Assembly (NCBI GenBank): GCA_013202495.1
Contig: JABMQQ010000249.1
Coordinates: forward strand, 1 to 57,336
Length of the DNA stretch: 57,336 nucleotides
Direction: 5' to 3'
Source of the DNA: Fidelibacterota bacterium
Lineage (GTDB): Bacteria; Fidelibacterota; UBA8477; JABMPR01
Part shown: positions 1 to 57,336 of the stretch, in pieces
Numbering within the stretch: position 1 is the stretch's first letter
Layout of the letters: each line of letters starts with the position of its first letter
The notes under the pieces: model-generated
Database searches by the model: none
What the model saw: the letters and a program-made list of their open reading frames with translations, nothing else
Told to the model about the DNA's origin: nothing
Made by a program: the position numbers and the translations under genes

Positions 1-142
1 CTTATAGAGTTACACGCCGGTTCCTTGTCTTTCCGGATGGCGTCGTCGGTTATTAATAAGGGTAATATTTACATGTGTCATATTAATATACAGAACAATT
101 ATACATTATTTTAGCCCTGATGTGCAAGTTAATTTTATTTCT

Positions 143-171
143 TTGCTAAAATTGTATTTAAAACCTAATAT
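143..171 (+). promoter_or_regulatory. weak candidate promoter of metA-metY
   Basis: TTGCTA (143-148) and TAATAT (166-171) are separated by 17 bp and lie 57 bp before the metA start. Both hexamers match the sigma-70 consensus only partly, so this is a guess from spacing. I see no SAM riboswitch fold in bases 1-227. Confidence 0.3.
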
Positions 172-227
172 TATTCTGTGAGTGAAATTGTAATGCTTGA
201 GTTACTGAATAAGGAAGATAGAACAAA

Positions 228-1295
228 ATGCCATTAGTTGCCCATACTCCTCTCCCCACATTTGACCTGTTGAAAGCTCAGGGTGAAGAAGTCCTCGAGC
301 TGGGTCAAGCCCTCCATCAGGACATTCGAGAATTGCACATTGGCTTCTTAAATCTCATGCCCAACGCCTCATTTCAAGCTACGGAGCGCCAATTTTTACG
401 GTTGGTGGGGAGCTCAAACCAGATCGTCCAATATTATATCTACTTATTCACCATTGATGGTGTTGAACGGGATGAAAAGACCCAGAATTATATCGATTCC
501 TATTATACAACCTTTGAGGCAGTGAAGACCTCTGGTCTAGATTCTCTCATCATAACAGGGACGAACCCGGCCAACCCTTCTTTAGAACAGGAACCCTTCT
601 GGGAACCACTTGGAGAGGTGATTGACTGGGCCACAAAAAATGTGACATCAGTGCTCTGTTCATGTCTGGCTGTTCACGCTATTGTCAAGCATTTACACGA
701 TATCGAGCGCAAAACTTTGGAGAGAAAACGTTGGGGTGTATACGCACATCGTATTACCCACTCCAAACATCCCCTCCTGAGAAATATTAATACCCGTTTT
801 GATGTCCCACATTCCAGAAACAATGATGTCAGTCCCGAACAATTACAGGCGGCTGGTTTTAAGATTCTGGTGCAGGGTTCAGAGAGTGGTGTCCATATGG
901 CTGTGAGTCCTGATATGTTCAGAATTGTGTATCTTCAGGGGCATCCAGAATACGATCGAGTCAGTCTGCTTAAAGAGTACAAACGGGAGGTGGTTCGCTA
1001 CTACGAAGGTGAAAGAGAGACCTATCCAGAGAATCCCGAAAACTATTTTAGCCCAGATATTGATATTATTATTCAACAGTATAGACCTGTCGTGATTCAA
1101 GCTCGGGAGAATGACGACAAAATGCCTGATTTTCCTGAGACTGAGATCGAACCCCTACTGGATAACACCTGGCGCGATACAGGTAAATCCATCTTCGACA
1201 ATTGGCTGGGTCTGGTTTATCAACTAACAAATATTGATCGCCATCTTCCATTTACAGATGGAGTCGATCCCAACGATCCTTTAAAAATCAAGTAA
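228..1295 (+). CDS. metA: homoserine O-acyltransferase (MetA family)
   Basis: Acylates L-homoserine from acetyl- or succinyl-CoA, the first committed step of methionine synthesis in the cytoplasm. The 355-residue protein has the GATase-I-like MetA fold. The likely nucleophile is Cys146 in SCLAVHA, and GHPEYD supplies His239 and Glu241, matching the Cys/His/Glu set of E. coli MetA. PHSRNND at 194-200 is the conserved substrate-side motif. The TGTNPANPSLEQEPFW stretch resembles the MetA subgroup whose acyl donor cannot be read from sequence alone. The ATG is preceded by AAGGAAG at 211-217, a good ribosome binding site. metY follows after 33 bp, so the two genes probably form one operon; the pairing with a MetY-type partner favours acetyl-CoA as donor, which is inference. 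Confidence 0.93.
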   Translation: MPLVAHTPLPTFDLLKAQGEEVLELGQALHQDIRELHIGFLNLMPNASFQATERQFLRLVGSSNQIVQYYIYLFTIDGVERDEKTQNYIDSYYTTFEAVKTSGLDSLIITGTNPANPSLEQEPFWEPLGEVIDWATKNVTSVLCSCLAVHAIVKHLHDIERKTLERKRWGVYAHRITHSKHPLLRNINTRFDVPHSRNNDVSPEQLQAAGFKILVQGSESGVHMAVSPDMFRIVYLQGHPEYDRVSLLKEYKREVVRYYEGERETYPENPENYFSPDIDIIIQQYRPVVIQARENDDKMPDFPETEIEPLLDNTWRDTGKSIFDNWLGLVYQLTNIDRHLPFTDGVDPNDPLKIK

Positions 1296-1328
1296 GCCCC
1301 TCGAGGCGAATAGAAACGGAGCTGTATC

Positions 1329-2603
1329 ATCAAACTAGCAACCAAAGCCATCCATAGCGGATACGAATCAGAAGCAACGACCAAGTCTGTTGCGGTTCCC
1401 ATCTATCAGACCGTCGCCTATGAGTTTGACAGTGCTCAACATGGGGCAGACCTGTTTAATCTTGAAGTCGCAGGGAATACTTATTCACGGATTATGAACC
1501 CCACAAATGCCGTCCTGGAGTCCAGAGTAAGTGAGTTGGAGGGTGGTGTAGCAGCGCTGGCTGTGAGTGCAGGAAGCGCCGCTGTCAATTATGCCATTCT
1601 GGCTATTGCAGAGCAGGGCAACAACATTGTTTCTACACCCCAGATTTACGGTGGGACCTTTACGCTATTTAATCACATGTTTGCCCGATTGGGAATTGAA
1701 GCTCGTTTCGCAGAAGATGAAAGTCCAGCAAGCTTGGAGGCACTCATCGATGACAAAACCAGTGCTGTCTTTTGTGAAAGTATTGCTAATCCAGTTGGAG
1801 CATTTATGGATATTCAGGCCATAGCAGATATGGCTCACTCACATGGTGTTCCCCTGATTGTAGACAATACCGTCGCTACGCCTATGCTGATCCGACCTTT
1901 TGAGTTTGGTGCTGATATCGTGGTCCATTCTCTGACAAAATATATGGGTGGACATGGAAATTCCCTGGGGGGTATTGTGGTAGATTCAGGAAAATTTCCC
2001 TGGGCGAAAAATGCCAAACGCTTCCCCATGTTGAATCAGCCTGAACCCTCCTACCACAATATGATTTACACGGAAGCCATGGGTGAATTAGCCTATATCG
2101 CCCGAGTCAGAACGGTTCCTCTTAGAAATACAGGATCAGCTTTAAGCCCATTCAATGCATTCCTCATTTTGCAGGGTATTGAAACATTGGCCCTGCGTAT
2201 GGAACGTCATTGTGAAAACGCCCAGATTGTGGCAGAGTACCTGGAAAACCATCCCATGGTTACCTGGGTGAAATATGCCGGATTGCCCTCTTCCCCATCC
2301 TACCACCTAGCTCAAAAATATAGCGGGGGGCAAGCCTCTGGATTGATGGCGTTTGGGATCAAAGGAGGTATGGAAGCTGGTGAAAAATTCTATGATGCCC
2401 TGAAGATATTTAAACGTCTCGTGAATATCGGTGATGCAAAATCTCTAGCTGCTCACCCTGCTTCCACCACCCACAGACAGCTTGATGGCGCCGAACTGGA
2501 GGCTTCCGGGGTGACACCTGATATGATCCGTCTCTGTGTGGGTATTGAACATATAGATGATATTCTTGAGGATCTGGGGCAGGCGTTGGAGGCAGCAAAA
2601 TGA
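1329..2603 (+). CDS. metY: O-acetylhomoserine sulfhydrylase (MetY), apparent ATC start
   Basis: PLP enzyme of the Cys/Met metabolism family that makes homocysteine from O-acyl-homoserine and sulfide. The PLP lysine is Lys204 in SLTKYMGGHG. The first in-frame ATG (1494) would remove about 55 conserved residues: the frame is open upstream and encodes the normal family N-terminus (KLATKAIHSG, then VPIYQTVAYEF and NTYSRIMNPTN). Between the in-frame TAG at 1311 and base 1494 there is no ATG, GTG or TTG. GGAG at 1318-1321 lies 7 nt before ATC 1329 and 4 nt before ATC 1326, so an ATC start is the best reading and gives 424 residues, normal for MetY. A sequencing error changing ATG to ATC is the alternative. 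Related enzymes (MetZ, MetB) are less likely given length and the NPTN..LE motif context. Confidence 0.88.
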   Translation: MKLATKAIHSGYESEATTKSVAVPIYQTVAYEFDSAQHGADLFNLEVAGNTYSRIMNPTNAVLESRVSELEGGVAALAVSAGSAAVNYAILAIAEQGNNIVSTPQIYGGTFTLFNHMFARLGIEARFAEDESPASLEALIDDKTSAVFCESIANPVGAFMDIQAIADMAHSHGVPLIVDNTVATPMLIRPFEFGADIVVHSLTKYMGGHGNSLGGIVVDSGKFPWAKNAKRFPMLNQPEPSYHNMIYTEAMGELAYIARVRTVPLRNTGSALSPFNAFLILQGIETLALRMERHCENAQIVAEYLENHPMVTWVKYAGLPSSPSYHLAQKYSGGQASGLMAFGIKGGMEAGEKFYDALKIFKRLVNIGDAKSLAAHPASTTHRQLDGAELEASGVTPDMIRLCVGIEHIDDILEDLGQALEAAK

Positions 2604-2622
2604 TATTACTCAGGGGTGTTTT

Positions 2623-2982
2623 CTAATCTAAGCTAAAGCCCCAATCCAACATCTGGTGTATATCGCTACTATTAACGAGGGCATGAATTTGATCCCCGCG
2701 GGGACAGCTACAAGCTCGGCATGATCCTTCATTTGGGAATGAGGTCCTTGTTGCAAAAATGGGTACCCCTCGATCCAAATAGTACTTCTTAAAGACATCC
2801 AACTGTTCTTCATCAGACAAATTTGACCACTCGTCCGATTCATGGTTTTCCAGCCATGATAGCTCCCAGGGATTCTCCATACATTGGATGGGACTAATAG
2901 TTACCCAATCCTGTTCTGGATTCTCACATGCTTGAATTATTATAAGGATTGCAATGAATGATGCCCATTTCATTAGTTCCAT
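2623..2982 (-). CDS. small cysteine-rich lipoprotein, unknown function
   Basis: A 119-residue protein with a short hydrophobic signal (residues 5-18) ending in the lipobox IIQAC, so Cys19 should be lipidated. The mature part is polar and carries a clustered Cys motif, SCRACSCPRGDQIHALV, followed by a C-terminal LDWGF. I do not recognise the family; the C-x2-C-x-C cluster could bind a metal or form disulfides in the periplasm. It converges on metY with 20 bp between the stops, and sits 86 bp downstream of the outer-membrane protein gene at 3069-4535, from which it is separated by a strong hairpin, so it is probably transcribed separately. Start could be Met1 or Met4. Confidence 0.7.
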   Translation of the reverse strand: MELMKWASFIAILIIIQACENPEQDWVTISPIQCMENPWELSWLENHESDEWSNLSDEEQLDVFKKYYLDRGVPIFATRTSFPNEGSCRACSCPRGDQIHALVNSSDIHQMLDWGFSLD

Positions 2983-3028
2983 TGAAGTTTCTCTTCACTT
3001 TGAGATTGATGCATAAGGGCTTATCCAA

Positions 3029-3061
3029 AACCTTACGAAGGTTTAAAACCTTCGTAAGGTT
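3029..3061. terminator. palindromic hairpin, 13-bp arms
   Basis: AACCTTACGAAGG (3029-3041) and its exact complement CCTTCGTAAGGTT (3049-3061) flank a 7-nt A/T loop. It begins 8 bp after the stop of the minus-strand gene at 3069, so it can act as its terminator. There is no run of T after it, and it may equally be one copy of a dispersed palindromic repeat. Confidence 0.6.
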
Positions 3062-3068
3062 ACAGTAA

Positions 3069-4535
3069 TTACCTTCGGATTGGCAACGATATTGAAATCT
3101 GATGGGTCATGACCCGGGCTTCCTGTAGGGTCAGATCATCACTGGGAGCGATAATAAAATCACCTCCCATGCTCATGTCTTCCAACATACCACCACGCCA
3201 GATCCATTGCGTATCTATTCCTGGACGACCTGTTCCCATGGTGGTTTTTCCTGAGTAACGAATGGTGAAATCATCAAAATCCATAGCCATTCCCCAGGTG
3301 GTGGTCCATTCCACCCAATACTCTTCCTGATCCCGCTCTGTGACAGCGATAAAGTCAGTTTGTTCCAACCAGTAATGGATGGATCGCATTTGCATACCCA
3401 ATTGAAAAGTCCTGTTAGCATTTTTCCACCCCAGGCCCGTTCGCAAGACCCAGTTGGAGAAATCAAAATAATTTTCTACGGTTTTATCTCCAGGACGGAT
3501 CCACTCTTCTTCACTGCTGATCATGTGGGTGTCGGCTTCAGCCCAGGTGTGACTTTTGATAGGTTCATAGATGACATCAATGCCGAATGTGCTATTCTCA
3601 CTAACCTTGGAGATACCACCACCAAGATTATATCCCAAAGTGGTTCCGGGATCTCTGGGGATGTTCATGATCTCGTAATTTGGAATTTTGGGATGTGTTT
3701 TCTGATTCACAGTAAGCATATAACCATAAGCCCAACCGAATTCATCAACAGGGCTTTTATGGGCGAGATGAATCCCCTGAGTGACCGTATGATCCAGATT
3801 GGTCTCAATACGCTCAAAAGGTTCGGCAATTCCCCAGTCCCTATACATGACTTCATGCTTCATATCCAACTCATTACGGAGATAGAGCAATTCCATTTCT
3901 CCACCAGAGCTTAATGTCCTGTTCAGTCCAACTCGGATATCTGTTAGATTCCCTTCTTGATGAATGCTCTCACTGTTGGCATAGAGCAAATCAACTCCAT
4001 CCAGGGCTGACAGCGATGCCCAATAGGCACCCACACCAATGCTTGTGTTGCCCAATTTCCGGCCAAAGAAACCGGCTAAATATTTATTTTCAGCAATATT
4101 TTCACTCAAGGTGCGAATCTCAGGATTCCACCAGGTCTGGTTGTCAGCAGTATTCATGGCCTGGAGGGTGAAAGATGCTCCCCCAAACCAGATTCCTTTA
4201 TTCCAGGTTACTGCCAAAGGCATCGACCGGGCACTGCCATAGCCATTCCCAATACGGTAATAGACGGGAGAGCTGGAAACTTGCATCCCTTTTACGGCAG
4301 CACCAAAGGCCGGATTGACCCAATGATCCAGGAGCGAGTCTTTGAGACCAATGTGGACCCCTCCCATGCTTAGATTCTGGCTGGGGAAAATGAGAAACTG
4401 ATCCCCTGTTGCCACAGGAATAGTTTTCAGGGATATCAACTGAGCTGAAACACTATTTACCAACAGAATTATGAGCAGAGAAATGGTGCTCAAACTGACA
4501 TGTCTGTTACTTTGATATTTATCCATCTGATTCAT
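3069..4535 (-). CDS. predicted outer-membrane beta-barrel protein
   Basis: Secreted protein of about 488 residues with an N-terminal signal peptide ending near SVSAQ. The mature chain begins with the QNLSMGGVHIGL and DHWVNPA motifs seen at the start of PorV/FadL-like FCB barrels, and continues with alternating beta strands rich in aromatic and glycine residues to the C-terminus (QISISLPIRR). I infer an integral outer-membrane protein; cargo or substrate is unknown. I start at ATG 4535 rather than the upstream TTG at 4556 because AGGA lies 8 nt before this ATG. It is the third gene of a compact run with the VWA lipoprotein (5028-6569) and a small lipoprotein (4562-5020), with only 26 bp to the latter, so the three probably form an operon. 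Confidence 0.75.
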   Translation of the reverse strand: MNQMDKYQSNRHVSLSTISLLIILLVNSVSAQLISLKTIPVATGDQFLIFPSQNLSMGGVHIGLKDSLLDHWVNPAFGAAVKGMQVSSSPVYYRIGNGYGSARSMPLAVTWNKGIWFGGASFTLQAMNTADNQTWWNPEIRTLSENIAENKYLAGFFGRKLGNTSIGVGAYWASLSALDGVDLLYANSESIHQEGNLTDIRVGLNRTLSSGGEMELLYLRNELDMKHEVMYRDWGIAEPFERIETNLDHTVTQGIHLAHKSPVDEFGWAYGYMLTVNQKTHPKIPNYEIMNIPRDPGTTLGYNLGGGISKVSENSTFGIDVIYEPIKSHTWAEADTHMISSEEEWIRPGDKTVENYFDFSNWVLRTGLGWKNANRTFQLGMQMRSIHYWLEQTDFIAVTERDQEEYWVEWTTTWGMAMDFDDFTIRYSGKTTMGTGRPGIDTQWIWRGGMLEDMSMGGDFIIAPSDDLTLQEARVMTHQISISLPIRR

Positions 4536-4561
4536 GATGGTATTCCTTTCGGTCAATCAGT

Positions 4562-5020
4562 TCAATTTTTGGGAAGCGTGTATATGATATTTTCGCTGCG
4601 GAGTATACGTGAACTCACTGAATCCATCTCTGTGATATACAAAACCAGGCGCCAGGTGCAGCTATACGAGGGTAACATCCCGAGAAATTGGATGCTTGAG
4701 TCAGGTTCAAGAGGGTAGAATTCAGCACCCGTTCCACACCAACCCCACATCAAATCGGTCCAGCCCGTATCAGCAAGTGCTTCGGCATTATACAGCGGGT
4801 AACTCACACCATAACCAAAGTATTGAATTGTCTCGGTGCTATCATTCACCAGTGAAAAGCTCGGCATAAAGCCACCCTCAGCCCATTCCAGTCCCCGATA
4901 TTCAAGGCGGATGGTACCCTCACCTTCGTTCATAAGATTTTCATCCGGCCCCGTTAATTCACAGGACACCAGGAAGATGAGAGCCACCAATACCTTCAAC
5001 ATTTTCATCGTGCGCAGCAT
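4562..5020 (-). CDS. hypothetical lipoprotein
   Basis: A 152-residue protein with a signal peptide and lipobox FLVSC (Cys20), followed by a beta-rich domain that resembles small immunoglobulin-like modules: FSLVNDSTETIQYFGYG is typical of the intracellular proteinase inhibitor (BsuPI)-like fold in bacterial lipoproteins, but I cannot confirm the family. One further Cys pair (residues 95 and about 121) may form a disulfide. It begins 7 bp after the stop of the VWA lipoprotein gene and ends 26 bp before the outer-membrane protein gene, so it is the middle gene of a likely three-gene operon. Confidence 0.7.
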   Translation of the reverse strand: MLRTMKMLKVLVALIFLVSCELTGPDENLMNEGEGTIRLEYRGLEWAEGGFMPSFSLVNDSTETIQYFGYGVSYPLYNAEALADTGWTDLMWGWCGTGAEFYPLEPDSSIQFLGMLPSYSCTWRLVLYITEMDSVSSRILRSENIIYTLPKN

Positions 5021-5027
5021 ATCATTT

Positions 5028-6569
5028 CTATTCGATGGTCTGAAGCAGACGAATCAATTCCAGGAGTTCCGTATCCCGTTCATCGGAGCCAATAAGAGAT
5101 GATGCAATGAGTGTCTCGACTGCATGCAGTGGCGTCTGCACGTGTGGACTCTCCCTGATGATTTCAGCGTATTCTGCCACACCAGCTGTAAATCTGAATC
5201 GATCGCTGGCCTGAGAGAATGAATCCGCCAGATCATTTCCTAAAATGGGTACATCAAAGGGAATGTCTGTCTCACCGTCAGGCATTTTGTAGCGGAGATG
5301 AACAATTCCCAGATTATTGGACCCACCCTGAACTAACTCAAGCTCGTAAAGGGCTGTGACCCGATGACCAGCACCGATTTCACCTGCATCTGTACTATCA
5401 TTTTCAAATTGGTCATCATCAATATCACGGTTTTCATAACCGATGAGACGATATCTCAAGACAGATGCCGAGTTGAACTCAACCTGGATTTTAACATCTT
5501 TGGCAATGACTTCCATGACTCCAGATAACTCCTCAGTAAAAAGACGCTCTGCTTCATCAATGCTGTCAATGTAGTAGTAATTTCCATTCCCTTGATCTGC
5601 CAGCTGCTCCATGAGTTGGTCATTGTAGTTGCCACTTCCAAAACCCAGGGTGGATAGGGTGATGCCTTGATCCACATACTCCTCAATGAGTTCAAGAATG
5701 TCCTCATGAGAAGTGGCACCCACATTGGCATCACCATCTGAGCAAACGATAATGCGGTTTACGCCGCCATCCAAAAATCCCGAACTATTCACATCATAGG
5801 CATTTTGTAATCCTGAGGCCATGGCTGTGGAACCACCAGCCTCAAGATCAGCAATAACGGCTTTGATTGCATCAGCATCATTTTCCTGGAGATCTGTTGG
5901 ATTTAATACCGTCCCCACACTTCCAGCATAGGTGCATATTGATACCTGATCCCCCAAGCGCATGTTGTCAACCAGGATATAAAGACTTTCTTTCACCAGA
6001 TCCAGGCGACGGGTCATGGATCCAGAGATATCAATGAGGAAGGTAAGATTCCAGGGAGTCTCTTCACCACTCACCTCACGACCCTTGAGTCCAATTCTCA
6101 AGAGATGCAAACTATCAGCGCGGAAGGGTGACGGTGCTCCATCTATATTTACAGAAAATGGTTGGTTGACTGGTGCTGGATAGTCCTGATGGAAATAGTT
6201 GATGTATTCTTCAACCCTCACCGATGAAGGAGCTGGAACGATGCCTTCATTAATCTTTTTACGGCCAAAAGTATAAGATCCAGCATCTACATCTACGCCA
6301 AAGGTTGAGAGATTATCCTCTTCAGTAATGACAAACCCATTGTAGGTCAGATCTCCATGACGCTCTTCACCTGGGTAATAATCATCTCTACTTCCTATTC
6401 CATCATCCAGAGCGGAGGAGTAATCATTGACCCCATCAGTCCCTGCCTTGGCTTCCGGATTCATTAGGCCTGAATCAAGCAGTGAATTCTCACAACCCAT
6501 AAAACAAACAAGCGCTCCTAGTATGATCAGTAGTGTAAAAAACCGAATGCTCATTCCTCTTTCCCTCAT
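5028..6569 (-). CDS. VWA-domain lipoprotein, YfbK family
   Basis: About 513 residues when started at ATG 6569, which has GAGGAGG 6 nt upstream; the upstream ATG at 6587 lacks a ribosome site. A signal peptide ends in lipobox CFMGC. Domains in order: YfbK N-terminal VWA-associated region (about 60-150, including GVDVDAGSYTFGRKKINEG and VRVEEYINYF), a von Willebrand A domain with MIDAS motif DISGS (about 180-184), then a C-terminal YfbK-type domain rich in beta strands. The family is widespread, anchored in the envelope, and thought to make metal-dependent protein contacts; no enzymatic role is known. It heads an operon with a small lipoprotein and an outer-membrane barrel, which may be its partners. 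A sigma-54-like promoter and a palindrome lie upstream. Confidence 0.88.
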   Translation of the reverse strand: MRERGMSIRFFTLLIILGALVCFMGCENSLLDSGLMNPEAKAGTDGVNDYSSALDDGIGSRDDYYPGEERHGDLTYNGFVITEEDNLSTFGVDVDAGSYTFGRKKINEGIVPAPSSVRVEEYINYFHQDYPAPVNQPFSVNIDGAPSPFRADSLHLLRIGLKGREVSGEETPWNLTFLIDISGSMTRRLDLVKESLYILVDNMRLGDQVSICTYAGSVGTVLNPTDLQENDADAIKAVIADLEAGGSTAMASGLQNAYDVNSSGFLDGGVNRIIVCSDGDANVGATSHEDILELIEEYVDQGITLSTLGFGSGNYNDQLMEQLADQGNGNYYYIDSIDEAERLFTEELSGVMEVIAKDVKIQVEFNSASVLRYRLIGYENRDIDDDQFENDSTDAGEIGAGHRVTALYELELVQGGSNNLGIVHLRYKMPDGETDIPFDVPILGNDLADSFSQASDRFRFTAGVAEYAEIIRESPHVQTPLHAVETLIASSLIGSDERDTELLELIRLLQTIE

Positions 6570-6639
6570 TTCAGCCTCCTCAGTCATTATATTTTTCCAC
6601 CCAGACTTATCAGGGCATAAATCATTAGACCATATAAAG

Positions 6640-6654
6640 ACAAGTCATATGCCA
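6640..6654 (-). promoter_or_regulatory. candidate sigma-54 promoter of the VWA operon
   Basis: On the minus strand TGGCAT, 5 bases, then TTGT match the sigma-54 core (TGGCAC-N5-TTGC) with correct GG-to-G spacing but T in place of C at two positions. It lies about 70 bp before the VWA start. The neighbouring NtrC-type activator gene makes it plausible; it is not proven. Confidence 0.35.
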
Positions 6655-6769
6655 GTGGGTGGTGATACAAGAGGTACTTGAGGGTCAGGTCTTGGGGAAT
6701 ACCATTTGAGGCTGGAAAAAAATTAAATAAATGCATTTTTTGAGCAATATGACTAAAGTTGGAGGTGAA

Positions 6770-6810
6770 GATGTTTCAGATTTCTGAAACATCAGTCAAT
6801 ATTCTGAAAC
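6770..6810. promoter_or_regulatory. 24-bp perfect palindrome plus a third half-site
   Basis: GATGTTTCAGA (6770-6780) and TCTGAAACATC (6783-6793) are exact complements around TT, and TTCTGAAAC recurs at 6802-6810. The site lies about 120 bp upstream of the sigma-54-like promoter, the usual distance for an enhancer-binding regulator, and 42 bp after the stop of the two-component operon, so it could alternatively be that operon's terminator. Confidence 0.5.
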
Positions 6811-6834
6811 TTTTTTGAGCTGGAAGGTCTGTTT

Positions 6835-7908
6835 CTATAGCGTGAGTTTTATGCCTGTTTCGATCAAATTTTTGTTGTAAAACCAGTGATTAAAAACAGT
6901 TTCATTTTTAATGTAGCTGTACTGAATGTAAAGCACGCGGGATGGTTGGATCACTCTCTCGATCTGGATGTGAAGTTGGTTCTGAATATTCTCTTCAGGA
7001 TCTCGATAAGGTGTGATCTCCAGAACATCTGTTTGAGCATAATATTTTTTCATACCATTGAGAACCACATGGAAAAATACCTGCTCTGAAAGTCGACCTG
7101 AAGCATACAGTTTTGCGGACCAGACTTTGGATTCAGCCAGGGCGCTATTTGAGTTGATATCCTCATAGTTGACAGCTGTACCCCAGATCAATTTCCCCAG
7201 ATGTTTAACATGGATTCCTAATGTGCGGGTGACATCCTGTTGGTTTTGGATCTCACTGAAAATCAGAGAACTACCTATCAGCATTCTCGCCGGATAATCC
7301 TTATAATCAACTTGCCCGAGTTGAACTGACAATTCAGCTTGAAATGCGGGTGTAACCTGCCTTGTGAGATCTAAAAATAACCTTTGATCTGAGTATTGAA
7401 ATAGAGTCCCATAATCAATATGAGCTTCAGTTCTCTCCATCCCTAATTCCTGGTGCGTCTTATATGATTTGAGACGTTTAACTGATGCACTCAAAGTGGT
7501 TCGTCCTGATCTTTGAAACTCATCAAAATACAGTTTTTGAAAGGTCTTCAAGCCAGCATATAAACGGTAGCCCGAGATGAATTTGTAGGTTCCACCCAGT
7601 TCTCCATTTACAACCACCTTTGAATCCAGGAAAAGGGCAGGTTCAAGAAAGCCCTGTCCCAGAATTGATCCATAGAAGCGAGCATTCTGAGTATCCTGAT
7701 TAAAACGGATAAGGCCTTTGGCTTTCAGGCCAACTGTGGATTCAATATTATCCAGGTTTTCACGTGGATTTGAATCAAAATAGGCGGAGAGATTTAGCTG
7801 CTGCTCATAGGCTAGCACCGGACCAAAAAAGATGCAGATCAGGGAGATTATCCAGATGTTTTTTGGAATACTCCTAGTACACAAGTTCGAGCGGTTGAGA
7901 TATGGCAT
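6835..7908 (-). CDS. predicted outer-membrane beta-barrel protein, last gene of two-component operon
   Basis: A 357-residue protein with a signal peptide (hydrophobic 17-32, cleavage near VLAYE). The mature chain is a run of amphipathic beta strands (GELGGTYKFISGYRLYAGL, LSVQLGQVDYKDYPARM, TRTLGIHVKHLGKLIWGTA) ending in LIETGIKLTL, a pattern of an outer-membrane barrel. I do not recognise a named family. It starts 5 bp after the stop of the coiled-coil protein gene and is last in the order kinase, regulator, coiled-coil protein, barrel. That order suggests the barrel and the coiled-coil protein are either sensed by, or outputs of, the two-component pair; direction is not visible in sequence. 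Confidence 0.72.
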   Translation of the reverse strand: MPYLNRSNLCTRSIPKNIWIISLICIFFGPVLAYEQQLNLSAYFDSNPRENLDNIESTVGLKAKGLIRFNQDTQNARFYGSILGQGFLEPALFLDSKVVVNGELGGTYKFISGYRLYAGLKTFQKLYFDEFQRSGRTTLSASVKRLKSYKTHQELGMERTEAHIDYGTLFQYSDQRLFLDLTRQVTPAFQAELSVQLGQVDYKDYPARMLIGSSLIFSEIQNQQDVTRTLGIHVKHLGKLIWGTAVNYEDINSNSALAESKVWSAKLYASGRLSEQVFFHVVLNGMKKYYAQTDVLEITPYRDPEENIQNQLHIQIERVIQPSRVLYIQYSYIKNETVFNHWFYNKNLIETGIKLTL

Positions 7909-7913
7909 CAGGG

Positions 7914-8867
7914 TTATTGATCCAGCTCCTGATTGATCTCCTCCAACAACATTTGATACTCGACGATTTTCTTTTTTAAATAATTCAGGTCCTTGCCCGA
8001 ACGCTGGTCCAGAGACATTTCTCTGACCTCCTCACGGGGAGCATTAATATTGATAAGATCTATAGCTTCACGGCTCAACCCACTAGCCATATCCCGTCCG
8101 TCATCTTCAATAACATCATTGACAGCAAATTCACTTGATGGCTCTGTGGTAACCCAGCCAAGCAGTTTGTCAGTATTACCACTGGCATTGCGTCGCTGAG
8201 CATCGGGATCGGCCTCCATTTGGAGTCCGAGATCCTCATGAAAACTGGCCAATCTGAGAGCGAGTTCTGCTTCCTCCTCACGCACGTTCTTAATCGAATC
8301 CAACTCAATGATTTTTGCCAGGAGTAGGCTTTGAACATCTGTAAGAATGAGCTTGCGGTGTTCAGGGTTGTGCAGTTGGAGATTTAGTAAATCTGTATAG
8401 TCAGGAAACAAAATAGGGCTGTAACTAAGAACTCTTCTTCCCCTGCTAAAGTTCTGCATATTTCTGAGACTTTGTCCAACAGGGATTACGCCCTTTTTTT
8501 CATAATCCTGTAATACGTTTTCATAGGCGAACTTCAAATCTTGAATCTCGCTTTTCTGGAGACTATGTAGTCGCTCCAGTTCCGTATCGAAAACTCTCAA
8601 AGAGTCCAGGATCACCAATTGGCGTTTGCTGTGACCAGACAGTAGAAATTTATTTATCCAGGCATTGTACCAATCCGAGCTTTGTTGAAGCTCATCGACA
8701 TCACTTTTAATTTCAATTTGTTCCTGTGAATAACTAGTTCTTCTGGCCACCAACTCAGCTATGCTGGCGTTGGTGGACATGTAGGCCTGCCAGGCACTGT
8801 TCAAGTCCTGACCTACTAAGGAGAGAGCGAACAATGTGGGCAGCAGAATTTTAGTGAGATGTGACAT
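7914..8867 (-). CDS. exported coiled-coil protein of unknown function
   Basis: A 317-residue protein with a short signal peptide (residues 1-19, cleavage near LVGQD). The mature part is almost entirely alpha-helical and heptad-like: residues about 40-170 (QEQIEIKSDVDELQQ, LERLHSLQKSEIQDLKFAYENVL) and the last 30 residues (LNYLKKKIVEYQMLLEEINQ). No catalytic motif or membrane helix is seen in the mature chain. Its start codon overlaps the stop of the response regulator by one base (TAATG), so translation is coupled to the regulator. It may be a periplasmic partner of the barrel encoded next, or part of the kinase's signal input; both are inference. Confidence 0.7.
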   Translation of the reverse strand: MSHLTKILLPTLFALSLVGQDLNSAWQAYMSTNASIAELVARRTSYSQEQIEIKSDVDELQQSSDWYNAWINKFLLSGHSKRQLVILDSLRVFDTELERLHSLQKSEIQDLKFAYENVLQDYEKKGVIPVGQSLRNMQNFSRGRRVLSYSPILFPDYTDLLNLQLHNPEHRKLILTDVQSLLLAKIIELDSIKNVREEEAELALRLASFHEDLGLQMEADPDAQRRNASGNTDKLLGWVTTEPSSEFAVNDVIEDDGRDMASGLSREAIDLININAPREEVREMSLDQRSGKDLNYLKKKIVEYQMLLEEINQELDQ

Positions 8868-10237
8868 TATTCATCCTCACCTGATTTGCCATTTTTTCCA
8901 CCAAATTCATCAAAGAGATCGTATTTCTCCATCTTGTAGTACAAGGTGCTGGTTTTGAGGCCCAGTTTGCGGGCAGCCTTCTGTTTAATCCCGCCGGCCC
9001 AATTCAAGGCATCGCGAATCAACTCTCGCTCAGTTTGCTCCAGAACATCATTGAGTTTGCCACCTGACTTGTCCTTTTTTCTTGGAGCATTTTCGAAGTA
9101 AATCTGATCTGGAGTAATGGCAGGACCTTCACTAAAAATCAATAATCGCTCCAGGAAATTCTCCAGTTCACGGATATTTCCAGGCCAGTTGTATTCACAA
9201 AGCTTGGTCATGGTTCTAATACCGATTTCAGGCACATCTCGTTTCAGTCTGTTACACTTCAGCTCCACAAAATGAGACACCAGACCCGGTATATCTTCAG
9301 GCCTCTCTCTCAAAGCGGGAATGGTCAGGGGCAGCACATTCAGCCTAAAGAAGAGGTCTTCCCTGAACAGCTTTTTGTCCATAGCACTCTGAAGATCACG
9401 ATTGGTGGCGGCCAACACTCTCACATCCACTTCGATCTGTTCAGTCCCACCCACACGCTGGAAGCTCTGGTTTTGCAGTACCCTTAAAAGTTTGACCTGG
9501 AGCTGGGCTGAAATATCACCAATTTCATCCAGTAGAATAGTGCCACCATGGGCTTGTTCAAAAATGCCTTGATGTTGTCGAACCGCTCCTGTAAAAGCAC
9601 CTTTTTCATGACCAAATAATTCACTCTCCAGCAAGGTATCTGTGAGTGCGCTACAGTTAATGAACACGATTTGTTTTGAGGCTCGAGGACTCTCCAGGTG
9701 TAAAGCCCGTGCGATGAGCTCTTTGCCAGTACCGCTTTCCCCTGTGATGAGAACTGGGCTATCCACAGCTGAAATCTGTTTGATCTGCGCAATCAGCTTT
9801 TGCATTTGCTCTGATGTGCCCACCAGACCATGGAAGCTATCCCTAGCTACTTTTACCTCCACTTTCCTGGGGCTGTGATCCTCAAAAATGTGAGCCACTT
9901 TGGACTTTAGTTCATCAATGGAGAAGGGCTTGGCAATAAAATCGCGGGCACCCAATTTGAGCGCATTCACTGCCAGATCAATGGTTCCAAAAGCTGAGAT
10001 TAGAATGAAGGGAGTATCAGGGGCTTGAGCCTGGAATTCCTGGAGGAGATTCATACCACCCTTGCCTGGTAATTTCATATCGGAAATCACCAGATCGGGA
10101 TGGATTTCACGAAACATTTGAGCTCCGGAATGACCATCCTCAGCAGTATGAATTGCGTAGCCTTGAAGCTTTAAAACCGTAGCAATGCCTTCACGCATGG
10201 TTCTATCATCTTCTATGACCAAAATCTTCGGTTTCAC
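8867..10237 (-). CDS. NtrC-family sigma-54-dependent response regulator
   Basis: Transcription activator of 456 residues that hydrolyses ATP to open sigma-54 promoters. Domains: receiver (1-118) with acceptor Asp53 in ISDMKLP and Lys102; AAA+ domain (about 135-370) with Walker A GESGTGKE (165-172), the sigma-54 contact loop GAFTGA (212-217) and Walker B TILLDEIG; a Fis-type helix-turn-helix at the C-terminus (KQKAARKLGLKTSTLYYKM). The start is GTG, 3 bp after the kinase stop; an ATG further in would cut into the receiver. It is cotranscribed with its kinase and two envelope proteins. Likely targets include the adjacent VWA operon, where a palindrome and sigma-54-like promoter occur, though that is inference. 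Confidence 0.95.
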   Translation of the reverse strand: MKPKILVIEDDRTMREGIATVLKLQGYAIHTAEDGHSGAQMFREIHPDLVISDMKLPGKGGMNLLQEFQAQAPDTPFILISAFGTIDLAVNALKLGARDFIAKPFSIDELKSKVAHIFEDHSPRKVEVKVARDSFHGLVGTSEQMQKLIAQIKQISAVDSPVLITGESGTGKELIARALHLESPRASKQIVFINCSALTDTLLESELFGHEKGAFTGAVRQHQGIFEQAHGGTILLDEIGDISAQLQVKLLRVLQNQSFQRVGGTEQIEVDVRVLAATNRDLQSAMDKKLFREDLFFRLNVLPLTIPALRERPEDIPGLVSHFVELKCNRLKRDVPEIGIRTMTKLCEYNWPGNIRELENFLERLLIFSEGPAITPDQIYFENAPRKKDKSGGKLNDVLEQTERELIRDALNWAGGIKQKAARKLGLKTSTLYYKMEKYDLFDEFGGKNGKSGEDE

Positions 10238-10239
10238 AG

Positions 10240-11652
10240 CTATATCTGATCCTTTCGAGGGAGTCTCATTCTAAAAACTGTGCCCTCTGCATCACTCTTT
10301 TGGACAACTATTGTGCCACCCAACTCTGCGACAATGCTTTGCACAATGGATAAACCCAACCCAAAGCCCCTGTCTCGAGTGGAAAAATAAGGTTCAAATA
10401 TGCGCTGACGATCTGACTCAGGAATCCCGGTTCCTGTATCAATAAAGTCTATCTCCAGGGTGCTGGAGCTGTCACTGATGTGAATGCTTGTCTGGCCATT
10501 TTCACCAGAAGCCTCCAGCCCATTCCGAATGAGATTTAGAAATACGCGCTGCAATTTGGAGCGATCGGCTTGAATTTCGGTATCGCCTTCCAGATGAATG
10601 GTCTGATTGAGGGTGGTTAGTTCGGGCTGTAAAATCTTGGTGATATCGGTATAGATTTCTCTGATTGACAGCGTTTCAATAACACTTTTCAGGGGACGGG
10701 CATAATCCAGATATTCCTGGACAATGCGTTTTAAATGATGGAGTTCTTCTGTGATTTTTTTCAAGTAGGATTTGTACTCTTCAAACTTTGCATCCGCTGG
10801 TAATTGGGAGAGTTCCTCGCTGAGCAGGCCACTGTAGATCTCCATGCCACCCAGGGGATTTTTGATTTCATGGGCGATACCAGCCAGGAGTTGTCGGGCG
10901 CTTTCCTCCTGTTTCTGTATATCCCGATGCATATCAATTAGTGACTGATTGAGTTCACCAAATTCATCAGATCGACGAAGCTCAACAGGCTCAGAATTAA
11001 TGTTGGTCTGAATAGCTTTAGCATATCCTGACAAAGCGCGCACCGGTTTGATCAGAGATCGGGAAAACACCAATGTCATAGCAATGGCGATAAGAAAAGA
11101 AGCCAGCATAATCCACAATAGACTGCCTGCCATCTGATTGATCACCGCCATATAATTTGCACCGACCCAGACCACCAGAATCACCTGTGATCCCTGGTTG
11201 GTCCTGATGGGAATGGCTGCCGCCTTCACATATCTTTCTTGATCTAATTTATAGATTTCAGAGACGACAGGATCTTGGTCATTTTTGAGGGAAAGCAGGG
11301 CAGGTAAAGCCGGAGACAGCCGGGCAATGTTTTGTTTGAGATGTTTATCCTGGGCTAGAATTGTGCCGTCCTGTTTATAGAGAGTTAAACCTTCAATCCC
11401 GGGGACCGCCAGCACAGAAAGGGATGCTTCCAGACTCTGCCGGACACTTTCGAGACCAGGCTCGGCGGCCAACATGCTAACCAGCTCTTTATCCAGAGTG
11501 GTAACCATGATCCGATTGATACGCTTGAGCTGATCACCCAATTCTTCTTCAAGGGCAACTCGGGAGTACCAGTAAAGCGGTATGGACAGGAGGCTCATGG
11601 AGACCACCAGGACTCCCAGAACCAACATGATGACTTTTGGGCTTAGTTTCAT
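10240..11652 (-). CDS. membrane sensor histidine kinase
   Basis: A 470-residue kinase. A first membrane helix (about 8-28), an extracytoplasmic sensor region (30-172, dCache/CHASE-like by size but not assignable), a second helix (about 174-197), a HAMP linker (199-250), HisKA with phospho-acceptor His261 in AHEIKNPLGG, and a HATPase domain with N box (LNLIRNGLEAS), G1 DTGTGIPE and G2 GFGLGLSIV. It should phosphorylate Asp53 of the regulator encoded 3 bp downstream. It heads the four-gene operon; 440 bp of noncoding DNA separate it from the divergent efflux operon. The HEIKNPLGG form of the H box is typical of NtrB/AtoS-like kinases, in keeping with a sigma-54 partner. Confidence 0.94.
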   Translation of the reverse strand: MKLSPKVIMLVLGVLVVSMSLLSIPLYWYSRVALEEELGDQLKRINRIMVTTLDKELVSMLAAEPGLESVRQSLEASLSVLAVPGIEGLTLYKQDGTILAQDKHLKQNIARLSPALPALLSLKNDQDPVVSEIYKLDQERYVKAAAIPIRTNQGSQVILVVWVGANYMAVINQMAGSLLWIMLASFLIAIAMTLVFSRSLIKPVRALSGYAKAIQTNINSEPVELRRSDEFGELNQSLIDMHRDIQKQEESARQLLAGIAHEIKNPLGGMEIYSGLLSEELSQLPADAKFEEYKSYLKKITEELHHLKRIVQEYLDYARPLKSVIETLSIREIYTDITKILQPELTTLNQTIHLEGDTEIQADRSKLQRVFLNLIRNGLEASGENGQTSIHISDSSSTLEIDFIDTGTGIPESDRQRIFEPYFSTRDRGFGLGLSIVQSIVAELGGTIVVQKSDAEGTVFRMRLPRKDQI

Positions 11653-12092
11653 ATCTGGGTTTATGGCAAAGACTGCTCCATTTTAGTTTACGTTTTCTGC
11701 TTGGGGCTAAACTTAAATTTATTTACAGGATGAACCATGTGTAAAGAAAAGTCTCTATCCTGAACTGGAACAGATAACCCCGAACTGGCCCCTTTTCCCC
11801 TCTTTCGCAAAATACAATTATATCATTATCATATACTCACTATATATATATGATTATAAAGTAAGCAATTAACAGAATTATTTAATCACCATCATCATTG
11901 TATATGACTATAATACAGGGATTTAAGCGCTCTCCTGAGGTGTTTGGCATAGCCCTTGTCACTATCAACAGCATGACATCTGCTATGAACACCTCTGTTC
12001 TTCTGCATGAGCTTTGCTTTTTTTGGAGCATCCCAGAAAGAATTAATTACAAAATGGCAGAACAATTGAAAAGAACGAATGGGTAAATTTAT
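11653..12092. other. 440-bp divergent intergenic region, very A/T-rich
   Basis: Lies between the kinase operon (leftward) and efflux operon (rightward). It contains A/T runs around 11820-11890 and a TATAAT at 11909-11914 without a good -35. GATAAT-like hexamers near 11825-11840 faintly resemble a Fur box but do not form a 7-1-7 palindrome. No coding region is convincing. Confidence 0.5.
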
Positions 12093-13280
12093 ATGAGTAC
12101 CTCTACTATTTATAAAAAGCGCTGGTTTCGTGTTGGAACCGCAATTTCAATCCTGGTTGTGGGCGTAGCAGCGATGAGTATTCTGGCTGCCACCAAAGAA
12201 GAGACCAATAAAAAAGAAGCGACCCAACGCGTACGTCAAGTCGCCACTACCCCATTGATCTATGCTGATCATACCCTGCAAATCCATGGCAATGGCAGTA
12301 TTGAAAGCCAGCAGCTCCTGGACCTCGTGTCCTTTGTAGGTGGCGAGGTGGTTTATTCACGGGGTGATTTAAAATCAGGTCTCCAGGTAAAACAAGGCGA
12401 CATCCTCCTAAAAATTGATGATCGTGAAGCCCAGAACCGAATCCTCCAGGCTCGTTCCGGTCTCATTAATGCCATCGTTTCCCTCATTCCGGAACTCCGA
12501 GGCAATGCCCAGGATAAGACCTATGAGAAATGGAACAGCTATCTGGAGCAGCTTAATATGAGTACCACGCCTGAGTTACCACTCATCACCGATGCACAGG
12601 AGCGCATTCGGGTTTCCATGCACAACATTTTTAATCAACACGCGACAGTGAAGAATACTGAGATTACACTGGACAGACACACTATCCGTGCTCCCTTTGA
12701 TGGCTATCTCATGAATGATGGCGTTATTGCAGGAACCTGGATCTCACCTGGACAGGTAGCTGTTTCTCTGATTAACCCATTCAAGCTCGAAATCGCGGTT
12801 CCACTGGCCCTGTCTGAACTTGAATTGCTCTCGGATGATGGTTTACCCACTGCCATTGTGACTCCTTCTGAAGATCCAAGTAAGCATCTTCCAGGGATTT
12901 TGCATCGTCAAAATGCCCACATTGATAAACGCAGCCAGACAGTCACCATCCATATCGAGCTTAGTAATCCCGATTTGGATCCAGCTTTTCTACCAGGCAA
13001 CTACATGGACGTATACATTCAGGGAAATAAGCTCCGAGATGTGGCACTGCTTCCCCGTGATGTCATTGCACCTGGACCCTATGTTTACACCATGGAAGAT
13101 TCTCTGCTGGCCAGATATCCTGTGGAGATCGTGGCTTCAGAAGGAGACTCTCTCCTCATTGCCCGAGGTGAAGTAGCTCCTGGAGCCCAGGTTGTCACAA
13201 CCCTGCTCCAAAGTCCAATCATCGGCATGCGCATTGCACCTTTTGATGAAGAATCAACAGCAGATACTGCATCCCTGTAA
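12093..13280 (+). CDS. RND efflux periplasmic adaptor (HlyD/AcrA type)
   Basis: A 395-residue membrane fusion protein. One N-terminal membrane anchor (about 13-32), a lipoyl/barrel-sandwich half (GGEVVYSRGDLKSGLQVKQGDILLKID, 84-109), a helical hairpin (110-185), the second lipoyl half (TIRAPFDGYL, about 200) and the beta-barrel and membrane-proximal regions. It should link the inner-membrane pump encoded next to an outer-membrane channel. The pump gene follows after 24 bp, so the two are one operon. No TolC-like outer-membrane factor is encoded in the window, so the channel must be shared. No recognisable regulator gene is adjacent. Confidence 0.9.
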   Translation: MSTSTIYKKRWFRVGTAISILVVGVAAMSILAATKEETNKKEATQRVRQVATTPLIYADHTLQIHGNGSIESQQLLDLVSFVGGEVVYSRGDLKSGLQVKQGDILLKIDDREAQNRILQARSGLINAIVSLIPELRGNAQDKTYEKWNSYLEQLNMSTTPELPLITDAQERIRVSMHNIFNQHATVKNTEITLDRHTIRAPFDGYLMNDGVIAGTWISPGQVAVSLINPFKLEIAVPLALSELELLSDDGLPTAIVTPSEDPSKHLPGILHRQNAHIDKRSQTVTIHIELSNPDLDPAFLPGNYMDVYIQGNKLRDVALLPRDVIAPGPYVYTMEDSLLARYPVEIVASEGDSLLIARGEVAPGAQVVTTLLQSPIIGMRIAPFDEESTADTASL

Positions 13281-13304
13281 TCTGACGAGAAAAGAGACTC
13301 TCCT

Positions 13305-16300
13305 ATGCTAAAGAATTATCTCGAGTTTTTTACTCGTCATTCTAAAATCACCAATTGGATCATGATTGTCATCCTGCTGGCTGGTGCTGTTTCACTGACT
13401 TCCCTGAATGTTCGGGTTATGCCCAAAATGGATCTCCAGGGCGTTCAGGTAAATATCCCCTATCCTGGGGCATCTGCCCGGGAAGTTGAAGAAGGCATCA
13501 TTACCAAGGTTGAAGAGAGTCTGCGTGGGCTGGAAGGTCTGGGTCGCATTTACTCAGGTAGTCAGGATGGCTATGGCTGGGTTTATATCGAAATCCTACC
13601 CAGCGTCGAAATGATCAAAGCCATTGATAAAATTCGTAATGCTGTGAACTCCATCGCCACCTACCCCACTGACGCAGAGAAACCTGTAATTTTCCAGGAC
13701 ACCATGTGGCAGAGGGTGGCCATGATCACCTTATATGGTGAGACTGATCTGCTTACTTTGAAACGCATCTCTGATGAATTCAGGGACGAGTTAACCAAAA
13801 CGGGGGCCGTGAGTCTCATACGATCCTTTGGAACTCCCCACCGCGAGATCGTTGTGGAGGTCTCTCCAACCAATCTTGAACGATACGGTCTCACCGTTGG
13901 TGATATCGGAAACTCCATTCGAGCTGCCAATCTAAATATCTCATCTGGTTCCATCCTGACCAACCGTGAACGTATCCAGATCAGATCCTATGAAAAGAAA
14001 TATCAGGCTGAAGAGCTAGAGAACATCCCTGTTATTTCAAGTATTGATGGACAACAAGTGAGTCTCAATGAAATCGCTTCCATCCGAGAGCAATGGCCTG
14101 AAAATTGGTTTTATGAGGAAACTGATGGCAAGCAGACCATCGACCTGCATGTCATGTATAGCAATGACGAAGATGTGCTGGATATTGCCAAGCTCATTGA
14201 TGAAAAGATCATTGAAGTGGAGGCGCGCTATGGCGGTCTTATCCATATTGATCAGTTCATCCGTGATACAGACGAGCTGGAAGAACGCATACTGACACTG
14301 CTTCAGAATGGTTTCATCGGTCTGGTGATGGTGCTCATTATCCTCAGCTTCTTCCTCAATCTCAGACTGGCCTTCTGGGTCGCCCTGGGTATACCCATCA
14401 GTTTTATGGGTACTTTCTTCATCCAGTGGATGATGGGCATCACCATCAATGAGATGAGTCTCTTTGGCCTGATTCTGGTGCTGGGAATTCTGGTGGATGA
14501 CGGGATTGTCATAGGTGAAGCCATTTTCTCCATGCGAGAAAGGGAAGGCAAATTGGGAATTGATGCGGCTGTTCACGGTACGCTTGAAGTCATCAAGCCC
14601 GTGACCATTTCGATCCTGACCACCATGGTGGCTTTCATGCCCTTCTTTGCTCTTTATGGGGATTTACGGAATTACACCTGGCAGATAGCTTTCGGAATTG
14701 TGGTAGCTCTCGGTTTTTCACTGGTTGAAGCCTCCATGATTTTGCCGGCTCACCTAGCCCATAGTAAAGCCTTAACCAAGCCTCCCGGTGAAGGGGTTTC
14801 CAGTCCCATGCGACGTAAGCTGGAAGCAAGAATCACACATTTCATTGAAAATGTCTACGGACCTTTTCTGAAACGGATCATGGAATACCGTTGGAGCGTA
14901 GTGGCTGCCACCGTGGCTGGTATTCTGGTCATGGCTGGTGCTTTTGCTGGAACGCACATCAAAGCACAGTTCTTCCCGGATATTGAAGCACCTTATGCCC
15001 AGGTTCGTATCGAACTGCCTTTGGGAATCAATACAGATATCGCCAATCAGATCCGTGCTGAAGCTATTGAAAAGTCAGTGGCCTTTGGAGATACAAAGTC
15101 TCAACCAGAAGATGGCTACGACAATGCAATATTGAGCCATCATTCCTGGATGAATGGGAATACCATCAGGATCTTTATGGCTCTTATTCCAGCCAAGGAT
15201 CGTGAATATACGGTTAAATCATTTTCTGACGAACTCAGTGAAGCTCTGGGGGAATTTCCCGACGCTGAAAACGTCCAGGTTGGTAGCTTTAGTTTTGGCG
15301 GAAGCCCGATATCAGTGCGTTTTCTCTCCATGGATATGGATGAGTTGCAGAAGGCTAAAGAACTTCTCAAAGAGGAGTTGAAGACCATCGATGGGGTCAA
15401 GGATATTCGCGATGACACACCTCTGGGTACCAACGAATTTGTTGTGACGTTGAAGCCTACAGGCGAAGCTTTGGGACTCACACTTTATGATGTCTCCAGT
15501 CAATTACGTCAGGGTTTTTACGGTCAGGAAGTCATGCGACTTCAGCGTGGACGCGATGAGGTTAAAATCTGGGTCCGCTTTCCTGAAGCGGATCGTCAGA
15601 GTGTCTCACAATTAGAGAATTTGAAAATCCGCACTCCTTCAGGGAGCTTTGTTCCCTTTAAGGAAATTGCCAGTTATCACATGCAACGCAGTCTGCAAAG
15701 GATTCGTCACGAAGACGGATTCCGGGCTGTCTCTATCCATGCTAATATGGACTACACTAAAAATGACCTGGCAGTTGTCCAGGAGGAGCTGAACAGTGAG
15801 ATTATTCCCCGAGTACTCTCTCAAGTGGATGGTGTAACCACAGCTTTCGGTGGTCAGAATGAATTCGTCAAGAAATCCACAGAATCCATACAATTCACCC
15901 TGATCCTGGCCTTTGTAATAATGTTTACCATACTTATGTTCCTAATGAAATCCTATGCACAATCATTTCTGGTCCTGGGCTTGATTCCTTTGGGAACAGT
16001 TGGTGCAGTCGCCGGACATGCTATCATGGGATTACCCATTTCATTCCTGTCATTTCTGGGAATCATCGCGCTGGGTGGAATTATAGTTAATGACTCAGTC
16101 GTGTTGATTGACCGCTATAACAATTTGAAACGCAAACTGAACCTTCCCCCGGCTGAAGCTATTTATTTGGCTGGTCTTCAGCGTTTTCGTCCCATCATTA
16201 TGACTACCTTAACTACAGCAGCCGGTCTATCACCTCTGATTTTCCAAAAGTCTGAAGGTGGTCAGTTTCTGGTACCCATGGCAGTGTCTGTGGCTTTCGG

Positions 16301-16418
16301 AGTGGTCTTTGGAACCTTCCTGACCCTGCTCATGCTCCCGGCAGTTTTGCTGGTGATTGATGAGGATCTACCTGCAATGAGGGCTAAAGTGTACAACTGG
16401 TTTAAGGGGTCGAACTAA
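13305..16418 (+). CDS. RND family efflux pump, inner-membrane transporter
   Basis: A 1037-residue AcrB/MexB-type proton antiporter, the normal family length. It begins with a membrane helix (about 16-35), has two large periplasmic loops (about 36-335 and 555-860) and two sets of six helices. The TM4 segment ILVLGILVDDGIVIGEA holds the two adjacent Asp residues used for proton relay, and the second half has the corresponding LGGIIVNDSVVLID. The periplasmic motif NIPYPGASAREVEE is characteristic of the superfamily. The substrate cannot be told; the short adaptor and lack of a regulator do not favour a particular drug. It follows its adaptor gene directly. Confidence 0.94.
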   Translation: MLKNYLEFFTRHSKITNWIMIVILLAGAVSLTSLNVRVMPKMDLQGVQVNIPYPGASAREVEEGIITKVEESLRGLEGLGRIYSGSQDGYGWVYIEILPSVEMIKAIDKIRNAVNSIATYPTDAEKPVIFQDTMWQRVAMITLYGETDLLTLKRISDEFRDELTKTGAVSLIRSFGTPHREIVVEVSPTNLERYGLTVGDIGNSIRAANLNISSGSILTNRERIQIRSYEKKYQAEELENIPVISSIDGQQVSLNEIASIREQWPENWFYEETDGKQTIDLHVMYSNDEDVLDIAKLIDEKIIEVEARYGGLIHIDQFIRDTDELEERILTLLQNGFIGLVMVLIILSFFLNLRLAFWVALGIPISFMGTFFIQWMMGITINEMSLFGLILVLGILVDDGIVIGEAIFSMREREGKLGIDAAVHGTLEVIKPVTISILTTMVAFMPFFALYGDLRNYTWQIAFGIVVALGFSLVEASMILPAHLAHSKALTKPPGEGVSSPMRRKLEARITHFIENVYGPFLKRIMEYRWSVVAATVAGILVMAGAFAGTHIKAQFFPDIEAPYAQVRIELPLGINTDIANQIRAEAIEKSVAFGDTKSQPEDGYDNAILSHHSWMNGNTIRIFMALIPAKDREYTVKSFSDELSEALGEFPDAENVQVGSFSFGGSPISVRFLSMDMDELQKAKELLKEELKTIDGVKDIRDDTPLGTNEFVVTLKPTGEALGLTLYDVSSQLRQGFYGQEVMRLQRGRDEVKIWVRFPEADRQSVSQLENLKIRTPSGSFVPFKEIASYHMQRSLQRIRHEDGFRAVSIHANMDYTKNDLAVVQEELNSEIIPRVLSQVDGVTTAFGGQNEFVKKSTESIQFTLILAFVIMFTILMFLMKSYAQSFLVLGLIPLGTVGAVAGHAIMGLPISFLSFLGIIALGGIIVNDSVVLIDRYNNLKRKLNLPPAEAIYLAGLQRFRPIIMTTLTTAAGLSPLIFQKSEGGQFLVPMAVSVAFGVVFGTFLTLLMLPAVLLVIDEDLPAMRAKVYNWFKGSN

Positions 16419-16482
16419 TTCAACATGGAGTGTCTTGCTGCCTGCTAAGTCGTAGCCCGTAGAGCGTAGACTAGAGATTCTC

Positions 16483-16519
16483 GAAGTATGACACTCCCTT
16501 CCACAAAATCAGGGTGACA
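16483..16519 (+). repeat. 37-bp direct repeat, copy 1
   Basis: Starts GAAGTATGACAC and ends ATCAGGGTGACA. The second copy is at 16553-16589, 70 bp later, with about five differences. The CCC..GGG ends can pair, so it may be a dispersed hairpin-forming element. Confidence 0.7.
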
Positions 16520-16552
16520 CTCACTGGACACCGACCTAGTCCAGGTTTTATT

Positions 16553-16589
16553 GAAGTATGACACACCCCTCGACAAGCTCAGGGTGACA
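16553..16589 (+). repeat. 37-bp direct repeat, copy 2
   Basis: Starts GAAGTATGACAC and ends CTCAGGGTGACA, including TCGACAAGCTCAGGGTGACA, a motif I recall as a common intergenic repeat in several FCB genomes. It sits between the efflux pump stop and the converging C25-like gene. Confidence 0.7.
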
Positions 16590-16689
16590 AATCTCTTTCA
16601 GAACTATATAATGGGTCATTACTAGTGAAGATATTCATTTGGACAAAGGGGTCGAGATGGTCTTGACCGGTAGTTGATCTTCTCTTTAA

Positions 16690-19600
16690 TTATTGGTCGT
16701 GCAGGTGTTCCAGGAGGAGCGTCGCGTCCAAAACATTTAGCTCATCATCAGAATTGAGGTCGGCACTCTCAGCTTGCACTACAGTGGGTATCTCCAAGTA
16801 TAAAACGAAATCAATAAGGGCAGTAAGATCTTGAATGTTGATCAAGTAGTCTGCATTTACATCTCCATAGGGAGGTGTTCCATGGATGACTTCAAGGTGG
16901 ATATTTATGGGAATTTCAGCCAAGTTCCTGGCGTTTGATGTGAGTACTAAAGGCACAGAAAAGCTTCCCTGATTCAAACCTCTGGTATCTGTATCAACTC
17001 GGAAGATACTGGATTCACCTGGTGCTATCACATCTGTCCACTTATTTACGATGAGCCAGCTGGACTGTCGATGTATTAGAATGGCAGTACCATCATTTAT
17101 GGAATTCGGGCTATTGTAGCAAATTTGAAGCCCCTTGTTTTTTAAGACATTCTGAATACCCACGGTGGAACTCGTGCCTATTCCCTCCATCTCCAGATAC
17201 TGCAAAATCATATTTCCATCTGCCATCAGAATCAGTTGGAAAGTATGTCGGTCTTCTGTCCCGAATTTTGGAAAATTATCCCAGGTGATCACAGTGGTAT
17301 CCTGACCATTGCTCCATAAATAAGGTATCCCTTGAACTCCACTATTATTGTTTAAATCATCCCACCATGCCGCTATAAATGCTGGAGGAGCTGATCCATT
17401 GGGCAGTGGCAGGTTGTTCCATGGATATTCTGCTGAAGTGAATGAAATCGAGCCATTGCTACTGAGCATAAATTCTGTATAGATGTCTGCAAAGAATGGG
17501 AAATCAAAACCGATATCGAAGGGACCAATTGAGGAGTCATCAGGATCTCCAGGAAAAATGAGTTCATTTTCAGTCTGAGAAATGTCGCGCCATTCAAACT
17601 GGGGTCCGTTGGGATCATCCTGGTCCAACCACTCGTAGTCGAAAATATCACGGAGGGAGGAAGCATAGGGTTCTCCATCTGGTTCTGCACCACCTTTGAT
17701 AAAATTGAATCCTGAAACTGGATTAACAGCCGGTGTAGGATCGACTTCCTCTGGTGATCCAATATCGTAGACCAGGTCTGAGCCTCCAGTATTGACAATT
17801 TCAATAGAATCAGAAGCGGTGGACCAGGGATTTTGAACAAAGCTCAGAACAGATTGGCTGAGACTAATTTCAGGTGCCTCAAATCGTTGCCCTCGTTCTG
17901 TGGTGAACAACAGTGACTGACCAGAGCTTATTTCTCCGATACTTCGATCAGTATCATTATTAAAACTGGCCTGTATCCCTGTGGAATAGTCCGGGGATTC
18001 AATTCCAGAAGTGGAGAAATTTGCAAAGGTATCATAATTGAAATAATCCTTATACTGAAACTTGATCAGATTATCCCCGCTGGTAGTGGGATGGCTATCT
18101 ATACTATAAATTATCACCTGAAAATTGAGGGAAGATCCTACTTCCATATTACTCATCATGGCCCATTCAATAATGAGTTGATCGTCCCCTATGTAATAAC
18201 TCACACCTCCAGGTTGGGTGATCAAATCGTCCCAGAAAGGTGCGATCATAGCCGTGGGGCCAGAAGCTGACGGGATGACCCGATTATAAAAACTAACTTC
18301 AGGTGAATGGCCCATAGCCAGCCAGCCATTTGAACAAATCGTTATCTCCTCATAGCTTTGTCCGTAATAACTCACACTAAAGGGCAAATCAAGATATGCC
18401 GTCTCATCTTCTTCTTCATAATCATCCTGAATAGCTAAACGTGTACCTGCGCCCCCATAATTGGGATCAATTTCGGTCCACTCATAATCTGGTGCCATGG
18501 AGTAGGAAACATCTCGATTATCAAATACGCGGTACCCATAATTGTCCGGTCCCGAAGGTGAAAAGCGATTGATCTCTTCCACAATAATCTCGGTTCTAAG
18601 GGTATCCATCCGACCACCAGCTTCGCCAACAAAAATCAGGGGAATCACTTCACCAGGGAAAATTTGATCCGAGAGCAATATCGAAAAAGCGCCTTCGGTC
18701 TCAGCACTTAGATCCCAATCTATCAGGGGCAATTCTTGAATTCCTATGCTGGTTGAGACCAGGTTATGATTCAGTAATTCCAGCATCACGGGTAACGATG
18801 CTATACCCCCTCTATTCTCAACTATTAATCGGATACTTAATGAATCACCTGCCACCAACTCGCCTGCCTCGATCATCACGTCTATGATGTACAGATCAGG
18901 AGCCTGTATAGGAAACTGCTTACACCATGTTAAAACTTCAGAACCAGTATCTACCTCTATATTGAAATCAATGACCTCTCCATGACGGCTATTGGCATCC
19001 ACCTCGAAAGAAAAAAGATCATTCAGGGTCAGGCTGTGGTCAGAGTGAAAAGACGGTATGATATAGACCGAATCAATAAGATTCACTGCCTCAGAGCTGG
19101 TGTGGAGCGACAGGGTCAGATTTTCCAGGGTGATGGATTGGTTAACCAGGGTCATCTCCAGGTTATGCATGCCACCAGCTTGAATAATCCCGTCGGGAGC
19201 TATATCCCACCCCTCATAAATCAGTGAATTCACCGAAGATCCAATGGGGATACTGGTTAAAACCGGATTCAGGTTTTTACCCGTTATGGTTACCAAGAGT
19301 TCTGATGATTCTCCTGAAATGAAGGGCAACAAAACCACACCGGATGGATCTGTTTGTAAACCGCTTCCATTTTCAGAATTGCTCACAAAAACGAAAGCGT
19401 TTGGGATGGGTACACCGGCTTCATCCTCTACCATTATGACAATATGGTCATCATCCTGATTCAAACTGTCTGGAAGATCAACCACAAGCATTTGTGGCGT
19501 GTCTGTCCAGATTGCCATCCCTGGATCACCCAGAATGTTATAGACATTTTGGTAAAATTCTGCGGATTGACCGAAGGGTAGAAATTCAGATTGATGATAA

Positions 19601-21255
19601 TTTCTCCAGAGTTCCAATTTGGCGTGTCCCAGTGCTGGACCGAGCTCATTCATCCCCAGGTCAAAAAGACCTGAATAAAGCGCAATATCGATGACGTTGT
19701 TAAACTGGGTGTGTGTATGCAATTCACTGGGACCAATAAATGCTACCGCTCCCTTGGGAACTGAGGAGGTGCCAGCCCGGAGCCATTTTTCACCAAAAAC
19801 AGGGTCAACCGGAGCTGCATAGTTTCCCCCACCGCAAACAATGCTGGTCAGGATAGGCAGTTTGTGACCGTTGTATAAATTTTCAATATCAGAATTATAA
19901 AAATAGGGTCCAATCCAATGATCCCAGGCTCCCAGACCACGGTAATTGACAAATCCCACACCATTGTTAATGGGAGTACTGATTCGTGATAAACTGGACT
20001 GCATGGGGTAATAGGCAGTATCAACCTGAGTAAACCCATTTTCCATTAATTTCCGACCGACCCAGTTATTGACGTGCTGTGTAGATATGGCGGCTGTTAC
20101 CGTTCCAACCATGAGCGCTCTTTTAAACCAGCCCGGATCATCCAGAAATGGCTGACTTTCGTAAGATAATATTTTGCTCATCACTACAACCAATTCGCCG
20201 ATGGTATCTACTGATAGTCTGCCAACCCATGCTTCCGGGAAACTGTCTTCTCCCTCAAGCAGGGCATAGGGATGGTCAGTTACCAGGGCTTCATTATCAG
20301 GATTATATACATAAAACCCACCAATTCCGCGGTCTTCGTCCCCAATGAGTAAGACATACTTCGGTGGATCATTCCAGGTATCATAGGCATCCTGGATATA
20401 TGCTTTTATCGCTGTTGGAGTTTGACCAGCCATATTGGTTGATGTGACGGTGACCGGATGCCCCTTACGTAGCTTCCAATCAACAAGATATGTCAGATAC
20501 GGTTCAAAGAGAGGAGGGGTTATAATCAGGTAATGCCCAAGTTGTGAATAGATCTCATTATTGGGGATAATTGAACGTATGGAAGCGGATTCCTCGGTTT
20601 GGTTTTCAAGTCTTGGGACTACACCGGTAATCTGAATTACCAGCTTTTCCGGAACGTTTACTTCCTGCTGGCTATAATCGACACCCAATGGTGAAATGCT
20701 AAGGGGCAGAAAAGCCTTACCCATTATGTGGACAGGTTCTCCCACTTGAACTTTCATTTCACTGGCTAAATCGATACTGGCCCAATCATAATTCCGATTG
20801 ATCTGTGGTGGATCCGTCTCTCGCTGACCCATGGGGGTTTGCTTCAGTGAGCTGATACGAATTGAATGACTGCTATAACTAAGGATGTTGACATCAGGAG
20901 CATTGACTGATGAGATGGGAAGAAGCTCAGTGAAGATGGGAAGCGCCGCCTCCCCAGACCGACCAGCCAGACCATAACCAGTTTCATGAATCCGATCAGG
21001 ATGGGTCAACAGATCGGACCATTGTTGGTCCTGAATCTGCCTAAAATCGAGACTTACCATTACAGCTTCGTCAAAAAAGTTTAGCTCTACATGAGGCCGC
21101 ATTTTTTCCAAAGCGTGTAAATTCGTAATAAGAGCAGCTACCAGAAATAAGCGCATACTTAATGTCTGTAGATTCCTAAAACTAGAGGGGCGATGTGTAT
21201 TACAAGTTTTCATGTTCTTATGAGAAAGTATCGAGTCTGAACGAACTGGAAACAA
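16690..21255 (-). CDS. giant secreted C25 (gingipain-like) protein with dockerin, catalytic His altered
   Basis: A 1521-residue exported protein. Its true start is probably Met34 (MRLFLVAALITNLHALE is the signal peptide). Residues about 235-570 form a peptidase C25 domain: VLLIGDEDRG, TDHPYALLEGEDSFPEAWVGRLSV and the Cys of TSIVCGGGNY (Cys474) fit the family. The gingipain GHG motif that carries catalytic His reads NYRGLG (437-442), with Leu for His; His446 is the nearest alternative. After Ig-like modules there are two copies of a WRDI/WTEI-type beta domain with SNGW/SNGS cores (about 945-1140 and 1220-1410). The C-terminus (about 1458-1521) has two Ca-binding dockerin repeats (DVNADYLINIQDL, DLNSDDELNVLDA) instead of a type IX sorting domain. 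It may be a non-proteolytic or atypical C25 protein held in a cohesin-like complex. Confidence 0.85.
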   Translation of the reverse strand: MFPVRSDSILSHKNMKTCNTHRPSSFRNLQTLSMRLFLVAALITNLHALEKMRPHVELNFFDEAVMVSLDFRQIQDQQWSDLLTHPDRIHETGYGLAGRSGEAALPIFTELLPISSVNAPDVNILSYSSHSIRISSLKQTPMGQRETDPPQINRNYDWASIDLASEMKVQVGEPVHIMGKAFLPLSISPLGVDYSQQEVNVPEKLVIQITGVVPRLENQTEESASIRSIIPNNEIYSQLGHYLIITPPLFEPYLTYLVDWKLRKGHPVTVTSTNMAGQTPTAIKAYIQDAYDTWNDPPKYVLLIGDEDRGIGGFYVYNPDNEALVTDHPYALLEGEDSFPEAWVGRLSVDTIGELVVVMSKILSYESQPFLDDPGWFKRALMVGTVTAAISTQHVNNWVGRKLMENGFTQVDTAYYPMQSSLSRISTPINNGVGFVNYRGLGAWDHWIGPYFYNSDIENLYNGHKLPILTSIVCGGGNYAAPVDPVFGEKWLRAGTSSVPKGAVAFIGPSELHTHTQFNNVIDIALYSGLFDLGMNELGPALGHAKLELWRNYHQSEFLPFGQSAEFYQNVYNILGDPGMAIWTDTPQMLVVDLPDSLNQDDDHIVIMVEDEAGVPIPNAFVFVSNSENGSGLQTDPSGVVLLPFISGESSELLVTITGKNLNPVLTSIPIGSSVNSLIYEGWDIAPDGIIQAGGMHNLEMTLVNQSITLENLTLSLHTSSEAVNLIDSVYIIPSFHSDHSLTLNDLFSFEVDANSRHGEVIDFNIEVDTGSEVLTWCKQFPIQAPDLYIIDVMIEAGELVAGDSLSIRLIVENRGGIASLPVMLELLNHNLVSTSIGIQELPLIDWDLSAETEGAFSILLSDQIFPGEVIPLIFVGEAGGRMDTLRTEIIVEEINRFSPSGPDNYGYRVFDNRDVSYSMAPDYEWTEIDPNYGGAGTRLAIQDDYEEEDETAYLDLPFSVSYYGQSYEEITICSNGWLAMGHSPEVSFYNRVIPSASGPTAMIAPFWDDLITQPGGVSYYIGDDQLIIEWAMMSNMEVGSSLNFQVIIYSIDSHPTTSGDNLIKFQYKDYFNYDTFANFSTSGIESPDYSTGIQASFNNDTDRSIGEISSGQSLLFTTERGQRFEAPEISLSQSVLSFVQNPWSTASDSIEIVNTGGSDLVYDIGSPEEVDPTPAVNPVSGFNFIKGGAEPDGEPYASSLRDIFDYEWLDQDDPNGPQFEWRDISQTENELIFPGDPDDSSIGPFDIGFDFPFFADIYTEFMLSSNGSISFTSAEYPWNNLPLPNGSAPPAFIAAWWDDLNNNSGVQGIPYLWSNGQDTTVITWDNFPKFGTEDRHTFQLILMADGNMILQYLEMEGIGTSSTVGIQNVLKNKGLQICYNSPNSINDGTAILIHRQSSWLIVNKWTDVIAPGESSIFRVDTDTRGLNQGSFSVPLVLTSNARNLAEIPINIHLEVIHGTPPYGDVNADYLINIQDLTALIDFVLYLEIPTVVQAESADLNSDDELNVLDATLLLEHLHDQ

Positions 21256-21360
21256 GGGCTAATTCTTAACGCTTATGAGTCGAGAGAGCTTTGCACAAGT
21301 TTCACAATTCAGAGACCCACACAAAAACAAACAACTGATTTTGCTTGCCTTAGCTAAATG

Positions 21361-21375
21361 TGATAATTATTATCA
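21361..21375. promoter_or_regulatory. perfect Fur-type 7-1-7 box
   Basis: TGATAAT-T-ATTATCA is identical to the classical 7-1-7 Fur box consensus; the palindrome extends one more base each side (21360-21376). It lies 148 bp before the cytochrome c start and 106 bp before the divergent C25-like gene, so either could be iron-regulated. PerR and Zur boxes are similar. Confidence 0.55.
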
Positions 21376-21508
21376 CCTGAATCAATTACACATAAGCGGG
21401 GATTTACCAGACAGGGGGACATTGTTGTTCACCATAGCATGATCATGTACGAGATGATTGTCAATTTCTCATGATAATATGCTGTAAAATCTGAATGGGA
21501 GCGTCTCT

Positions 21509-22495
21509 ATGAAATCATTTCTAAATATACTTAAGTGGACGGGTGCCGTGTTGGGAATATTAATCCTGGTGCTGGTTGTCTTTGTCAATATCCGGGGGAA
21601 TCGCACTTATGAGCTTCCCCTTCCGGATCTGGTTGCCAGCTCGGATTCGGCAGTCATTGCTCGCGGGAAGTACCTGGCCTTCGGACCAGCCCACTGTGTC
21701 TCTTGCCATATGCCCATGGATAAATTTACAGACGTGGAAAATGGGCTGGAGTTACCCCTTTCAGGTGGATGGGAGTTAAATATTCCTCCCGGATCTTTTC
21801 GGGCACCCAACCTGACACCTGATATGGAGACTGGAATTGGTTCCTTCAGCGATGGACACATCGCCAGAGCCTTGCGCTACTCAGTCCGTCACAATGGCAA
21901 AGCCCTATTCCCATTTATGCCCTTTCAGAATATGAGTGATGCAGATGTCATCGCCCTTATCTCATTTTTACGCTCCCAGCCGCCTGTTAAAAATGAACTC
22001 AAAACAACTAAACTTTCCTTCCTGGGAAAGGCCGTGTCAGCATTTGGCATTTTAGAACCAGAAGGACCAATTACGACACCTCCGGTCTCGGTTGAGATTG
22101 ATTCTACGATTGCCTATGGTGAATATGTTGCAAATGCTGTGGCAAACTGTAAGGGATGTCATTCTCTGCGGGACCTGAAAACAGGTGCCTATATTGGAGT
22201 AGATTTCGCTGGAGGAATGCCCATGGAGTCGGATCCAATGATCAAAGGTTTGTCATTTATCACCCCGAATATCACACCACATATGACGGATGGGGTTATG
22301 GCAAAATGGGATGAAGCCACATTCATTAATCGATTCAGGGCGGGTCGAGTATATGAAGGCTCACCGATGCCCTGGGGTGCATTTTCCAGGATGAGCGACA
22401 TTGAATTAAAAGCAGTATATCGTTACCTCCAGTCACTTGAACCTGTCCCAGGGAAAGTTGATAAAACAGTAGTCCGGGAAGGTGCCACCAGCTAG
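21509..22495 (+). CDS. diheme cytochrome c
   Basis: A 328-residue exported electron carrier. One N-terminal membrane helix (10-27) serves as signal or anchor. Two cytochrome c domains each bind heme covalently: CVSCH at 63-67 and CKGCH at 214-218. Likely sixth-ligand methionines are in FMPFQNMSD (about 137-142) and PMPWGAFSRMSD near the C-terminus. The architecture resembles diheme subunits of periplasmic dehydrogenases (gluconate or alcohol dehydrogenase type, which carry three hemes) but no dehydrogenase gene is adjacent. Its start has GGGAG 8 nt upstream. A perfect Fur-like box sits 148 bp before the start; iron control would make sense for a heme protein but is inference. Confidence 0.9.
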   Translation: MKSFLNILKWTGAVLGILILVLVVFVNIRGNRTYELPLPDLVASSDSAVIARGKYLAFGPAHCVSCHMPMDKFTDVENGLELPLSGGWELNIPPGSFRAPNLTPDMETGIGSFSDGHIARALRYSVRHNGKALFPFMPFQNMSDADVIALISFLRSQPPVKNELKTTKLSFLGKAVSAFGILEPEGPITTPPVSVEIDSTIAYGEYVANAVANCKGCHSLRDLKTGAYIGVDFAGGMPMESDPMIKGLSFITPNITPHMTDGVMAKWDEATFINRFRAGRVYEGSPMPWGAFSRMSDIELKAVYRYLQSLEPVPGKVDKTVVREGATS

Positions 22496-22738
22496 GTGAA
22501 TTGATTCGCACCAAATTCAAATTCATCCGCTCGATTGCAGTCTATGGCAATTAGTGTAATTACCCTGGTATAGTAGGTCTAAAAAATCCTGATCCCTGGC
22601 TGGCGAAGCATAAGCTTTTTCGGTCGTACCCTTCAAAGATGAATAACTCCATTTACAGAATTCAGTCTTTCCAGCTCTCTTCTCATCAGATATTAAGGGG
22701 TGACTGAAAATAATCCTAATTTGGGCGAGGGGATATTC

Positions 22739-23470
22739 ATGAAAAAGTTGATTCTCTCATTTCTCTCATTTCTTCTAATTTCGGTTAATGCATGTAGCCT
22801 TTTTGAACCTGATACTGGAGTTTCTGACTCCTACACCTTTCGGAGTACTGCCATTGGTGCTACCGGGGTTGCCGCTGTGTATTATCCTGAAGACTATACC
22901 TCGAGCACTCCTGTGATCTATCTCCTGAATGGCTGGGGGACCGATGCCTTTGCCTGGGAAACCGGTATTGATCTAGCCATGGAAGCCCATGAGCGCAACA
23001 TCATGTTTGTTTCCTTAAGTGCAGGATCCAACCTGTATATGAATAACGCATCGCTTCCAGATAAAAATTATGAAGATTATGTTCTTGAAATCGTTGAAGA
23101 GGTCGAGGCTGAGTACGGCATAGAAATAGAGCATGTCAGTCGAGCCTTATGTGGCATCTCCAATGGAGGTGGTGGAGCGGTTTATCTCATGAGTCGACAC
23201 CCCAACCTGTTTACTGCCTGTGGTTCACTCAGCGGGACCTATTACAATCAGATCAATTTCAATAATCTCCGCAGTCACGGAATACGCATTGATGTGGGAA
23301 GCAGTGATGATGCGGTTTTGAGAGAGCTGCAACGCTTGCACAACAAGCTGGATGACGAACGTATCAACCATGACTATTATGAACATGCCGGTGGCCATGA
23401 TTGGGATTTCTGGAAAAAATATTGTCCTGAGCAGTTTGACTTTTTGGAGGCCAGGATTTCGGGGGACTAA
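22739..23470 (+). CDS. secreted esterase-family lipoprotein (alpha/beta hydrolase)
   Basis: A 243-residue lipoprotein when started at ATG 22739, which has GAGGGG upstream; the longer frame from 22700 lacks such a site. The lipobox is SVNAC (Cys19). The fold is that of the putative esterase (EstA/antigen 85/feruloyl esterase) family: oxyanion region LLNGWGTDAFAW, nucleophile Ser141 in CGISNGGGG, acid probably in GSSDDAVL, and catalytic His in HAGGHDWDFWKKY. Substrate is unknown; relatives cleave acyl or phenolic esters on polysaccharides. A strong hairpin follows at 23523. A decayed piece resembling its C-terminus lies at 25442-25504, so an older tandem copy may have existed. Confidence 0.85.
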   Translation: MKKLILSFLSFLLISVNACSLFEPDTGVSDSYTFRSTAIGATGVAAVYYPEDYTSSTPVIYLLNGWGTDAFAWETGIDLAMEAHERNIMFVSLSAGSNLYMNNASLPDKNYEDYVLEIVEEVEAEYGIEIEHVSRALCGISNGGGGAVYLMSRHPNLFTACGSLSGTYYNQINFNNLRSHGIRIDVGSSDDAVLRELQRLHNKLDDERINHDYYEHAGGHDWDFWKKYCPEQFDFLEARISGD

Positions 23471-23522
23471 TTTATTCAAACAAAGAGGCCCGATGCTGGG
23501 AACTCTCTTCAAAAAGTGCCAA

Positions 23523-23555
23523 ATGCAAAGGGCTCCCAGCGGGAGCCCTTTGCAT
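23523..23555. terminator. strong bidirectional terminator hairpin
   Basis: ATGCAAAGGGCTCCC (23523-23537) and its exact complement (23541-23555) surround a 3-base loop, AGC. It lies between convergent genes, 53 bp after the esterase stop and 40 bp from the next stop on the other strand. No T-run follows. Confidence 0.85.
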
Positions 23556-23594
23556 CAAACGTTTACCTTTTCAGGGATGTAATAGTTCAGATTG

Positions 23595-25073
23595 CTATTG
23601 GGGAGTCGCTCCGGGACAACAGCTGTTATATTCCGTGTCATAAAACCAGTCAGCTCTACCTGGTGGATAATAAGTCTCTCCTCCAAAAGCTGTGGCCGCT
23701 TCCACATCGGTTGATCCACTCGCACCATCTGTAGTTAGGATAGCGTGTGCTTTAATCACCATTGCATCTGAACAACTAAAGCCAACTTCAGCAAAGGGAA
23801 TTGTAACGGTATAGGCATCAGTGGGAAAGCTTGCATTGTTCACAAAATCATTAGCATTATAACTAGCTGGAACACCAATGGCCCGTGGATAGCTTGAACC
23901 TACATCAACATGAATCTCAGCTAGGTCACCCAATAAATTCGTATCAAAGGTGATGTACAGATTGAGACTATCATTTTCTATAGAAAGGGTGCCGGCATCA
24001 GTGTTTTGATTTGCCCAGAGAGGAAAAATCACACCACAGTCAGACAGAGTCATGGCTTGGTAGAATCCGAAGTTTACCTGAGATTCATCTCCCACCAGGC
24101 TGGTTAATGTATAGCCTCCTGCATTTTCAACAGCTACAAAACCTCCAACCAGCGTATCAGAAATCACGGTGTAATCGAGACCGGTCTGGAGGTTTTCAAA
24201 AAGATATGATCCATCAGTAGCAGTGATGGTTGTATAGAGGTTACCATCACTTCCACTTGCAGTGACCGTTATGCTATCCACGCCAGCGTCACCAGTATCA
24301 AAATATCCTGAGTTGTCAACATCTTCATAGACGCTACCAGAAATAGATGCGAAACAACCAGCTGTATAGCTTACATAACTCCACCATTTTTTCCCAGCTG
24401 CATCAAAACAGTCAGGAGAGTCGGCGTCACCAGCATATGCTCGCATATTGTGATGACGACCATGTCCGTGATGACTATTTCCGTGATGAGCACAATCATC
24501 ATCATTGTCTTCATCATCTTCATCATCTTCGTCATCATCATTGTCTTCATCATCATCTTCATCATCTTCTTCTTCTTCAACGACGCACCGAACTTTGGCA
24601 TCAGCAGTTATATAATAGGTGTCATCACAAAAAGTCTCTGCAGGAATCACGGCGGTATAGGTAAATGCATCGATATGATGTGCAACATAATCGGCGTGAC
24701 CATGTTTGGGTCGTTTATTGGATATGTCATCCAGACTGGTCCATACAAAAACATGAATTTTTTCTAGTTCTACGGTTTCATCCGTGGTGTAAGTGACATA
24801 AATATTCTCATCATCATTGGTGATACTGACTGTTCCGACATCAATATCTTTATCGGCCCACAAGGTGTAGTTATAAACACCATAATCAGAGTTCAACTCA
24901 CTAGGACCGGCGAAATCACCCACTGCTGGACAGGGGATATCGTTGTGGCCACCACGACGTTTGTCCAGCGAGTTATCCCCAAAATCACTGTTTTGTGGAT
25001 CCACTGTATTCTCACAACTGAGTAACCCAAATATTGAAATAACGGAAATTAAACCGATTAGAAATTTTTTCAT
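23595..25073 (-). CDS. lipoprotein with Asp/Glu/His-rich tract and SdrD B-like domain
   Basis: A 492-residue lipoprotein (lipobox FGLLSC, Cys20). An N-terminal beta domain (about 50-165, PCPAVGDFAGPSELNSDYGVYNYTLWADKDIDVGTVSI) is followed by an acidic tract at about 168-194 made almost only of Asp, Glu and Asn, then a His-rich stretch (HHGNSHHGHGRHH). Next comes an SdrD B/Cna-like domain (about 244-325; VYEDVDNSGYFDTGDAGVDSI holds Ca-binding Asp) and a third beta domain similar to the first (LPLWANQNTDAGTLSIENDSLNLYITF). The acidic and His-rich runs could bind Ca2+ or transition metals at the cell surface. No enzyme motif is seen, and the function is unknown. It converges on the esterase gene across a strong hairpin. 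Confidence 0.8.
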   Translation of the reverse strand: MKKFLIGLISVISIFGLLSCENTVDPQNSDFGDNSLDKRRGGHNDIPCPAVGDFAGPSELNSDYGVYNYTLWADKDIDVGTVSITNDDENIYVTYTTDETVELEKIHVFVWTSLDDISNKRPKHGHADYVAHHIDAFTYTAVIPAETFCDDTYYITADAKVRCVVEEEEDDEDDDEDNDDDEDDEDDEDNDDDCAHHGNSHHGHGRHHNMRAYAGDADSPDCFDAAGKKWWSYVSYTAGCFASISGSVYEDVDNSGYFDTGDAGVDSITVTASGSDGNLYTTITATDGSYLFENLQTGLDYTVISDTLVGGFVAVENAGGYTLTSLVGDESQVNFGFYQAMTLSDCGVIFPLWANQNTDAGTLSIENDSLNLYITFDTNLLGDLAEIHVDVGSSYPRAIGVPASYNANDFVNNASFPTDAYTVTIPFAEVGFSCSDAMVIKAHAILTTDGASGSTDVEAATAFGGETYYPPGRADWFYDTEYNSCCPGATPQ

Positions 25074-25542
25074 TTTACACCCTCCTTCTTAAACTATATA
25101 CGCTATAAGCTTCGAAATATAATCGATGAAAAGCCGGTGGCAAGTGAGCTTGGTCATCTCAATAATCTGTCGATAAATTAAAATCATGAGGTACAATCCG
25201 ACATGTTGACAACAAGGCAGCTGGTGGCCGGAAAATCATGGAGATCATATCCATCTCTTTTCTTATGATATTTATGATTGTGGTTCTCTATGCTGAAATT
25301 ATTATTCAATTCTGAGCAATTAGGAAAATTAGAGTTAGTGGACTCGAATTGAATTGATGATCTCCCCTGTTTAGTAATAACAATATTTTAGGAATCACAA
25401 ATAATCCTGCTAAAAAAATGACCATAAACATTATTAGTACCGCTGTGGTTAGCGACGATGATATCTGGAAGAAATATTACCTGGAATAATTTGATTTATT
25501 TTGAGGATCAAATTTTCCCTCAAAGCCCAGCCATTCAGTTAA
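25074..25542. other. 469-bp intergenic region with a gene remnant
   Basis: A/T-rich region upstream of the minus-strand acidic lipoprotein gene. Apart from the esterase-like remnant at 25442-25504 I see no gene, RNA or clear regulatory palindrome. Confidence 0.5.
25442..25504 (+). pseudogene. remnant of an esterase C-terminus
   Basis: Read from 25442, the frame gives AVVSDDDIWKKYYLE, stop, FDLF, stop. This parallels the C-terminus of the esterase at 22739-23470 (GGHDWDFWKKYCPEQFDFLE): WKKY, E and FD are shared and a stop replaces Gln. It has no start and only about 60 bp of recognisable similarity, so it would be a decayed duplicate; a chance match cannot be ruled out. Confidence 0.4.
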
Positions 25543-26946
25543 TTATTTCACATACACCATTTTAATGGTTTTTGAGTAATCTCCAGCCCCGCCACTAACA
25601 GGATCTGCCACCTGCATTCTACAAAAATATATCCCCGTACTCACAGGATTGCCTGTGTGATTCAATCCGCCCCAGATAAGCTCATGGGAACCAGCTGGTT
25701 TTTCACCATTGTGGAGTGTCATGATCTCATTACCCTGTATATCATAGATGGTGAGCTTTATCATTGAAAACTCTGGAATATCATAACGAATTGATGTAGT
25801 TGGGTTGAAAGGATTGGGGTAGTTTTGTTCAAGTGTAAACCGTTTGGGTTGAAAAATTGCCACATCAGAAGGACTCGGATAGTACCAGATATATAGATAT
25901 TCATTGGTCCAGGCATTAGTTTCGGAGTCCGAATACTGTGCGAGCGACTCCATCAAATTCCCCTGTTCATTATAATAAAAAAGCACTCTATCTCTATCAA
26001 ACCACCTGGTTTCGTCATAATCCCAATCCTGATAGGTGGTTTTCATCAAATAACCAGATAGATCAACCTCGTGAACTTGCCTTTCGATTTCCAACCATTG
26101 GCCCCCGAACCAATCTTTCACGACCTCTTCAATGAGATGATTATCTGTATCATAGTCGAAGCCTTTTTGGTGTTGGTTGTTCCATGCACCATCACTCCAT
26201 GTTTGCACAAGAAGTTGTGACAATTTACCATCATCATAGGTAAAAGCTTTCAGGCTATCATTGCTCCAGAATCCATCATCATAATCCCAGGTTTGACACA
26301 GAATGCTGGCTAATTGTCCATCAGGCATATAGGTGTAAGTCCTGTGATAGTCATTGAGCCAATTCCCACCCACATTAGTCTGGATAATTTCTTCTGAGAG
26401 CAAGGAATCCTCCTCATAGAAATAGTTGATCCGCTCTAAAAGTTGCCATGAATCATCACTGTCAATTTGACGGACTTTCTCAATCAAAGCACCATTGCTA
26501 TCATACCCATATTGATCAAGCCAAAAATTTTGCCAGGTGAACACATAGCCCTCCTGATTCAACCATTCAACCAGGTTGTTTTGAGTATCATAGTTCAGGA
26601 TGTTGCGCCATTCATTAAACCAGGTGTCGATGGATAGAGAATAGCGAGAATCCTGGGTCAATTGACCGAATTCATTATGGAGGTAAATGTGTTTCTTGGA
26701 CGGTTCCCAATTGGAATTATCCCAGCGGTAATGGATTGATGAGTCTGCAGCAAGCGTATTCAGGTCTAGGGTGATTTCAGAAGTCAAATTGTCAGTGGCT
26801 AATACTGAACTCGTGATACAGAAGAGTAGAACCAAATCCTTGTTCAAGGAATAGAAATTGAAAAATTTGGTCTGTTTTTTTGGCTTTCTGAGTCTCATAC
26901 AATCAAGGGATAGTATCTTTAACAACCCAGAGGTAAACAAGAGCAT
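25543..26946 (-). CDS. type IX-secreted protein with tyrosine/tryptophan-rich repeats
   Basis: A 467-residue exported protein. The N-terminus has a late signal segment (about 37-52, LVLLFCITSSVLAT), so the start may be the internal Met17. The middle (about 75-365) is built of about eight 30-40-residue repeats with a shared pattern (YDxxxxLxExxxQxWxxxxWxNxxRxxYxY), similar to YD/RHS-like beta-solenoid repeats. The C-terminus (about 378-467) is a type IX sorting domain: NYPNPFNPTTSIRYDIPE, then IYDIQGNEI, GIYFCRMQ and a final KMVYVK. It should be delivered to or across the outer membrane by the PorSS/T9SS machinery, which is not in this window. Repeats suggest binding or adhesion, but ligand is unknown. 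Confidence 0.85.
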   Translation of the reverse strand: MLLFTSGLLKILSLDCMRLRKPKKQTKFFNFYSLNKDLVLLFCITSSVLATDNLTSEITLDLNTLAADSSIHYRWDNSNWEPSKKHIYLHNEFGQLTQDSRYSLSIDTWFNEWRNILNYDTQNNLVEWLNQEGYVFTWQNFWLDQYGYDSNGALIEKVRQIDSDDSWQLLERINYFYEEDSLLSEEIIQTNVGGNWLNDYHRTYTYMPDGQLASILCQTWDYDDGFWSNDSLKAFTYDDGKLSQLLVQTWSDGAWNNQHQKGFDYDTDNHLIEEVVKDWFGGQWLEIERQVHEVDLSGYLMKTTYQDWDYDETRWFDRDRVLFYYNEQGNLMESLAQYSDSETNAWTNEYLYIWYYPSPSDVAIFQPKRFTLEQNYPNPFNPTTSIRYDIPEFSMIKLTIYDIQGNEIMTLHNGEKPAGSHELIWGGLNHTGNPVSTGIYFCRMQVADPVSGGAGDYSKTIKMVYVK

Positions 26947-27104
26947 ACTTCAATAAAAAAAGGCGTTCAGCCGGAAAACTCAGTCACTTAAAAACCAGGA
27001 AATGACAGTTACCTTGATCATCAATGATAAGCCCCAAATAATCAATGCCTGCTTGAGTAAAGGGCTGACTGGAAGTTCAGATAAATTTAGCTCCAACCAC
27101 GGCT

Positions 27105-27977
27105 TCACATCTTAGCCAGATTGCCAAGCATGGTCTTCCGGTTTTCAAAGGTCACATCCATTCTGGTTGAAACATCCAGTTTTAGCTGTTCAACCAATTT
27201 CTGTATGGCAGGCTTCATTTTAACGAGGACTGATTCAATGGAGTTGAGACCAGCATTAATATTCAAGTTGGCACTTCGCTGATCCTTAATCGTAGCAAAT
27301 TTCTCATTGCGCTCGGCTGTGCTGACCAGGGTCTCGAAGCGATAAATGATCTTACTTATCCCAGCTTTATCATATGTGGGATAGGAATAATCGTCGAATG
27401 TATGCGCCTTGTGTAATAACAGCCTCTTGTAAACATCTTCGTTTTTCTTTAATCGGTTGAGGCATTGTGATATCAAGCTAAAACTAACCAGTAGTTCATC
27501 TACATTATCCCAGAAAGGACTATAGTAGTCCACAGAATAATTCTGCTCGGCTACCTGGATCTTTTCGACGAGATTTTTGTGCAAGAGATCCATCAATCTA
27601 CCTATCCCTCGCGTTTCTTCAAGCAGAGCAGTCAGAATTTCTTGTTGATTTGAAACTCGCCTTTGTTCGGAATCAATCAGCTCTCGTCTGCTCCTGATGA
27701 TACTGAAAGGGGATATGATGGCCTTAAGCACCAGGTAAACAGCTAAGAAGGCAATTTCCGCTATGATAGCCAATCGGGTTAACTCATAGTAAGAACCCAT
27801 CTTTTTCGCAATAAATAGAATTATCAACGTGACAATAAAAACAAGCAGCCACTTCTGGATGATCCGCCAGGCCTGTCTCCAGTATTGAGTTAAAAGTTCT
27901 CTATAGCCTGGTGCTGGCTCTGGGGTGACTTGAAATGCGTTCTGCGTCATAGTGATTAAACCCCTTTTTTGAAACAT
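27105..27977 (-). CDS. hypothetical membrane protein with two helices
   Basis: A 290-residue protein. Two adjacent membrane helices (about 40-60 and 67-90) are followed by a long, charged, largely helical cytoplasmic or periplasmic part (about 100-290) with coiled-coil character (RRVSNQQEILTALLEETRGIGRLMDLLHKNLVEKI). No catalytic motif is visible and I do not recognise the family. Met10 (ATG at 27950) is an alternative start. It stands alone on the minus strand, between the T9SS cargo gene and the divergent amidohydrolase operon. Confidence 0.65.
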   Translation of the reverse strand: MFQKRGLITMTQNAFQVTPEPAPGYRELLTQYWRQAWRIIQKWLLVFIVTLIILFIAKKMGSYYELTRLAIIAEIAFLAVYLVLKAIISPFSIIRSRRELIDSEQRRVSNQQEILTALLEETRGIGRLMDLLHKNLVEKIQVAEQNYSVDYYSPFWDNVDELLVSFSLISQCLNRLKKNEDVYKRLLLHKAHTFDDYSYPTYDKAGISKIIYRFETLVSTAERNEKFATIKDQRSANLNINAGLNSIESVLVKMKPAIQKLVEQLKLDVSTRMDVTFENRKTMLGNLAKM

Positions 27978-28329
27978 TGATCAAGATGAAAGAGATTAAA
28001 TTTCAATATCTGTGCCAAGCATTTATGGTGTTGTTATTATTGACTTTGATAATTTTTTAGGAGATAGGAATGTATCTAAATGAAACGAGTGGTTGTAGCG
28101 GAGTGGTACATTTGAGGTGCTGATGTGATTGGGAAGCGTGTCAATTAGAAACATGGACATCGCTGATTGGGTTAACGCTGTCTCCAGCTAGTTCTATTAT
28201 GTAAGTCTTGTATTGGTCAAGTAAATCCCCATCATAGATTAAGTGGCTTACTGGTAGGGGTCCATCCAGTGATCCTCTCACATCGCTTCATGAATAATGA
28301 CATAACCAAGCCCAGGCTTTGGAGGAATT
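27978..28329. other. 352-bp intergenic region, no clear gene
   Basis: Contains a 24-codon hydrophobic reading frame at 27986-28060 (MKEIKFQYLCQAF then Leu-rich) without a ribosome site. It also holds a 17-codon frame after AGGAGATAGGA near 28073. Neither can be supported as a gene. Confidence 0.4.
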
Positions 28330-31320
28330 ATGAAAAAATCAATCCTCTTGCTCATCATAACAAAGGTATTGTTGGCTCAGACTGAACCTTTGACGGATCT
28401 CATGCAGGTGAATCCACGCGTGTTCGTGCTCAAAAATGCCATCGTGCATGTTGAGCCGGGACAAACTCTTCCCAATGCTTCTGTCGCCATCAGAGATGGA
28501 CTTATCGAAGCGGTGGGCATCAATATCGATGTACCCAGGGATGCCGCCATCGTTGATATGAACGGGAATCATATTTATGCCGGGTTTATCGATGCTTGGG
28601 TTGATGTAGAGCCAAAGGAATTGAAACCATCCCCGCGGTCTCATTGGATCGATCTGGTTCACCCGGAATGGGTGGCTTCCGATAGCTATACCCCTGATGA
28701 CAAGGCAGTCAAAGAGCGGAAAAAACTTGGGTTTACTCATATCCACGTCGGTCATAACAAAGGCATTTTTAGAGGGCAATCTTCCCTTATCGATCTGGAT
28801 GGATCCGCCTCTATCACCACTCCTTCAGTAAGTCAGTCCCTTGATTATTATACCCGTGAAAGAGGTGCGGATGGATACCCCGAGGCCTTGCTGGGCACCA
28901 TCGCTGTGATGCGTCAAACACTTATCGATGCTGATTGGTATGAGAAGTCTCAATCTATCTATGCCAAGCACCCCGATAAGAATGAACAACCCAAAGAAGA
29001 TTTAGCCCTGGCAACCCTCGCCCTGGCCCGTTCAGAGGAAACTCCATTTTTATTTCGGACCGCTCATGAAACAGCAGCCCAACGCGCCATTGACATCTCA
29101 CATGAATTCGATCTGAAACTATGGCTGATGGGATCTGGATATGAATATCGCCGCCTGTCTGAAATAGCCCAGGCGAGACCCTTTATCATTCTACCCTTAA
29201 ATTTCCCCGGTAAACCTGATGTCACACAGCCTCATCGCGCGGATCAGTACACCACGGAGCAACTCAAACACTGGGATATGGCACCAGATAACGCTAGAAA
29301 ACTGGTCAATTCAGGGGTGGATATTGCCTTCACTTCGAATGGATTGCAGGAACTGAAGCAATTTCGCAAAAATCTGTCGCTGGCTATAGAGCGTGGTCTG
29401 AGTGAAAAAGCCGCCCTGGCAGCACTCACCACAACTCCTGCTAAACACTTTGGCCTGGCCAAAACCCACGGCAAGATCAAAGCAGGTTATCAAGCCAATT
29501 TTGTAGTGGTTAAAGGCAGCTATTTTGATGCAACCAACCCGGTGCAATCGGTATGGGCCAGAGGCACCAAGCACGATGTAGACCTCAATTTTAATGATGA
29601 ATTTGCCGGCAAATGGGATTTTTCCCTGGAGAAGATGCAGGGGCAATTGACCATCAAATCAAGCCCCTACCATACCTCTGGAAAAATCAAGCTGGATACC
29701 ACCATCATCTCCCTCAATCACTTAAAACTAGATGGCAAACAGATCTCATGGAGTGCCGACCTGTCCAAGACGGAGACTCCTCAGATGATTCGGTTTCAGG
29801 GTAACTGGGATAACGGAATGCTTTCAGGAGTGGCGGTTTATCCCAATGCACAAGAACATGAGTGGACCGCTTCCGGTCGCACAGCAGTTGATGCAGAAGC
29901 TGAGGCACCCAAAGTCACAACCAGCAATCTAAAATTGAGCTTCCCGGAGGGAGCCTTTGGCTTTGAGCAACTTCCCCAGCAACCCGCATCACTTTTTATC
30001 AATGATGCCACCTTGTGGACATCCGGTCCTCAGGGAATTATCCAGAATTGCGACATGCTCATTGAGAAGGGCAAAATCAAGAAGATCGGTAAGAACCTGA
30101 CCAGTCCCCGTGGCGCACAGGTCATCGAAGCTGATGGAAAGTATGTCACACCCGGCCTGATTGACTCCCATAGTCATACAGCTGGGGCATCCATTAATGA
30201 AGGCTCTCAAAGCATTACCTCAGAGGTGCGTATCCAGGATGTCCTGGATCCCGATGACATCAGCATTTATAGAGAACTTGCCGGTGGTCTGACCACCATT
30301 CAGGTCCTCCATGGATCAGCCAACACCATCGGCGGACAGAACTCTGTGATCAAATTGCGCTGGGGGTCAGATGCACAAGATTTGATCATGAAGCGAGCAC
30401 CTCAGGGACTCAAATTCGCTCTGGGTGAAAATGTAAAACAGTCCAACTGGGGCGATAAAAATGTCACCCGCTATCCCCAGACCCGCATGGGAGTGGAACA
30501 GGTCTTGAGAGATGCTTTTACACGTGCCAGAGACTACAAATACAATCTGGATAATTACTCCAAAAAATCGAAATGGCGTAAGACACTCACTCCTCCACGC
30601 CGCGATTTGGAACTGGATCCCCTGGTAGAAGTACTGGAAGGCACACGTAGGGTACATGTACATTCTTATCGTCAGGATGAGATTCTCATGATGCTCAGAG
30701 TAGCTGAAGATTTTGGGTTCACTGTCACCAACATGGAGCATGTGCTGGAGGGTTACAAAGTGGCTGATCAAATGGCCAGACATGGAGCTGGAGCCGCCAC
30801 CTTTTCTGATTGGTGGGCTTATAAATTTGAAGTCTATGATGCCATCCCCTACAATGCAGTCCTCATGCAGAATGCCGGTGTGCTGGTGTCATTCAAGAGT
30901 GATTCAGATGAACTGGCGCGGCGCATGAATCTGGAAGCCGCCAAGGGTATCAAATATGGCGGGATGACTGAGATTGAGGCCCTGAACACGGTGACCATCA
31001 ATCCTGCGAAACAATTAAAGATCGATAAATGGGTGGGTTCCCTGGAGGAGGGCAAGGATGCTGATTTTGTGGTCTGGAGCCATCATCCCCTCTCAACTCA
31101 AGCTAAATGTGAGCAAACCTGGGTAGATGGGAAACGCTATTTCAGTCTGGAACAGAATGCTGAATTACTTGCGTCGGACGATCAAACCCGTCTGGATATC
31201 ATCCAGAAAATTCTAAATACCAAAGATGAGGACAGACCCGGTGCTTCGCCTGATCCTGGGAATCACAAATTTCAGCAACCCTATCGAGATGATCAAGCAT
31301 GGGAAGGGGGTGCCAGATGA
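28330..31320 (+). CDS. secreted double amidohydrolase (imidazolonepropionase-like)
   Basis: A 996-residue exported protein (signal peptide 1-17, cut near LLAQT) made of two amidohydrolase halves. The first half (about 30-420) has the composite beta-sandwich and GFIDAW at the position of the HxH metal motif, so it lost the metal ligands. The second half (about 555-960) keeps them: DSHSHTAG, HVHSYRQDE, NMEHVLEG and SDSDEL. Only the second half should be catalytic, hydrolysing an unknown cyclic amide or peptide bond in the periplasm. GGAGGAA before the ATG is a strong ribosome site. The downstream amidohydrolase starts within its stop codon (ATGA overlap), so the proteins are translationally coupled and may form a complex. 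Confidence 0.9.
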   Translation: MKKSILLLIITKVLLAQTEPLTDLMQVNPRVFVLKNAIVHVEPGQTLPNASVAIRDGLIEAVGINIDVPRDAAIVDMNGNHIYAGFIDAWVDVEPKELKPSPRSHWIDLVHPEWVASDSYTPDDKAVKERKKLGFTHIHVGHNKGIFRGQSSLIDLDGSASITTPSVSQSLDYYTRERGADGYPEALLGTIAVMRQTLIDADWYEKSQSIYAKHPDKNEQPKEDLALATLALARSEETPFLFRTAHETAAQRAIDISHEFDLKLWLMGSGYEYRRLSEIAQARPFIILPLNFPGKPDVTQPHRADQYTTEQLKHWDMAPDNARKLVNSGVDIAFTSNGLQELKQFRKNLSLAIERGLSEKAALAALTTTPAKHFGLAKTHGKIKAGYQANFVVVKGSYFDATNPVQSVWARGTKHDVDLNFNDEFAGKWDFSLEKMQGQLTIKSSPYHTSGKIKLDTTIISLNHLKLDGKQISWSADLSKTETPQMIRFQGNWDNGMLSGVAVYPNAQEHEWTASGRTAVDAEAEAPKVTTSNLKLSFPEGAFGFEQLPQQPASLFINDATLWTSGPQGIIQNCDMLIEKGKIKKIGKNLTSPRGAQVIEADGKYVTPGLIDSHSHTAGASINEGSQSITSEVRIQDVLDPDDISIYRELAGGLTTIQVLHGSANTIGGQNSVIKLRWGSDAQDLIMKRAPQGLKFALGENVKQSNWGDKNVTRYPQTRMGVEQVLRDAFTRARDYKYNLDNYSKKSKWRKTLTPPRRDLELDPLVEVLEGTRRVHVHSYRQDEILMMLRVAEDFGFTVTNMEHVLEGYKVADQMARHGAGAATFSDWWAYKFEVYDAIPYNAVLMQNAGVLVSFKSDSDELARRMNLEAAKGIKYGGMTEIEALNTVTINPAKQLKIDKWVGSLEEGKDADFVVWSHHPLSTQAKCEQTWVDGKRYFSLEQNAELLASDDQTRLDIIQKILNTKDEDRPGASPDPGNHKFQQPYRDDQAWEGGAR

Positions 31321-32630
31321 GATGGATCTTGTGCCTACCATTGATACTGACCTCCTGGATCTGGGCTTCGGATCAGATCCCAGCAGCACCTCAATCAAAA
31401 CCTATCCTCATCAAAGACGGAATCCTCCACACCATCTCTCATGGTGTTTTAGATGGATTTGATCTCCTGTTCGAGCAGGGCAAGATCACTCGCATAGAAA
31501 AGGACATTGCATCCTCTACCGAAATGGAAGTTATCGAGGCTCAAGGGAAACATGTTTATCCCGGTTTGATAGCGGGCATTTCTGCACTGGGTCTGGTAGA
31601 GATCTCAGCGGTGAGAGCCACAGTAGATTATGATGAAGTGGGAGATATGACCCCTGAAGTGCGGGCCAATGTGAGTTACAACCCTGATTCAGAATCCATT
31701 CCCGTCACCCGTTCCAACGGAGTATTGTTTGTGAATGTCGTCCCCCGTGGCGGCTTGATCCCAGGACAATCCTCTCTGATGATGATGGATGGCTGGACCT
31801 GGGAAGATGCCACTCTCCACCACCCCACCGCCATGCACATCAACTGGCCTGATATGTCCATCGATCTGAGTCCCAAAGCTAAGGTCAAGGTATCAGAGCA
31901 AGAGGAAAAACGACGCCAGAGGCTCAAGGGTCTGGATGATCTCCTGGACCAGGTCAGGCGCTATGAGGTGAGTCAGAAGGGCACATCGAAAGCTGAGGCT
32001 CATGATCTGCGTATGGAAGCGTTGATCCCTTATGTCAAGGGAGAGAAACCATTCTTTATTCACGCCTGGGAAAGTCGCCAGATCAAAGCGGCTGTGAGGT
32101 GGTCAAAAAGACAGCAATTGAAGATTGTCATTGTGGGAGGTGGAGATGCCGGGGAACTGACTGGTCTGTTAAAAGAAAACCAGATTCCAGTCATTGTTGA
32201 AGGGACACTGCGACTCCCCCGGAGACGCAACAGCAACTATAGCGAATCCTATAGTTTGCCAGCCAGACTCTATCAAGCAGGTGTGGATTTTTGCATTTCT
32301 ACTGATGGTAGTGGTTTTGCGGCCGCCCAGGTCAGGGATCTACCCAACCATGCTGCCATGGCAGCCGCATTTGGTCTACCTATGGAGGTAGCCTTGCGTT
32401 CCATCACCCTCTCAGCAGCTGAGATTCTGGGTGTTGGCGATCGTATTGGTTCTCTGGATGTGGGTAAGGAAGCATCGATGTTCATTGCATCAGGTGATAT
32501 GCTGGAGATCACCTCCACTGTGGAACAAACCTTTATTCAAGGTACCAAAACCGATATGAATGACCGCCACAAGACCTTATACCGGAAGTATCAGGAGAAG
32601 TATAAGCAGTTGGAGAATATCAAAGACTGA
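31317..32630 (+). CDS. secreted amidohydrolase paralogue lacking the HxH motif
   Basis: About 437 residues when started at ATG 31317, which overlaps the previous stop as ATGA; a frame beginning at 31299 would add six residues and spoil the signal peptide (MRWILCLPLILTSWIWAS). The amidohydrolase composite domain is recognisable (ILIKDGILHTISHGVLDGFDLLFEQGKITRIE, and DVGKEASMFIASG at the end), but the strand-1 HxH reads YPGLIAGISALG with no His. The later FISTDGSG corresponds to the metal-binding Asp. It is therefore probably a non-catalytic partner of the upstream double protein, or binds metal in a different way. No terminator is obvious after it. Confidence 0.85.
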   Translation: MRWILCLPLILTSWIWASDQIPAAPQSKPILIKDGILHTISHGVLDGFDLLFEQGKITRIEKDIASSTEMEVIEAQGKHVYPGLIAGISALGLVEISAVRATVDYDEVGDMTPEVRANVSYNPDSESIPVTRSNGVLFVNVVPRGGLIPGQSSLMMMDGWTWEDATLHHPTAMHINWPDMSIDLSPKAKVKVSEQEEKRRQRLKGLDDLLDQVRRYEVSQKGTSKAEAHDLRMEALIPYVKGEKPFFIHAWESRQIKAAVRWSKRQQLKIVIVGGGDAGELTGLLKENQIPVIVEGTLRLPRRRNSNYSESYSLPARLYQAGVDFCISTDGSGFAAAQVRDLPNHAAMAAAFGLPMEVALRSITLSAAEILGVGDRIGSLDVGKEASMFIASGDMLEITSTVEQTFIQGTKTDMNDRHKTLYRKYQEKYKQLENIKD

Positions 32631-32849
32631 GGTTGCTGCGCTCCTAAATCCTCTCAGGGTTTCCCTTTTCATCAGTCATGATTTGATCATAAGTATATGA
32701 TTGCATCTGTTCCGTTGTGCAAAAGCATCAGGCCTTAACGCCACCAAGCTGCTCCAGTCACCCTCTTATACCAAACGGTGGCACATCTCTTTTGTTTTCA
32801 GGTTTAATTCAGTCACCAACAAGCCCAAACACGAGATTAATGTGGTGTT

Positions 32850-32864
32850 TGATAATAATTATCT
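32850..32864. promoter_or_regulatory. Fur-like 7-1-7 box before the MFS gene
   Basis: TGATAAT-A-ATTATCT matches the 7-1-7 Fur consensus (TGATAAT-N-ATTATCA) at 13 of 14 defined positions. It lies 52 bp before the TTG start of the MFS transporter. It is the second near-consensus box in this window. Confidence 0.45.
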
Positions 32865-32915
32865 TATCTCCAGCCCCTGAAGACGGAGTCTATGGCAAAA
32901 TGAGGAAATAGGGAT

Positions 32916-34292
32916 TTGACTAGCAGCAGCAAATACAAGCAGGCTTTAAAACACTCGATCTCCGAAGGGAAGTGGTGGTCCGTGATGTGGGGTTTTGGGG
33001 ACTCCTTTCTGCCGGCCTTTGCTGTTCTCCTGAAAGCCACAACTACTCAGCTCGGTCTGCTGGTTTCCATTCCCCAACTTTTTGGGGCCATTATCCAACT
33101 CGGTGCCATCCGTTTTGAAAGCAATCAGGTATCACGCAAGACCATGCTCATCTGGACAACCCTGCTCCAGGGCATCGCCTGGTTCACCTTCTTCCTATTG
33201 CCCTGGTCTACAGGAAGTGTACCTGTCCTCATTGCTCTGGCCACTCTCTATGCAGGCTTGGGAGCCATGGCGGTTCCATTCTGGGTTTCCTGGATGGGTG
33301 ATCTGGTGCCAGAGGAGACCAGGGGAACTTATTTTGGGCGACGTAATCGTATCATCGGCGTGGTAACTTTCCTTGCCCTGGCTGCTGCCGGGCTTATTCT
33401 GAATCTAACTTCTAAATGGAATGCCATGTTGGGCTTTGCCCTGTTGTTTTTCATTGCTGGTGCTGCCCGGCTTTATTCCGCCCGTTATTTCAAACTTCAA
33501 TATGAACCGGAACTGCAGTTAAAACCTACTGACAGCTATGGCATCAAGGATTTTATCCGAGGGATGGGTAAGAGCTCCTTTGGGATGTTCACTATTTTTG
33601 TCTCTCTCATGAATGTGGCGGTGTTTATTTCAGGTCCCCTCATGGTAGCCTACTGGCTGCAAATTCTGAATTTCAGTTATTTGCAGATGACCATGCTTAT
33701 GGGTGCCATCTCGGTGAGCTCCTTTCTCATGATCAGTCACTGGGGCAAACATGTGGATGAATATGGGAATCGCAATATCCTGGAAGTCACCAGCATCATC
33801 ATCACCCTCTTTCCCCTGCTCTGGTATCTCATCCATTTTCTGGATGGATCCCTGCTGTTTTTAGCAGCACTTGCGATCCAGATTTTGGGTGGTTTGGCCT
33901 GGAGTGGCTATAACCTGACACTTGGGAATTATATCTATGATGCCATTGATCCAGGGAATCGTTTGCGAATGACCAGTTATCACAACCTGTTTAAGGGTTT
34001 TGGGGTGGTCATTGGGGGTCTTCTGGCGGGATTTCTCTCCAGTACGCCTGTGGGCAACGTCTGGATCAGCAATCATCTCCTGCCCAGCGGGATCATGATC
34101 AGTCTGCTTGTATCCTCGGTTGCACGCATGTTGGTGATCAAGGTTTTTATGCCGCGCATCAAAGAGATACGCCTCACAGGTAAGGCTCGCCCACCCCTCT
34201 ACTATTTTGTGGCCGTCATGCCCTTCCGGGGGCTCAAAGCCGACCTGGTGGTGGGGATCAACCGTACTATTCAAAAGAGCAGGCGCTCCTAA
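32916..34292 (+). CDS. MFS transporter, TTG start
   Basis: A 458-residue inner-membrane carrier with 12 predicted helices (for example FGDSFLPAFAVLLKATTTQLGLLVSI, FLALAAAGLILNL, FVSLMNVAVFISGPLMVAYWL). The loop after helix 2-4 (LVPEETRGTYFGRRNRIIGV) resembles the conserved Arg-rich loop of the superfamily. Substrate is unknown. TTG 32916 is used because an in-frame TGA stands at 32901 and no ATG or GTG lies between; GAGGA at 32902-32906 is the likely ribosome site. A Fur-like box 52 bp upstream hints at metal or siderophore transport, an inference only. Confidence 0.85.
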   Translation: MTSSSKYKQALKHSISEGKWWSVMWGFGDSFLPAFAVLLKATTTQLGLLVSIPQLFGAIIQLGAIRFESNQVSRKTMLIWTTLLQGIAWFTFFLLPWSTGSVPVLIALATLYAGLGAMAVPFWVSWMGDLVPEETRGTYFGRRNRIIGVVTFLALAAAGLILNLTSKWNAMLGFALLFFIAGAARLYSARYFKLQYEPELQLKPTDSYGIKDFIRGMGKSSFGMFTIFVSLMNVAVFISGPLMVAYWLQILNFSYLQMTMLMGAISVSSFLMISHWGKHVDEYGNRNILEVTSIIITLFPLLWYLIHFLDGSLLFLAALAIQILGGLAWSGYNLTLGNYIYDAIDPGNRLRMTSYHNLFKGFGVVIGGLLAGFLSSTPVGNVWISNHLLPSGIMISLLVSSVARMLVIKVFMPRIKEIRLTGKARPPLYYFVAVMPFRGLKADLVVGINRTIQKSRRS

Positions 34293-34333
34293 AGCTCGTC
34301 ATCAAGGCTTGGAGTGTTTGGTTGCCTTCGGGG

Positions 34334-35749
34334 TTATGCTGTTTCAATTTTCCGCATTTGAACCGTCTCAACATATTCACCTCCAAGATGAAGATGGGTC
34401 ACAATGACGATCCAATCACCATTTTGTACCTCGCCAGATTCAATTAATGTGGTTTGAGCGGCTGCAATATTGAGCTCAGGTGTATCTGCTGATAATGAGA
34501 TCAAATATGGGTCCAACCCCCAATAGATCGTCAGTTGATTTAATAATTCAGGTACATCAGTAAAAGCATAGACAGGGGTATCACTTCGAAGCCAGGCAGC
34601 ATTTCGGGCCATAATGCCTGTTCGAGTAAAGATAATGATGGCCTTCGCTTGAAGTTCATCGGCCATATTTTTACCCGCTTTCATAAGGATCTCCCGTTCA
34701 TCTTCAACTGGGATATCCTTAACAAAACCGGCACCACCACTCCGCTCTGTCCGCCGGGCAATCGTATCAAAGGTTTGAATGCATTTTTCCGGATACGCCC
34801 CTACGGATGTTTCTCCAGACAGCATGATACAATCGGTCTCTTCGTATACTGCATTTGAGACATCCGTAACTTCTGCTCGGGTTGGAGATGGCGCTTCGAT
34901 CATAGATTCCAGCATATGAGTTGCAACGATGACCGGTTTGCCTGCACGACGACAACGCTTAACAATCCGCCTTTGAATAATGGGCAAATCTTCATAGGGC
35001 ACCTCGATGCCCAAATCCCCTCGAGCAACCATAATACCGTCTGATTCGGAAATGATCTCATCAAGATTACTCAAACCCACTTGATCCTCTAACTTGGAGA
35101 TAATACGTTGGTGACCATCGGCTGCTTCAATGATACCTCTTAACTCTCTTACGTCTTTTGCTTCCCGACAAAATGATAGTGCAAAGAAATCTATACCCAT
35201 ATCAATACCGGCCTGGACATCCTTTAGGTCTTTCTCGGTCAGCGGAGGAAGTTGGATGCGAACACCTGGCAAGTTGATATGTTTACGACTACTCAGCACA
35301 CCTTCTGTTAGCACTTCACACACGAGTTGATTATGTTTCTTCTCCAGCACCTTTAAATGGATCATGCCATTGTCAACAATAACGGTGTCTTCAACCTGAA
35401 TATCATCGACCAGATGATCATAATTCACATCAACAGATTTGATTTCTTCGCTGGTCTCGCCTCGTACCGTTAAGCCAATTTTCTCACCGGGTTTGAGATT
35501 CAAGGCGACAGGTAATTCACCTGTTCGAATGGCTGGACCCTGAAGATCCATCATGACGCCAATTCTCCTGTTATGTTTCTCTGACAACTTTCGAATCAAC
35601 TCAGTGATTCGTCGGGCCTCTTCTCCTTTGGAATGGGACATATTTAGTCGGGCGATATTTATTCCTGATAGAATGAGCTTCTCTAACATCTCTTCTGAAT
35701 CTGTTGCTGGGCCGATGGTGGCAATGATCTTTGTTCTTCTCTTATTCAT
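34334..35749 (-). CDS. pyk: pyruvate kinase
   Basis: Last step of glycolysis: phosphoenolpyruvate plus ADP to pyruvate plus ATP. About 471 residues from ATG 35749, five codons inside the longest frame; family N-terminus RRTKIIATIGPATDSE starts right after it. Motifs in order: LNMSHSKGEEA (active-site Asn and Ser), MDLQGPAIRTGE, the B domain, SKLEDQVG with catalytic Lys, GIMVARGDLGIEVP, and the signature VIVATHMLESM and PTRAEVTDVSNAV, where Gln of the usual ATQMLESM is His. The C-terminal domain follows (about 355-471). It stands alone, convergent with the MFS gene with 41 bp between stops. The N-terminal residues show no odd composition. Confidence 0.96.
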   Translation of the reverse strand: MNKRRTKIIATIGPATDSEEMLEKLILSGINIARLNMSHSKGEEARRITELIRKLSEKHNRRIGVMMDLQGPAIRTGELPVALNLKPGEKIGLTVRGETSEEIKSVDVNYDHLVDDIQVEDTVIVDNGMIHLKVLEKKHNQLVCEVLTEGVLSSRKHINLPGVRIQLPPLTEKDLKDVQAGIDMGIDFFALSFCREAKDVRELRGIIEAADGHQRIISKLEDQVGLSNLDEIISESDGIMVARGDLGIEVPYEDLPIIQRRIVKRCRRAGKPVIVATHMLESMIEAPSPTRAEVTDVSNAVYEETDCIMLSGETSVGAYPEKCIQTFDTIARRTERSGGAGFVKDIPVEDEREILMKAGKNMADELQAKAIIIFTRTGIMARNAAWLRSDTPVYAFTDVPELLNQLTIYWGLDPYLISLSADTPELNIAAAQTTLIESGEVQNGDWIVIVTHLHLGGEYVETVQMRKIETA

Positions 35750-36112
35750 AAATATTATTCTCAATCATGTAAGGCTCTGTTATACCCTTTATTGGCATGT
35801 CATACCCTATAACAAGTGGTAGACCTTTGATTTTAAATTAACTGATATCTCATGACTTCATATGTTGTTTTCCTGTAGGGGGCAAGTGGGATTCCCTGAT
35901 ATCAGACCCAGGATTCATTCCTGCCTACTTCCAGGCTCAAAACAAATCAAATGCGGCTTGTTCCCATGCGCTTTCCACATATCTTTGAGTTTACAAACAA
36001 TTTATTTTCCATTGAGTTGCAGTACTGTGTTGGCGTTATCGCGTAGCACAATACTGAAAGTATTTTATAGAATGTCCCTGATATTATTCAAAACCGCTCT
36101 TAAGGAGACGCC
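35750..36112. other. 363-bp divergent intergenic region
   Basis: Lies between pyk (leftward) and the GPH transporter (rightward). An imperfect inverted repeat, AGTACTGTG (36021-36029) against CACAATACT (36047-36055), with 8 of 9 pairs, is the only candidate operator. The 90-codon plus frame at 35862-36134 shows no protein-like features. Confidence 0.45.
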
Positions 36113-37471
36113 ATGGTTCATCACATATCTTTAAAACACAAAATCGGATACGGAATCGGGGATATTGGGAGCAATATCTTTATTGTGAGCACGGGGATGT
36201 TCCTGCTCTTCTTTCTTACCAACGTTCTGGGTGTGGAACCAGCGCTGGCTGGTTTGGCTCTGCTTATCCCTAAGCTCTGGGATGTGATCTCGGATCCCAT
36301 CATGGGCGCTATTTCCGATGCAACCCACTCCCGTTGGGGACGGCGGAGACCCTACCTCCTGTATGGCTCTTTACCCTTTGGACTGGTTTTCTTCCTGCTG
36401 TTTATTGCACCTCATACCCAGTCGCAATTCACTACTGCTCTTTGGGTCGGTTCCCTGTTCGCCCTGAGCTGTACGGCATTTACTGTTTACAATATTCCCT
36501 ATTCCGCCATGGTTGCAGAAATGACCGATGATTACAACGAACGTATGTCCGTTACCTCCTTTAGGATGGTGGGATCTACTATCGGCGTCCTCCTGGCTGG
36601 CGGTCTGGCCATACCCCTGGTGGAGTTGGGCGGTGGTGGCGAGGCTGGCTTCCGCGTTATGGGGCTCATCTTTGGTATCCTGATCAGTCTTTTCTGCGTA
36701 TCGGCATTCTGGGGTACCCGGGGCACGCGGATGATTCAAGTGGAAAAAGCAAGCATGTCGGTTAAAGAGCAGCTGAAGATTGCCTTCCGAAACACGCCCT
36801 TCAAACGGCTTATGTCCATGTATGCTCTACAATCCCTGGCTATCGGAATTCTTATGGCCGGGCAAATCTATTATGTGAAATATGTCATGGGCATGCCGGA
36901 AACGCAGGTGGGAATTGTCTCAGCAGTCCTGTTTATCACCGCCATTGTATTTATTCCGGTCTGGGTCAAGATCGGTGTAAGGATCGGAAAAATCCGAGCC
37001 TATAAATTTGGAATCGCTATCCTGGTGATCATGCTCTTTTCTTTGCTCTTCACCCAGCCACAGCAGCCCCTGTTATTTTTTATACAGATGTTCGTTCTGG
37101 GCATCGGATTTTCCAGTTTTCAACTCTTCCCTTTCTCTATGCTGCCGGACACCATTGAATTTGATGAACTCCAATCCAGATTGCGACGCGAAGGAGTCTT
37201 CTCTGGGGTGTGGGCCAGTGGTCAGAAGACAGCCTACGCCGTGGGTCCCAGTCTGATTGGATTCACGCTTTCATTGACAGGCTTTGTGTTGACTGGAGAT
37301 CAGCCGGATAGCGTGGTGTGGGGTATTCGAGTGATCTTCTGTGTGGTTACAGCGGGCTTGTTTTTACTCAGCCTGATTCCATTCAAGTATTATGATCTCA
37401 CAGAGAGCCGTTTTGCGGAGATCAAGGCGGAGATCAAATCTACTGCTGCGGAGATGACCGAAAAGAGCTGA
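36113..37471 (+). CDS. GPH-family sugar:cation symporter (MelB-like)
   Basis: A 452-residue inner-membrane transporter of the glycoside-pentoside-hexuronide:cation symporter family. It begins with KHKIGYGIGDIGSN, the family's first-helix cation-site motif (the equivalent of MelB's Asp positions), followed by DVISDPIMGAISDATHSRWGRRRPYLLYG, the classical cytoplasmic loop motif. Twelve helices are predicted. GGAGACGCC stands before the ATG. Neighbours do not reveal which sugar is used. The C-terminal tail (FAEIKAEIKSTAAEMTEKS) is a short amphipathic helix. An inverted repeat 58-92 bp upstream may be an operator. Confidence 0.9.
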   Translation: MVHHISLKHKIGYGIGDIGSNIFIVSTGMFLLFFLTNVLGVEPALAGLALLIPKLWDVISDPIMGAISDATHSRWGRRRPYLLYGSLPFGLVFFLLFIAPHTQSQFTTALWVGSLFALSCTAFTVYNIPYSAMVAEMTDDYNERMSVTSFRMVGSTIGVLLAGGLAIPLVELGGGGEAGFRVMGLIFGILISLFCVSAFWGTRGTRMIQVEKASMSVKEQLKIAFRNTPFKRLMSMYALQSLAIGILMAGQIYYVKYVMGMPETQVGIVSAVLFITAIVFIPVWVKIGVRIGKIRAYKFGIAILVIMLFSLLFTQPQQPLLFFIQMFVLGIGFSSFQLFPFSMLPDTIEFDELQSRLRREGVFSGVWASGQKTAYAVGPSLIGFTLSLTGFVLTGDQPDSVVWGIRVIFCVVTAGLFLLSLIPFKYYDLTESRFAEIKAEIKSTAAEMTEKS

Positions 37472-37544
37472 AGTATTTCATGCTCTGGCTTTCTTGGTCA
37501 AGACTTTTTTCTGTGAAGCCTGTGAGGTCTTGGAACCAAATGGC

Positions 37545-38240
37545 CTATCCCTTAATTATGTTTTGAATCTTTTCTTTGAGTCCTGGAATACGTGCTTGAC
37601 TGGCTGTGTCTGGAAGTAAATGACCTGGAAGGACGTCCAGGAAATATGGATTTGAATAAAGTTGATCCAACTCATGCTTGAGATAGGCACGAAGCTCTTC
37701 TGCAGACTCCAGAATCTCATCCACGATCTCCCTTCTTCCATCAAGAACTGTAATAATATCCTCCAGATCATGGCTTCCTAAAAAGTCAGCTGCTCCTCTC
37801 CCCTTAAATGCTTCAATCTTTGTTGCAATGAAATGTGGTGCAGAAGCAATTTTAATTTGGAGAGCTTCTCCAATGCGAATGAGCTTGGCTTTTTGTATTG
37901 TATCAGAATACCACCGGTTACTAAAACCTAAAATAGAAGCATCCGTCGGCATTACATCAATAGGCGTAGAATCGAGCAGCCATCTGCAGAGCGGTTGATC
38001 CTCGCCTGTAGCATTTTTAAATCCCAACATACGTAGCTGGTCTTCCAGACGATAATACTCCATATGCGATCCTATTTCTATGATTACATCAATATCGATG
38101 GTGGAGCGAGCTTCCGGTTGTGCCTCATCTGTCAACAAAAAACTTGTAATGGCTCCCCCAATAAAAACAACTTCATCGAGCAGAGGTCCCAATTGAGTCG
38201 CTACGCTTTGCAGTATGCTAAGATTTATTCTCTCATTCAT
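37545..38240 (-). CDS. nucleotidyltransferase-fold protein, toxin-like
   Basis: A 231-residue protein with the core of a DNA polymerase beta-type nucleotidyltransferase: GGAITSFLL (36ff) and the acidic STIDIDVII motif, a third acidic segment in TPIDVMPTD, and KIEAFKGRGAADFLGSHDLEDI resembling the conserved K..RD..D motif of AbiEii/MNT-type proteins. It overlaps the stop of the winged-helix gene by one base (TAATG), so the two are translationally coupled. That pairing and the position in a defence island suggest a toxin-antitoxin-like or phage-response module in which this protein is the effector; this is inferred by analogy with AbiE. Confidence 0.8.
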   Translation of the reverse strand: MNERINLSILQSVATQLGPLLDEVVFIGGAITSFLLTDEAQPEARSTIDIDVIIEIGSHMEYYRLEDQLRMLGFKNATGEDQPLCRWLLDSTPIDVMPTDASILGFSNRWYSDTIQKAKLIRIGEALQIKIASAPHFIATKIEAFKGRGAADFLGSHDLEDIITVLDGRREIVDEILESAEELRAYLKHELDQLYSNPYFLDVLPGHLLPDTASQARIPGLKEKIQNIIKG

Positions 38241-38752
38241 TATTTGCTCAAGCCTAGACGGCGCTCGAGGTTATCAATCGCTTTGTTGCGCTCCCGAGCA
38301 CGCCCCCCTCGAACTGCATCAACCAGGGCTAAAAGTTCATACAGCCCTGAATCTTTTTTGGCTGCCTCAGGTACGGATTTATAAAGGGGTGAGAACTCAT
38401 AGCCTCTTAGTTCACCATCCGGCGTGGGCCAGACGGGGTTTTCCCCAGCATCAATAAACTCTGAAGATAGTGGAGCAGCGGCTGATCCAGTTGGCATCCC
38501 ACGCGTCGGCCCTCCTCTATCGGGAGGAAATGCATATCTGATCCCATGTTTCAGAAATTCGAACAAGGCCTGTTTGATGGGACGACGTTGGCTGGGATCG
38601 AAGAGGCCGGAGTGTATGGCTCTTTTAATCCCGGCATGAACTTCAGCAGGGCTCATCACCAATTCATAGGCAAGTTGATTGTAGCTCCAGCGCTCAGATT
38701 CCTGGCTAACGAGTTTGAGGAGTATGACAATATCTTGTGGCTTTAGCATCAT
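38240..38752 (-). CDS. winged-helix regulator, partner of the nucleotidyltransferase
   Basis: A 170-residue protein. The N-terminus (about 1-55; LKPQDIVILLKLV, WSYNQLAYELVMSPAEVHAGIKRAIHSGLF) is a winged helix-turn-helix. The middle (about 75-125) is loopy and Gly/Pro-rich, and the C-terminus is helical. I do not know the family name. It starts at ATG 38752 (or 38749) with no ribosome site, because the promoter -10 ends just 5 bases before the ATG; the mRNA should be leaderless. A 17-bp palindrome in the promoter spacer is the obvious site for autoregulation. The nucleotidyltransferase gene follows by a one-base overlap. Confidence 0.8.
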   Translation of the reverse strand: MMLKPQDIVILLKLVSQESERWSYNQLAYELVMSPAEVHAGIKRAIHSGLFDPSQRRPIKQALFEFLKHGIRYAFPPDRGGPTRGMPTGSAAAPLSSEFIDAGENPVWPTPDGELRGYEFSPLYKSVPEAAKKDSGLYELLALVDAVRGGRARERNKAIDNLERRLGLSK

Positions 38753-38757
38753 GTTAT

Positions 38758-38786
38758 ATTTTATTCGCGAATCGCGAATATGTCAA
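38758..38786 (-). promoter_or_regulatory. sigma-70 promoter, leaderless
   Basis: On the minus strand TTGACA (38786-38781), a 17-bp spacer and TAAAAT (38763-38758) are followed after 5 bases by ATG 38752. Transcription should start at or next to this ATG. Both hexamers and the spacing are near consensus. Confidence 0.8.
38763..38779. promoter_or_regulatory. operator palindrome in promoter spacer
   Basis: ATTCGCGA-A-TCGCGAAT is a perfect 17-bp palindrome lying in the spacer and touching the -10 box. A protein bound here would block the promoter; the winged-helix protein encoded downstream is the likely ligand. Confidence 0.7.
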
Positions 38787-38793
38787 TGACTTT

Positions 38794-39138
38794 TTACAGC
38801 TCTGTATATTTCCTTGAATTACCTTTTGATTTGCTCACGGGGTATTTCTCAGCATTGAGTTTCATTTTTTTGAGAGCGGCTTCAATGGGATCAATACTGG
38901 TGACATCACAGAATCGCAGTAGGTAAACCAATATATAACCAACCTCATTTTCAACTTCTTCGCGTTTTTCCTCAACTTTAGTTGCGGATTTTTCAGTGGG
39001 AGTCCAGAGTAGGATCTCCTGGAGTTCGGAGACTTCAATCCCTAAGGCAATGGCCAGATCTTTTGGGTTGTGGAATTGTTCCCAGTCGCGGTCTTAGGCA
39101 AAATTTTTTATTTCAGATGAGAGCTTTTGTATATCCAT
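38794..39138 (-). pseudogene. MazG-like nucleotide pyrophosphohydrolase with in-frame stop
   Basis: Reading from ATG 39138 gives MDIQKLSSEIKNFA, then TAA (39096-39094), then DRDWEQFHNPKDLAIALGIEV and a full MazG-like domain to a normal end (NAEKYPV, KYTEL, stop at 38796-38794). The 114 residues match the small iMazG/dCTPase (RS21-C6) family over their whole length; the stop replaces the usual Lys or Arg before DRDWEQF, a one-base change. No start codon lies soon after it, so only readthrough would yield protein. In addition, the EExxD metal motif reads NEVGY, with Tyr68 for Asp. The gene begins 19 bp after the DUF2357 stop, so it was probably the third gene of that operon. A sequencing error cannot be excluded. 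Confidence 0.8.
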
Positions 39139-39157
39139 GGAAAGATTCTCTTTATAA

Positions 39158-41476
39158 TCAGTTTTGTTTAACACGCGCCATCATAAGCTCAGCCATACTA
39201 ACTGAAAAGGGTCGGCCAAAATTTCTTCCTTCAGGAAAATTGTTCAATTGCTCTACATCCCAAATACTATTGCCAAATACGTTCTGTTCAACTGGTTCAA
39301 GAGAAAACACAAAATACTGTTCCTTGGTTGGCGTTCTAGTATATTCCATTCTGGCTAATTCTGCTTTTGAGACAAGTCTGGGGTCAGAACTGACAATTCT
39401 CCAGAGATTGCGCGTGATAGTTTCTGATCCATATAATAATAGATAATTTGCACCTAATTCATCCTGCCCATACTTCAAAGGGCCACTCTGTTCATCTACA
39501 CGAATATTGTAAAGTTTCTTTTCTTTTATCCAGCCAAGCTGATCTCTATGATAATATCCAATGAGGACTGATTCGTCAGCTATCGGCCTTACACGAGTTC
39601 CATTGTAGGTTTCTGGTAATGCTTCAAAGACTCTCGATGATGGCGGATCTTTGTGTACATCATAAACGCGATAGGACAACTCTTCCCTCTGGGAAGCACG
39701 ATCTGCAAAATGTTCAACAACTTCCTTTAAAAATTCACGAAGAGGCTCCATATCCTCGCCGCTGGCAGAAGGTGCAATAGGAAATGCACCTAGCCCCGGG
39801 ATTATTTCGTGAAAACCTTGTTGCCTGTATGCCTCAGTTCCGGGATATAAAACATAGGCACCAGCAGTTCTCCGAATGGCATCCTTGTAGGCGTGCATTT
39901 TTAATAAGTCTGCACGCTTATAGGTGCCTTCTTTCTGTTCTCGCTTCTCCGCATTCAATTCATCTTCCAGTTTTTCTTCTGATAGCACTTCACCTTCTGG
40001 TGAGAGTAGATTGTTTAATCCTTCGATTTTATACTTGGCATCAAAGTGGATATGTACAATCAGTTCCTGCCTCTCTGCTTCTATCTCAGTGAATTCTGCC
40101 GGCCATATGGAAAGCGTATAATCAGGACGCATCTGCTTGGTCCAGCTACCGCTTGCTGGATATTTCGCTTTTCCAAAAGTCCGGTTGTAACTGAATTGTA
40201 CTTCAAGTTTACGTTCTTTGTGAAAATAATGTCCTTTCACAGGAAAATGTCTGCCTGATTTAAGTGTCAGGCCAAAACCATCATCTGTAGGTTGTATTAA
40301 ATCTTTTGTCGCAGCAGTCTCAATCGAAAAGATTTCCTTAACCAGGTACAAAAGCTTAAAAAACAGCCAGTATTCATATAGCGTGGCCACATCCCGTTTA
40401 CCGGCTTGATACTCATCATCCAATGTCTCCCAAATAAGTTTGGCCGCCAGATCGAACATAAGCCAGACTCTCAGAATTTCCCGGTAGCCCTCTTTTCGTT
40501 GAAGAACTGGACTGTTAAGCGGAATAGAAGTTAAATCGGAGACTTCTCTAAACATGGTATGATTCAGATACTCATCAAAGCGTTCCTCGAGAGATTTAGC
40601 TTCCCCATGGATTTGTGGTAGTTTATCCACTCCGTCGTACTTCTTCTCAACCTGTCTTCTGACCAGACTACAGAACTGACCAAATTCCAGCAAGGCATAC
40701 TTGACAAATCTGTTCTCTGGGGTGTCAAGTGTATCGATTTTGACTTCTGTTGTTAATTTTGATGGGATAGATGCCATCTTCGACCGTAACGGATGATCTT
40801 CAGGAATAGGGATTCTATCGTTTCTTGAGGCCAATTGTCTTAACTGTTTCGGTAAAATCCGCCGAGAACGACGAATATCATGTTCCTCAACTCGACGACT
40901 CCAAGTACTCACAGGCATTGCAATAACACGATGAACGGCACTTTGAAAAATCTTAGAATCGACAATAGTTTTTACAAAGGCAAAACGTTGATAAAGGGTA
41001 GTGGAATCGCCCTCATAGTCTACAGAAAATCTCTGGGTGACCGGTGAAGAGTGAACCATCAAAAGCTCAGTACACTCACCCGTAATATCTTCAAGCATTT
41101 TGCGATAATCAGAACGATAGTCTGTTTTTACAGAGCGTATTTCGATTGCAATTTCGTCAACTTCTTGCCCATTTTTAAGAACGGGAACTGCCAGTCTCCC
41201 AACATATATGCCAGGCACTATTCGACCTGTGTGTGTTTGACTTTTTCTTTTGGATTGTTTTACGATGCCCCTGGAAGTTATTCCTAATGTATAATCTGGC
41301 GGCAAGGCATAATCGTAGGAGCAACCTTCCTGAAGTTGAACCCGCTCTTCACCATTATCTCGAGCATCCTCCTGGGAGAGTTCAAGAAGTGTTGAAACAT
41401 CACCTTCAGGGATAATCGAAAGAACCCCCCCATTAATAATGGGGATCCTAACTTCAGCACCCTTATCGGAAGTCAT
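39158..41476 (-). CDS. DUF2357-like PD-(D/E)XK nuclease, McrC-like partner
   Basis: A 772-residue protein. The middle part (about 75-400) matches the DUF2357 type that pairs with McrB-like GTPases: VGRLAVPVLKNGQEVDEIAIEIRSVK, NRFVKYALLEFG. A PD-(D/E)XK nuclease core follows at about 440-560: MRPDYTLSIW supplies Asp, and HIHFDAKYKI supplies the D-x-K of the motif, then HAYKDAIRR. The C-terminal 150 residues are a separate domain (IGYYHRDQLGWI...YNIR...WRIVSS) that I cannot name and that may read DNA or RNA. Its ATG lies 3 bp after the McrB-like stop, so both form one operon. It should be the cleaving subunit of a type IV restriction system. Confidence 0.85.
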   Translation of the reverse strand: MTSDKGAEVRIPIINGGVLSIIPEGDVSTLLELSQEDARDNGEERVQLQEGCSYDYALPPDYTLGITSRGIVKQSKRKSQTHTGRIVPGIYVGRLAVPVLKNGQEVDEIAIEIRSVKTDYRSDYRKMLEDITGECTELLMVHSSPVTQRFSVDYEGDSTTLYQRFAFVKTIVDSKIFQSAVHRVIAMPVSTWSRRVEEHDIRRSRRILPKQLRQLASRNDRIPIPEDHPLRSKMASIPSKLTTEVKIDTLDTPENRFVKYALLEFGQFCSLVRRQVEKKYDGVDKLPQIHGEAKSLEERFDEYLNHTMFREVSDLTSIPLNSPVLQRKEGYREILRVWLMFDLAAKLIWETLDDEYQAGKRDVATLYEYWLFFKLLYLVKEIFSIETAATKDLIQPTDDGFGLTLKSGRHFPVKGHYFHKERKLEVQFSYNRTFGKAKYPASGSWTKQMRPDYTLSIWPAEFTEIEAERQELIVHIHFDAKYKIEGLNNLLSPEGEVLSEEKLEDELNAEKREQKEGTYKRADLLKMHAYKDAIRRTAGAYVLYPGTEAYRQQGFHEIIPGLGAFPIAPSASGEDMEPLREFLKEVVEHFADRASQREELSYRVYDVHKDPPSSRVFEALPETYNGTRVRPIADESVLIGYYHRDQLGWIKEKKLYNIRVDEQSGPLKYGQDELGANYLLLYGSETITRNLWRIVSSDPRLVSKAELARMEYTRTPTKEQYFVFSLEPVEQNVFGNSIWDVEQLNNFPEGRNFGRPFSVSMAELMMARVKQN

Positions 41477-41479
41477 AAT

Positions 41480-43672
41480 TTAGGCTTCTGCGTAGCTCGT
41501 AAAACCATCATCCCTAACACGTGTGTACATTCGTTTCAGCTTTTCGTAAGAGAGTGGGTACTTAATGTCGCTGTCTTCTTCCTGTTCATGGAAAGCGTCC
41601 CCGGTCTGATCCACCAGACAGAGCTGTCCAATACTCCATAAAATTTTCTCCAGTTTCTTTCGTGAACCATGAAGTTTGGGCAATAGCTTCTGCATGATTA
41701 CAGCATCAATAATTTCAGTGTCATTCATTTCACCATCAGCCAACTCAGTACACACTGAAATGAATCTATTGATCTCAGCGGCTGTTCTATAACCAAACTC
41801 GGCACCAGCCTCCTGGAGCTTACTGAAGAAGGGGATTAGAATTGCATCAAGGCTAGGGGCTGGTGGGAGCCTTGTGTTTGCTTTTGCTACAAAATCCTGC
41901 CCCATGGAGGCACCTTTTCCTTTGATGGAGTTCATATTCAAACTCTCAGGCATTTTTAAATAAGATTCCATTTCAGTCTCTTTAATACGGAATTCTAGGA
42001 CGTTTGCACGATCTAGAACTTTAGGACTGAACATATATGTGGTTTCATCAATATTCACAGTGCCAATGATAAACAAATTTGGGGGTAATGAAATTTCCGC
42101 TGGAACATCACAATCTATCCACTCATCCCCTTCAGGGTGAAGTGTAATTATTCTGTGAACAGATTCCATTGCAGATAGGAAGTCAGCGAAATAGCGCTCC
42201 ACATGAGACATATTCATTTCGTCCAAGATTAAAAAATAGGGTAGACTTGGATTTTGGGTAGCGTTAAGAATTAGATCTAAAGCGCCATTATCCGGTTTTA
42301 CATACTTACCCGAATCTAGTGCATTAGGATAACCAAGTAGTGGTTCGCGATTTGTCCAGTCAGAACCTACAGCTATCAAACAATATTGACTTGAAGATTC
42401 AGAAATCCAGATTGACAATGCTTCTGCCATTTTTGTTTTGCCAGAACCAGAAAGGCCCGTGAGAATAATAAACGGTTTCGTGAGGTGGGATGCAACATAC
42501 CGATGCAATAGAGAGAGAGGAAACCATAAGTGAGCTTTTTTTAGTGATTCACTAAATTCGTAAAGTTTTAGCGGTATTTGTTTTAGCCTAGATTCAATGA
42601 CCGCTGGCTCTTTCTCATTTGAAGATTTGAGGTCTAATGTCTTATAGAATTCAACTAATTGAGCAAGGTCATTCTCAACCTCATACGCGGAAAGGTCATT
42701 AGGTTTATAAACACGATACACTAAGGAATCTCCATATTTATAAGGTTCTTGCTTATATTCCCTTAAAAATAGTGTTGAAATTGTTTCTACGGACGAGTCT
42801 AGATGCCAAGAATTTTTGGGAGGATTCGTTGCGGAAAGTCCATATGCAAGGATTAAGATATTTTGTTTTTTATAGTATAGGAAAACAGGATAAATACCAT
42901 TTTTCACTTCTTGACCATCTCTAAAGAATCCCAGCCAAGGAACCTTAGAAAGACCCCCAGCCCCAAATCTTAGTTTGACAGTTAAGTCCAAAAACGTTTT
43001 TGGGTAATCTTTGGTAGTTTGATCTTCTGTTTTTGCTTGTTCAACAAACTTTTTGACAAAAAAGAACATCTTGTCTGGGCCAAACTTTTCCCATAATTCT
43101 TTCCCATAGCTAATAATATCTTGGTGTTTGGGCTGGTATTTGGAAATAATCCTATACATCTCACTACTAGTCAATTCCCCCTTCCCATTCTCACCATAAA
43201 ATTCTATAATTCTTACAAGCACGTCCTTCATAAATATTGGCACAATGAGCTTGGGGTTATAATGAAATGCCACTTTCCATTTAAAAACATGTCCTAAGTC
43301 TACTTTATCAATATTTTGGAACTCTCCCGATACAGCAGATTCGGCAATGTCCACAATCATCGCGCGGACGGTAAAAAAAGCTTCCTTTGCATCTGCTCCA
43401 TATCGAGTGTGCCAGGCATAAATTCCATCTGTTGAATACCCCGACCTTGAGACTTTTTTGGACGTATCCTTGCGCTTGTAGATTCCAAACTTGTAAGCTG
43501 AACCGCCCCACATACTACCAACTTTGTCTAACCTTGATTCTAGCCACCTACAAAAAGAATCGTCATCTCCAACATTTGTATATTCTTCAAGCTTCATGTT
43601 CTTGAGTCGTGCAATTGGCCAAACGTCCAAAAATTCATCCAATAATGGCCTATATTCTTTAAGTAGTGCCAT
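41480..43672 (-). CDS. McrB-like AAA+ GTPase of a type IV restriction system
   Basis: A 730-residue protein. N-terminal domain of unknown fold (1-about 210; DDDSFCRWLESRL, GGSAYKFGIYKR), then a MrcB_N/DUF3578-like domain (about 225-345; GAGGLSKVPWLGFF and YPVFLYYKKQ), then the AAA+ core (about 375-650): Walker A GLSGSGKT (406-413), Walker B ILDEMN (482-487) and sensor region TVNIDETTYMFSPKVLDRA. In McrBC this hexamer recognises modified DNA and drives cleavage with the partner nuclease, here the DUF2357 protein 3 bp downstream. Ribosome site GAGGGGG precedes ATG 43672. The target (modified DNA, or RNA as suggested for CoCoNuT relatives) cannot be read from sequence. Confidence 0.9.
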   Translation of the reverse strand: MALLKEYRPLLDEFLDVWPIARLKNMKLEEYTNVGDDDSFCRWLESRLDKVGSMWGGSAYKFGIYKRKDTSKKVSRSGYSTDGIYAWHTRYGADAKEAFFTVRAMIVDIAESAVSGEFQNIDKVDLGHVFKWKVAFHYNPKLIVPIFMKDVLVRIIEFYGENGKGELTSSEMYRIISKYQPKHQDIISYGKELWEKFGPDKMFFFVKKFVEQAKTEDQTTKDYPKTFLDLTVKLRFGAGGLSKVPWLGFFRDGQEVKNGIYPVFLYYKKQNILILAYGLSATNPPKNSWHLDSSVETISTLFLREYKQEPYKYGDSLVYRVYKPNDLSAYEVENDLAQLVEFYKTLDLKSSNEKEPAVIESRLKQIPLKLYEFSESLKKAHLWFPLSLLHRYVASHLTKPFIILTGLSGSGKTKMAEALSIWISESSSQYCLIAVGSDWTNREPLLGYPNALDSGKYVKPDNGALDLILNATQNPSLPYFLILDEMNMSHVERYFADFLSAMESVHRIITLHPEGDEWIDCDVPAEISLPPNLFIIGTVNIDETTYMFSPKVLDRANVLEFRIKETEMESYLKMPESLNMNSIKGKGASMGQDFVAKANTRLPPAPSLDAILIPFFSKLQEAGAEFGYRTAAEINRFISVCTELADGEMNDTEIIDAVIMQKLLPKLHGSRKKLEKILWSIGQLCLVDQTGDAFHEQEEDSDIKYPLSYEKLKRMYTRVRDDGFTSYAEA

Positions 43673-44010
43673 GTGCCCCCTCTTTCGATTTATTAAGAAT
43701 ATGCTTCAATTAAATTTGATATGCCCGTGTTGTGCTATTGCTAGTTGTGGCGTTCTTCTGATATTGTATCTACCATTTGTATGTCTCGGAATGTAAGTAT
43801 TAATGATTTTTTTCAAACTCCTCAGATACGATTGAGGTAGTATGGTCTTTAGTTTGAAATTGATCTAAGACAGTGTTCATTTTCGAACCAAAATCTATTG
43901 GGGATACTATTCTTTTGGGTCGGTTTGAATTACTTCCTAGATTATCAAACTCATTTTATTGAAATATCTATGATCATTTAGCACGTCATTATCCTGAATG
44001 GGGAGTTTTT
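43673..44010. other. 338-bp divergent intergenic region, no gene seen
   Basis: A/T-rich DNA between the McrB-like gene (leftward) and the metallophosphoesterase (rightward). It must hold both promoters, but I see no strong hexamer pair, palindrome or reading frame. Confidence 0.5.
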
Positions 44011-44925
44011 ATGAAATTACGTCTGAAGCCTTTAAGCATTTTTCTTGCTGTTATTCTATTGGGGTGTCAGTCTGAATCCAAATCAAAACCATTGTTTCAG
44101 TTCGCCTTTCTCACAGATATCCATGTTCAACCTGAACGAGATGCTGTGGAGGGGTTTCGTAAGGCAATTGACCATACCAACCGTCTTAAACCTGAATTTG
44201 TCATTACCGGGGGCGACCTCATCATGGATGCTCTGAGTCAAAGCAAGGGACGTTCAGATTCGCTCTACCAGATCTATGCTGAATTGAGCCAGGGGTTCGA
44301 CATGCCTGTCTATAACACCATGGGGAATCATGAGGTTTTTGGTCTGTATAAAGACAGTGGCATTGCACCTGATCATCCAGAGTATGGGAAACAGATGTAT
44401 CTGAACCATATGGGAATGGAGCAACCCTATTATTCTTTTGATCATAAGGGCTGGCATTTCGTGATCCTGGATGCCATTGGCTTTACTGAGGATCGCCGTT
44501 ACATCGGTGAGATCGATTCAATTCAGCTTGAGTGGTTGCGGGAAGACCTTAAGACCCTTGATAAAGAAACTCCCCTGGTACTCTCAACTCACATTCCCCT
44601 GGTTTCAGTGGTACCCCAATTGGTGGGAGGAGGCCAGGCCAATGCCGGTGCAGGATATCTGGTTACCAATACTGATGAACTGATGAAGATCGTCAAACCC
44701 TATAATCTGAAATTGGTCTTACAGGGTCATCTACACCATGTTGAAGATGTGTATTTTAATGCTACTCACTTTGTGACAGGTGGAGCGGTATGTGCGAGAT
44801 GGTGGCTTGGTCCACAAGAAGGCATGGAGGAGGGCTTCATGATGTTTGAGGTCTTTCCAGATAGTATCAGCTGGAGTTACATCGATTATGGCTGGGAAGT
44901 CATCCAGGAGCAAATTGACGTATAG
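44011..44925 (+). CDS. calcineurin-like metallophosphoesterase lipoprotein
   Basis: A 304-residue secreted lipoprotein (lipobox ILLGC, Cys19). It has all metallophosphoesterase motifs: D-x-H in FLTDIHVQPE (35-37), GGD (about 68-70), GNHE (about 108-111), His in LSTHIPL and the C-terminal GHLHH. Two metal ions should hydrolyse an extracytoplasmic phosphomonoester or diester; the domain resembles the acid phosphatase/PhoD-like lipoproteins of the FCB group, exact substrate unknown. GGGGAG lies 6 nt before the ATG. It is the only plus-strand gene within the 37.5-46.7 kb defence region and may be chromosomal background rather than part of it. Confidence 0.9.
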   Translation: MKLRLKPLSIFLAVILLGCQSESKSKPLFQFAFLTDIHVQPERDAVEGFRKAIDHTNRLKPEFVITGGDLIMDALSQSKGRSDSLYQIYAELSQGFDMPVYNTMGNHEVFGLYKDSGIAPDHPEYGKQMYLNHMGMEQPYYSFDHKGWHFVILDAIGFTEDRRYIGEIDSIQLEWLREDLKTLDKETPLVLSTHIPLVSVVPQLVGGGQANAGAGYLVTNTDELMKIVKPYNLKLVLQGHLHHVEDVYFNATHFVTGGAVCARWWLGPQEGMEEGFMMFEVFPDSISWSYIDYGWEVIQEQIDV

Positions 44926-44970
44926 ATTCTTGAACCAATTGATTGACTATGAACTGGTAACAAAGATAAT

Positions 44971-45912
44971 TTAGGATGATAGTCTTATTAGGTTTTGTTT
45001 TTTCCATTGATAGGCAGGTGATTTAGAGATTCTCTCTGCTAGTTCACTCCTAACGAGTAATTCAAGATCTATCTCTCCAGTAGCGTCAAATTCTTTGAAA
45101 CTATCTAATTCTGTCTGATTCAGATTGGTTATTGAGTTAATAACTTTTTTTGCCCCATCCTTCATTGTCTGCATTTCTGGATGATCACCTCGAATTAACA
45201 TAGGCTGTAGATTCCGTTGCACTTCTCCCGGGGTGACTTGATCCCATTTTGGCGGTAAAAGATCTGCATGAGACTCACTGGCTGTCAACAATGCATACAG
45301 AAATATCTCATGTAGCATATTCTGATCTAGTTCAACTCCCAATTCACTGATTCTATACAAATCATAAAGATCCCGAGCAGTATATCTGGTTAGAAATGCT
45401 CTGGTTTTCCCTGCAAGTAATTCGATAAGGTTGAGGGTTGGGAAGGATAGTTTTTCGCCCCACTTATTGAATTCAAGTATGTCTATATCTAATATTGTGA
45501 TTCGTTCGATAAAGTTAAGATCAAGCTTTAATGCGTCTGGACCTCCATGAAGAGTTATATAGCCCAGCTTGTACTGAAGAAGTGCATGGGACTCTCTTGT
45601 TTGCTCCACATTGTATTCTGTAGAAAACACTTTCGGAATAATTGACTCAATGTTCCTACGTGCTACTAAAGCTTGGTCTCTTTCTAATTCACCCATGTAA
45701 TTGAGGTCAACATCAACCGATAACCTTGGAATTTCTAGATGAAAAAAATTCAGGGCCGTACCTCCTTTTAGTACAAACTGGTCTTTCAATAGCGGGTGAG
45801 AATTAAATACTCTCAAAACATCAAGGAGCCTTAAAGCCTTTTCCAGCGGACCGAAATGAAATTGGGTTTGGTCTGCTAGCTCATCAAGTTCGTGCTTGGT
45901 ATATTCTAACAT
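44971..45912 (-). CDS. abiEii: AbiEii nucleotidyltransferase toxin
   Basis: A 313-residue toxin of the type IV AbiE toxin-antitoxin and abortive-infection family. Conserved motifs: FVLKGGTALNFF (47ff), the acidic SVDVDLNY, a third acidic segment LKLDLNFIER and the C-terminal KTRAFLTRYTARDLYDLY (K..RDxxD). AbiEii family members are GTP-binding nucleotidyltransferases that stop growth until phage replication is limited. It lies 2 bp after the antitoxin stop and should be cotranscribed with it. Its 313 residues fit the family's usual size, and no motif is missing. Confidence 0.92.
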   Translation of the reverse strand: MLEYTKHELDELADQTQFHFGPLEKALRLLDVLRVFNSHPLLKDQFVLKGGTALNFFHLEIPRLSVDVDLNYMGELERDQALVARRNIESIIPKVFSTEYNVEQTRESHALLQYKLGYITLHGGPDALKLDLNFIERITILDIDILEFNKWGEKLSFPTLNLIELLAGKTRAFLTRYTARDLYDLYRISELGVELDQNMLHEIFLYALLTASESHADLLPPKWDQVTPGEVQRNLQPMLIRGDHPEMQTMKDGAKKVINSITNLNQTELDSFKEFDATGEIDLELLVRSELAERISKSPAYQWKKQNLIRLSS

Positions 45913-45914
45913 AA

Positions 45915-46697
45915 TTAATAATCCCTACGGTTTCTGAGCGTTTTAGGAATCATCAAGTTCCACCGAGAATCGCGGTAATTACCACTTCGCTTTGAGGATA
46001 TTAAGTAAACCGGGTCCAGTGGTCTTTTCTTTTGCATACGGTTTAGCTTTTCAGGCCTAACAAACCATTGGTCTTGTTTTTGTTCAAGCAACCACCCGAG
46101 CCTCATCTCCATGCTAATTGATGTATAGTAAGAATCTACGTATTGCATAAGTTTGCTTAGATCAAGCCAGCTAACCCCTTCTAAGCTCCTTAAAAACTCA
46201 TCTATACCCATATATCGATCTGAGTGTTTTAGTCCTTCTAATACAGTTCTTTCCGAATCCAAGACTTGGACTTTAACATCATCAACCACCTTTTTTGTCA
46301 CCCCAAAATCAAGATTTTCTCGAAAATATTTATACGTTTTCCCTTGATAGTTGAAACTACGTGGAACTTTTTTGTTTTTTAAACTCACAGCTATCTGTAT
46401 TTGAGATGACTCGCTGTACGCTTCCCCTCGAATAGCCATGGCAGAATGAAAAGCTATTACTGCATCATTCTCTGACCGTGATGCTACCAACCAAGGAGAG
46501 ATTGAGATCTCCCTTTTTCCCCACTCATTTGGCTGCCGCAAATAGAGCAGTCCAGGTTTTATGCGTTGAGCTTTACCGCTAGCCACTAACCATTTTATTG
46601 AGCCGTTAGTCTTTTCTACATTTCCAGAGAAAAAGCGTATGATTTCTTTACGGCGTACAACTTTATATCGCTTGAATTCCTCATATACTTCTATCAT
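45915..46697 (-). CDS. abiEi: AbiEi antitoxin / autorepressor
   Basis: A 260-residue antitoxin of the AbiEi family. An N-terminal winged helix-turn-helix (about 1-50; RYKVVRRKEIIRFFSG, GSIKWLVASGKAQRIKPGLLYL) binds DNA and the C-terminal part (DSERTVLEGLKHSDRYMGIDEF) carries antitoxin activity. AbiEi proteins repress their own operon by binding inverted repeats upstream of the start. Here a perfect 11-bp inverted repeat lies at 46771-46798, with a matching half-site at 46713-46729 close to the start. The toxin gene follows 2 bp downstream. Confidence 0.9.
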   Translation of the reverse strand: MIEVYEEFKRYKVVRRKEIIRFFSGNVEKTNGSIKWLVASGKAQRIKPGLLYLRQPNEWGKREISISPWLVASRSENDAVIAFHSAMAIRGEAYSESSQIQIAVSLKNKKVPRSFNYQGKTYKYFRENLDFGVTKKVVDDVKVQVLDSERTVLEGLKHSDRYMGIDEFLRSLEGVSWLDLSKLMQYVDSYYTSISMEMRLGWLLEQKQDQWFVRPEKLNRMQKKRPLDPVYLISSKRSGNYRDSRWNLMIPKTLRNRRDY

Positions 46698-46712
46698 TGT
46701 ATAACATTCCCC

Positions 46713-46798
46713 TTTTTAGGTAATAATCACATCCCAATATAGCTTGTATCATACATGGATGCATATGATCATTTTAGGTAATTATTGTTACCTAAAAT
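46713..46798. promoter_or_regulatory. AbiEi operator: inverted repeat plus half-site
   Basis: ATTTTAGGTAA (46771-46781) and TTACCTAAAAT (46788-46798) are exact complements around 6 bp; TTTTTAGGTAAT recurs at 46713-46724 as a direct half-site 15 bp before the abiEi ATG. This arrangement is the kind AbiEi is known to bind cooperatively. Confidence 0.75.
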
Positions 46799-46861
46799 TT
46801 ACATTGTCATACAATACTTCAGTAATTAACAGGATTAACAGTCAATTTTTCTTCCCAAATG

Positions 46862-46908
46862 GGGATAATATGCGATTATTTAGGGCGATAATCGGGATGA
46901 TATGCGAA
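46862..46908. repeat. 15-bp direct repeat
   Basis: GGGATAATATGCGAT (46862-46876) and GGGATGATATGCGAA (46894-46908) match at 13 of 15 bases, 32 bp apart. It lies in the 399-bp gap between the AbiE promoter and the next gene's stop, which otherwise holds a terminator; no gene is seen. Confidence 0.5.
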
Positions 46909-47042
46909 TAAGGATGTATTCATCTTTGTGTGTATCGTTCAGATTTATTCTAAATTTCGTAATTATTCTGATGACAAGATTCGATACAGTTAACGTACAT
47001 TATGTCGAGATCTCCCATGTTGCTGTGGAAACCTTAATACAA

Positions 47043-47074
47043 TGCAAGCCCCCCAGTTTATTGGAGGGCTTGCA
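47043..47074 (-). terminator. intrinsic terminator of the large T9SS protein gene
   Basis: A hairpin with a 13-bp stem (one position pairs G-U on the minus strand) and a 6-base loop, 22 bp after the stop at 47097. Stem core GCAAGCCC against GGGCTTGC. It has no long T run. Confidence 0.7.
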
Positions 47075-47096
47075 ATCTATGAATGTAGATTCTTCT

Positions 47097-50048
47097 CTAC
47101 TTCAAGTAAATCATCTTAATGGTTTTTGAGTAATCTCCAGTAGTGATACGGGCAAAGTACATACCAGTACTTACCTGATTTCCTGCCTCATTGGTACCCT
47201 CCCATCGGACTTGATACCAACCAGCAGCCTTGCTTTCGCGCACTAACCCTTTTATTCGACGACCTGAAGAATCATAGATATCCAGAGATATCTCACTTTG
47301 TTCTGGAATACCATATCGAATTGTTGTTGTCGGGTTGAAAGGATTCGGGAATGCATCCTGCAACTCATACTGCTCAGGTATATTAACCAAATCTACATCA
47401 ACAACGGTGAGAGGCGTGGATCCTCCTCCGTCACAGTCCGTTCCAAAAACTGAAGCATAGCTCATGACCAGGGTAACCGTAAATTGCTCATCCTGGCTAT
47501 AGCGGTATGTTGGTGTTGCTTCTGTTGAGCTTCCAGAATTATCACCAAAATCCCAAGCATAGGTCAGCTCATGTCCAGCCATCCAGCTGGCATCTGCAAT
47601 AAAAGTATACTCATATCCATCAATGCTGATAAGATTTGCAGCAATGCTATTGATCACAATCGGTGTAACCCCCAAACCCTCAACTGCAGAAGAAGCGGAG
47701 GACAAGCCGCAGTCATTCTCAGCTTTCACATAATAACTGTGTGAACCGCTGACTATATCCGAGAAAGAGGGGGTAGTCACATCATTGATATAACTCCCAT
47801 CTCTGAATAGTTGGTAATTGGTTGCCCCTTCAACCAGATCCCATGTGAGAGTGATTCCTTCACACTCATTTACGCTGGCAGTTACATTCACTGGCGCTCC
47901 AGGCGCTGAACCTGATACGCCTGTATCACTATTCGAATTCCCAGACGTCCCACACGTATTTTCAGCCTTCACGTGGTATGTATGGGAGCCACTTGTCGCA
48001 TCAGGGAATTGTGTTGCCGATATTGTAGCCACCAATGCATTGTCCTTGAAGACTTGATACTGTTCAGCTCCTGCTGCTGCATTCCATTCTACCACAATTT
48101 GATCACATCCCGTGTCGCTGGCCACTAATCCTGTTGGGGTATCCGGTGATTGAAGACCTGACCCATTGTCAGAAATTGAGTTGTCAGATTCACCACACTG
48201 GTTTACTGAACGGAAATGATAGGTGTGCTCCCCAAAAATGTAATCAACATAAGGTGAGGTTCCATCCTCAGCCAGATATTCTCCATCTCTATAAATATAG
48301 TAGGAGGAGGCACCATCCATCTCTGAATAACTAATGGTTATCTGTCCGCACTCATCATTGCTGGCAGCCACCACAGACGGTGAATCGGGAGCTGAAAGTG
48401 CAATTCCAATATCTTCAGACGAGCTTCCTGACTCCCCACAATCATTGATGGCCTTTACATAATATGAATGTGAGCCGTCGGTTCCATCGATGTAAGGAGG
48501 CGAGCCATCTTCGGCAAGATAAGCTCCATCTCTATAAATATAGTAGGAGGAGGCAGATCCCGAGGTGTTCCATAAAATGGTTATCTGACCACACTCATCC
48601 GTGCTGGCTGAGACACCGGTCGGGGTCGAGGGTAGGTCGCAGGCTGCATCAGTATCAAAATAAATATCCCAGTCTGAACTTGATCCGCCAACCCAGGCCA
48701 CCATGGCCTGATTCTCATCATCAGCACACACAGCTACAAAATCATCATTGCTTGCATTGGATGCATCCGCGATAGTAGTTGCACTACTCCAACTAGACCC
48801 CGTGTCAGAATTACGGTACCTTATTGATCCGGCTTCATAAAATGCAACATGAAAGTTGTCTCCTGCTGCTGCAAAAGGCATAGCATATATATCGGCTAAC
48901 CACTCCATAGTGGTGCTTGACTCGAGTGATTGATTTGTAACCCAGGTGCTTCCGTCTGACGTCCGTGCATAATAGATGTCATAATCACTTGGGGAATAGG
49001 CATAGGTGTAAAATACTACGGCTTTGTCATCGATATCTGAAACAGCAATCCGGGGATACATATAATCGTTGGTTGATCCGGAAATCAGGATTGGTGAAGC
49101 CCATCCCAAACTCGGAGTACCATAGGCTGAATTAGATTTTATAAGCTTTATTTTCCCTGGTATGTCATCATCCTGATATGCGATATATAAATTACCGTTC
49201 CCCCAGCCGATATCCACATTCTGTTTAATTCCATCTAGAATGAATGTCGGCTCTGAAAAGCTTGCTCCATAATCGGTAGATCTGGAATACCAAATGTCAT
49301 CTTGAAATAAATCTTCTTCTACCCAACAGACATAGATATAATACAGGTTGTCAGTATCCAGTGCTACTTGGGGTCGAATATTATCATTCCCTACCCCTCC
49401 CTCTAGAGTATTAAAAACATAGTTACCACTGTCAAAATTTTTCACATATACCTTTGCTGCACCAGTGGAAGTATAATAACTAACAACGATCGTATTCTGA
49501 TTGCCATTACCGATAGCAATATCAGGGAAAAAAGCATCATAACTGCTGCTGCCAACCGTCCAACCTGGCTCCCAAGTCTCTCCATCGTCAGTACTATATT
49601 TGATATGTATTTTAACTTCAGAATAGCTATAGTCTTCATAAGCGACATATATGTCACCATTTTCTCGTCTAGCCATAGAAATGGCTTTTTGGTTGTCGGC
49701 ACCATTGTCAATCATTCCATCATCATCCCAACGCAAGCTCTCGCTGGTCACAATAATTTCCTCATCTTCATTGGTTTGGATCCACCTGTAATCATGACGG
49801 TCAGGAGTGATAACTGGACTATGTTCTATTAAGCCTGATAATCTTGATTCGATTCTTCTTGTTCCTGTCTCATCACCCATTTTTTTTAAGACCGCGAGTT
49901 CTTCACTTTCAAGCTGAATGGCTTCAGATGACTGAAAAACCTCAAAAGATACAGTTCCGGGCTCAAGAGCCTGTTTTTCTGTTCCCATGAGAGCTAAATT
50001 CAAAAACAGACATACAACGATTACAATTAATAGTGTCGTTTTCCGCAT
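47097..50048 (-). CDS. large type IX-secreted protein with beta-propeller and fibronectin-III-like repeats
   Basis: A 983-residue secreted protein. A signal peptide (1-21) is followed by a BNR/sialidase-like beta-propeller (about 85-470; repeated Asp-box-like segments such as YSTDDGETWE, YSRSTDYGASFSEP and YARTSDGSTW) but no visible sialidase Arg triad. Then four fibronectin-III-like repeats (about 475-800), each with a CGQI or CDQI start and NxCG end that can form a disulfide, a PKD-like domain (about 805-890; YAWDFGDNSGSSTEATPTYRY) and a type IX sorting domain (about 895-983; DAFPNPFNPTTTIRYGIPE, final KTIKMIYLK). It should be displayed on the cell surface and bind glycans or proteins. The second and third repeats share near-identical DNA, so they arose by recent duplication. 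Confidence 0.88.
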   Translation of the reverse strand: MRKTTLLIVIVVCLFLNLALMGTEKQALEPGTVSFEVFQSSEAIQLESEELAVLKKMGDETGTRRIESRLSGLIEHSPVITPDRHDYRWIQTNEDEEIIVTSESLRWDDDGMIDNGADNQKAISMARRENGDIYVAYEDYSYSEVKIHIKYSTDDGETWEPGWTVGSSSYDAFFPDIAIGNGNQNTIVVSYYTSTGAAKVYVKNFDSGNYVFNTLEGGVGNDNIRPQVALDTDNLYYIYVCWVEEDLFQDDIWYSRSTDYGASFSEPTFILDGIKQNVDIGWGNGNLYIAYQDDDIPGKIKLIKSNSAYGTPSLGWASPILISGSTNDYMYPRIAVSDIDDKAVVFYTYAYSPSDYDIYYARTSDGSTWVTNQSLESSTTMEWLADIYAMPFAAAGDNFHVAFYEAGSIRYRNSDTGSSWSSATTIADASNASNDDFVAVCADDENQAMVAWVGGSSSDWDIYFDTDAACDLPSTPTGVSASTDECGQITILWNTSGSASSYYIYRDGAYLAEDGSPPYIDGTDGSHSYYVKAINDCGESGSSSEDIGIALSAPDSPSVVAASNDECGQITISYSEMDGASSYYIYRDGEYLAEDGTSPYVDYIFGEHTYHFRSVNQCGESDNSISDNGSGLQSPDTPTGLVASDTGCDQIVVEWNAAAGAEQYQVFKDNALVATISATQFPDATSGSHTYHVKAENTCGTSGNSNSDTGVSGSAPGAPVNVTASVNECEGITLTWDLVEGATNYQLFRDGSYINDVTTPSFSDIVSGSHSYYVKAENDCGLSSASSAVEGLGVTPIVINSIAANLISIDGYEYTFIADASWMAGHELTYAWDFGDNSGSSTEATPTYRYSQDEQFTVTLVMSYASVFGTDCDGGGSTPLTVVDVDLVNIPEQYELQDAFPNPFNPTTTIRYGIPEQSEISLDIYDSSGRRIKGLVRESKAAGWYQVRWEGTNEAGNQVSTGMYFARITTGDYSKTIKMIYLK
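48281..48312. repeat. 32-bp exact repeat, copy 1, inside the fibronectin repeats
   Basis: Identical to 48524-48555. It starts CTCCATCTCTATAAATA and ends GGAGGAGGCA. The two copies lie 243 bp apart, one fibronectin-like repeat unit, and encode the SSYYIYRDGEYLAEDG core on the minus strand. Confidence 0.9.
48524..48555. repeat. 32-bp exact repeat, copy 2
   Basis: Second copy of the repeat at 48281-48312. Identity of 32 bases between protein repeats that otherwise differ indicates recent duplication or gene conversion. Confidence 0.9.
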
Positions 50049-50150
50049 TGTACTTCCTCCTTAGTTTGCAATAAAGATCACTTACTGTTCTGCCTAGGAG
50101 CACGGAGGAATTTTTCAGAATTTCTGATCAAAGCGTTGCTTGATTGTGAA

Positions 50151-50179
50151 AGCCAACCTGAGAAAAGGTGAGGTTGGCT
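50151..50179 (-). terminator. hairpin ending the Lon-like operon
   Basis: AGCCAACCT (50151-50159) and AGGTTGGCT (50171-50179) pair perfectly around an 11-base loop. It lies 36 bp after the stop at 50215, between that operon and the promoter region of the T9SS cargo gene at 50048. Confidence 0.7.
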
Positions 50180-50214
50180 GGTGTTATGAGTGGTGTTTCT
50201 TCCTGGTGGTGTAG

Positions 50215-52467
50215 TTAATTAATCCTGAACGGTTTTAACTGCCATCCCGATCCATTCCAGTAATTAATCTGTTTGATGGAATCTAAATATGAATGATTCG
50301 GGAAATCTTGAAATATTGAATGACCTATCAGTTTTTCATATTCTGCATAGAAGTTGTCACCCAATGCGACACGCTTCATGTTCAGGTTATAATCAAAATA
50401 ATAGTATAGTCCGTTATCCCGGAAACCATCACCGGTTCTAACCAGTATATTACCATTGTTATTGGGGTCTAAACCTTTTGGGGCTTGATGGACAGAAGAG
50501 CCTGGTATTTGCATAAAATGAGTGCCCTTGAGGAGTAAATATTGTCGCAAACCTCGAGGGTTTTCAAAATCTAAACGATAATGGGCGCGGCTCTGTGGAG
50601 ATACTGCGGAAAAGTTTCCGGGATCAAACACTGCTAACCCAGCTCGTTTATACTCATTATTGTACAAAGTAACGAGAAGATCCAGCGTATCATTCTGGTA
50701 CAGATCTAGGACATCAATATCGATAAAATGACCTGCATTGTAAAACCATGCTAATCTCTCACCCTCCGAGTTCAAAACAGTCAACACAGATGGGAACCAG
50801 GGTGTGTTGTTAATCATAGCGATAATTTCTTTCGAGCCATCCCCATTAATGTCAGCGAGTTTTATTCCCCCCACATTGAAGGTGGAGTAGATTGAGTCAT
50901 TGATCACCAGGGAATCTGGAAAAACGCTCCAGCTATTTACTCCATCTCCATCAAGAAATTGAATGCTCCCGGATAGATGCTCGAAATGTTGTTCTAATCC
51001 GAGAATAACATCCTTTTTTCCATCTGCGTTGATATCCTCAATCAATAATGTTTGATTTGTTCGATGATCAGCAGTGTTACTAATCTGTAAATGCTTGAGG
51101 TCAATGGGGACCCCAAAATCATGCTCCCAGCGTTTCAATCCTAATTCATCAACAGCATATATGCGAGTTCCAGAGGCTTTGACCCCTTCAACGTTGTATG
51201 GAAAAATGTACCAGATAAAGTAAATGGAAAGCATAGTTAAAATCAGCAGGATGACTCTGTGGTATATGTTATTTTGCTTCAATTGCCGCCCGAACCACGA
51301 TTGCCAACTGATAAGCTTGTGTTCAACTATAGCACTGTTTTCTTTTACCTGCTTGAGATCATCCACCGACACGACCTCATCAAGGATATAAGCTTGGTCT
51401 TCGAATGACTCTGATGAGAACCTTGTGTTGTAGTGTGGTGCAACCAAAACGGTAAATGGAGAGTAGCGAAATGCATTTAGTTTTGCAGGAAAAGTTTGTT
51501 TTGAGACGCCTCGCACTTTTCCGTCCAGTCCCAAGCCCCCCGTGTAAACCACGTGATTTCTTAAACAATGCTGCTTTCGCTGCCCAGAGAGTTGTTCTAA
51601 TTGAGCTAGGATTACCAGCGCCATTCCTAGTCCAAATGATTCTCCCGTGTAAAAGAATTCTCTCTGGGGAAAACCAAAACTAATTTGCACTCCTGGTCGC
51701 TTCTTATCACCGAACCTCAGTGCTGCTTTTGCTGCCAATAGTGCATCTAAGGCTTGATCATAAAGCTGATCACCTGGTTGTATTGGATGATTGTTAAAAA
51801 GTAGTATGTCCGCTGATGTGTTCTGGTCCAGAATATTTACTTCAACGCCAAGAGGTTGAATCGTTGCCTCGGGCAGGGCTGCTTCCGGAGTGGTAAAAGT
51901 TTGTTCAACCAGTGGAATCCAGACGGCTTCTCGAGAACACCCCGCGATCCTGTTGATCCAATCCTTATGAGTTAATTCAAATAGCTCCACTTGTGGCTTG
52001 TCTGCTTTTTTTAGAAGCTCCACCAGCCTGGCGAGTTGTTCCAGGGGAGCTAAACTTGCATCAAGCTTCCTGGGAATTGCGAGAGATAGGAGTTCAAACA
52101 CCTCTGCATACATCCCAGCATAACACAGGTGCCTAATGCGAGTTTGTTGAACCAATTCAAGGGTGTTTTCAAACTCTTGCTCCCGCAAATGCTTGATTCC
52201 AGCTCTGGATATTTCCATGCCAATTGTCTGGATGGCTTCCAGGTATGAAGGACTGCGGTATGCCAGGTTAGATTCTGACAAAAGAGAAAAAAAATTTTCA
52301 TAGCTCTCTTGGTAATACGATAAAAAAACCGCCTGTTCAGGTTGGGCTTGCAGGGACTGATAAAAATTTATAAACAGACTTAGCTGAGACCGCTCACTGA
52401 GTCCATTATTTATTTGATAGGAAAGATCCTGGTACCGGCGTTCAATTTGATTTAAGGTTAATACCAT
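50215..52467 (-). CDS. membrane Lon-like (S16) protein with FG-GAP-like domain, paralogue 2
   Basis: A 750-residue single-pass membrane protein. It has no signal peptide. Residues 1-about 195 are helical; about 200-380 match the Lon protease domain: TGESFGLGMALVILAQL (Ser277 at the Lon nucleophile), VVYTGGLGLDGKVRG (Lon TGEITLRGxVLP) and FPAKLNAF (Lys329 at the Lon KxLLAA lysine), then FTVLVAPHYN. There is no AAA+ module. A membrane helix follows at 403-424. The rest faces outward and has FG-GAP/VCBS-type Ca sites (EDINADGKKDV, ADINGDGSKEI). It starts 22 bp after the stop of its paralogue and is last in the four-gene operon. A role in signal-gated proteolysis is inference; the S16 domain might also be inactive. 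Confidence 0.85.
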   Translation of the reverse strand: MVLTLNQIERRYQDLSYQINNGLSERSQLSLFINFYQSLQAQPEQAVFLSYYQESYENFFSLLSESNLAYRSPSYLEAIQTIGMEISRAGIKHLREQEFENTLELVQQTRIRHLCYAGMYAEVFELLSLAIPRKLDASLAPLEQLARLVELLKKADKPQVELFELTHKDWINRIAGCSREAVWIPLVEQTFTTPEAALPEATIQPLGVEVNILDQNTSADILLFNNHPIQPGDQLYDQALDALLAAKAALRFGDKKRPGVQISFGFPQREFFYTGESFGLGMALVILAQLEQLSGQRKQHCLRNHVVYTGGLGLDGKVRGVSKQTFPAKLNAFRYSPFTVLVAPHYNTRFSSESFEDQAYILDEVVSVDDLKQVKENSAIVEHKLISWQSWFGRQLKQNNIYHRVILLILTMLSIYFIWYIFPYNVEGVKASGTRIYAVDELGLKRWEHDFGVPIDLKHLQISNTADHRTNQTLLIEDINADGKKDVILGLEQHFEHLSGSIQFLDGDGVNSWSVFPDSLVINDSIYSTFNVGGIKLADINGDGSKEIIAMINNTPWFPSVLTVLNSEGERLAWFYNAGHFIDIDVLDLYQNDTLDLLVTLYNNEYKRAGLAVFDPGNFSAVSPQSRAHYRLDFENPRGLRQYLLLKGTHFMQIPGSSVHQAPKGLDPNNNGNILVRTGDGFRDNGLYYYFDYNLNMKRVALGDNFYAEYEKLIGHSIFQDFPNHSYLDSIKQINYWNGSGWQLKPFRIN

Positions 52468-52489
52468 CTCAGGTTCTTTTTACGAGTTG

Positions 52490-54730
52490 CTATTGGCTTA
52501 TGGAATTATACGGCAACCAGCCCATTCCATCCCAAGTCTGAATCTTATTTAGGGATTCATAAATATATTCTCTTGTATAATCGTCGTAAATATGGGTCCC
52601 GTGAAAATTAAGATAATTATCAACCAGATTGTCTGTCAGCTCAGCTCCTATATAGTTGAGCTTTTGGTCAAATTGATAGATCACATAATAGCCCATGGCT
52701 TTATTCCTTACCGTGACGTTGAATTCTGAACCTGTGATATCAATATCGTGAATGGAAAAATTGCGACTTTTCTTTGCAAGATCAATCCAGCTTCCTTTGG
52801 GGAACCTTAAATAGCTGAGATGCTCAGCCTCTGGTGAGTCTGCGTGTGTGTATGCATCTTTTTCTTGAGGACTGTGTCCCGACACCTTAGACAACTCCAA
52901 CACACCTAAAACAGCATCTCTTGTCTCATTGTTTGTACCTCCGAAGACCAGGTCTAAGAGACCATCTCCTGAAACATCAATAAAATTAATATGGTTTACA
53001 TGACCAGCATGAAAATAGGTGCTAATGATCGTCCCTGTTTTAGAAATCAGCATGACTTTGGAGGGATACCAGGGGTGATGATTAAACACAGCTAAGATCT
53101 GTGCCCCCTGGCTTACTCCGGGAATGGGTTCAAGCTTACTGATGATATAAGGTGGCGGATAAGCCTCATCTCCAAATTGGCTTGCTGCCCCGCAATCTGT
53201 GTCCCATAGTATCTTCCCTTGAGAACTCAAACAGATCAAGTGCCCACCATATTCCTCGTTTTGACTAACTAAAGAATAGATGATTTCATTTAAGCCATCC
53301 TTGTCCAGATCTTTGACAATCGTCTTCACCCGATCTTCATTTATTTCCGATTCTAGACTTTTAAGCTGTTCAGTGGGGAAAACCTGATGCGTCCATAATA
53401 TTTTCTCGCGGCTATTGGTGGCGGATAAAATGTTATCCTTCAAACTGATGGTTACAGGGTTAAGATCCCTCGAGAAAAACCATAGGCTCCACCCCACAGC
53501 AAGAGTTAGCACGAGACTAATTAGTACATGAAATATCTGACTTTGCCGTAAGTGTGCCCGTGACCAACTCTGGAAACTGATGCGTTTTCGGCGGCAAACC
53601 CGATCATCTTTGAGTATCGCTTTGAATCCTGGCGCAGGAAGAGCACCTTTCCCTTGTGAGTGGTGTTCTGAGGCTTGGATGACACTCTTGTTAACCTGTG
53701 GATATACGAGAGTCTCAAAAGGGGAATTTTTAAAAGCTTCCTGTTTCGCAGGCAAGCTTGCTTCAGAAATGCCTCTGATCTGACCATTAATGTCCACTCC
53801 CCCAGTAATCACTGCATTTTTAAGCAGCCGGTGTTGGGTCCTCTGTATGGTCACTTTCTCCATCTGGGCCAGCACAACCATACTCATACCGAGACCAAAG
53901 GATTCACCCGTATAGAAATATTCTTTACTGGGGAAACCGAACATGACTCTGAAAAATGGTGTTTTCCTGCCTGGCTTGGACCTGAGTTGTTTCTTGGCCA
54001 AGGCGACAGCATCCAGAGCTTGATAAAAAATCAGATCACCACTGTCCAGAGGGTGATTATTAAAGAAGATGAGATCCTGATCAGCCTCCTTTCTTCGGAG
54101 TTCCACTTCCACTTCAAGAGGCTGGATGGTAGCTGAGATGGTGTTCTTCTCAGTACCTGTCAGGTCACCCTCAACGAGGGGAATCCATACTTGAGAATCT
54201 GAGGCACCCAGAACCAGTTCTCTCCATTCCTGATGAATATCGTGTAGAAGACTTATGTTTGGATGTTCTTCATCTTTGTAGTGGTTCAATATCATTTCTA
54301 GTTGTGTGCGGGAATCACTATTCTCTGACCCTGCCTGGTCATATTGGGGCAATTCAAGATGAGAAATAGCTTCTGCTATTCTGCCAGTATACAGATAGGC
54401 GCAAATCAAGGACCGCTCAAGACAGGCTATTCGTTCTGCATACTTGGGATCAGAGATTTCTCTGATCCCTGCTAATTTCATATTGTCCAATTGGGTCCGC
54501 AGATCTAGCAGGAACTCTACAGATCTGAATCTAAGTGTCTCAGGCCGAAGACATTCTAGGAAGGTTTCAAAAAGCTCCTGATAATAAGATAAGAAGACTG
54601 GTGCTGGGCCGTTGGCATTAATGATCGTGAGGAATTTTGAAATTTGACCTAGTGTCTCTCCGGGCGTCCAGTATCCCTTTACCCCTGCAAGTAGGTCTTG
54701 AAATTCCTGCTCTATCTGTTTTGGCTTAAT
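52490..54730 (-). CDS. membrane Lon-like (S16) protein with FG-GAP-like domain, paralogue 1, apparent ATT start
   Basis: A 746-residue paralogue of the next gene with the same order: helical N-terminus, S16 domain (TGESFGLGMSMVVLAQM with Ser277; ITGGVDINGQIRGI; LPAKQEAF with Lys329), a membrane helix at about 399-420, and an extracytoplasmic part with VKDLDKDGLNEI and DVSGDGLLDL sites. The longest frame with a usual start is TTG 54490, but the open frame continues upstream to ATT 54730 and encodes KPKQIEQEF, PAPVFLSYYQELFETFLECL, homologous to QIERRYQDL and QAVFLSYYQESYENFF of the paralogue. No ATG, GTG or TTG exists between the in-frame TGA and TTG 54490; AGGA lies 7 nt before the ATT. With the ATT start both Ser and Lys have the same numbers as in the paralogue. 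Confidence 0.83.
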   Translation of the reverse strand: MKPKQIEQEFQDLLAGVKGYWTPGETLGQISKFLTIINANGPAPVFLSYYQELFETFLECLRPETLRFRSVEFLLDLRTQLDNMKLAGIREISDPKYAERIACLERSLICAYLYTGRIAEAISHLELPQYDQAGSENSDSRTQLEMILNHYKDEEHPNISLLHDIHQEWRELVLGASDSQVWIPLVEGDLTGTEKNTISATIQPLEVEVELRRKEADQDLIFFNNHPLDSGDLIFYQALDAVALAKKQLRSKPGRKTPFFRVMFGFPSKEYFYTGESFGLGMSMVVLAQMEKVTIQRTQHRLLKNAVITGGVDINGQIRGISEASLPAKQEAFKNSPFETLVYPQVNKSVIQASEHHSQGKGALPAPGFKAILKDDRVCRRKRISFQSWSRAHLRQSQIFHVLISLVLTLAVGWSLWFFSRDLNPVTISLKDNILSATNSREKILWTHQVFPTEQLKSLESEINEDRVKTIVKDLDKDGLNEIIYSLVSQNEEYGGHLICLSSQGKILWDTDCGAASQFGDEAYPPPYIISKLEPIPGVSQGAQILAVFNHHPWYPSKVMLISKTGTIISTYFHAGHVNHINFIDVSGDGLLDLVFGGTNNETRDAVLGVLELSKVSGHSPQEKDAYTHADSPEAEHLSYLRFPKGSWIDLAKKSRNFSIHDIDITGSEFNVTVRNKAMGYYVIYQFDQKLNYIGAELTDNLVDNYLNFHGTHIYDDYTREYIYESLNKIQTWDGMGWLPYNSISQ

Positions 54731-54739
54731 ATGTCAATC

Positions 54740-55633
54740 CTAACCAAAGATCTTGACACGAAGAGCTGGAGATTCGCTTACCTCATGAAATACAGCTAGA
54801 CCTTTTTTTACTGGCTCAAGAATAGCTTGGCGGCCCTCCTTGCTGGCTGTGATCTGAATGGTTTGTTGCTGTCGCGATTTCTGTATTTTCTCTAGGCGTA
54901 CTTTTATGCAGTAATTTTCACCTTCAGGGCTAAACTCGATATATAGCTTATCATTTGAGGCATTTTTGATCTGAATCTCACCTTTTCCGATGAATTCTTT
55001 CCAATCTTGAGTCAACGCTGTCAGATCAAAGCTTGTGCGGGGGGTTTTAATAACAAGTTTTAATTCCTCAAGCTTGGGGAGATCAAGCTGGCCAATATCG
55101 ATTCGACCCATTTTGTCGGTCATTAGTTCTACGCCTAAAGGTTCGATGGATACTAGTACATTTTGATATTTTTCCACATCGTTTGAGATGATGTGCAAGA
55201 CCGTGTCTCGGGTGTCTGAGTTCTTGGTCAACCGTACCATTATTTCACCATCTTCAGTACTAAGGACACCTTTGCTCAGATAACTCTGATTGACAGGCGC
55301 TGAGGAGCTGTCCGCAGCCCTCGTCATTCGAGGTCTTAGCTCTGATTGGGTTGTGCGCTGATCATTCCAAAGGGTCACTGTCCAATAAAAGGGATTGATC
55401 GATTCATCAGACAAGGAGCTGATTGCTTTCGTGATGCTCTCCTCAGAGAGAGTAGGGAAGATCTCAGCAGCTTCTGAATACTGTGAAAATAGACTGTCAT
55501 AGCGTTCCTGGCAAAAAGCGCATTCTGCCAAATGTCTTGTAATGTCTTTCGGAATCACTCTCTTGTTCAATTTTGCCAGGACGGCGTCCTCCAAAACATC
55601 TATATCAATACAAAGATTCATAGCTCTATTCAT
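54740..55633 (-). CDS. zf-HC2 (anti-sigma-like) zinc-finger protein
   Basis: A 297-residue protein. The zf-HC2 motif HLAECAFC (His34, Cys38, Cys41) resembles the zinc-binding anti-sigma domain of ECF anti-sigma factors. There is no membrane helix, so it appears soluble. The rest is beta-rich and has VSIEPLGVELMTDKMGRIDIG, similar in wording to IQPLGVEV in the Lon-like proteins. The last part (about 190-297) forms another beta domain. It overlaps the preceding gene by 8 bp (the ATG lies within the previous reading frame's end) and ends 9 bp before the ATT start of the Lon-like paralogue, so the operon is tightly coupled. It could be the substrate or partner of the Lon-like proteins; that is inference. 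Confidence 0.75.
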   Translation of the reverse strand: MNRAMNLCIDIDVLEDAVLAKLNKRVIPKDITRHLAECAFCQERYDSLFSQYSEAAEIFPTLSEESITKAISSLSDESINPFYWTVTLWNDQRTTQSELRPRMTRAADSSSAPVNQSYLSKGVLSTEDGEIMVRLTKNSDTRDTVLHIISNDVEKYQNVLVSIEPLGVELMTDKMGRIDIGQLDLPKLEELKLVIKTPRTSFDLTALTQDWKEFIGKGEIQIKNASNDKLYIEFSPEGENYCIKVRLEKIQKSRQQQTIQITASKEGRQAILEPVKKGLAVFHEVSESPALRVKIFG

Positions 55634-56729
55634 CTTCTACCACCATTGACTGATTCTTCAGAAATTCCTTTGAAAATTGCTCTTGCAGATATCCTCGGCC
55701 AAGCCTGATCAAGTATTCGAGTATCCCACGAACCTGTTTCCATTTAACTTCGCTCAATTCTTTTAACTCTGACTCATCTCTGTATATAGTCAGCATTTGA
55801 GACGAGCCATCCATGACTAGATCAAATAGGTATTGATCAAGCACTTGCCCAACTACTTGTGCCTCCTGTTCATCAAGCTTGTCTTTTTTTACATAACGCT
55901 CAGCCAACTCATTCCGAACCCATTTCTGAACTAAATGAAGAAATCGTGTTTGAGTCGCCTCAGGCATTTTTTCAAAATCATCATCCTTCCCATGAATCCG
56001 TCCAATCTGTTCGTCTAGGATCGTTTCACGCAAACCAAGGATGTGTTTTAATTGATAAAATAGTTCCAATCGATCAATAAAATGGCGGACACTTTCATCA
56101 TTCCGCAATTGTTCCAAATAATCATGTACGATCCCTGGGATGCCGTTATGCTGAGCTTTTGCCTGGTTTAAGTAATGCACACTAAGATCCCATTGAATCT
56201 CTGGTAAATGTGGGGAAAGATCAGCAGGGAAGTCACAAGCGGTTTCACCTTCCCAAAGAAAGAAATATTTGCTATCACCATAGGCGACAAGCTTGATTGC
56301 TGAATCACGTTCGGCTGCGAGGGTTAGATTTCTATATATTTTTGCCCCGTTTGGATCAATTTGGGCTCTTTGTTTGACAGTGGCTTGGTAGGTATGTGAC
56401 ACCACGAGACGTCGCGTCATTTTCAGCGCGTTAACATGACTTTCGCTGATCATAGATTTCAAAGGGATAAAATAATTCTGAAGCTGAGTAAGGTAATTTG
56501 CCTCATCTCTAGCAAATAATTCTGCGATAGTGTCCAAGGCAAGTTTATGGAACTCTGAAATATTAACATTCGTAACATCAAAGCTGATCTTGCCAGAGCG
56601 ACTCAGATTAATCAAATAGGCGGAAGATAAAGAGGCATAATAGCGAACGAGTTGGCTGAGCTCAGATTCAGATACTGGTTTATCCAATAATTTTAAGGTC
56701 AACTGCTGTAGCTGCAGACTATCCAACAT
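55626..56729 (-). CDS. hypothetical cytoplasmic protein, first gene of Lon-like operon
   Basis: About 367 residues from ATG 56729; an upstream in-frame TTG at 56747 adds six residues. It has no signal peptide, membrane helix or known motif that I can name. Residues about 15-95 are helical (VRYYASLSSAYLINL...FHKLALDTIAELFARDEANYLTQLQNYF) and faintly resemble sigma-70 region 2, which, with the zf-HC2 gene overlapping its end, suggests a very divergent sigma factor; a region 4 helix-turn-helix is not clear (the C-terminus EVKWKQVRGILEYLIRLGRGYLQ is a candidate). This function is weak inference. The gene heads the four-gene operon and follows a region with repeated TGGCCA motifs. Confidence 0.65.
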   Translation of the reverse strand: MLDSLQLQQLTLKLLDKPVSESELSQLVRYYASLSSAYLINLSRSGKISFDVTNVNISEFHKLALDTIAELFARDEANYLTQLQNYFIPLKSMISESHVNALKMTRRLVVSHTYQATVKQRAQIDPNGAKIYRNLTLAAERDSAIKLVAYGDSKYFFLWEGETACDFPADLSPHLPEIQWDLSVHYLNQAKAQHNGIPGIVHDYLEQLRNDESVRHFIDRLELFYQLKHILGLRETILDEQIGRIHGKDDDFEKMPEATQTRFLHLVQKWVRNELAERYVKKDKLDEQEAQVVGQVLDQYLFDLVMDGSSQMLTIYRDESELKELSEVKWKQVRGILEYLIRLGRGYLQEQFSKEFLKNQSMVVEDE

Positions 56730-56882
56730 GCTCAGATTCTCAGTCAATTTTTAGTAATCGGTTGGGTAGAAATCTAATATGACCAGAAAAGAGCACAATG
56801 CTATTCTCAATAATCGCAACCTGGAACCCGATTCACTTGTCTCCGTCAAGAAACCTAAAAATTGATAACACCTGCAATTATT

Positions 56883-56959
56883 AAATGGCCAACCCTCCGT
56901 GGCCAATTAGTGGCTTTTAATGACTTTTGTTGGCCATTTATGGCTAAAAGGCTTGGCCA
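56883..56959. promoter_or_regulatory. cluster of four TGGCCA sites with 11-bp inverted repeat
   Basis: TGGCCA occurs at 56886, 56900, 56930 and 56954 within 74 bp. AAATGGCCAAC (56883-56893) and GTTGGCCATTT (56929-56939) are exact complements. The cluster lies 150-230 bp before the Lon-like operon start and could be its operator. Confidence 0.5.
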
Positions 56960-57029
56960 TAGATCAAAATTATATGGGTTATAGCAAAAATAAAGAAACC
57001 CTTAAGTATTTGTTGCTTAAGGGCTTATC

Positions 57030-57049
57030 TTTGTACACCGCCCAGGACT
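57030..57049. repeat. 20-bp tRNA-end repeat, copy 1
   Basis: TTTGTACACCGCCCAGGACT is identical to 57225-57244, where it forms the 3' end of a tRNA-Lys-like sequence. After this copy the tRNA similarity stops. It fits a duplicated attachment-site core. Confidence 0.75.
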
Positions 57050-57200
57050 GGCTGAACCTCCGCCTACGGCTACGTTCGCCTCTACTGCGCTCGTGAACTC
57101 GCTCCGTGGTCGAACCTTTGCAATATTGAATTGGCGTTATTTTGATTGTGGTGTGCCATCACCTCAACGAGGTCCTCCCCCAATGACAATTACAAAAAAA

Positions 57201-57227
57201 GCCACCCCGATGGGATGGCCTTTTTTT
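57201..57227. terminator. intrinsic terminator
   Basis: GCCACCCC and GGGATGGC pair around GAT with one mismatch, followed by seven T on the plus strand and preceded by seven A. It therefore works on both strands and would end minus-strand transcription after the tRNA-like sequence. Confidence 0.8.
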
Positions 57228-57228
57228 G

Positions 57229-57275
57229 TACACCGCCCAGGACTTGAACCAGGAACCAATTGATTAAGAGTCGAT
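57229..57275 (-). pseudogene. 3' half of a tRNA-Lys(CTT), remnant
   Basis: On the minus strand the anticodon loop CTCTTAA (57270-57264, anticodon CTT), the TCAAT stem half, a T-arm with GGTTCAAGTCC and the acceptor strand GCGGTGT with discriminator A match the second half of tRNA-Lys. The T stem has one T-T mismatch and the anticodon stem one C-A mismatch. The 61 bp upstream do not contain a D arm or the matching acceptor strand ACACCGC, so the 5' half is missing. It is probably a scar of an integration event. Confidence 0.6.
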
Positions 57276-57336
57276 GAGTCAAAATTGTTTTCTAGCCAGT
57301 TTCATTTTCGTTCGTCATCTGCGCAAAGGCTAACTC

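Follow-up and report, generated by a model that had tools for sequence, protein, structure and literature searches.

Four linked minus-strand genes form a cassette for a helical protein (hel), a zinc-finger protein (zf) and two membrane proteins in tandem (lonA and lonB), each joining a Lon-type protease domain to a predicted outward-facing beta-propeller, and the order hel-zf-Lon was found to be kept in two phyla. We propose, giving the idea about an even chance, that the cassette works as a ligand-gated proteolysis switch across the membrane, freeing hel from zf.

Gene layout and distribution of the cassette

The window (the whole contig of 57,336 nucleotides) carries the four genes at 50215-56747 (Table 1). 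The original prediction of four tightly linked genes held, with corrections to the starts of lonA and hel. For hel, homologues start at the ATG at 56729 (367 aa) and not at the TTG at 56747, and by this alignment the ATG is the probable start. For zf, the first ATG gives an 8-nt overlap with hel, and homologues align with the ATG at 55621. For lonA, the frame is open from the ATT at 54730, and since an AGGA lies 7 nt upstream of this codon and lonB aligns across the same stretch, a start at the TTG at 54490 was considered unlikely. lonA and lonB (31% identity) were borne out as tandem paralogues of one architecture; lonA clusters with Lon genes from closely related genomes, and lonB forms a long branch. 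The host belongs to a Neomarinimicrobiota MAG lineage, that is, to little-known marine bacteria.

Table 1. Positions of the cassette genes, their domains and key residues, and the adjoining downstream gene
Feature	Coordinates	Strand	Description
hel	55626..56747	-	Helical protein of 373 aa from the listed start; opens the cassette; proposed regulator
zf	54740..55633	-	297 aa from the listed start, with a ZAS/zf-HC2 domain and a pair of beta domains; putative hel inhibitor and Lon substrate
zf zinc-finger ligands C8, H34, C38, C41	55511..55612	-	C..HxxxCxxC, by alignment
zf beta1 domain, residues 102-199	55037..55330	-	In 33/33 Lon-linked middle proteins
zf beta2 domain, residues 203-297	54743..55027	-	Seen in Lon-linked proteins only
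lonA	52490..54730	-	Motor-less Lon, membrane helix and beta-propeller, 746 aa; ATT start (probable)
lonB	50215..52467	-	Architecture as lonA, 750 aa; tandem paralogue
lonB N-terminal helical domain, residues 1-174	51946..52467	-	AlphaFold2 model
lonB Lon (S16) protease domain, residues 178-385	51313..51936	-	Profiles, AlphaFold2 model, Foldseek
lonB Ser277 codon	51637..51639	-	Catalytic by alignment; pairs with Ser of the genome's canonical Lon
lonB Lys329 codon	51481..51483	-	Catalytic by alignment to the genome's canonical Lon
lonB membrane helix, residues 400-421	51205..51270	-	AlphaFold2 model, hydropathy
lonB beta-propeller, residues 428-740	50248..51186	-	Model strand pattern, profile matches
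Next gene downstream of lonB	47097..50048	-	Secreted protein of 983 aa (PKD, BNR-like, type IX secretion tail), separated from lonB by 166 bp

Among 245 Neomarinimicrobiota genomes, hel was found in 19, strong Lon-propeller matches in 20 and both in 18, and in the three genomes with an unpaired hel or Lon-propeller the copies lie at contig ends. After leaving out L051 and L052 (weak FG-GAP-only matches) and L096 (weak partial hel match), 30 Neomarinimicrobiota loci were examined, of which 23 show the order hel-zf-Lon; contig ends truncate the remaining 7. The same order was found in 9/14 loci of a second phylum, counted without the partial Lon-propeller matches G434, G455, G419, G439 and G425:C706; L167 and L202 in this phylum are remnants or partner-less. 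A scan of named genomes returned 8 loci, all from Neomarinimicrobiota, and the hel family was present in 62 of the 82 genomes sampled from one phylum. The co-occurrence survey of the original prediction was thus answered by a gene order conserved in two phyla. Its reading of the locus as a sensor-protease pair gained from this order, and from the Lon fold and catalytic dyad described below; the tandem pair did not prove general, two Lon genes being present only in the window and L039 among the 23 intact Neomarinimicrobiota loci. Since the second phylum also has hel-zf without Lon, hel and zf seem to form the core, to which the Lon sensor would add an input; this fits a regulator and its inhibitor and supports the switch model.

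Lon domain, membrane helix and propeller

A Lon (S16) type domain without AAA+ had been predicted at residues 200-380, and profile searches and predicted structure both agreed, with no other fold assigned to this region. For lonB, an AlphaFold2 model was obtained with a mean pLDDT of 84.2, and all 50 Foldseek matches listed were Lon proteases, each with a probability of 1.00 and with TM-scores by target reaching 0.72. The Lon-propeller alignment A5, used as a profile, matched PDB Lon chains (E 6.6e-5), and also found frames of about 800 aa resembling canonical Lon in many genomes. HHalign against the genome's own Lon gave 57.5%, with Ser and Lys each aligned to its counterpart, and 7/7 unrelated window proteins used as a control gave 0.5% or less; against the assignment, a RadA-like Lon-fold protein of the same genome reached only 0.4%. 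Taken over sequence profiles and predicted structure, the Lon fold of the cassette proteins was confirmed. The frame L042:12523-14703, initially counted with the Lon proteins, turned out to encode a LamG-type protein; it is absent from A5 and present in alignment A3, whose counts include this row.

No AAA+ motor was detected by Pfam in the window proteins, nor among the families listed for the 18 A3 rows (25 of 27), and the AlphaFold2 model of lonB has a short helical domain in the place N-terminal to the Lon domain. The families listed for the window proteins and A3 rows likewise included no SAVED domain, the sensor position being held by the propeller.

The predicted dyad, Ser277 and Lys329, was recovered in both paralogues within the context GxSxG..TG...K, with Ser in all 35 aligned sequences and Lys in all 34 that are readable, window proteins included. 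Since both residues are strictly kept among members only 18-37% identical to lonB, the alignment argues for catalysis, and makes it highly improbable that the Lon domain is a catalytically silent, signal-transducing scaffold, a reading to which the inactivity in vitro of motor-less YlbL without its membrane part lends some weight (excerpts of PMC6051672).

A single membrane helix, positively charged on the cytoplasmic side, follows the Lon domain in the AlphaFold2 model and by hydropathy, as originally proposed; as an exception, the strongest hydrophobic segment of L198 lies in the N-terminal part and not behind the Lon domain. These data place the Lon domain, by prediction, in the cytoplasm and the propeller outside. 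The extracytoplasmic FG-GAP-like domain with calcium-type sites could be specified further as a predicted beta-propeller, on the basis of FG-GAP_3 matches (Pfam, E up to 1, in 13 of the 18 A3 rows, both window proteins being below the Pfam cut-off), the strand pattern of the model, and profile matches to PDB propeller lyases (4cag, E 1.9e-9). The lonB propeller carries two DxDxDGxxD/E-type loops (residues 478-486 and 539-547), resembling in these loops and in the 4cag match the FG-GAP and polysaccharide lyase family 11 propellers, but forming here part of a membrane protease.

Membrane-anchored Lon proteins have precedents. SepM is a membrane PDZ-Lon protein. YlbL, according to excerpts of PMC6051672, has a Lon domain but no AAA+, a single membrane segment as its anchor, and a Ser/Lys dyad. 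The cassette Lon shares with YlbL and SepM the membrane anchor, the missing motor and the dyad, but has a propeller where these have PDZ, and whereas YlbL likely acts outside the cell, the cassette Lon domain is predicted to lie inside, with the propeller outside.

The zinc-finger protein and the neighbouring helical protein

For zf, the C..HxxxCxxC ligands were invariant in 17/17 rows of an alignment whose rows were picked among finger-bearing proteins. PF13490 was matched by 5 of the 17 aligned relatives (best E 1.5e-5), and the best PDB match of zf was the anti-sigma factor RsiW (E 0.0065). The original call of a zf-HC2 protein thus stood through the ligands, the relatives and RsiW, although the window protein itself gave no Pfam zf-HC2 match at E up to 1. 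The zinc finger is absent from 6/33 Lon-linked middle proteins, all of one clade (L039, L041, L042, L043 twice, and L093). The C-terminal beta2 domain was found in 25/33 Lon-linked and 0/17 Lon-free zf proteins, and within the second phylum in 6/9 against 0/17; the eight Lon-linked proteins in which it was not found are those of L040, L090, L091, L093, L166, L195, L198 and one of L043. These domain counts were made without L197 (zf split over two ORFs) and the zf-less loci L159, L164 and L167. The presence of beta2 in most Lon-linked and no Lon-free zf proteins helps the reading that the protease cleaves zf to free a regulator; the same reading is weakened by the finger-less clade, and by the lack of detectable sigma or other homology in hel.

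No strong membrane span was detected in zf, all 50 zf proteins having a mean hydropathy below 1.65, so that zf could meet the cytoplasmic Lon domain. A LAAD-like motif before beta1 was tried as a cleavage site and rejected: Ala107 is near-invariant in alignment A2, yet the place varies in Lon-free proteins.

For hel, the libraries searched (Pfam, NCBIfam and PDB sequences) gave no convincing relative, in keeping with its first description as an unknown helical protein. The alternative of a sigma/anti-sigma pair, with hel as a strongly diverged sigma factor, zf as a genuine ZAS anti-sigma factor and the cassette as a membrane version of CalpL/CalpT/CalpS, was examined by profile comparison. In sigma/anti-sigma operons the regulator gene is followed by the gene for the ZAS protein, and the cassette has this order, besides the RsiW match of zf. 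The hel model (pTM 0.42) gave no significant Foldseek match, but SigA and SigmaS ranked 6th and 9th (probability 0.16, E near 2), with the highest probabilities among the 50 matches listed. Against this, HHalign of 44 hel proteins versus 28 ECF and versus 3 longer sigma factors from this lineage gave probabilities of 0.1-0.6% in 8 comparisons, compared with 92% between the two sigma sets, a positive control made easier by picking the 3 longer factors by similarity to the ECF profile. Sigma families of Pfam and NCBIfam gave no match in 16 and 23 hel members. At the level of sequence profiles hel as a sigma factor was rejected, and we consider the divergent form unlikely. A search upstream of 21 hel genes found no common promoter-like motif above shuffles.

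Neighbourhood, related systems and proposed mechanism

The 983-aa type IX protein encoded downstream of lonB is a possible target or operon partner; since downstream genes differ between loci, it was placed outside the conserved core. Type IX cargo genes come next after the last Lon gene in 5/22 loci, compared with 11/327 of the other ORFs in these stretches, with the tail identified by a motif and no correction for kinship between loci. This enrichment would suit a Lon domain with another substrate (cargo that is secreted or in the membrane, misfolded proteins of the envelope, or the protease itself), with hel and zf only controlling operon expression, and a precedent exists in YlbL, an AAA+-free membrane Lon that acts on a membrane protein (excerpts of PMC6051672). 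The Lon domain is, however, predicted to be cytoplasmic, away from secreted cargo, and the cargo gene is unconserved, whereas zf precedes Lon in all uncut loci except the remnant-like L202; we regard such other substrates as quite unlikely to be the main explanation.

AbiEi/AbiEii and other PADLOC candidate genes lie near the cassette in the window (37545-46697), and AbiEi/ii also lie behind it in L039, which could point to an anti-phage or conflict system activated by proteolysis, as in Craspase or CalpL. Within the cassette itself, however, PADLOC gave no match at E up to 1 except a weak one to hel (E 0.011), neighbours typed in other loci were ordinary (PADLOC was run on a minority of loci), no relatives were found in viral contigs, and an outward propeller would be an odd sensor for intracellular phage. 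An anti-phage role is judged very unlikely.

The proposed switch resembles in its logic, though built from different parts, both the CRISPR CalpL/T/S system and RsiW-type anti-sigma proteolysis. In CalpL/CalpT/CalpS (type III CRISPR), a sensor-coupled Lon cleaves an anti-sigma-type protein, and an ECF sigma factor is thought to be freed (excerpts of PMC11417357). The cassette likewise unites a sensor-Lon, an anti-sigma-type protein and a putative regulator; its gene set was read directly from the loci and cleavage is inferred. It differs in having an outward propeller across a membrane helix in place of a SAVED sensor binding cA4, a hel that is not detectably a sigma factor in place of an ECF sigma factor, and no CRISPR-like repeat array in 44000-57336. 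In Craspase (Csx29-Csx30-CASP-sigma), a protease cuts the inhibitor of a regulator (excerpts of PMC10028731); this protease is of the CHAT type and RNA-guided, and the comparison is one of logic. The regulated proteolysis of RseA and RsiW (DegS, RseP) is comparable too, zf resembling RsiW. In the RseA/RsiW systems the inhibitor spans the membrane, whereas zf has no strong span and it is the protease that is predicted to sense across the membrane.

In the switch model, the outward propeller with its calcium-type loops would read an envelope or external signal, and the single membrane helix would pass it to a cytoplasmic Ser-Lys protease working without an ATP motor. The Lon domain would then cut its operon partner zf, docked through the C-terminal beta domain of zf, whose ZAS zinc-finger region would normally hold hel. 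Once freed, hel may act as a regulator of transcription, with the adjoining secreted type IX cargo genes among its possible targets. More tentatively, and somewhat against our expectation, hel may represent, in two phyla or more, a new non-sigma class of regulator under a ZAS-type inhibitor, with the Lon-propellers as new single-pass receptor-proteases that free it on an external signal by cytoplasmic proteolysis, replacing phosphorylation or intramembrane cutting.

If the switch model is true, the cassette would be a compact receptor-protease system, with sensor, membrane span and protease in one protein beside its substrate and the regulator that it frees. The logic by which a sensor plus Lon cuts an anti-factor in CRISPR CalpL would then serve the reading of the cell surface too, and the cassette would offer a handle on hel, a regulator-like family unrecognised by the libraries searched.

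Gene models and architecture of the Lon-propeller proteins

The window is one entire contig (C247) of its genome, and all four genes of the cassette in the original prediction were present: hel (helical protein), zf (anti-sigma-like middle protein), and lonA and lonB (tandem Lon-propeller proteins). The starts of lonA and hel were corrected. The lonA reading frame stays open as far as the ATT at 54730, which has an AGGA 7 nt before it, and the stretch below this position aligns with the paralogue lonB; judged from the sequence, ATT, a rare initiation codon, appears to be the lonA start. For hel, the ATG at 56729 is the start position in homologues. In a tree, lonA falls among Lon genes from close relatives, with lonB as a long-branched sister, and another genome (G005) carries its own tandem Lon pair.

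A predicted model of lonB (mean pLDDT 84.2, pTM 0.55) was divided into four parts.

Domains of lonB
Feature	lonB residues	Basis
N-terminal helical domain	1-174	predicted model
Lon-type domain	178-385	predicted model
One membrane helix	400-421	predicted model
Strand-rich C-terminal part, taken as beta-propeller	428-740	predicted model

The predicted Lon domain was borne out by Foldseek, all 50 of the 50 PDB matches listed for lonB being Lon proteases (probability 1.00). In one alignment of the family, in which one of 18 rows is a non-member, Lon_C and ChlI were matched weakly, by 7 (best E 0.0016) and 5 of the 18 rows. A profile of 23 members, searched against the PDB, matched solved Lon chains (E 6.6e-5) and propeller lyases (E 1.9e-9), and in many genomes it also picked out, across the catalytic region, frames of ~800 aa (mostly ~1e-5 to 1e-8), which are taken to be canonical Lon. 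HHalign of the Lon-propeller profile against the genome's own Lon gave 57.5%, pairing Ser277 (lonB numbering) with the Ser of the GPSAG motif and Lys329 with the Lys; two other Lon-fold proteins of the genome gave 24.7% and 20.0%, a RadA-like Lon-fold protein only 0.4%, and controls with seven unrelated window proteins at most 0.5%. The Ser277/Lys329 dyad proposed earlier held in all readable sequences, both window proteins included (Ser 35/35, Lys 34/34; one sequence ends before the Lys), and, as had also been claimed, no AAA+ motor was among the domain matches listed for Lon-propeller proteins.

A hydrophobic segment (mean hydropathy at least 1.7) with a net positive N side lies behind the Lon domain in 20 of the 23 profile members, the exceptions being weaker in L031 (1.45) and L038 (1.31) and truncated in L044. 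A comparable segment was found in 10/12 proteins of the second phylum, a group outside Neomarinimicrobiota that also has hel-zf; there L199 is a truncated protein, and in L198 the strongest hydrophobic segment falls in the N-terminal part. From the position of the segment and its positive N side, the Lon domain is predicted to lie inside and the propeller outside.

Distribution and genomic surroundings

All named loci retrieved with a Lon protein (8/8) belong to Candidatus Neomarinimicrobiota. Among 245 genomes of this group, hel was found in 19 and a strong Lon-propeller match (E <1e-50) in 20, with both in 18, and the three unpaired genomes have copies at contig ends; best matches in the remaining genomes were 9.4e-9 or weaker and seem to be ordinary Lon or FG-GAP proteins. 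Conserved gene order, proposed as a check of the original prediction, was observed as hel-zf-Lon in 23/30 Neomarinimicrobiota loci, the window included, a count that, like the other locus counts, is not independent owing to kinship and that includes L043 with three inserted genes, L037 with hel in two pieces, L047 with the Lon protein reduced to a propeller piece, and L044, L045, L049 and L050 with the Lon gene extending off the contig. The other 7 loci were interrupted by contig ends.

Outside Neomarinimicrobiota, hel was found in one genome (G289) among 392 searched. In the phylum of that genome, the second phylum, hel was present in 62/82 genomes and a Lon-propeller match (E <1e-30) in 12/82. 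A zf-family gene adjoins hel in 18/21 second-phylum hel loci read, and an LpxK cluster lies within five genes of hel in 14/21. The full hel-zf-Lon trio was found in 9 of 14 loci, chosen nearly all by their Lon matches; 3 were interrupted by contig ends, and L167 and L202 are remnants or lack partners. At L155 (1552-12671), the one locus on which lpxB, lpxK and the NtrC-type regulator were typed, and at the similar L137, L149, L151, L153 and L160, hel-zf lies amid lpxB and lpxK (lipid A), with the NtrC-type regulator and DUF4388 response regulators as same-order neighbours. This conserved lipid A gene setting hints at an envelope-related role.

Near the cassette in the window is a defence-like island (37545-46697) comprising a PDC-M21A/B pair, a PDC-M26A/PD-T4-1-like protein, a DUF2357-PDDEXK_7 protein and an AbiEi/AbiEii pair; L039 too has AbiEi/ii, downstream of its cassette. 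By the contig end, a 28-nt repeat occurs in two copies (57022-57049 and 57217-57244, 89% alike), and its 17-nt core has 8 genome occurrences with one mismatch allowed, two of them within 27 bases of the start of other contigs. The repeat has the look of a tRNA 3' half; ARAGORN and Rfam gave no match. A type IX secretion tail motif is carried by the gene after the last Lon in 5/22 loci (window 47097-50048, L030, L031, L039 and L048) vs 11/327 other ORFs. The protein encoded at 16690-21255 (1521 aa) has a peptidase C25 domain, that of the gingipain family, which fits with type IX secretion in the lineage.

The middle protein and the helical protein

Across 17 aligned finger-bearing zf members from two phyla, the sole invariant residues were C8, H34, C38 and C41, the ZAS-type zinc ligands, and R134, an Arg of the zf beta domain. 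The zf-HC2 assignment was recovered in 5/17 aligned members, and the closest PDB match was the anti-sigma factor RsiW (E 0.023 and 0.0065 with two alignments, A2 and A7). No strong membrane span was seen in zf proteins, 50/50 being <1.65 in hydropathy (window zf 1.11).

For domain counts, zf was divided into ZAS, beta1 and beta2 (threshold E <0.05). Lon-linked middle proteins (n=33) had ZAS in 27, beta1 in 33 and beta2 in 25, vs 16, 7 and 0 of the Lon-free proteins (n=17), with beta1 and beta2 models built from Lon-linked rows of Neomarinimicrobiota, a choice that favours detection in that set. Within the second phylum, which has no rows in the beta2 training set, beta2 was found in 6/9 Lon-linked vs 0/17 Lon-free proteins (one-sided Fisher 0.0004, kinship ignored), and lengths did not overlap (267-294 aa vs 88-240 aa). 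On these beta2 counts and the length gap, a C-terminal zf domain tends to be present or absent along with the Lon sensor, the pattern that a docking or cleavage module should show. The zinc finger is absent from 6/33 Lon-linked middle proteins, which counts against a simple ZAS story.

For hel, no convincing family was found in Pfam, NCBIfam or PDB sequences, and PADLOC gave a single weak match (E 0.011). Its predicted model (mean pLDDT 80.3, pTM 0.42) is helical with a short hairpin, and Foldseek returned no significant match, two sigma factors ranking 6th and 9th (probability 0.16). At the sequence level, identity as a sigma factor was not supported when the hel profile was compared with sigma factors from the lineage, 28 of ECF type and 3 longer (0.1-0.6% in 8 comparisons; positive control 92%, eased by the manner of choosing the 3 longer ones). 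Given the missing family match and this negative result, hel is called a regulator-like protein outside assigned families.

Related systems and proposed mechanism

No paper combining FG-GAP or propeller, Lon and anti-sigma/zf-HC2 was found within the literature collection searched; in a survey of five families (PMC2605481), FG-GAP is noted together with trypsin and, within the part concerned, not with Lon. YlbL is described in PMC6051672 as a membrane Lon without AAA+, but its protease is probably outside, whereas the cassette Lon is predicted inside. CalpL/T/S (PMC11417357) and Craspase (PMC10028731), and further RseA/RsiW proteolysis (PMC10028731), are analogues of the mechanism proposed for the cassette. 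The cassette differs from them in its transmembrane propeller input, in the absence of SAVED among the domain matches listed and of a nearby CRISPR array (window 44000-57336), and in a regulator, hel, without a recognised family.

On the most economical reading, the cassette joins a receptor-protease to a pair made of regulator and inhibitor, hel-zf: the propeller would sense a signal, the Lon domain would cut zf, and this cut would free hel.
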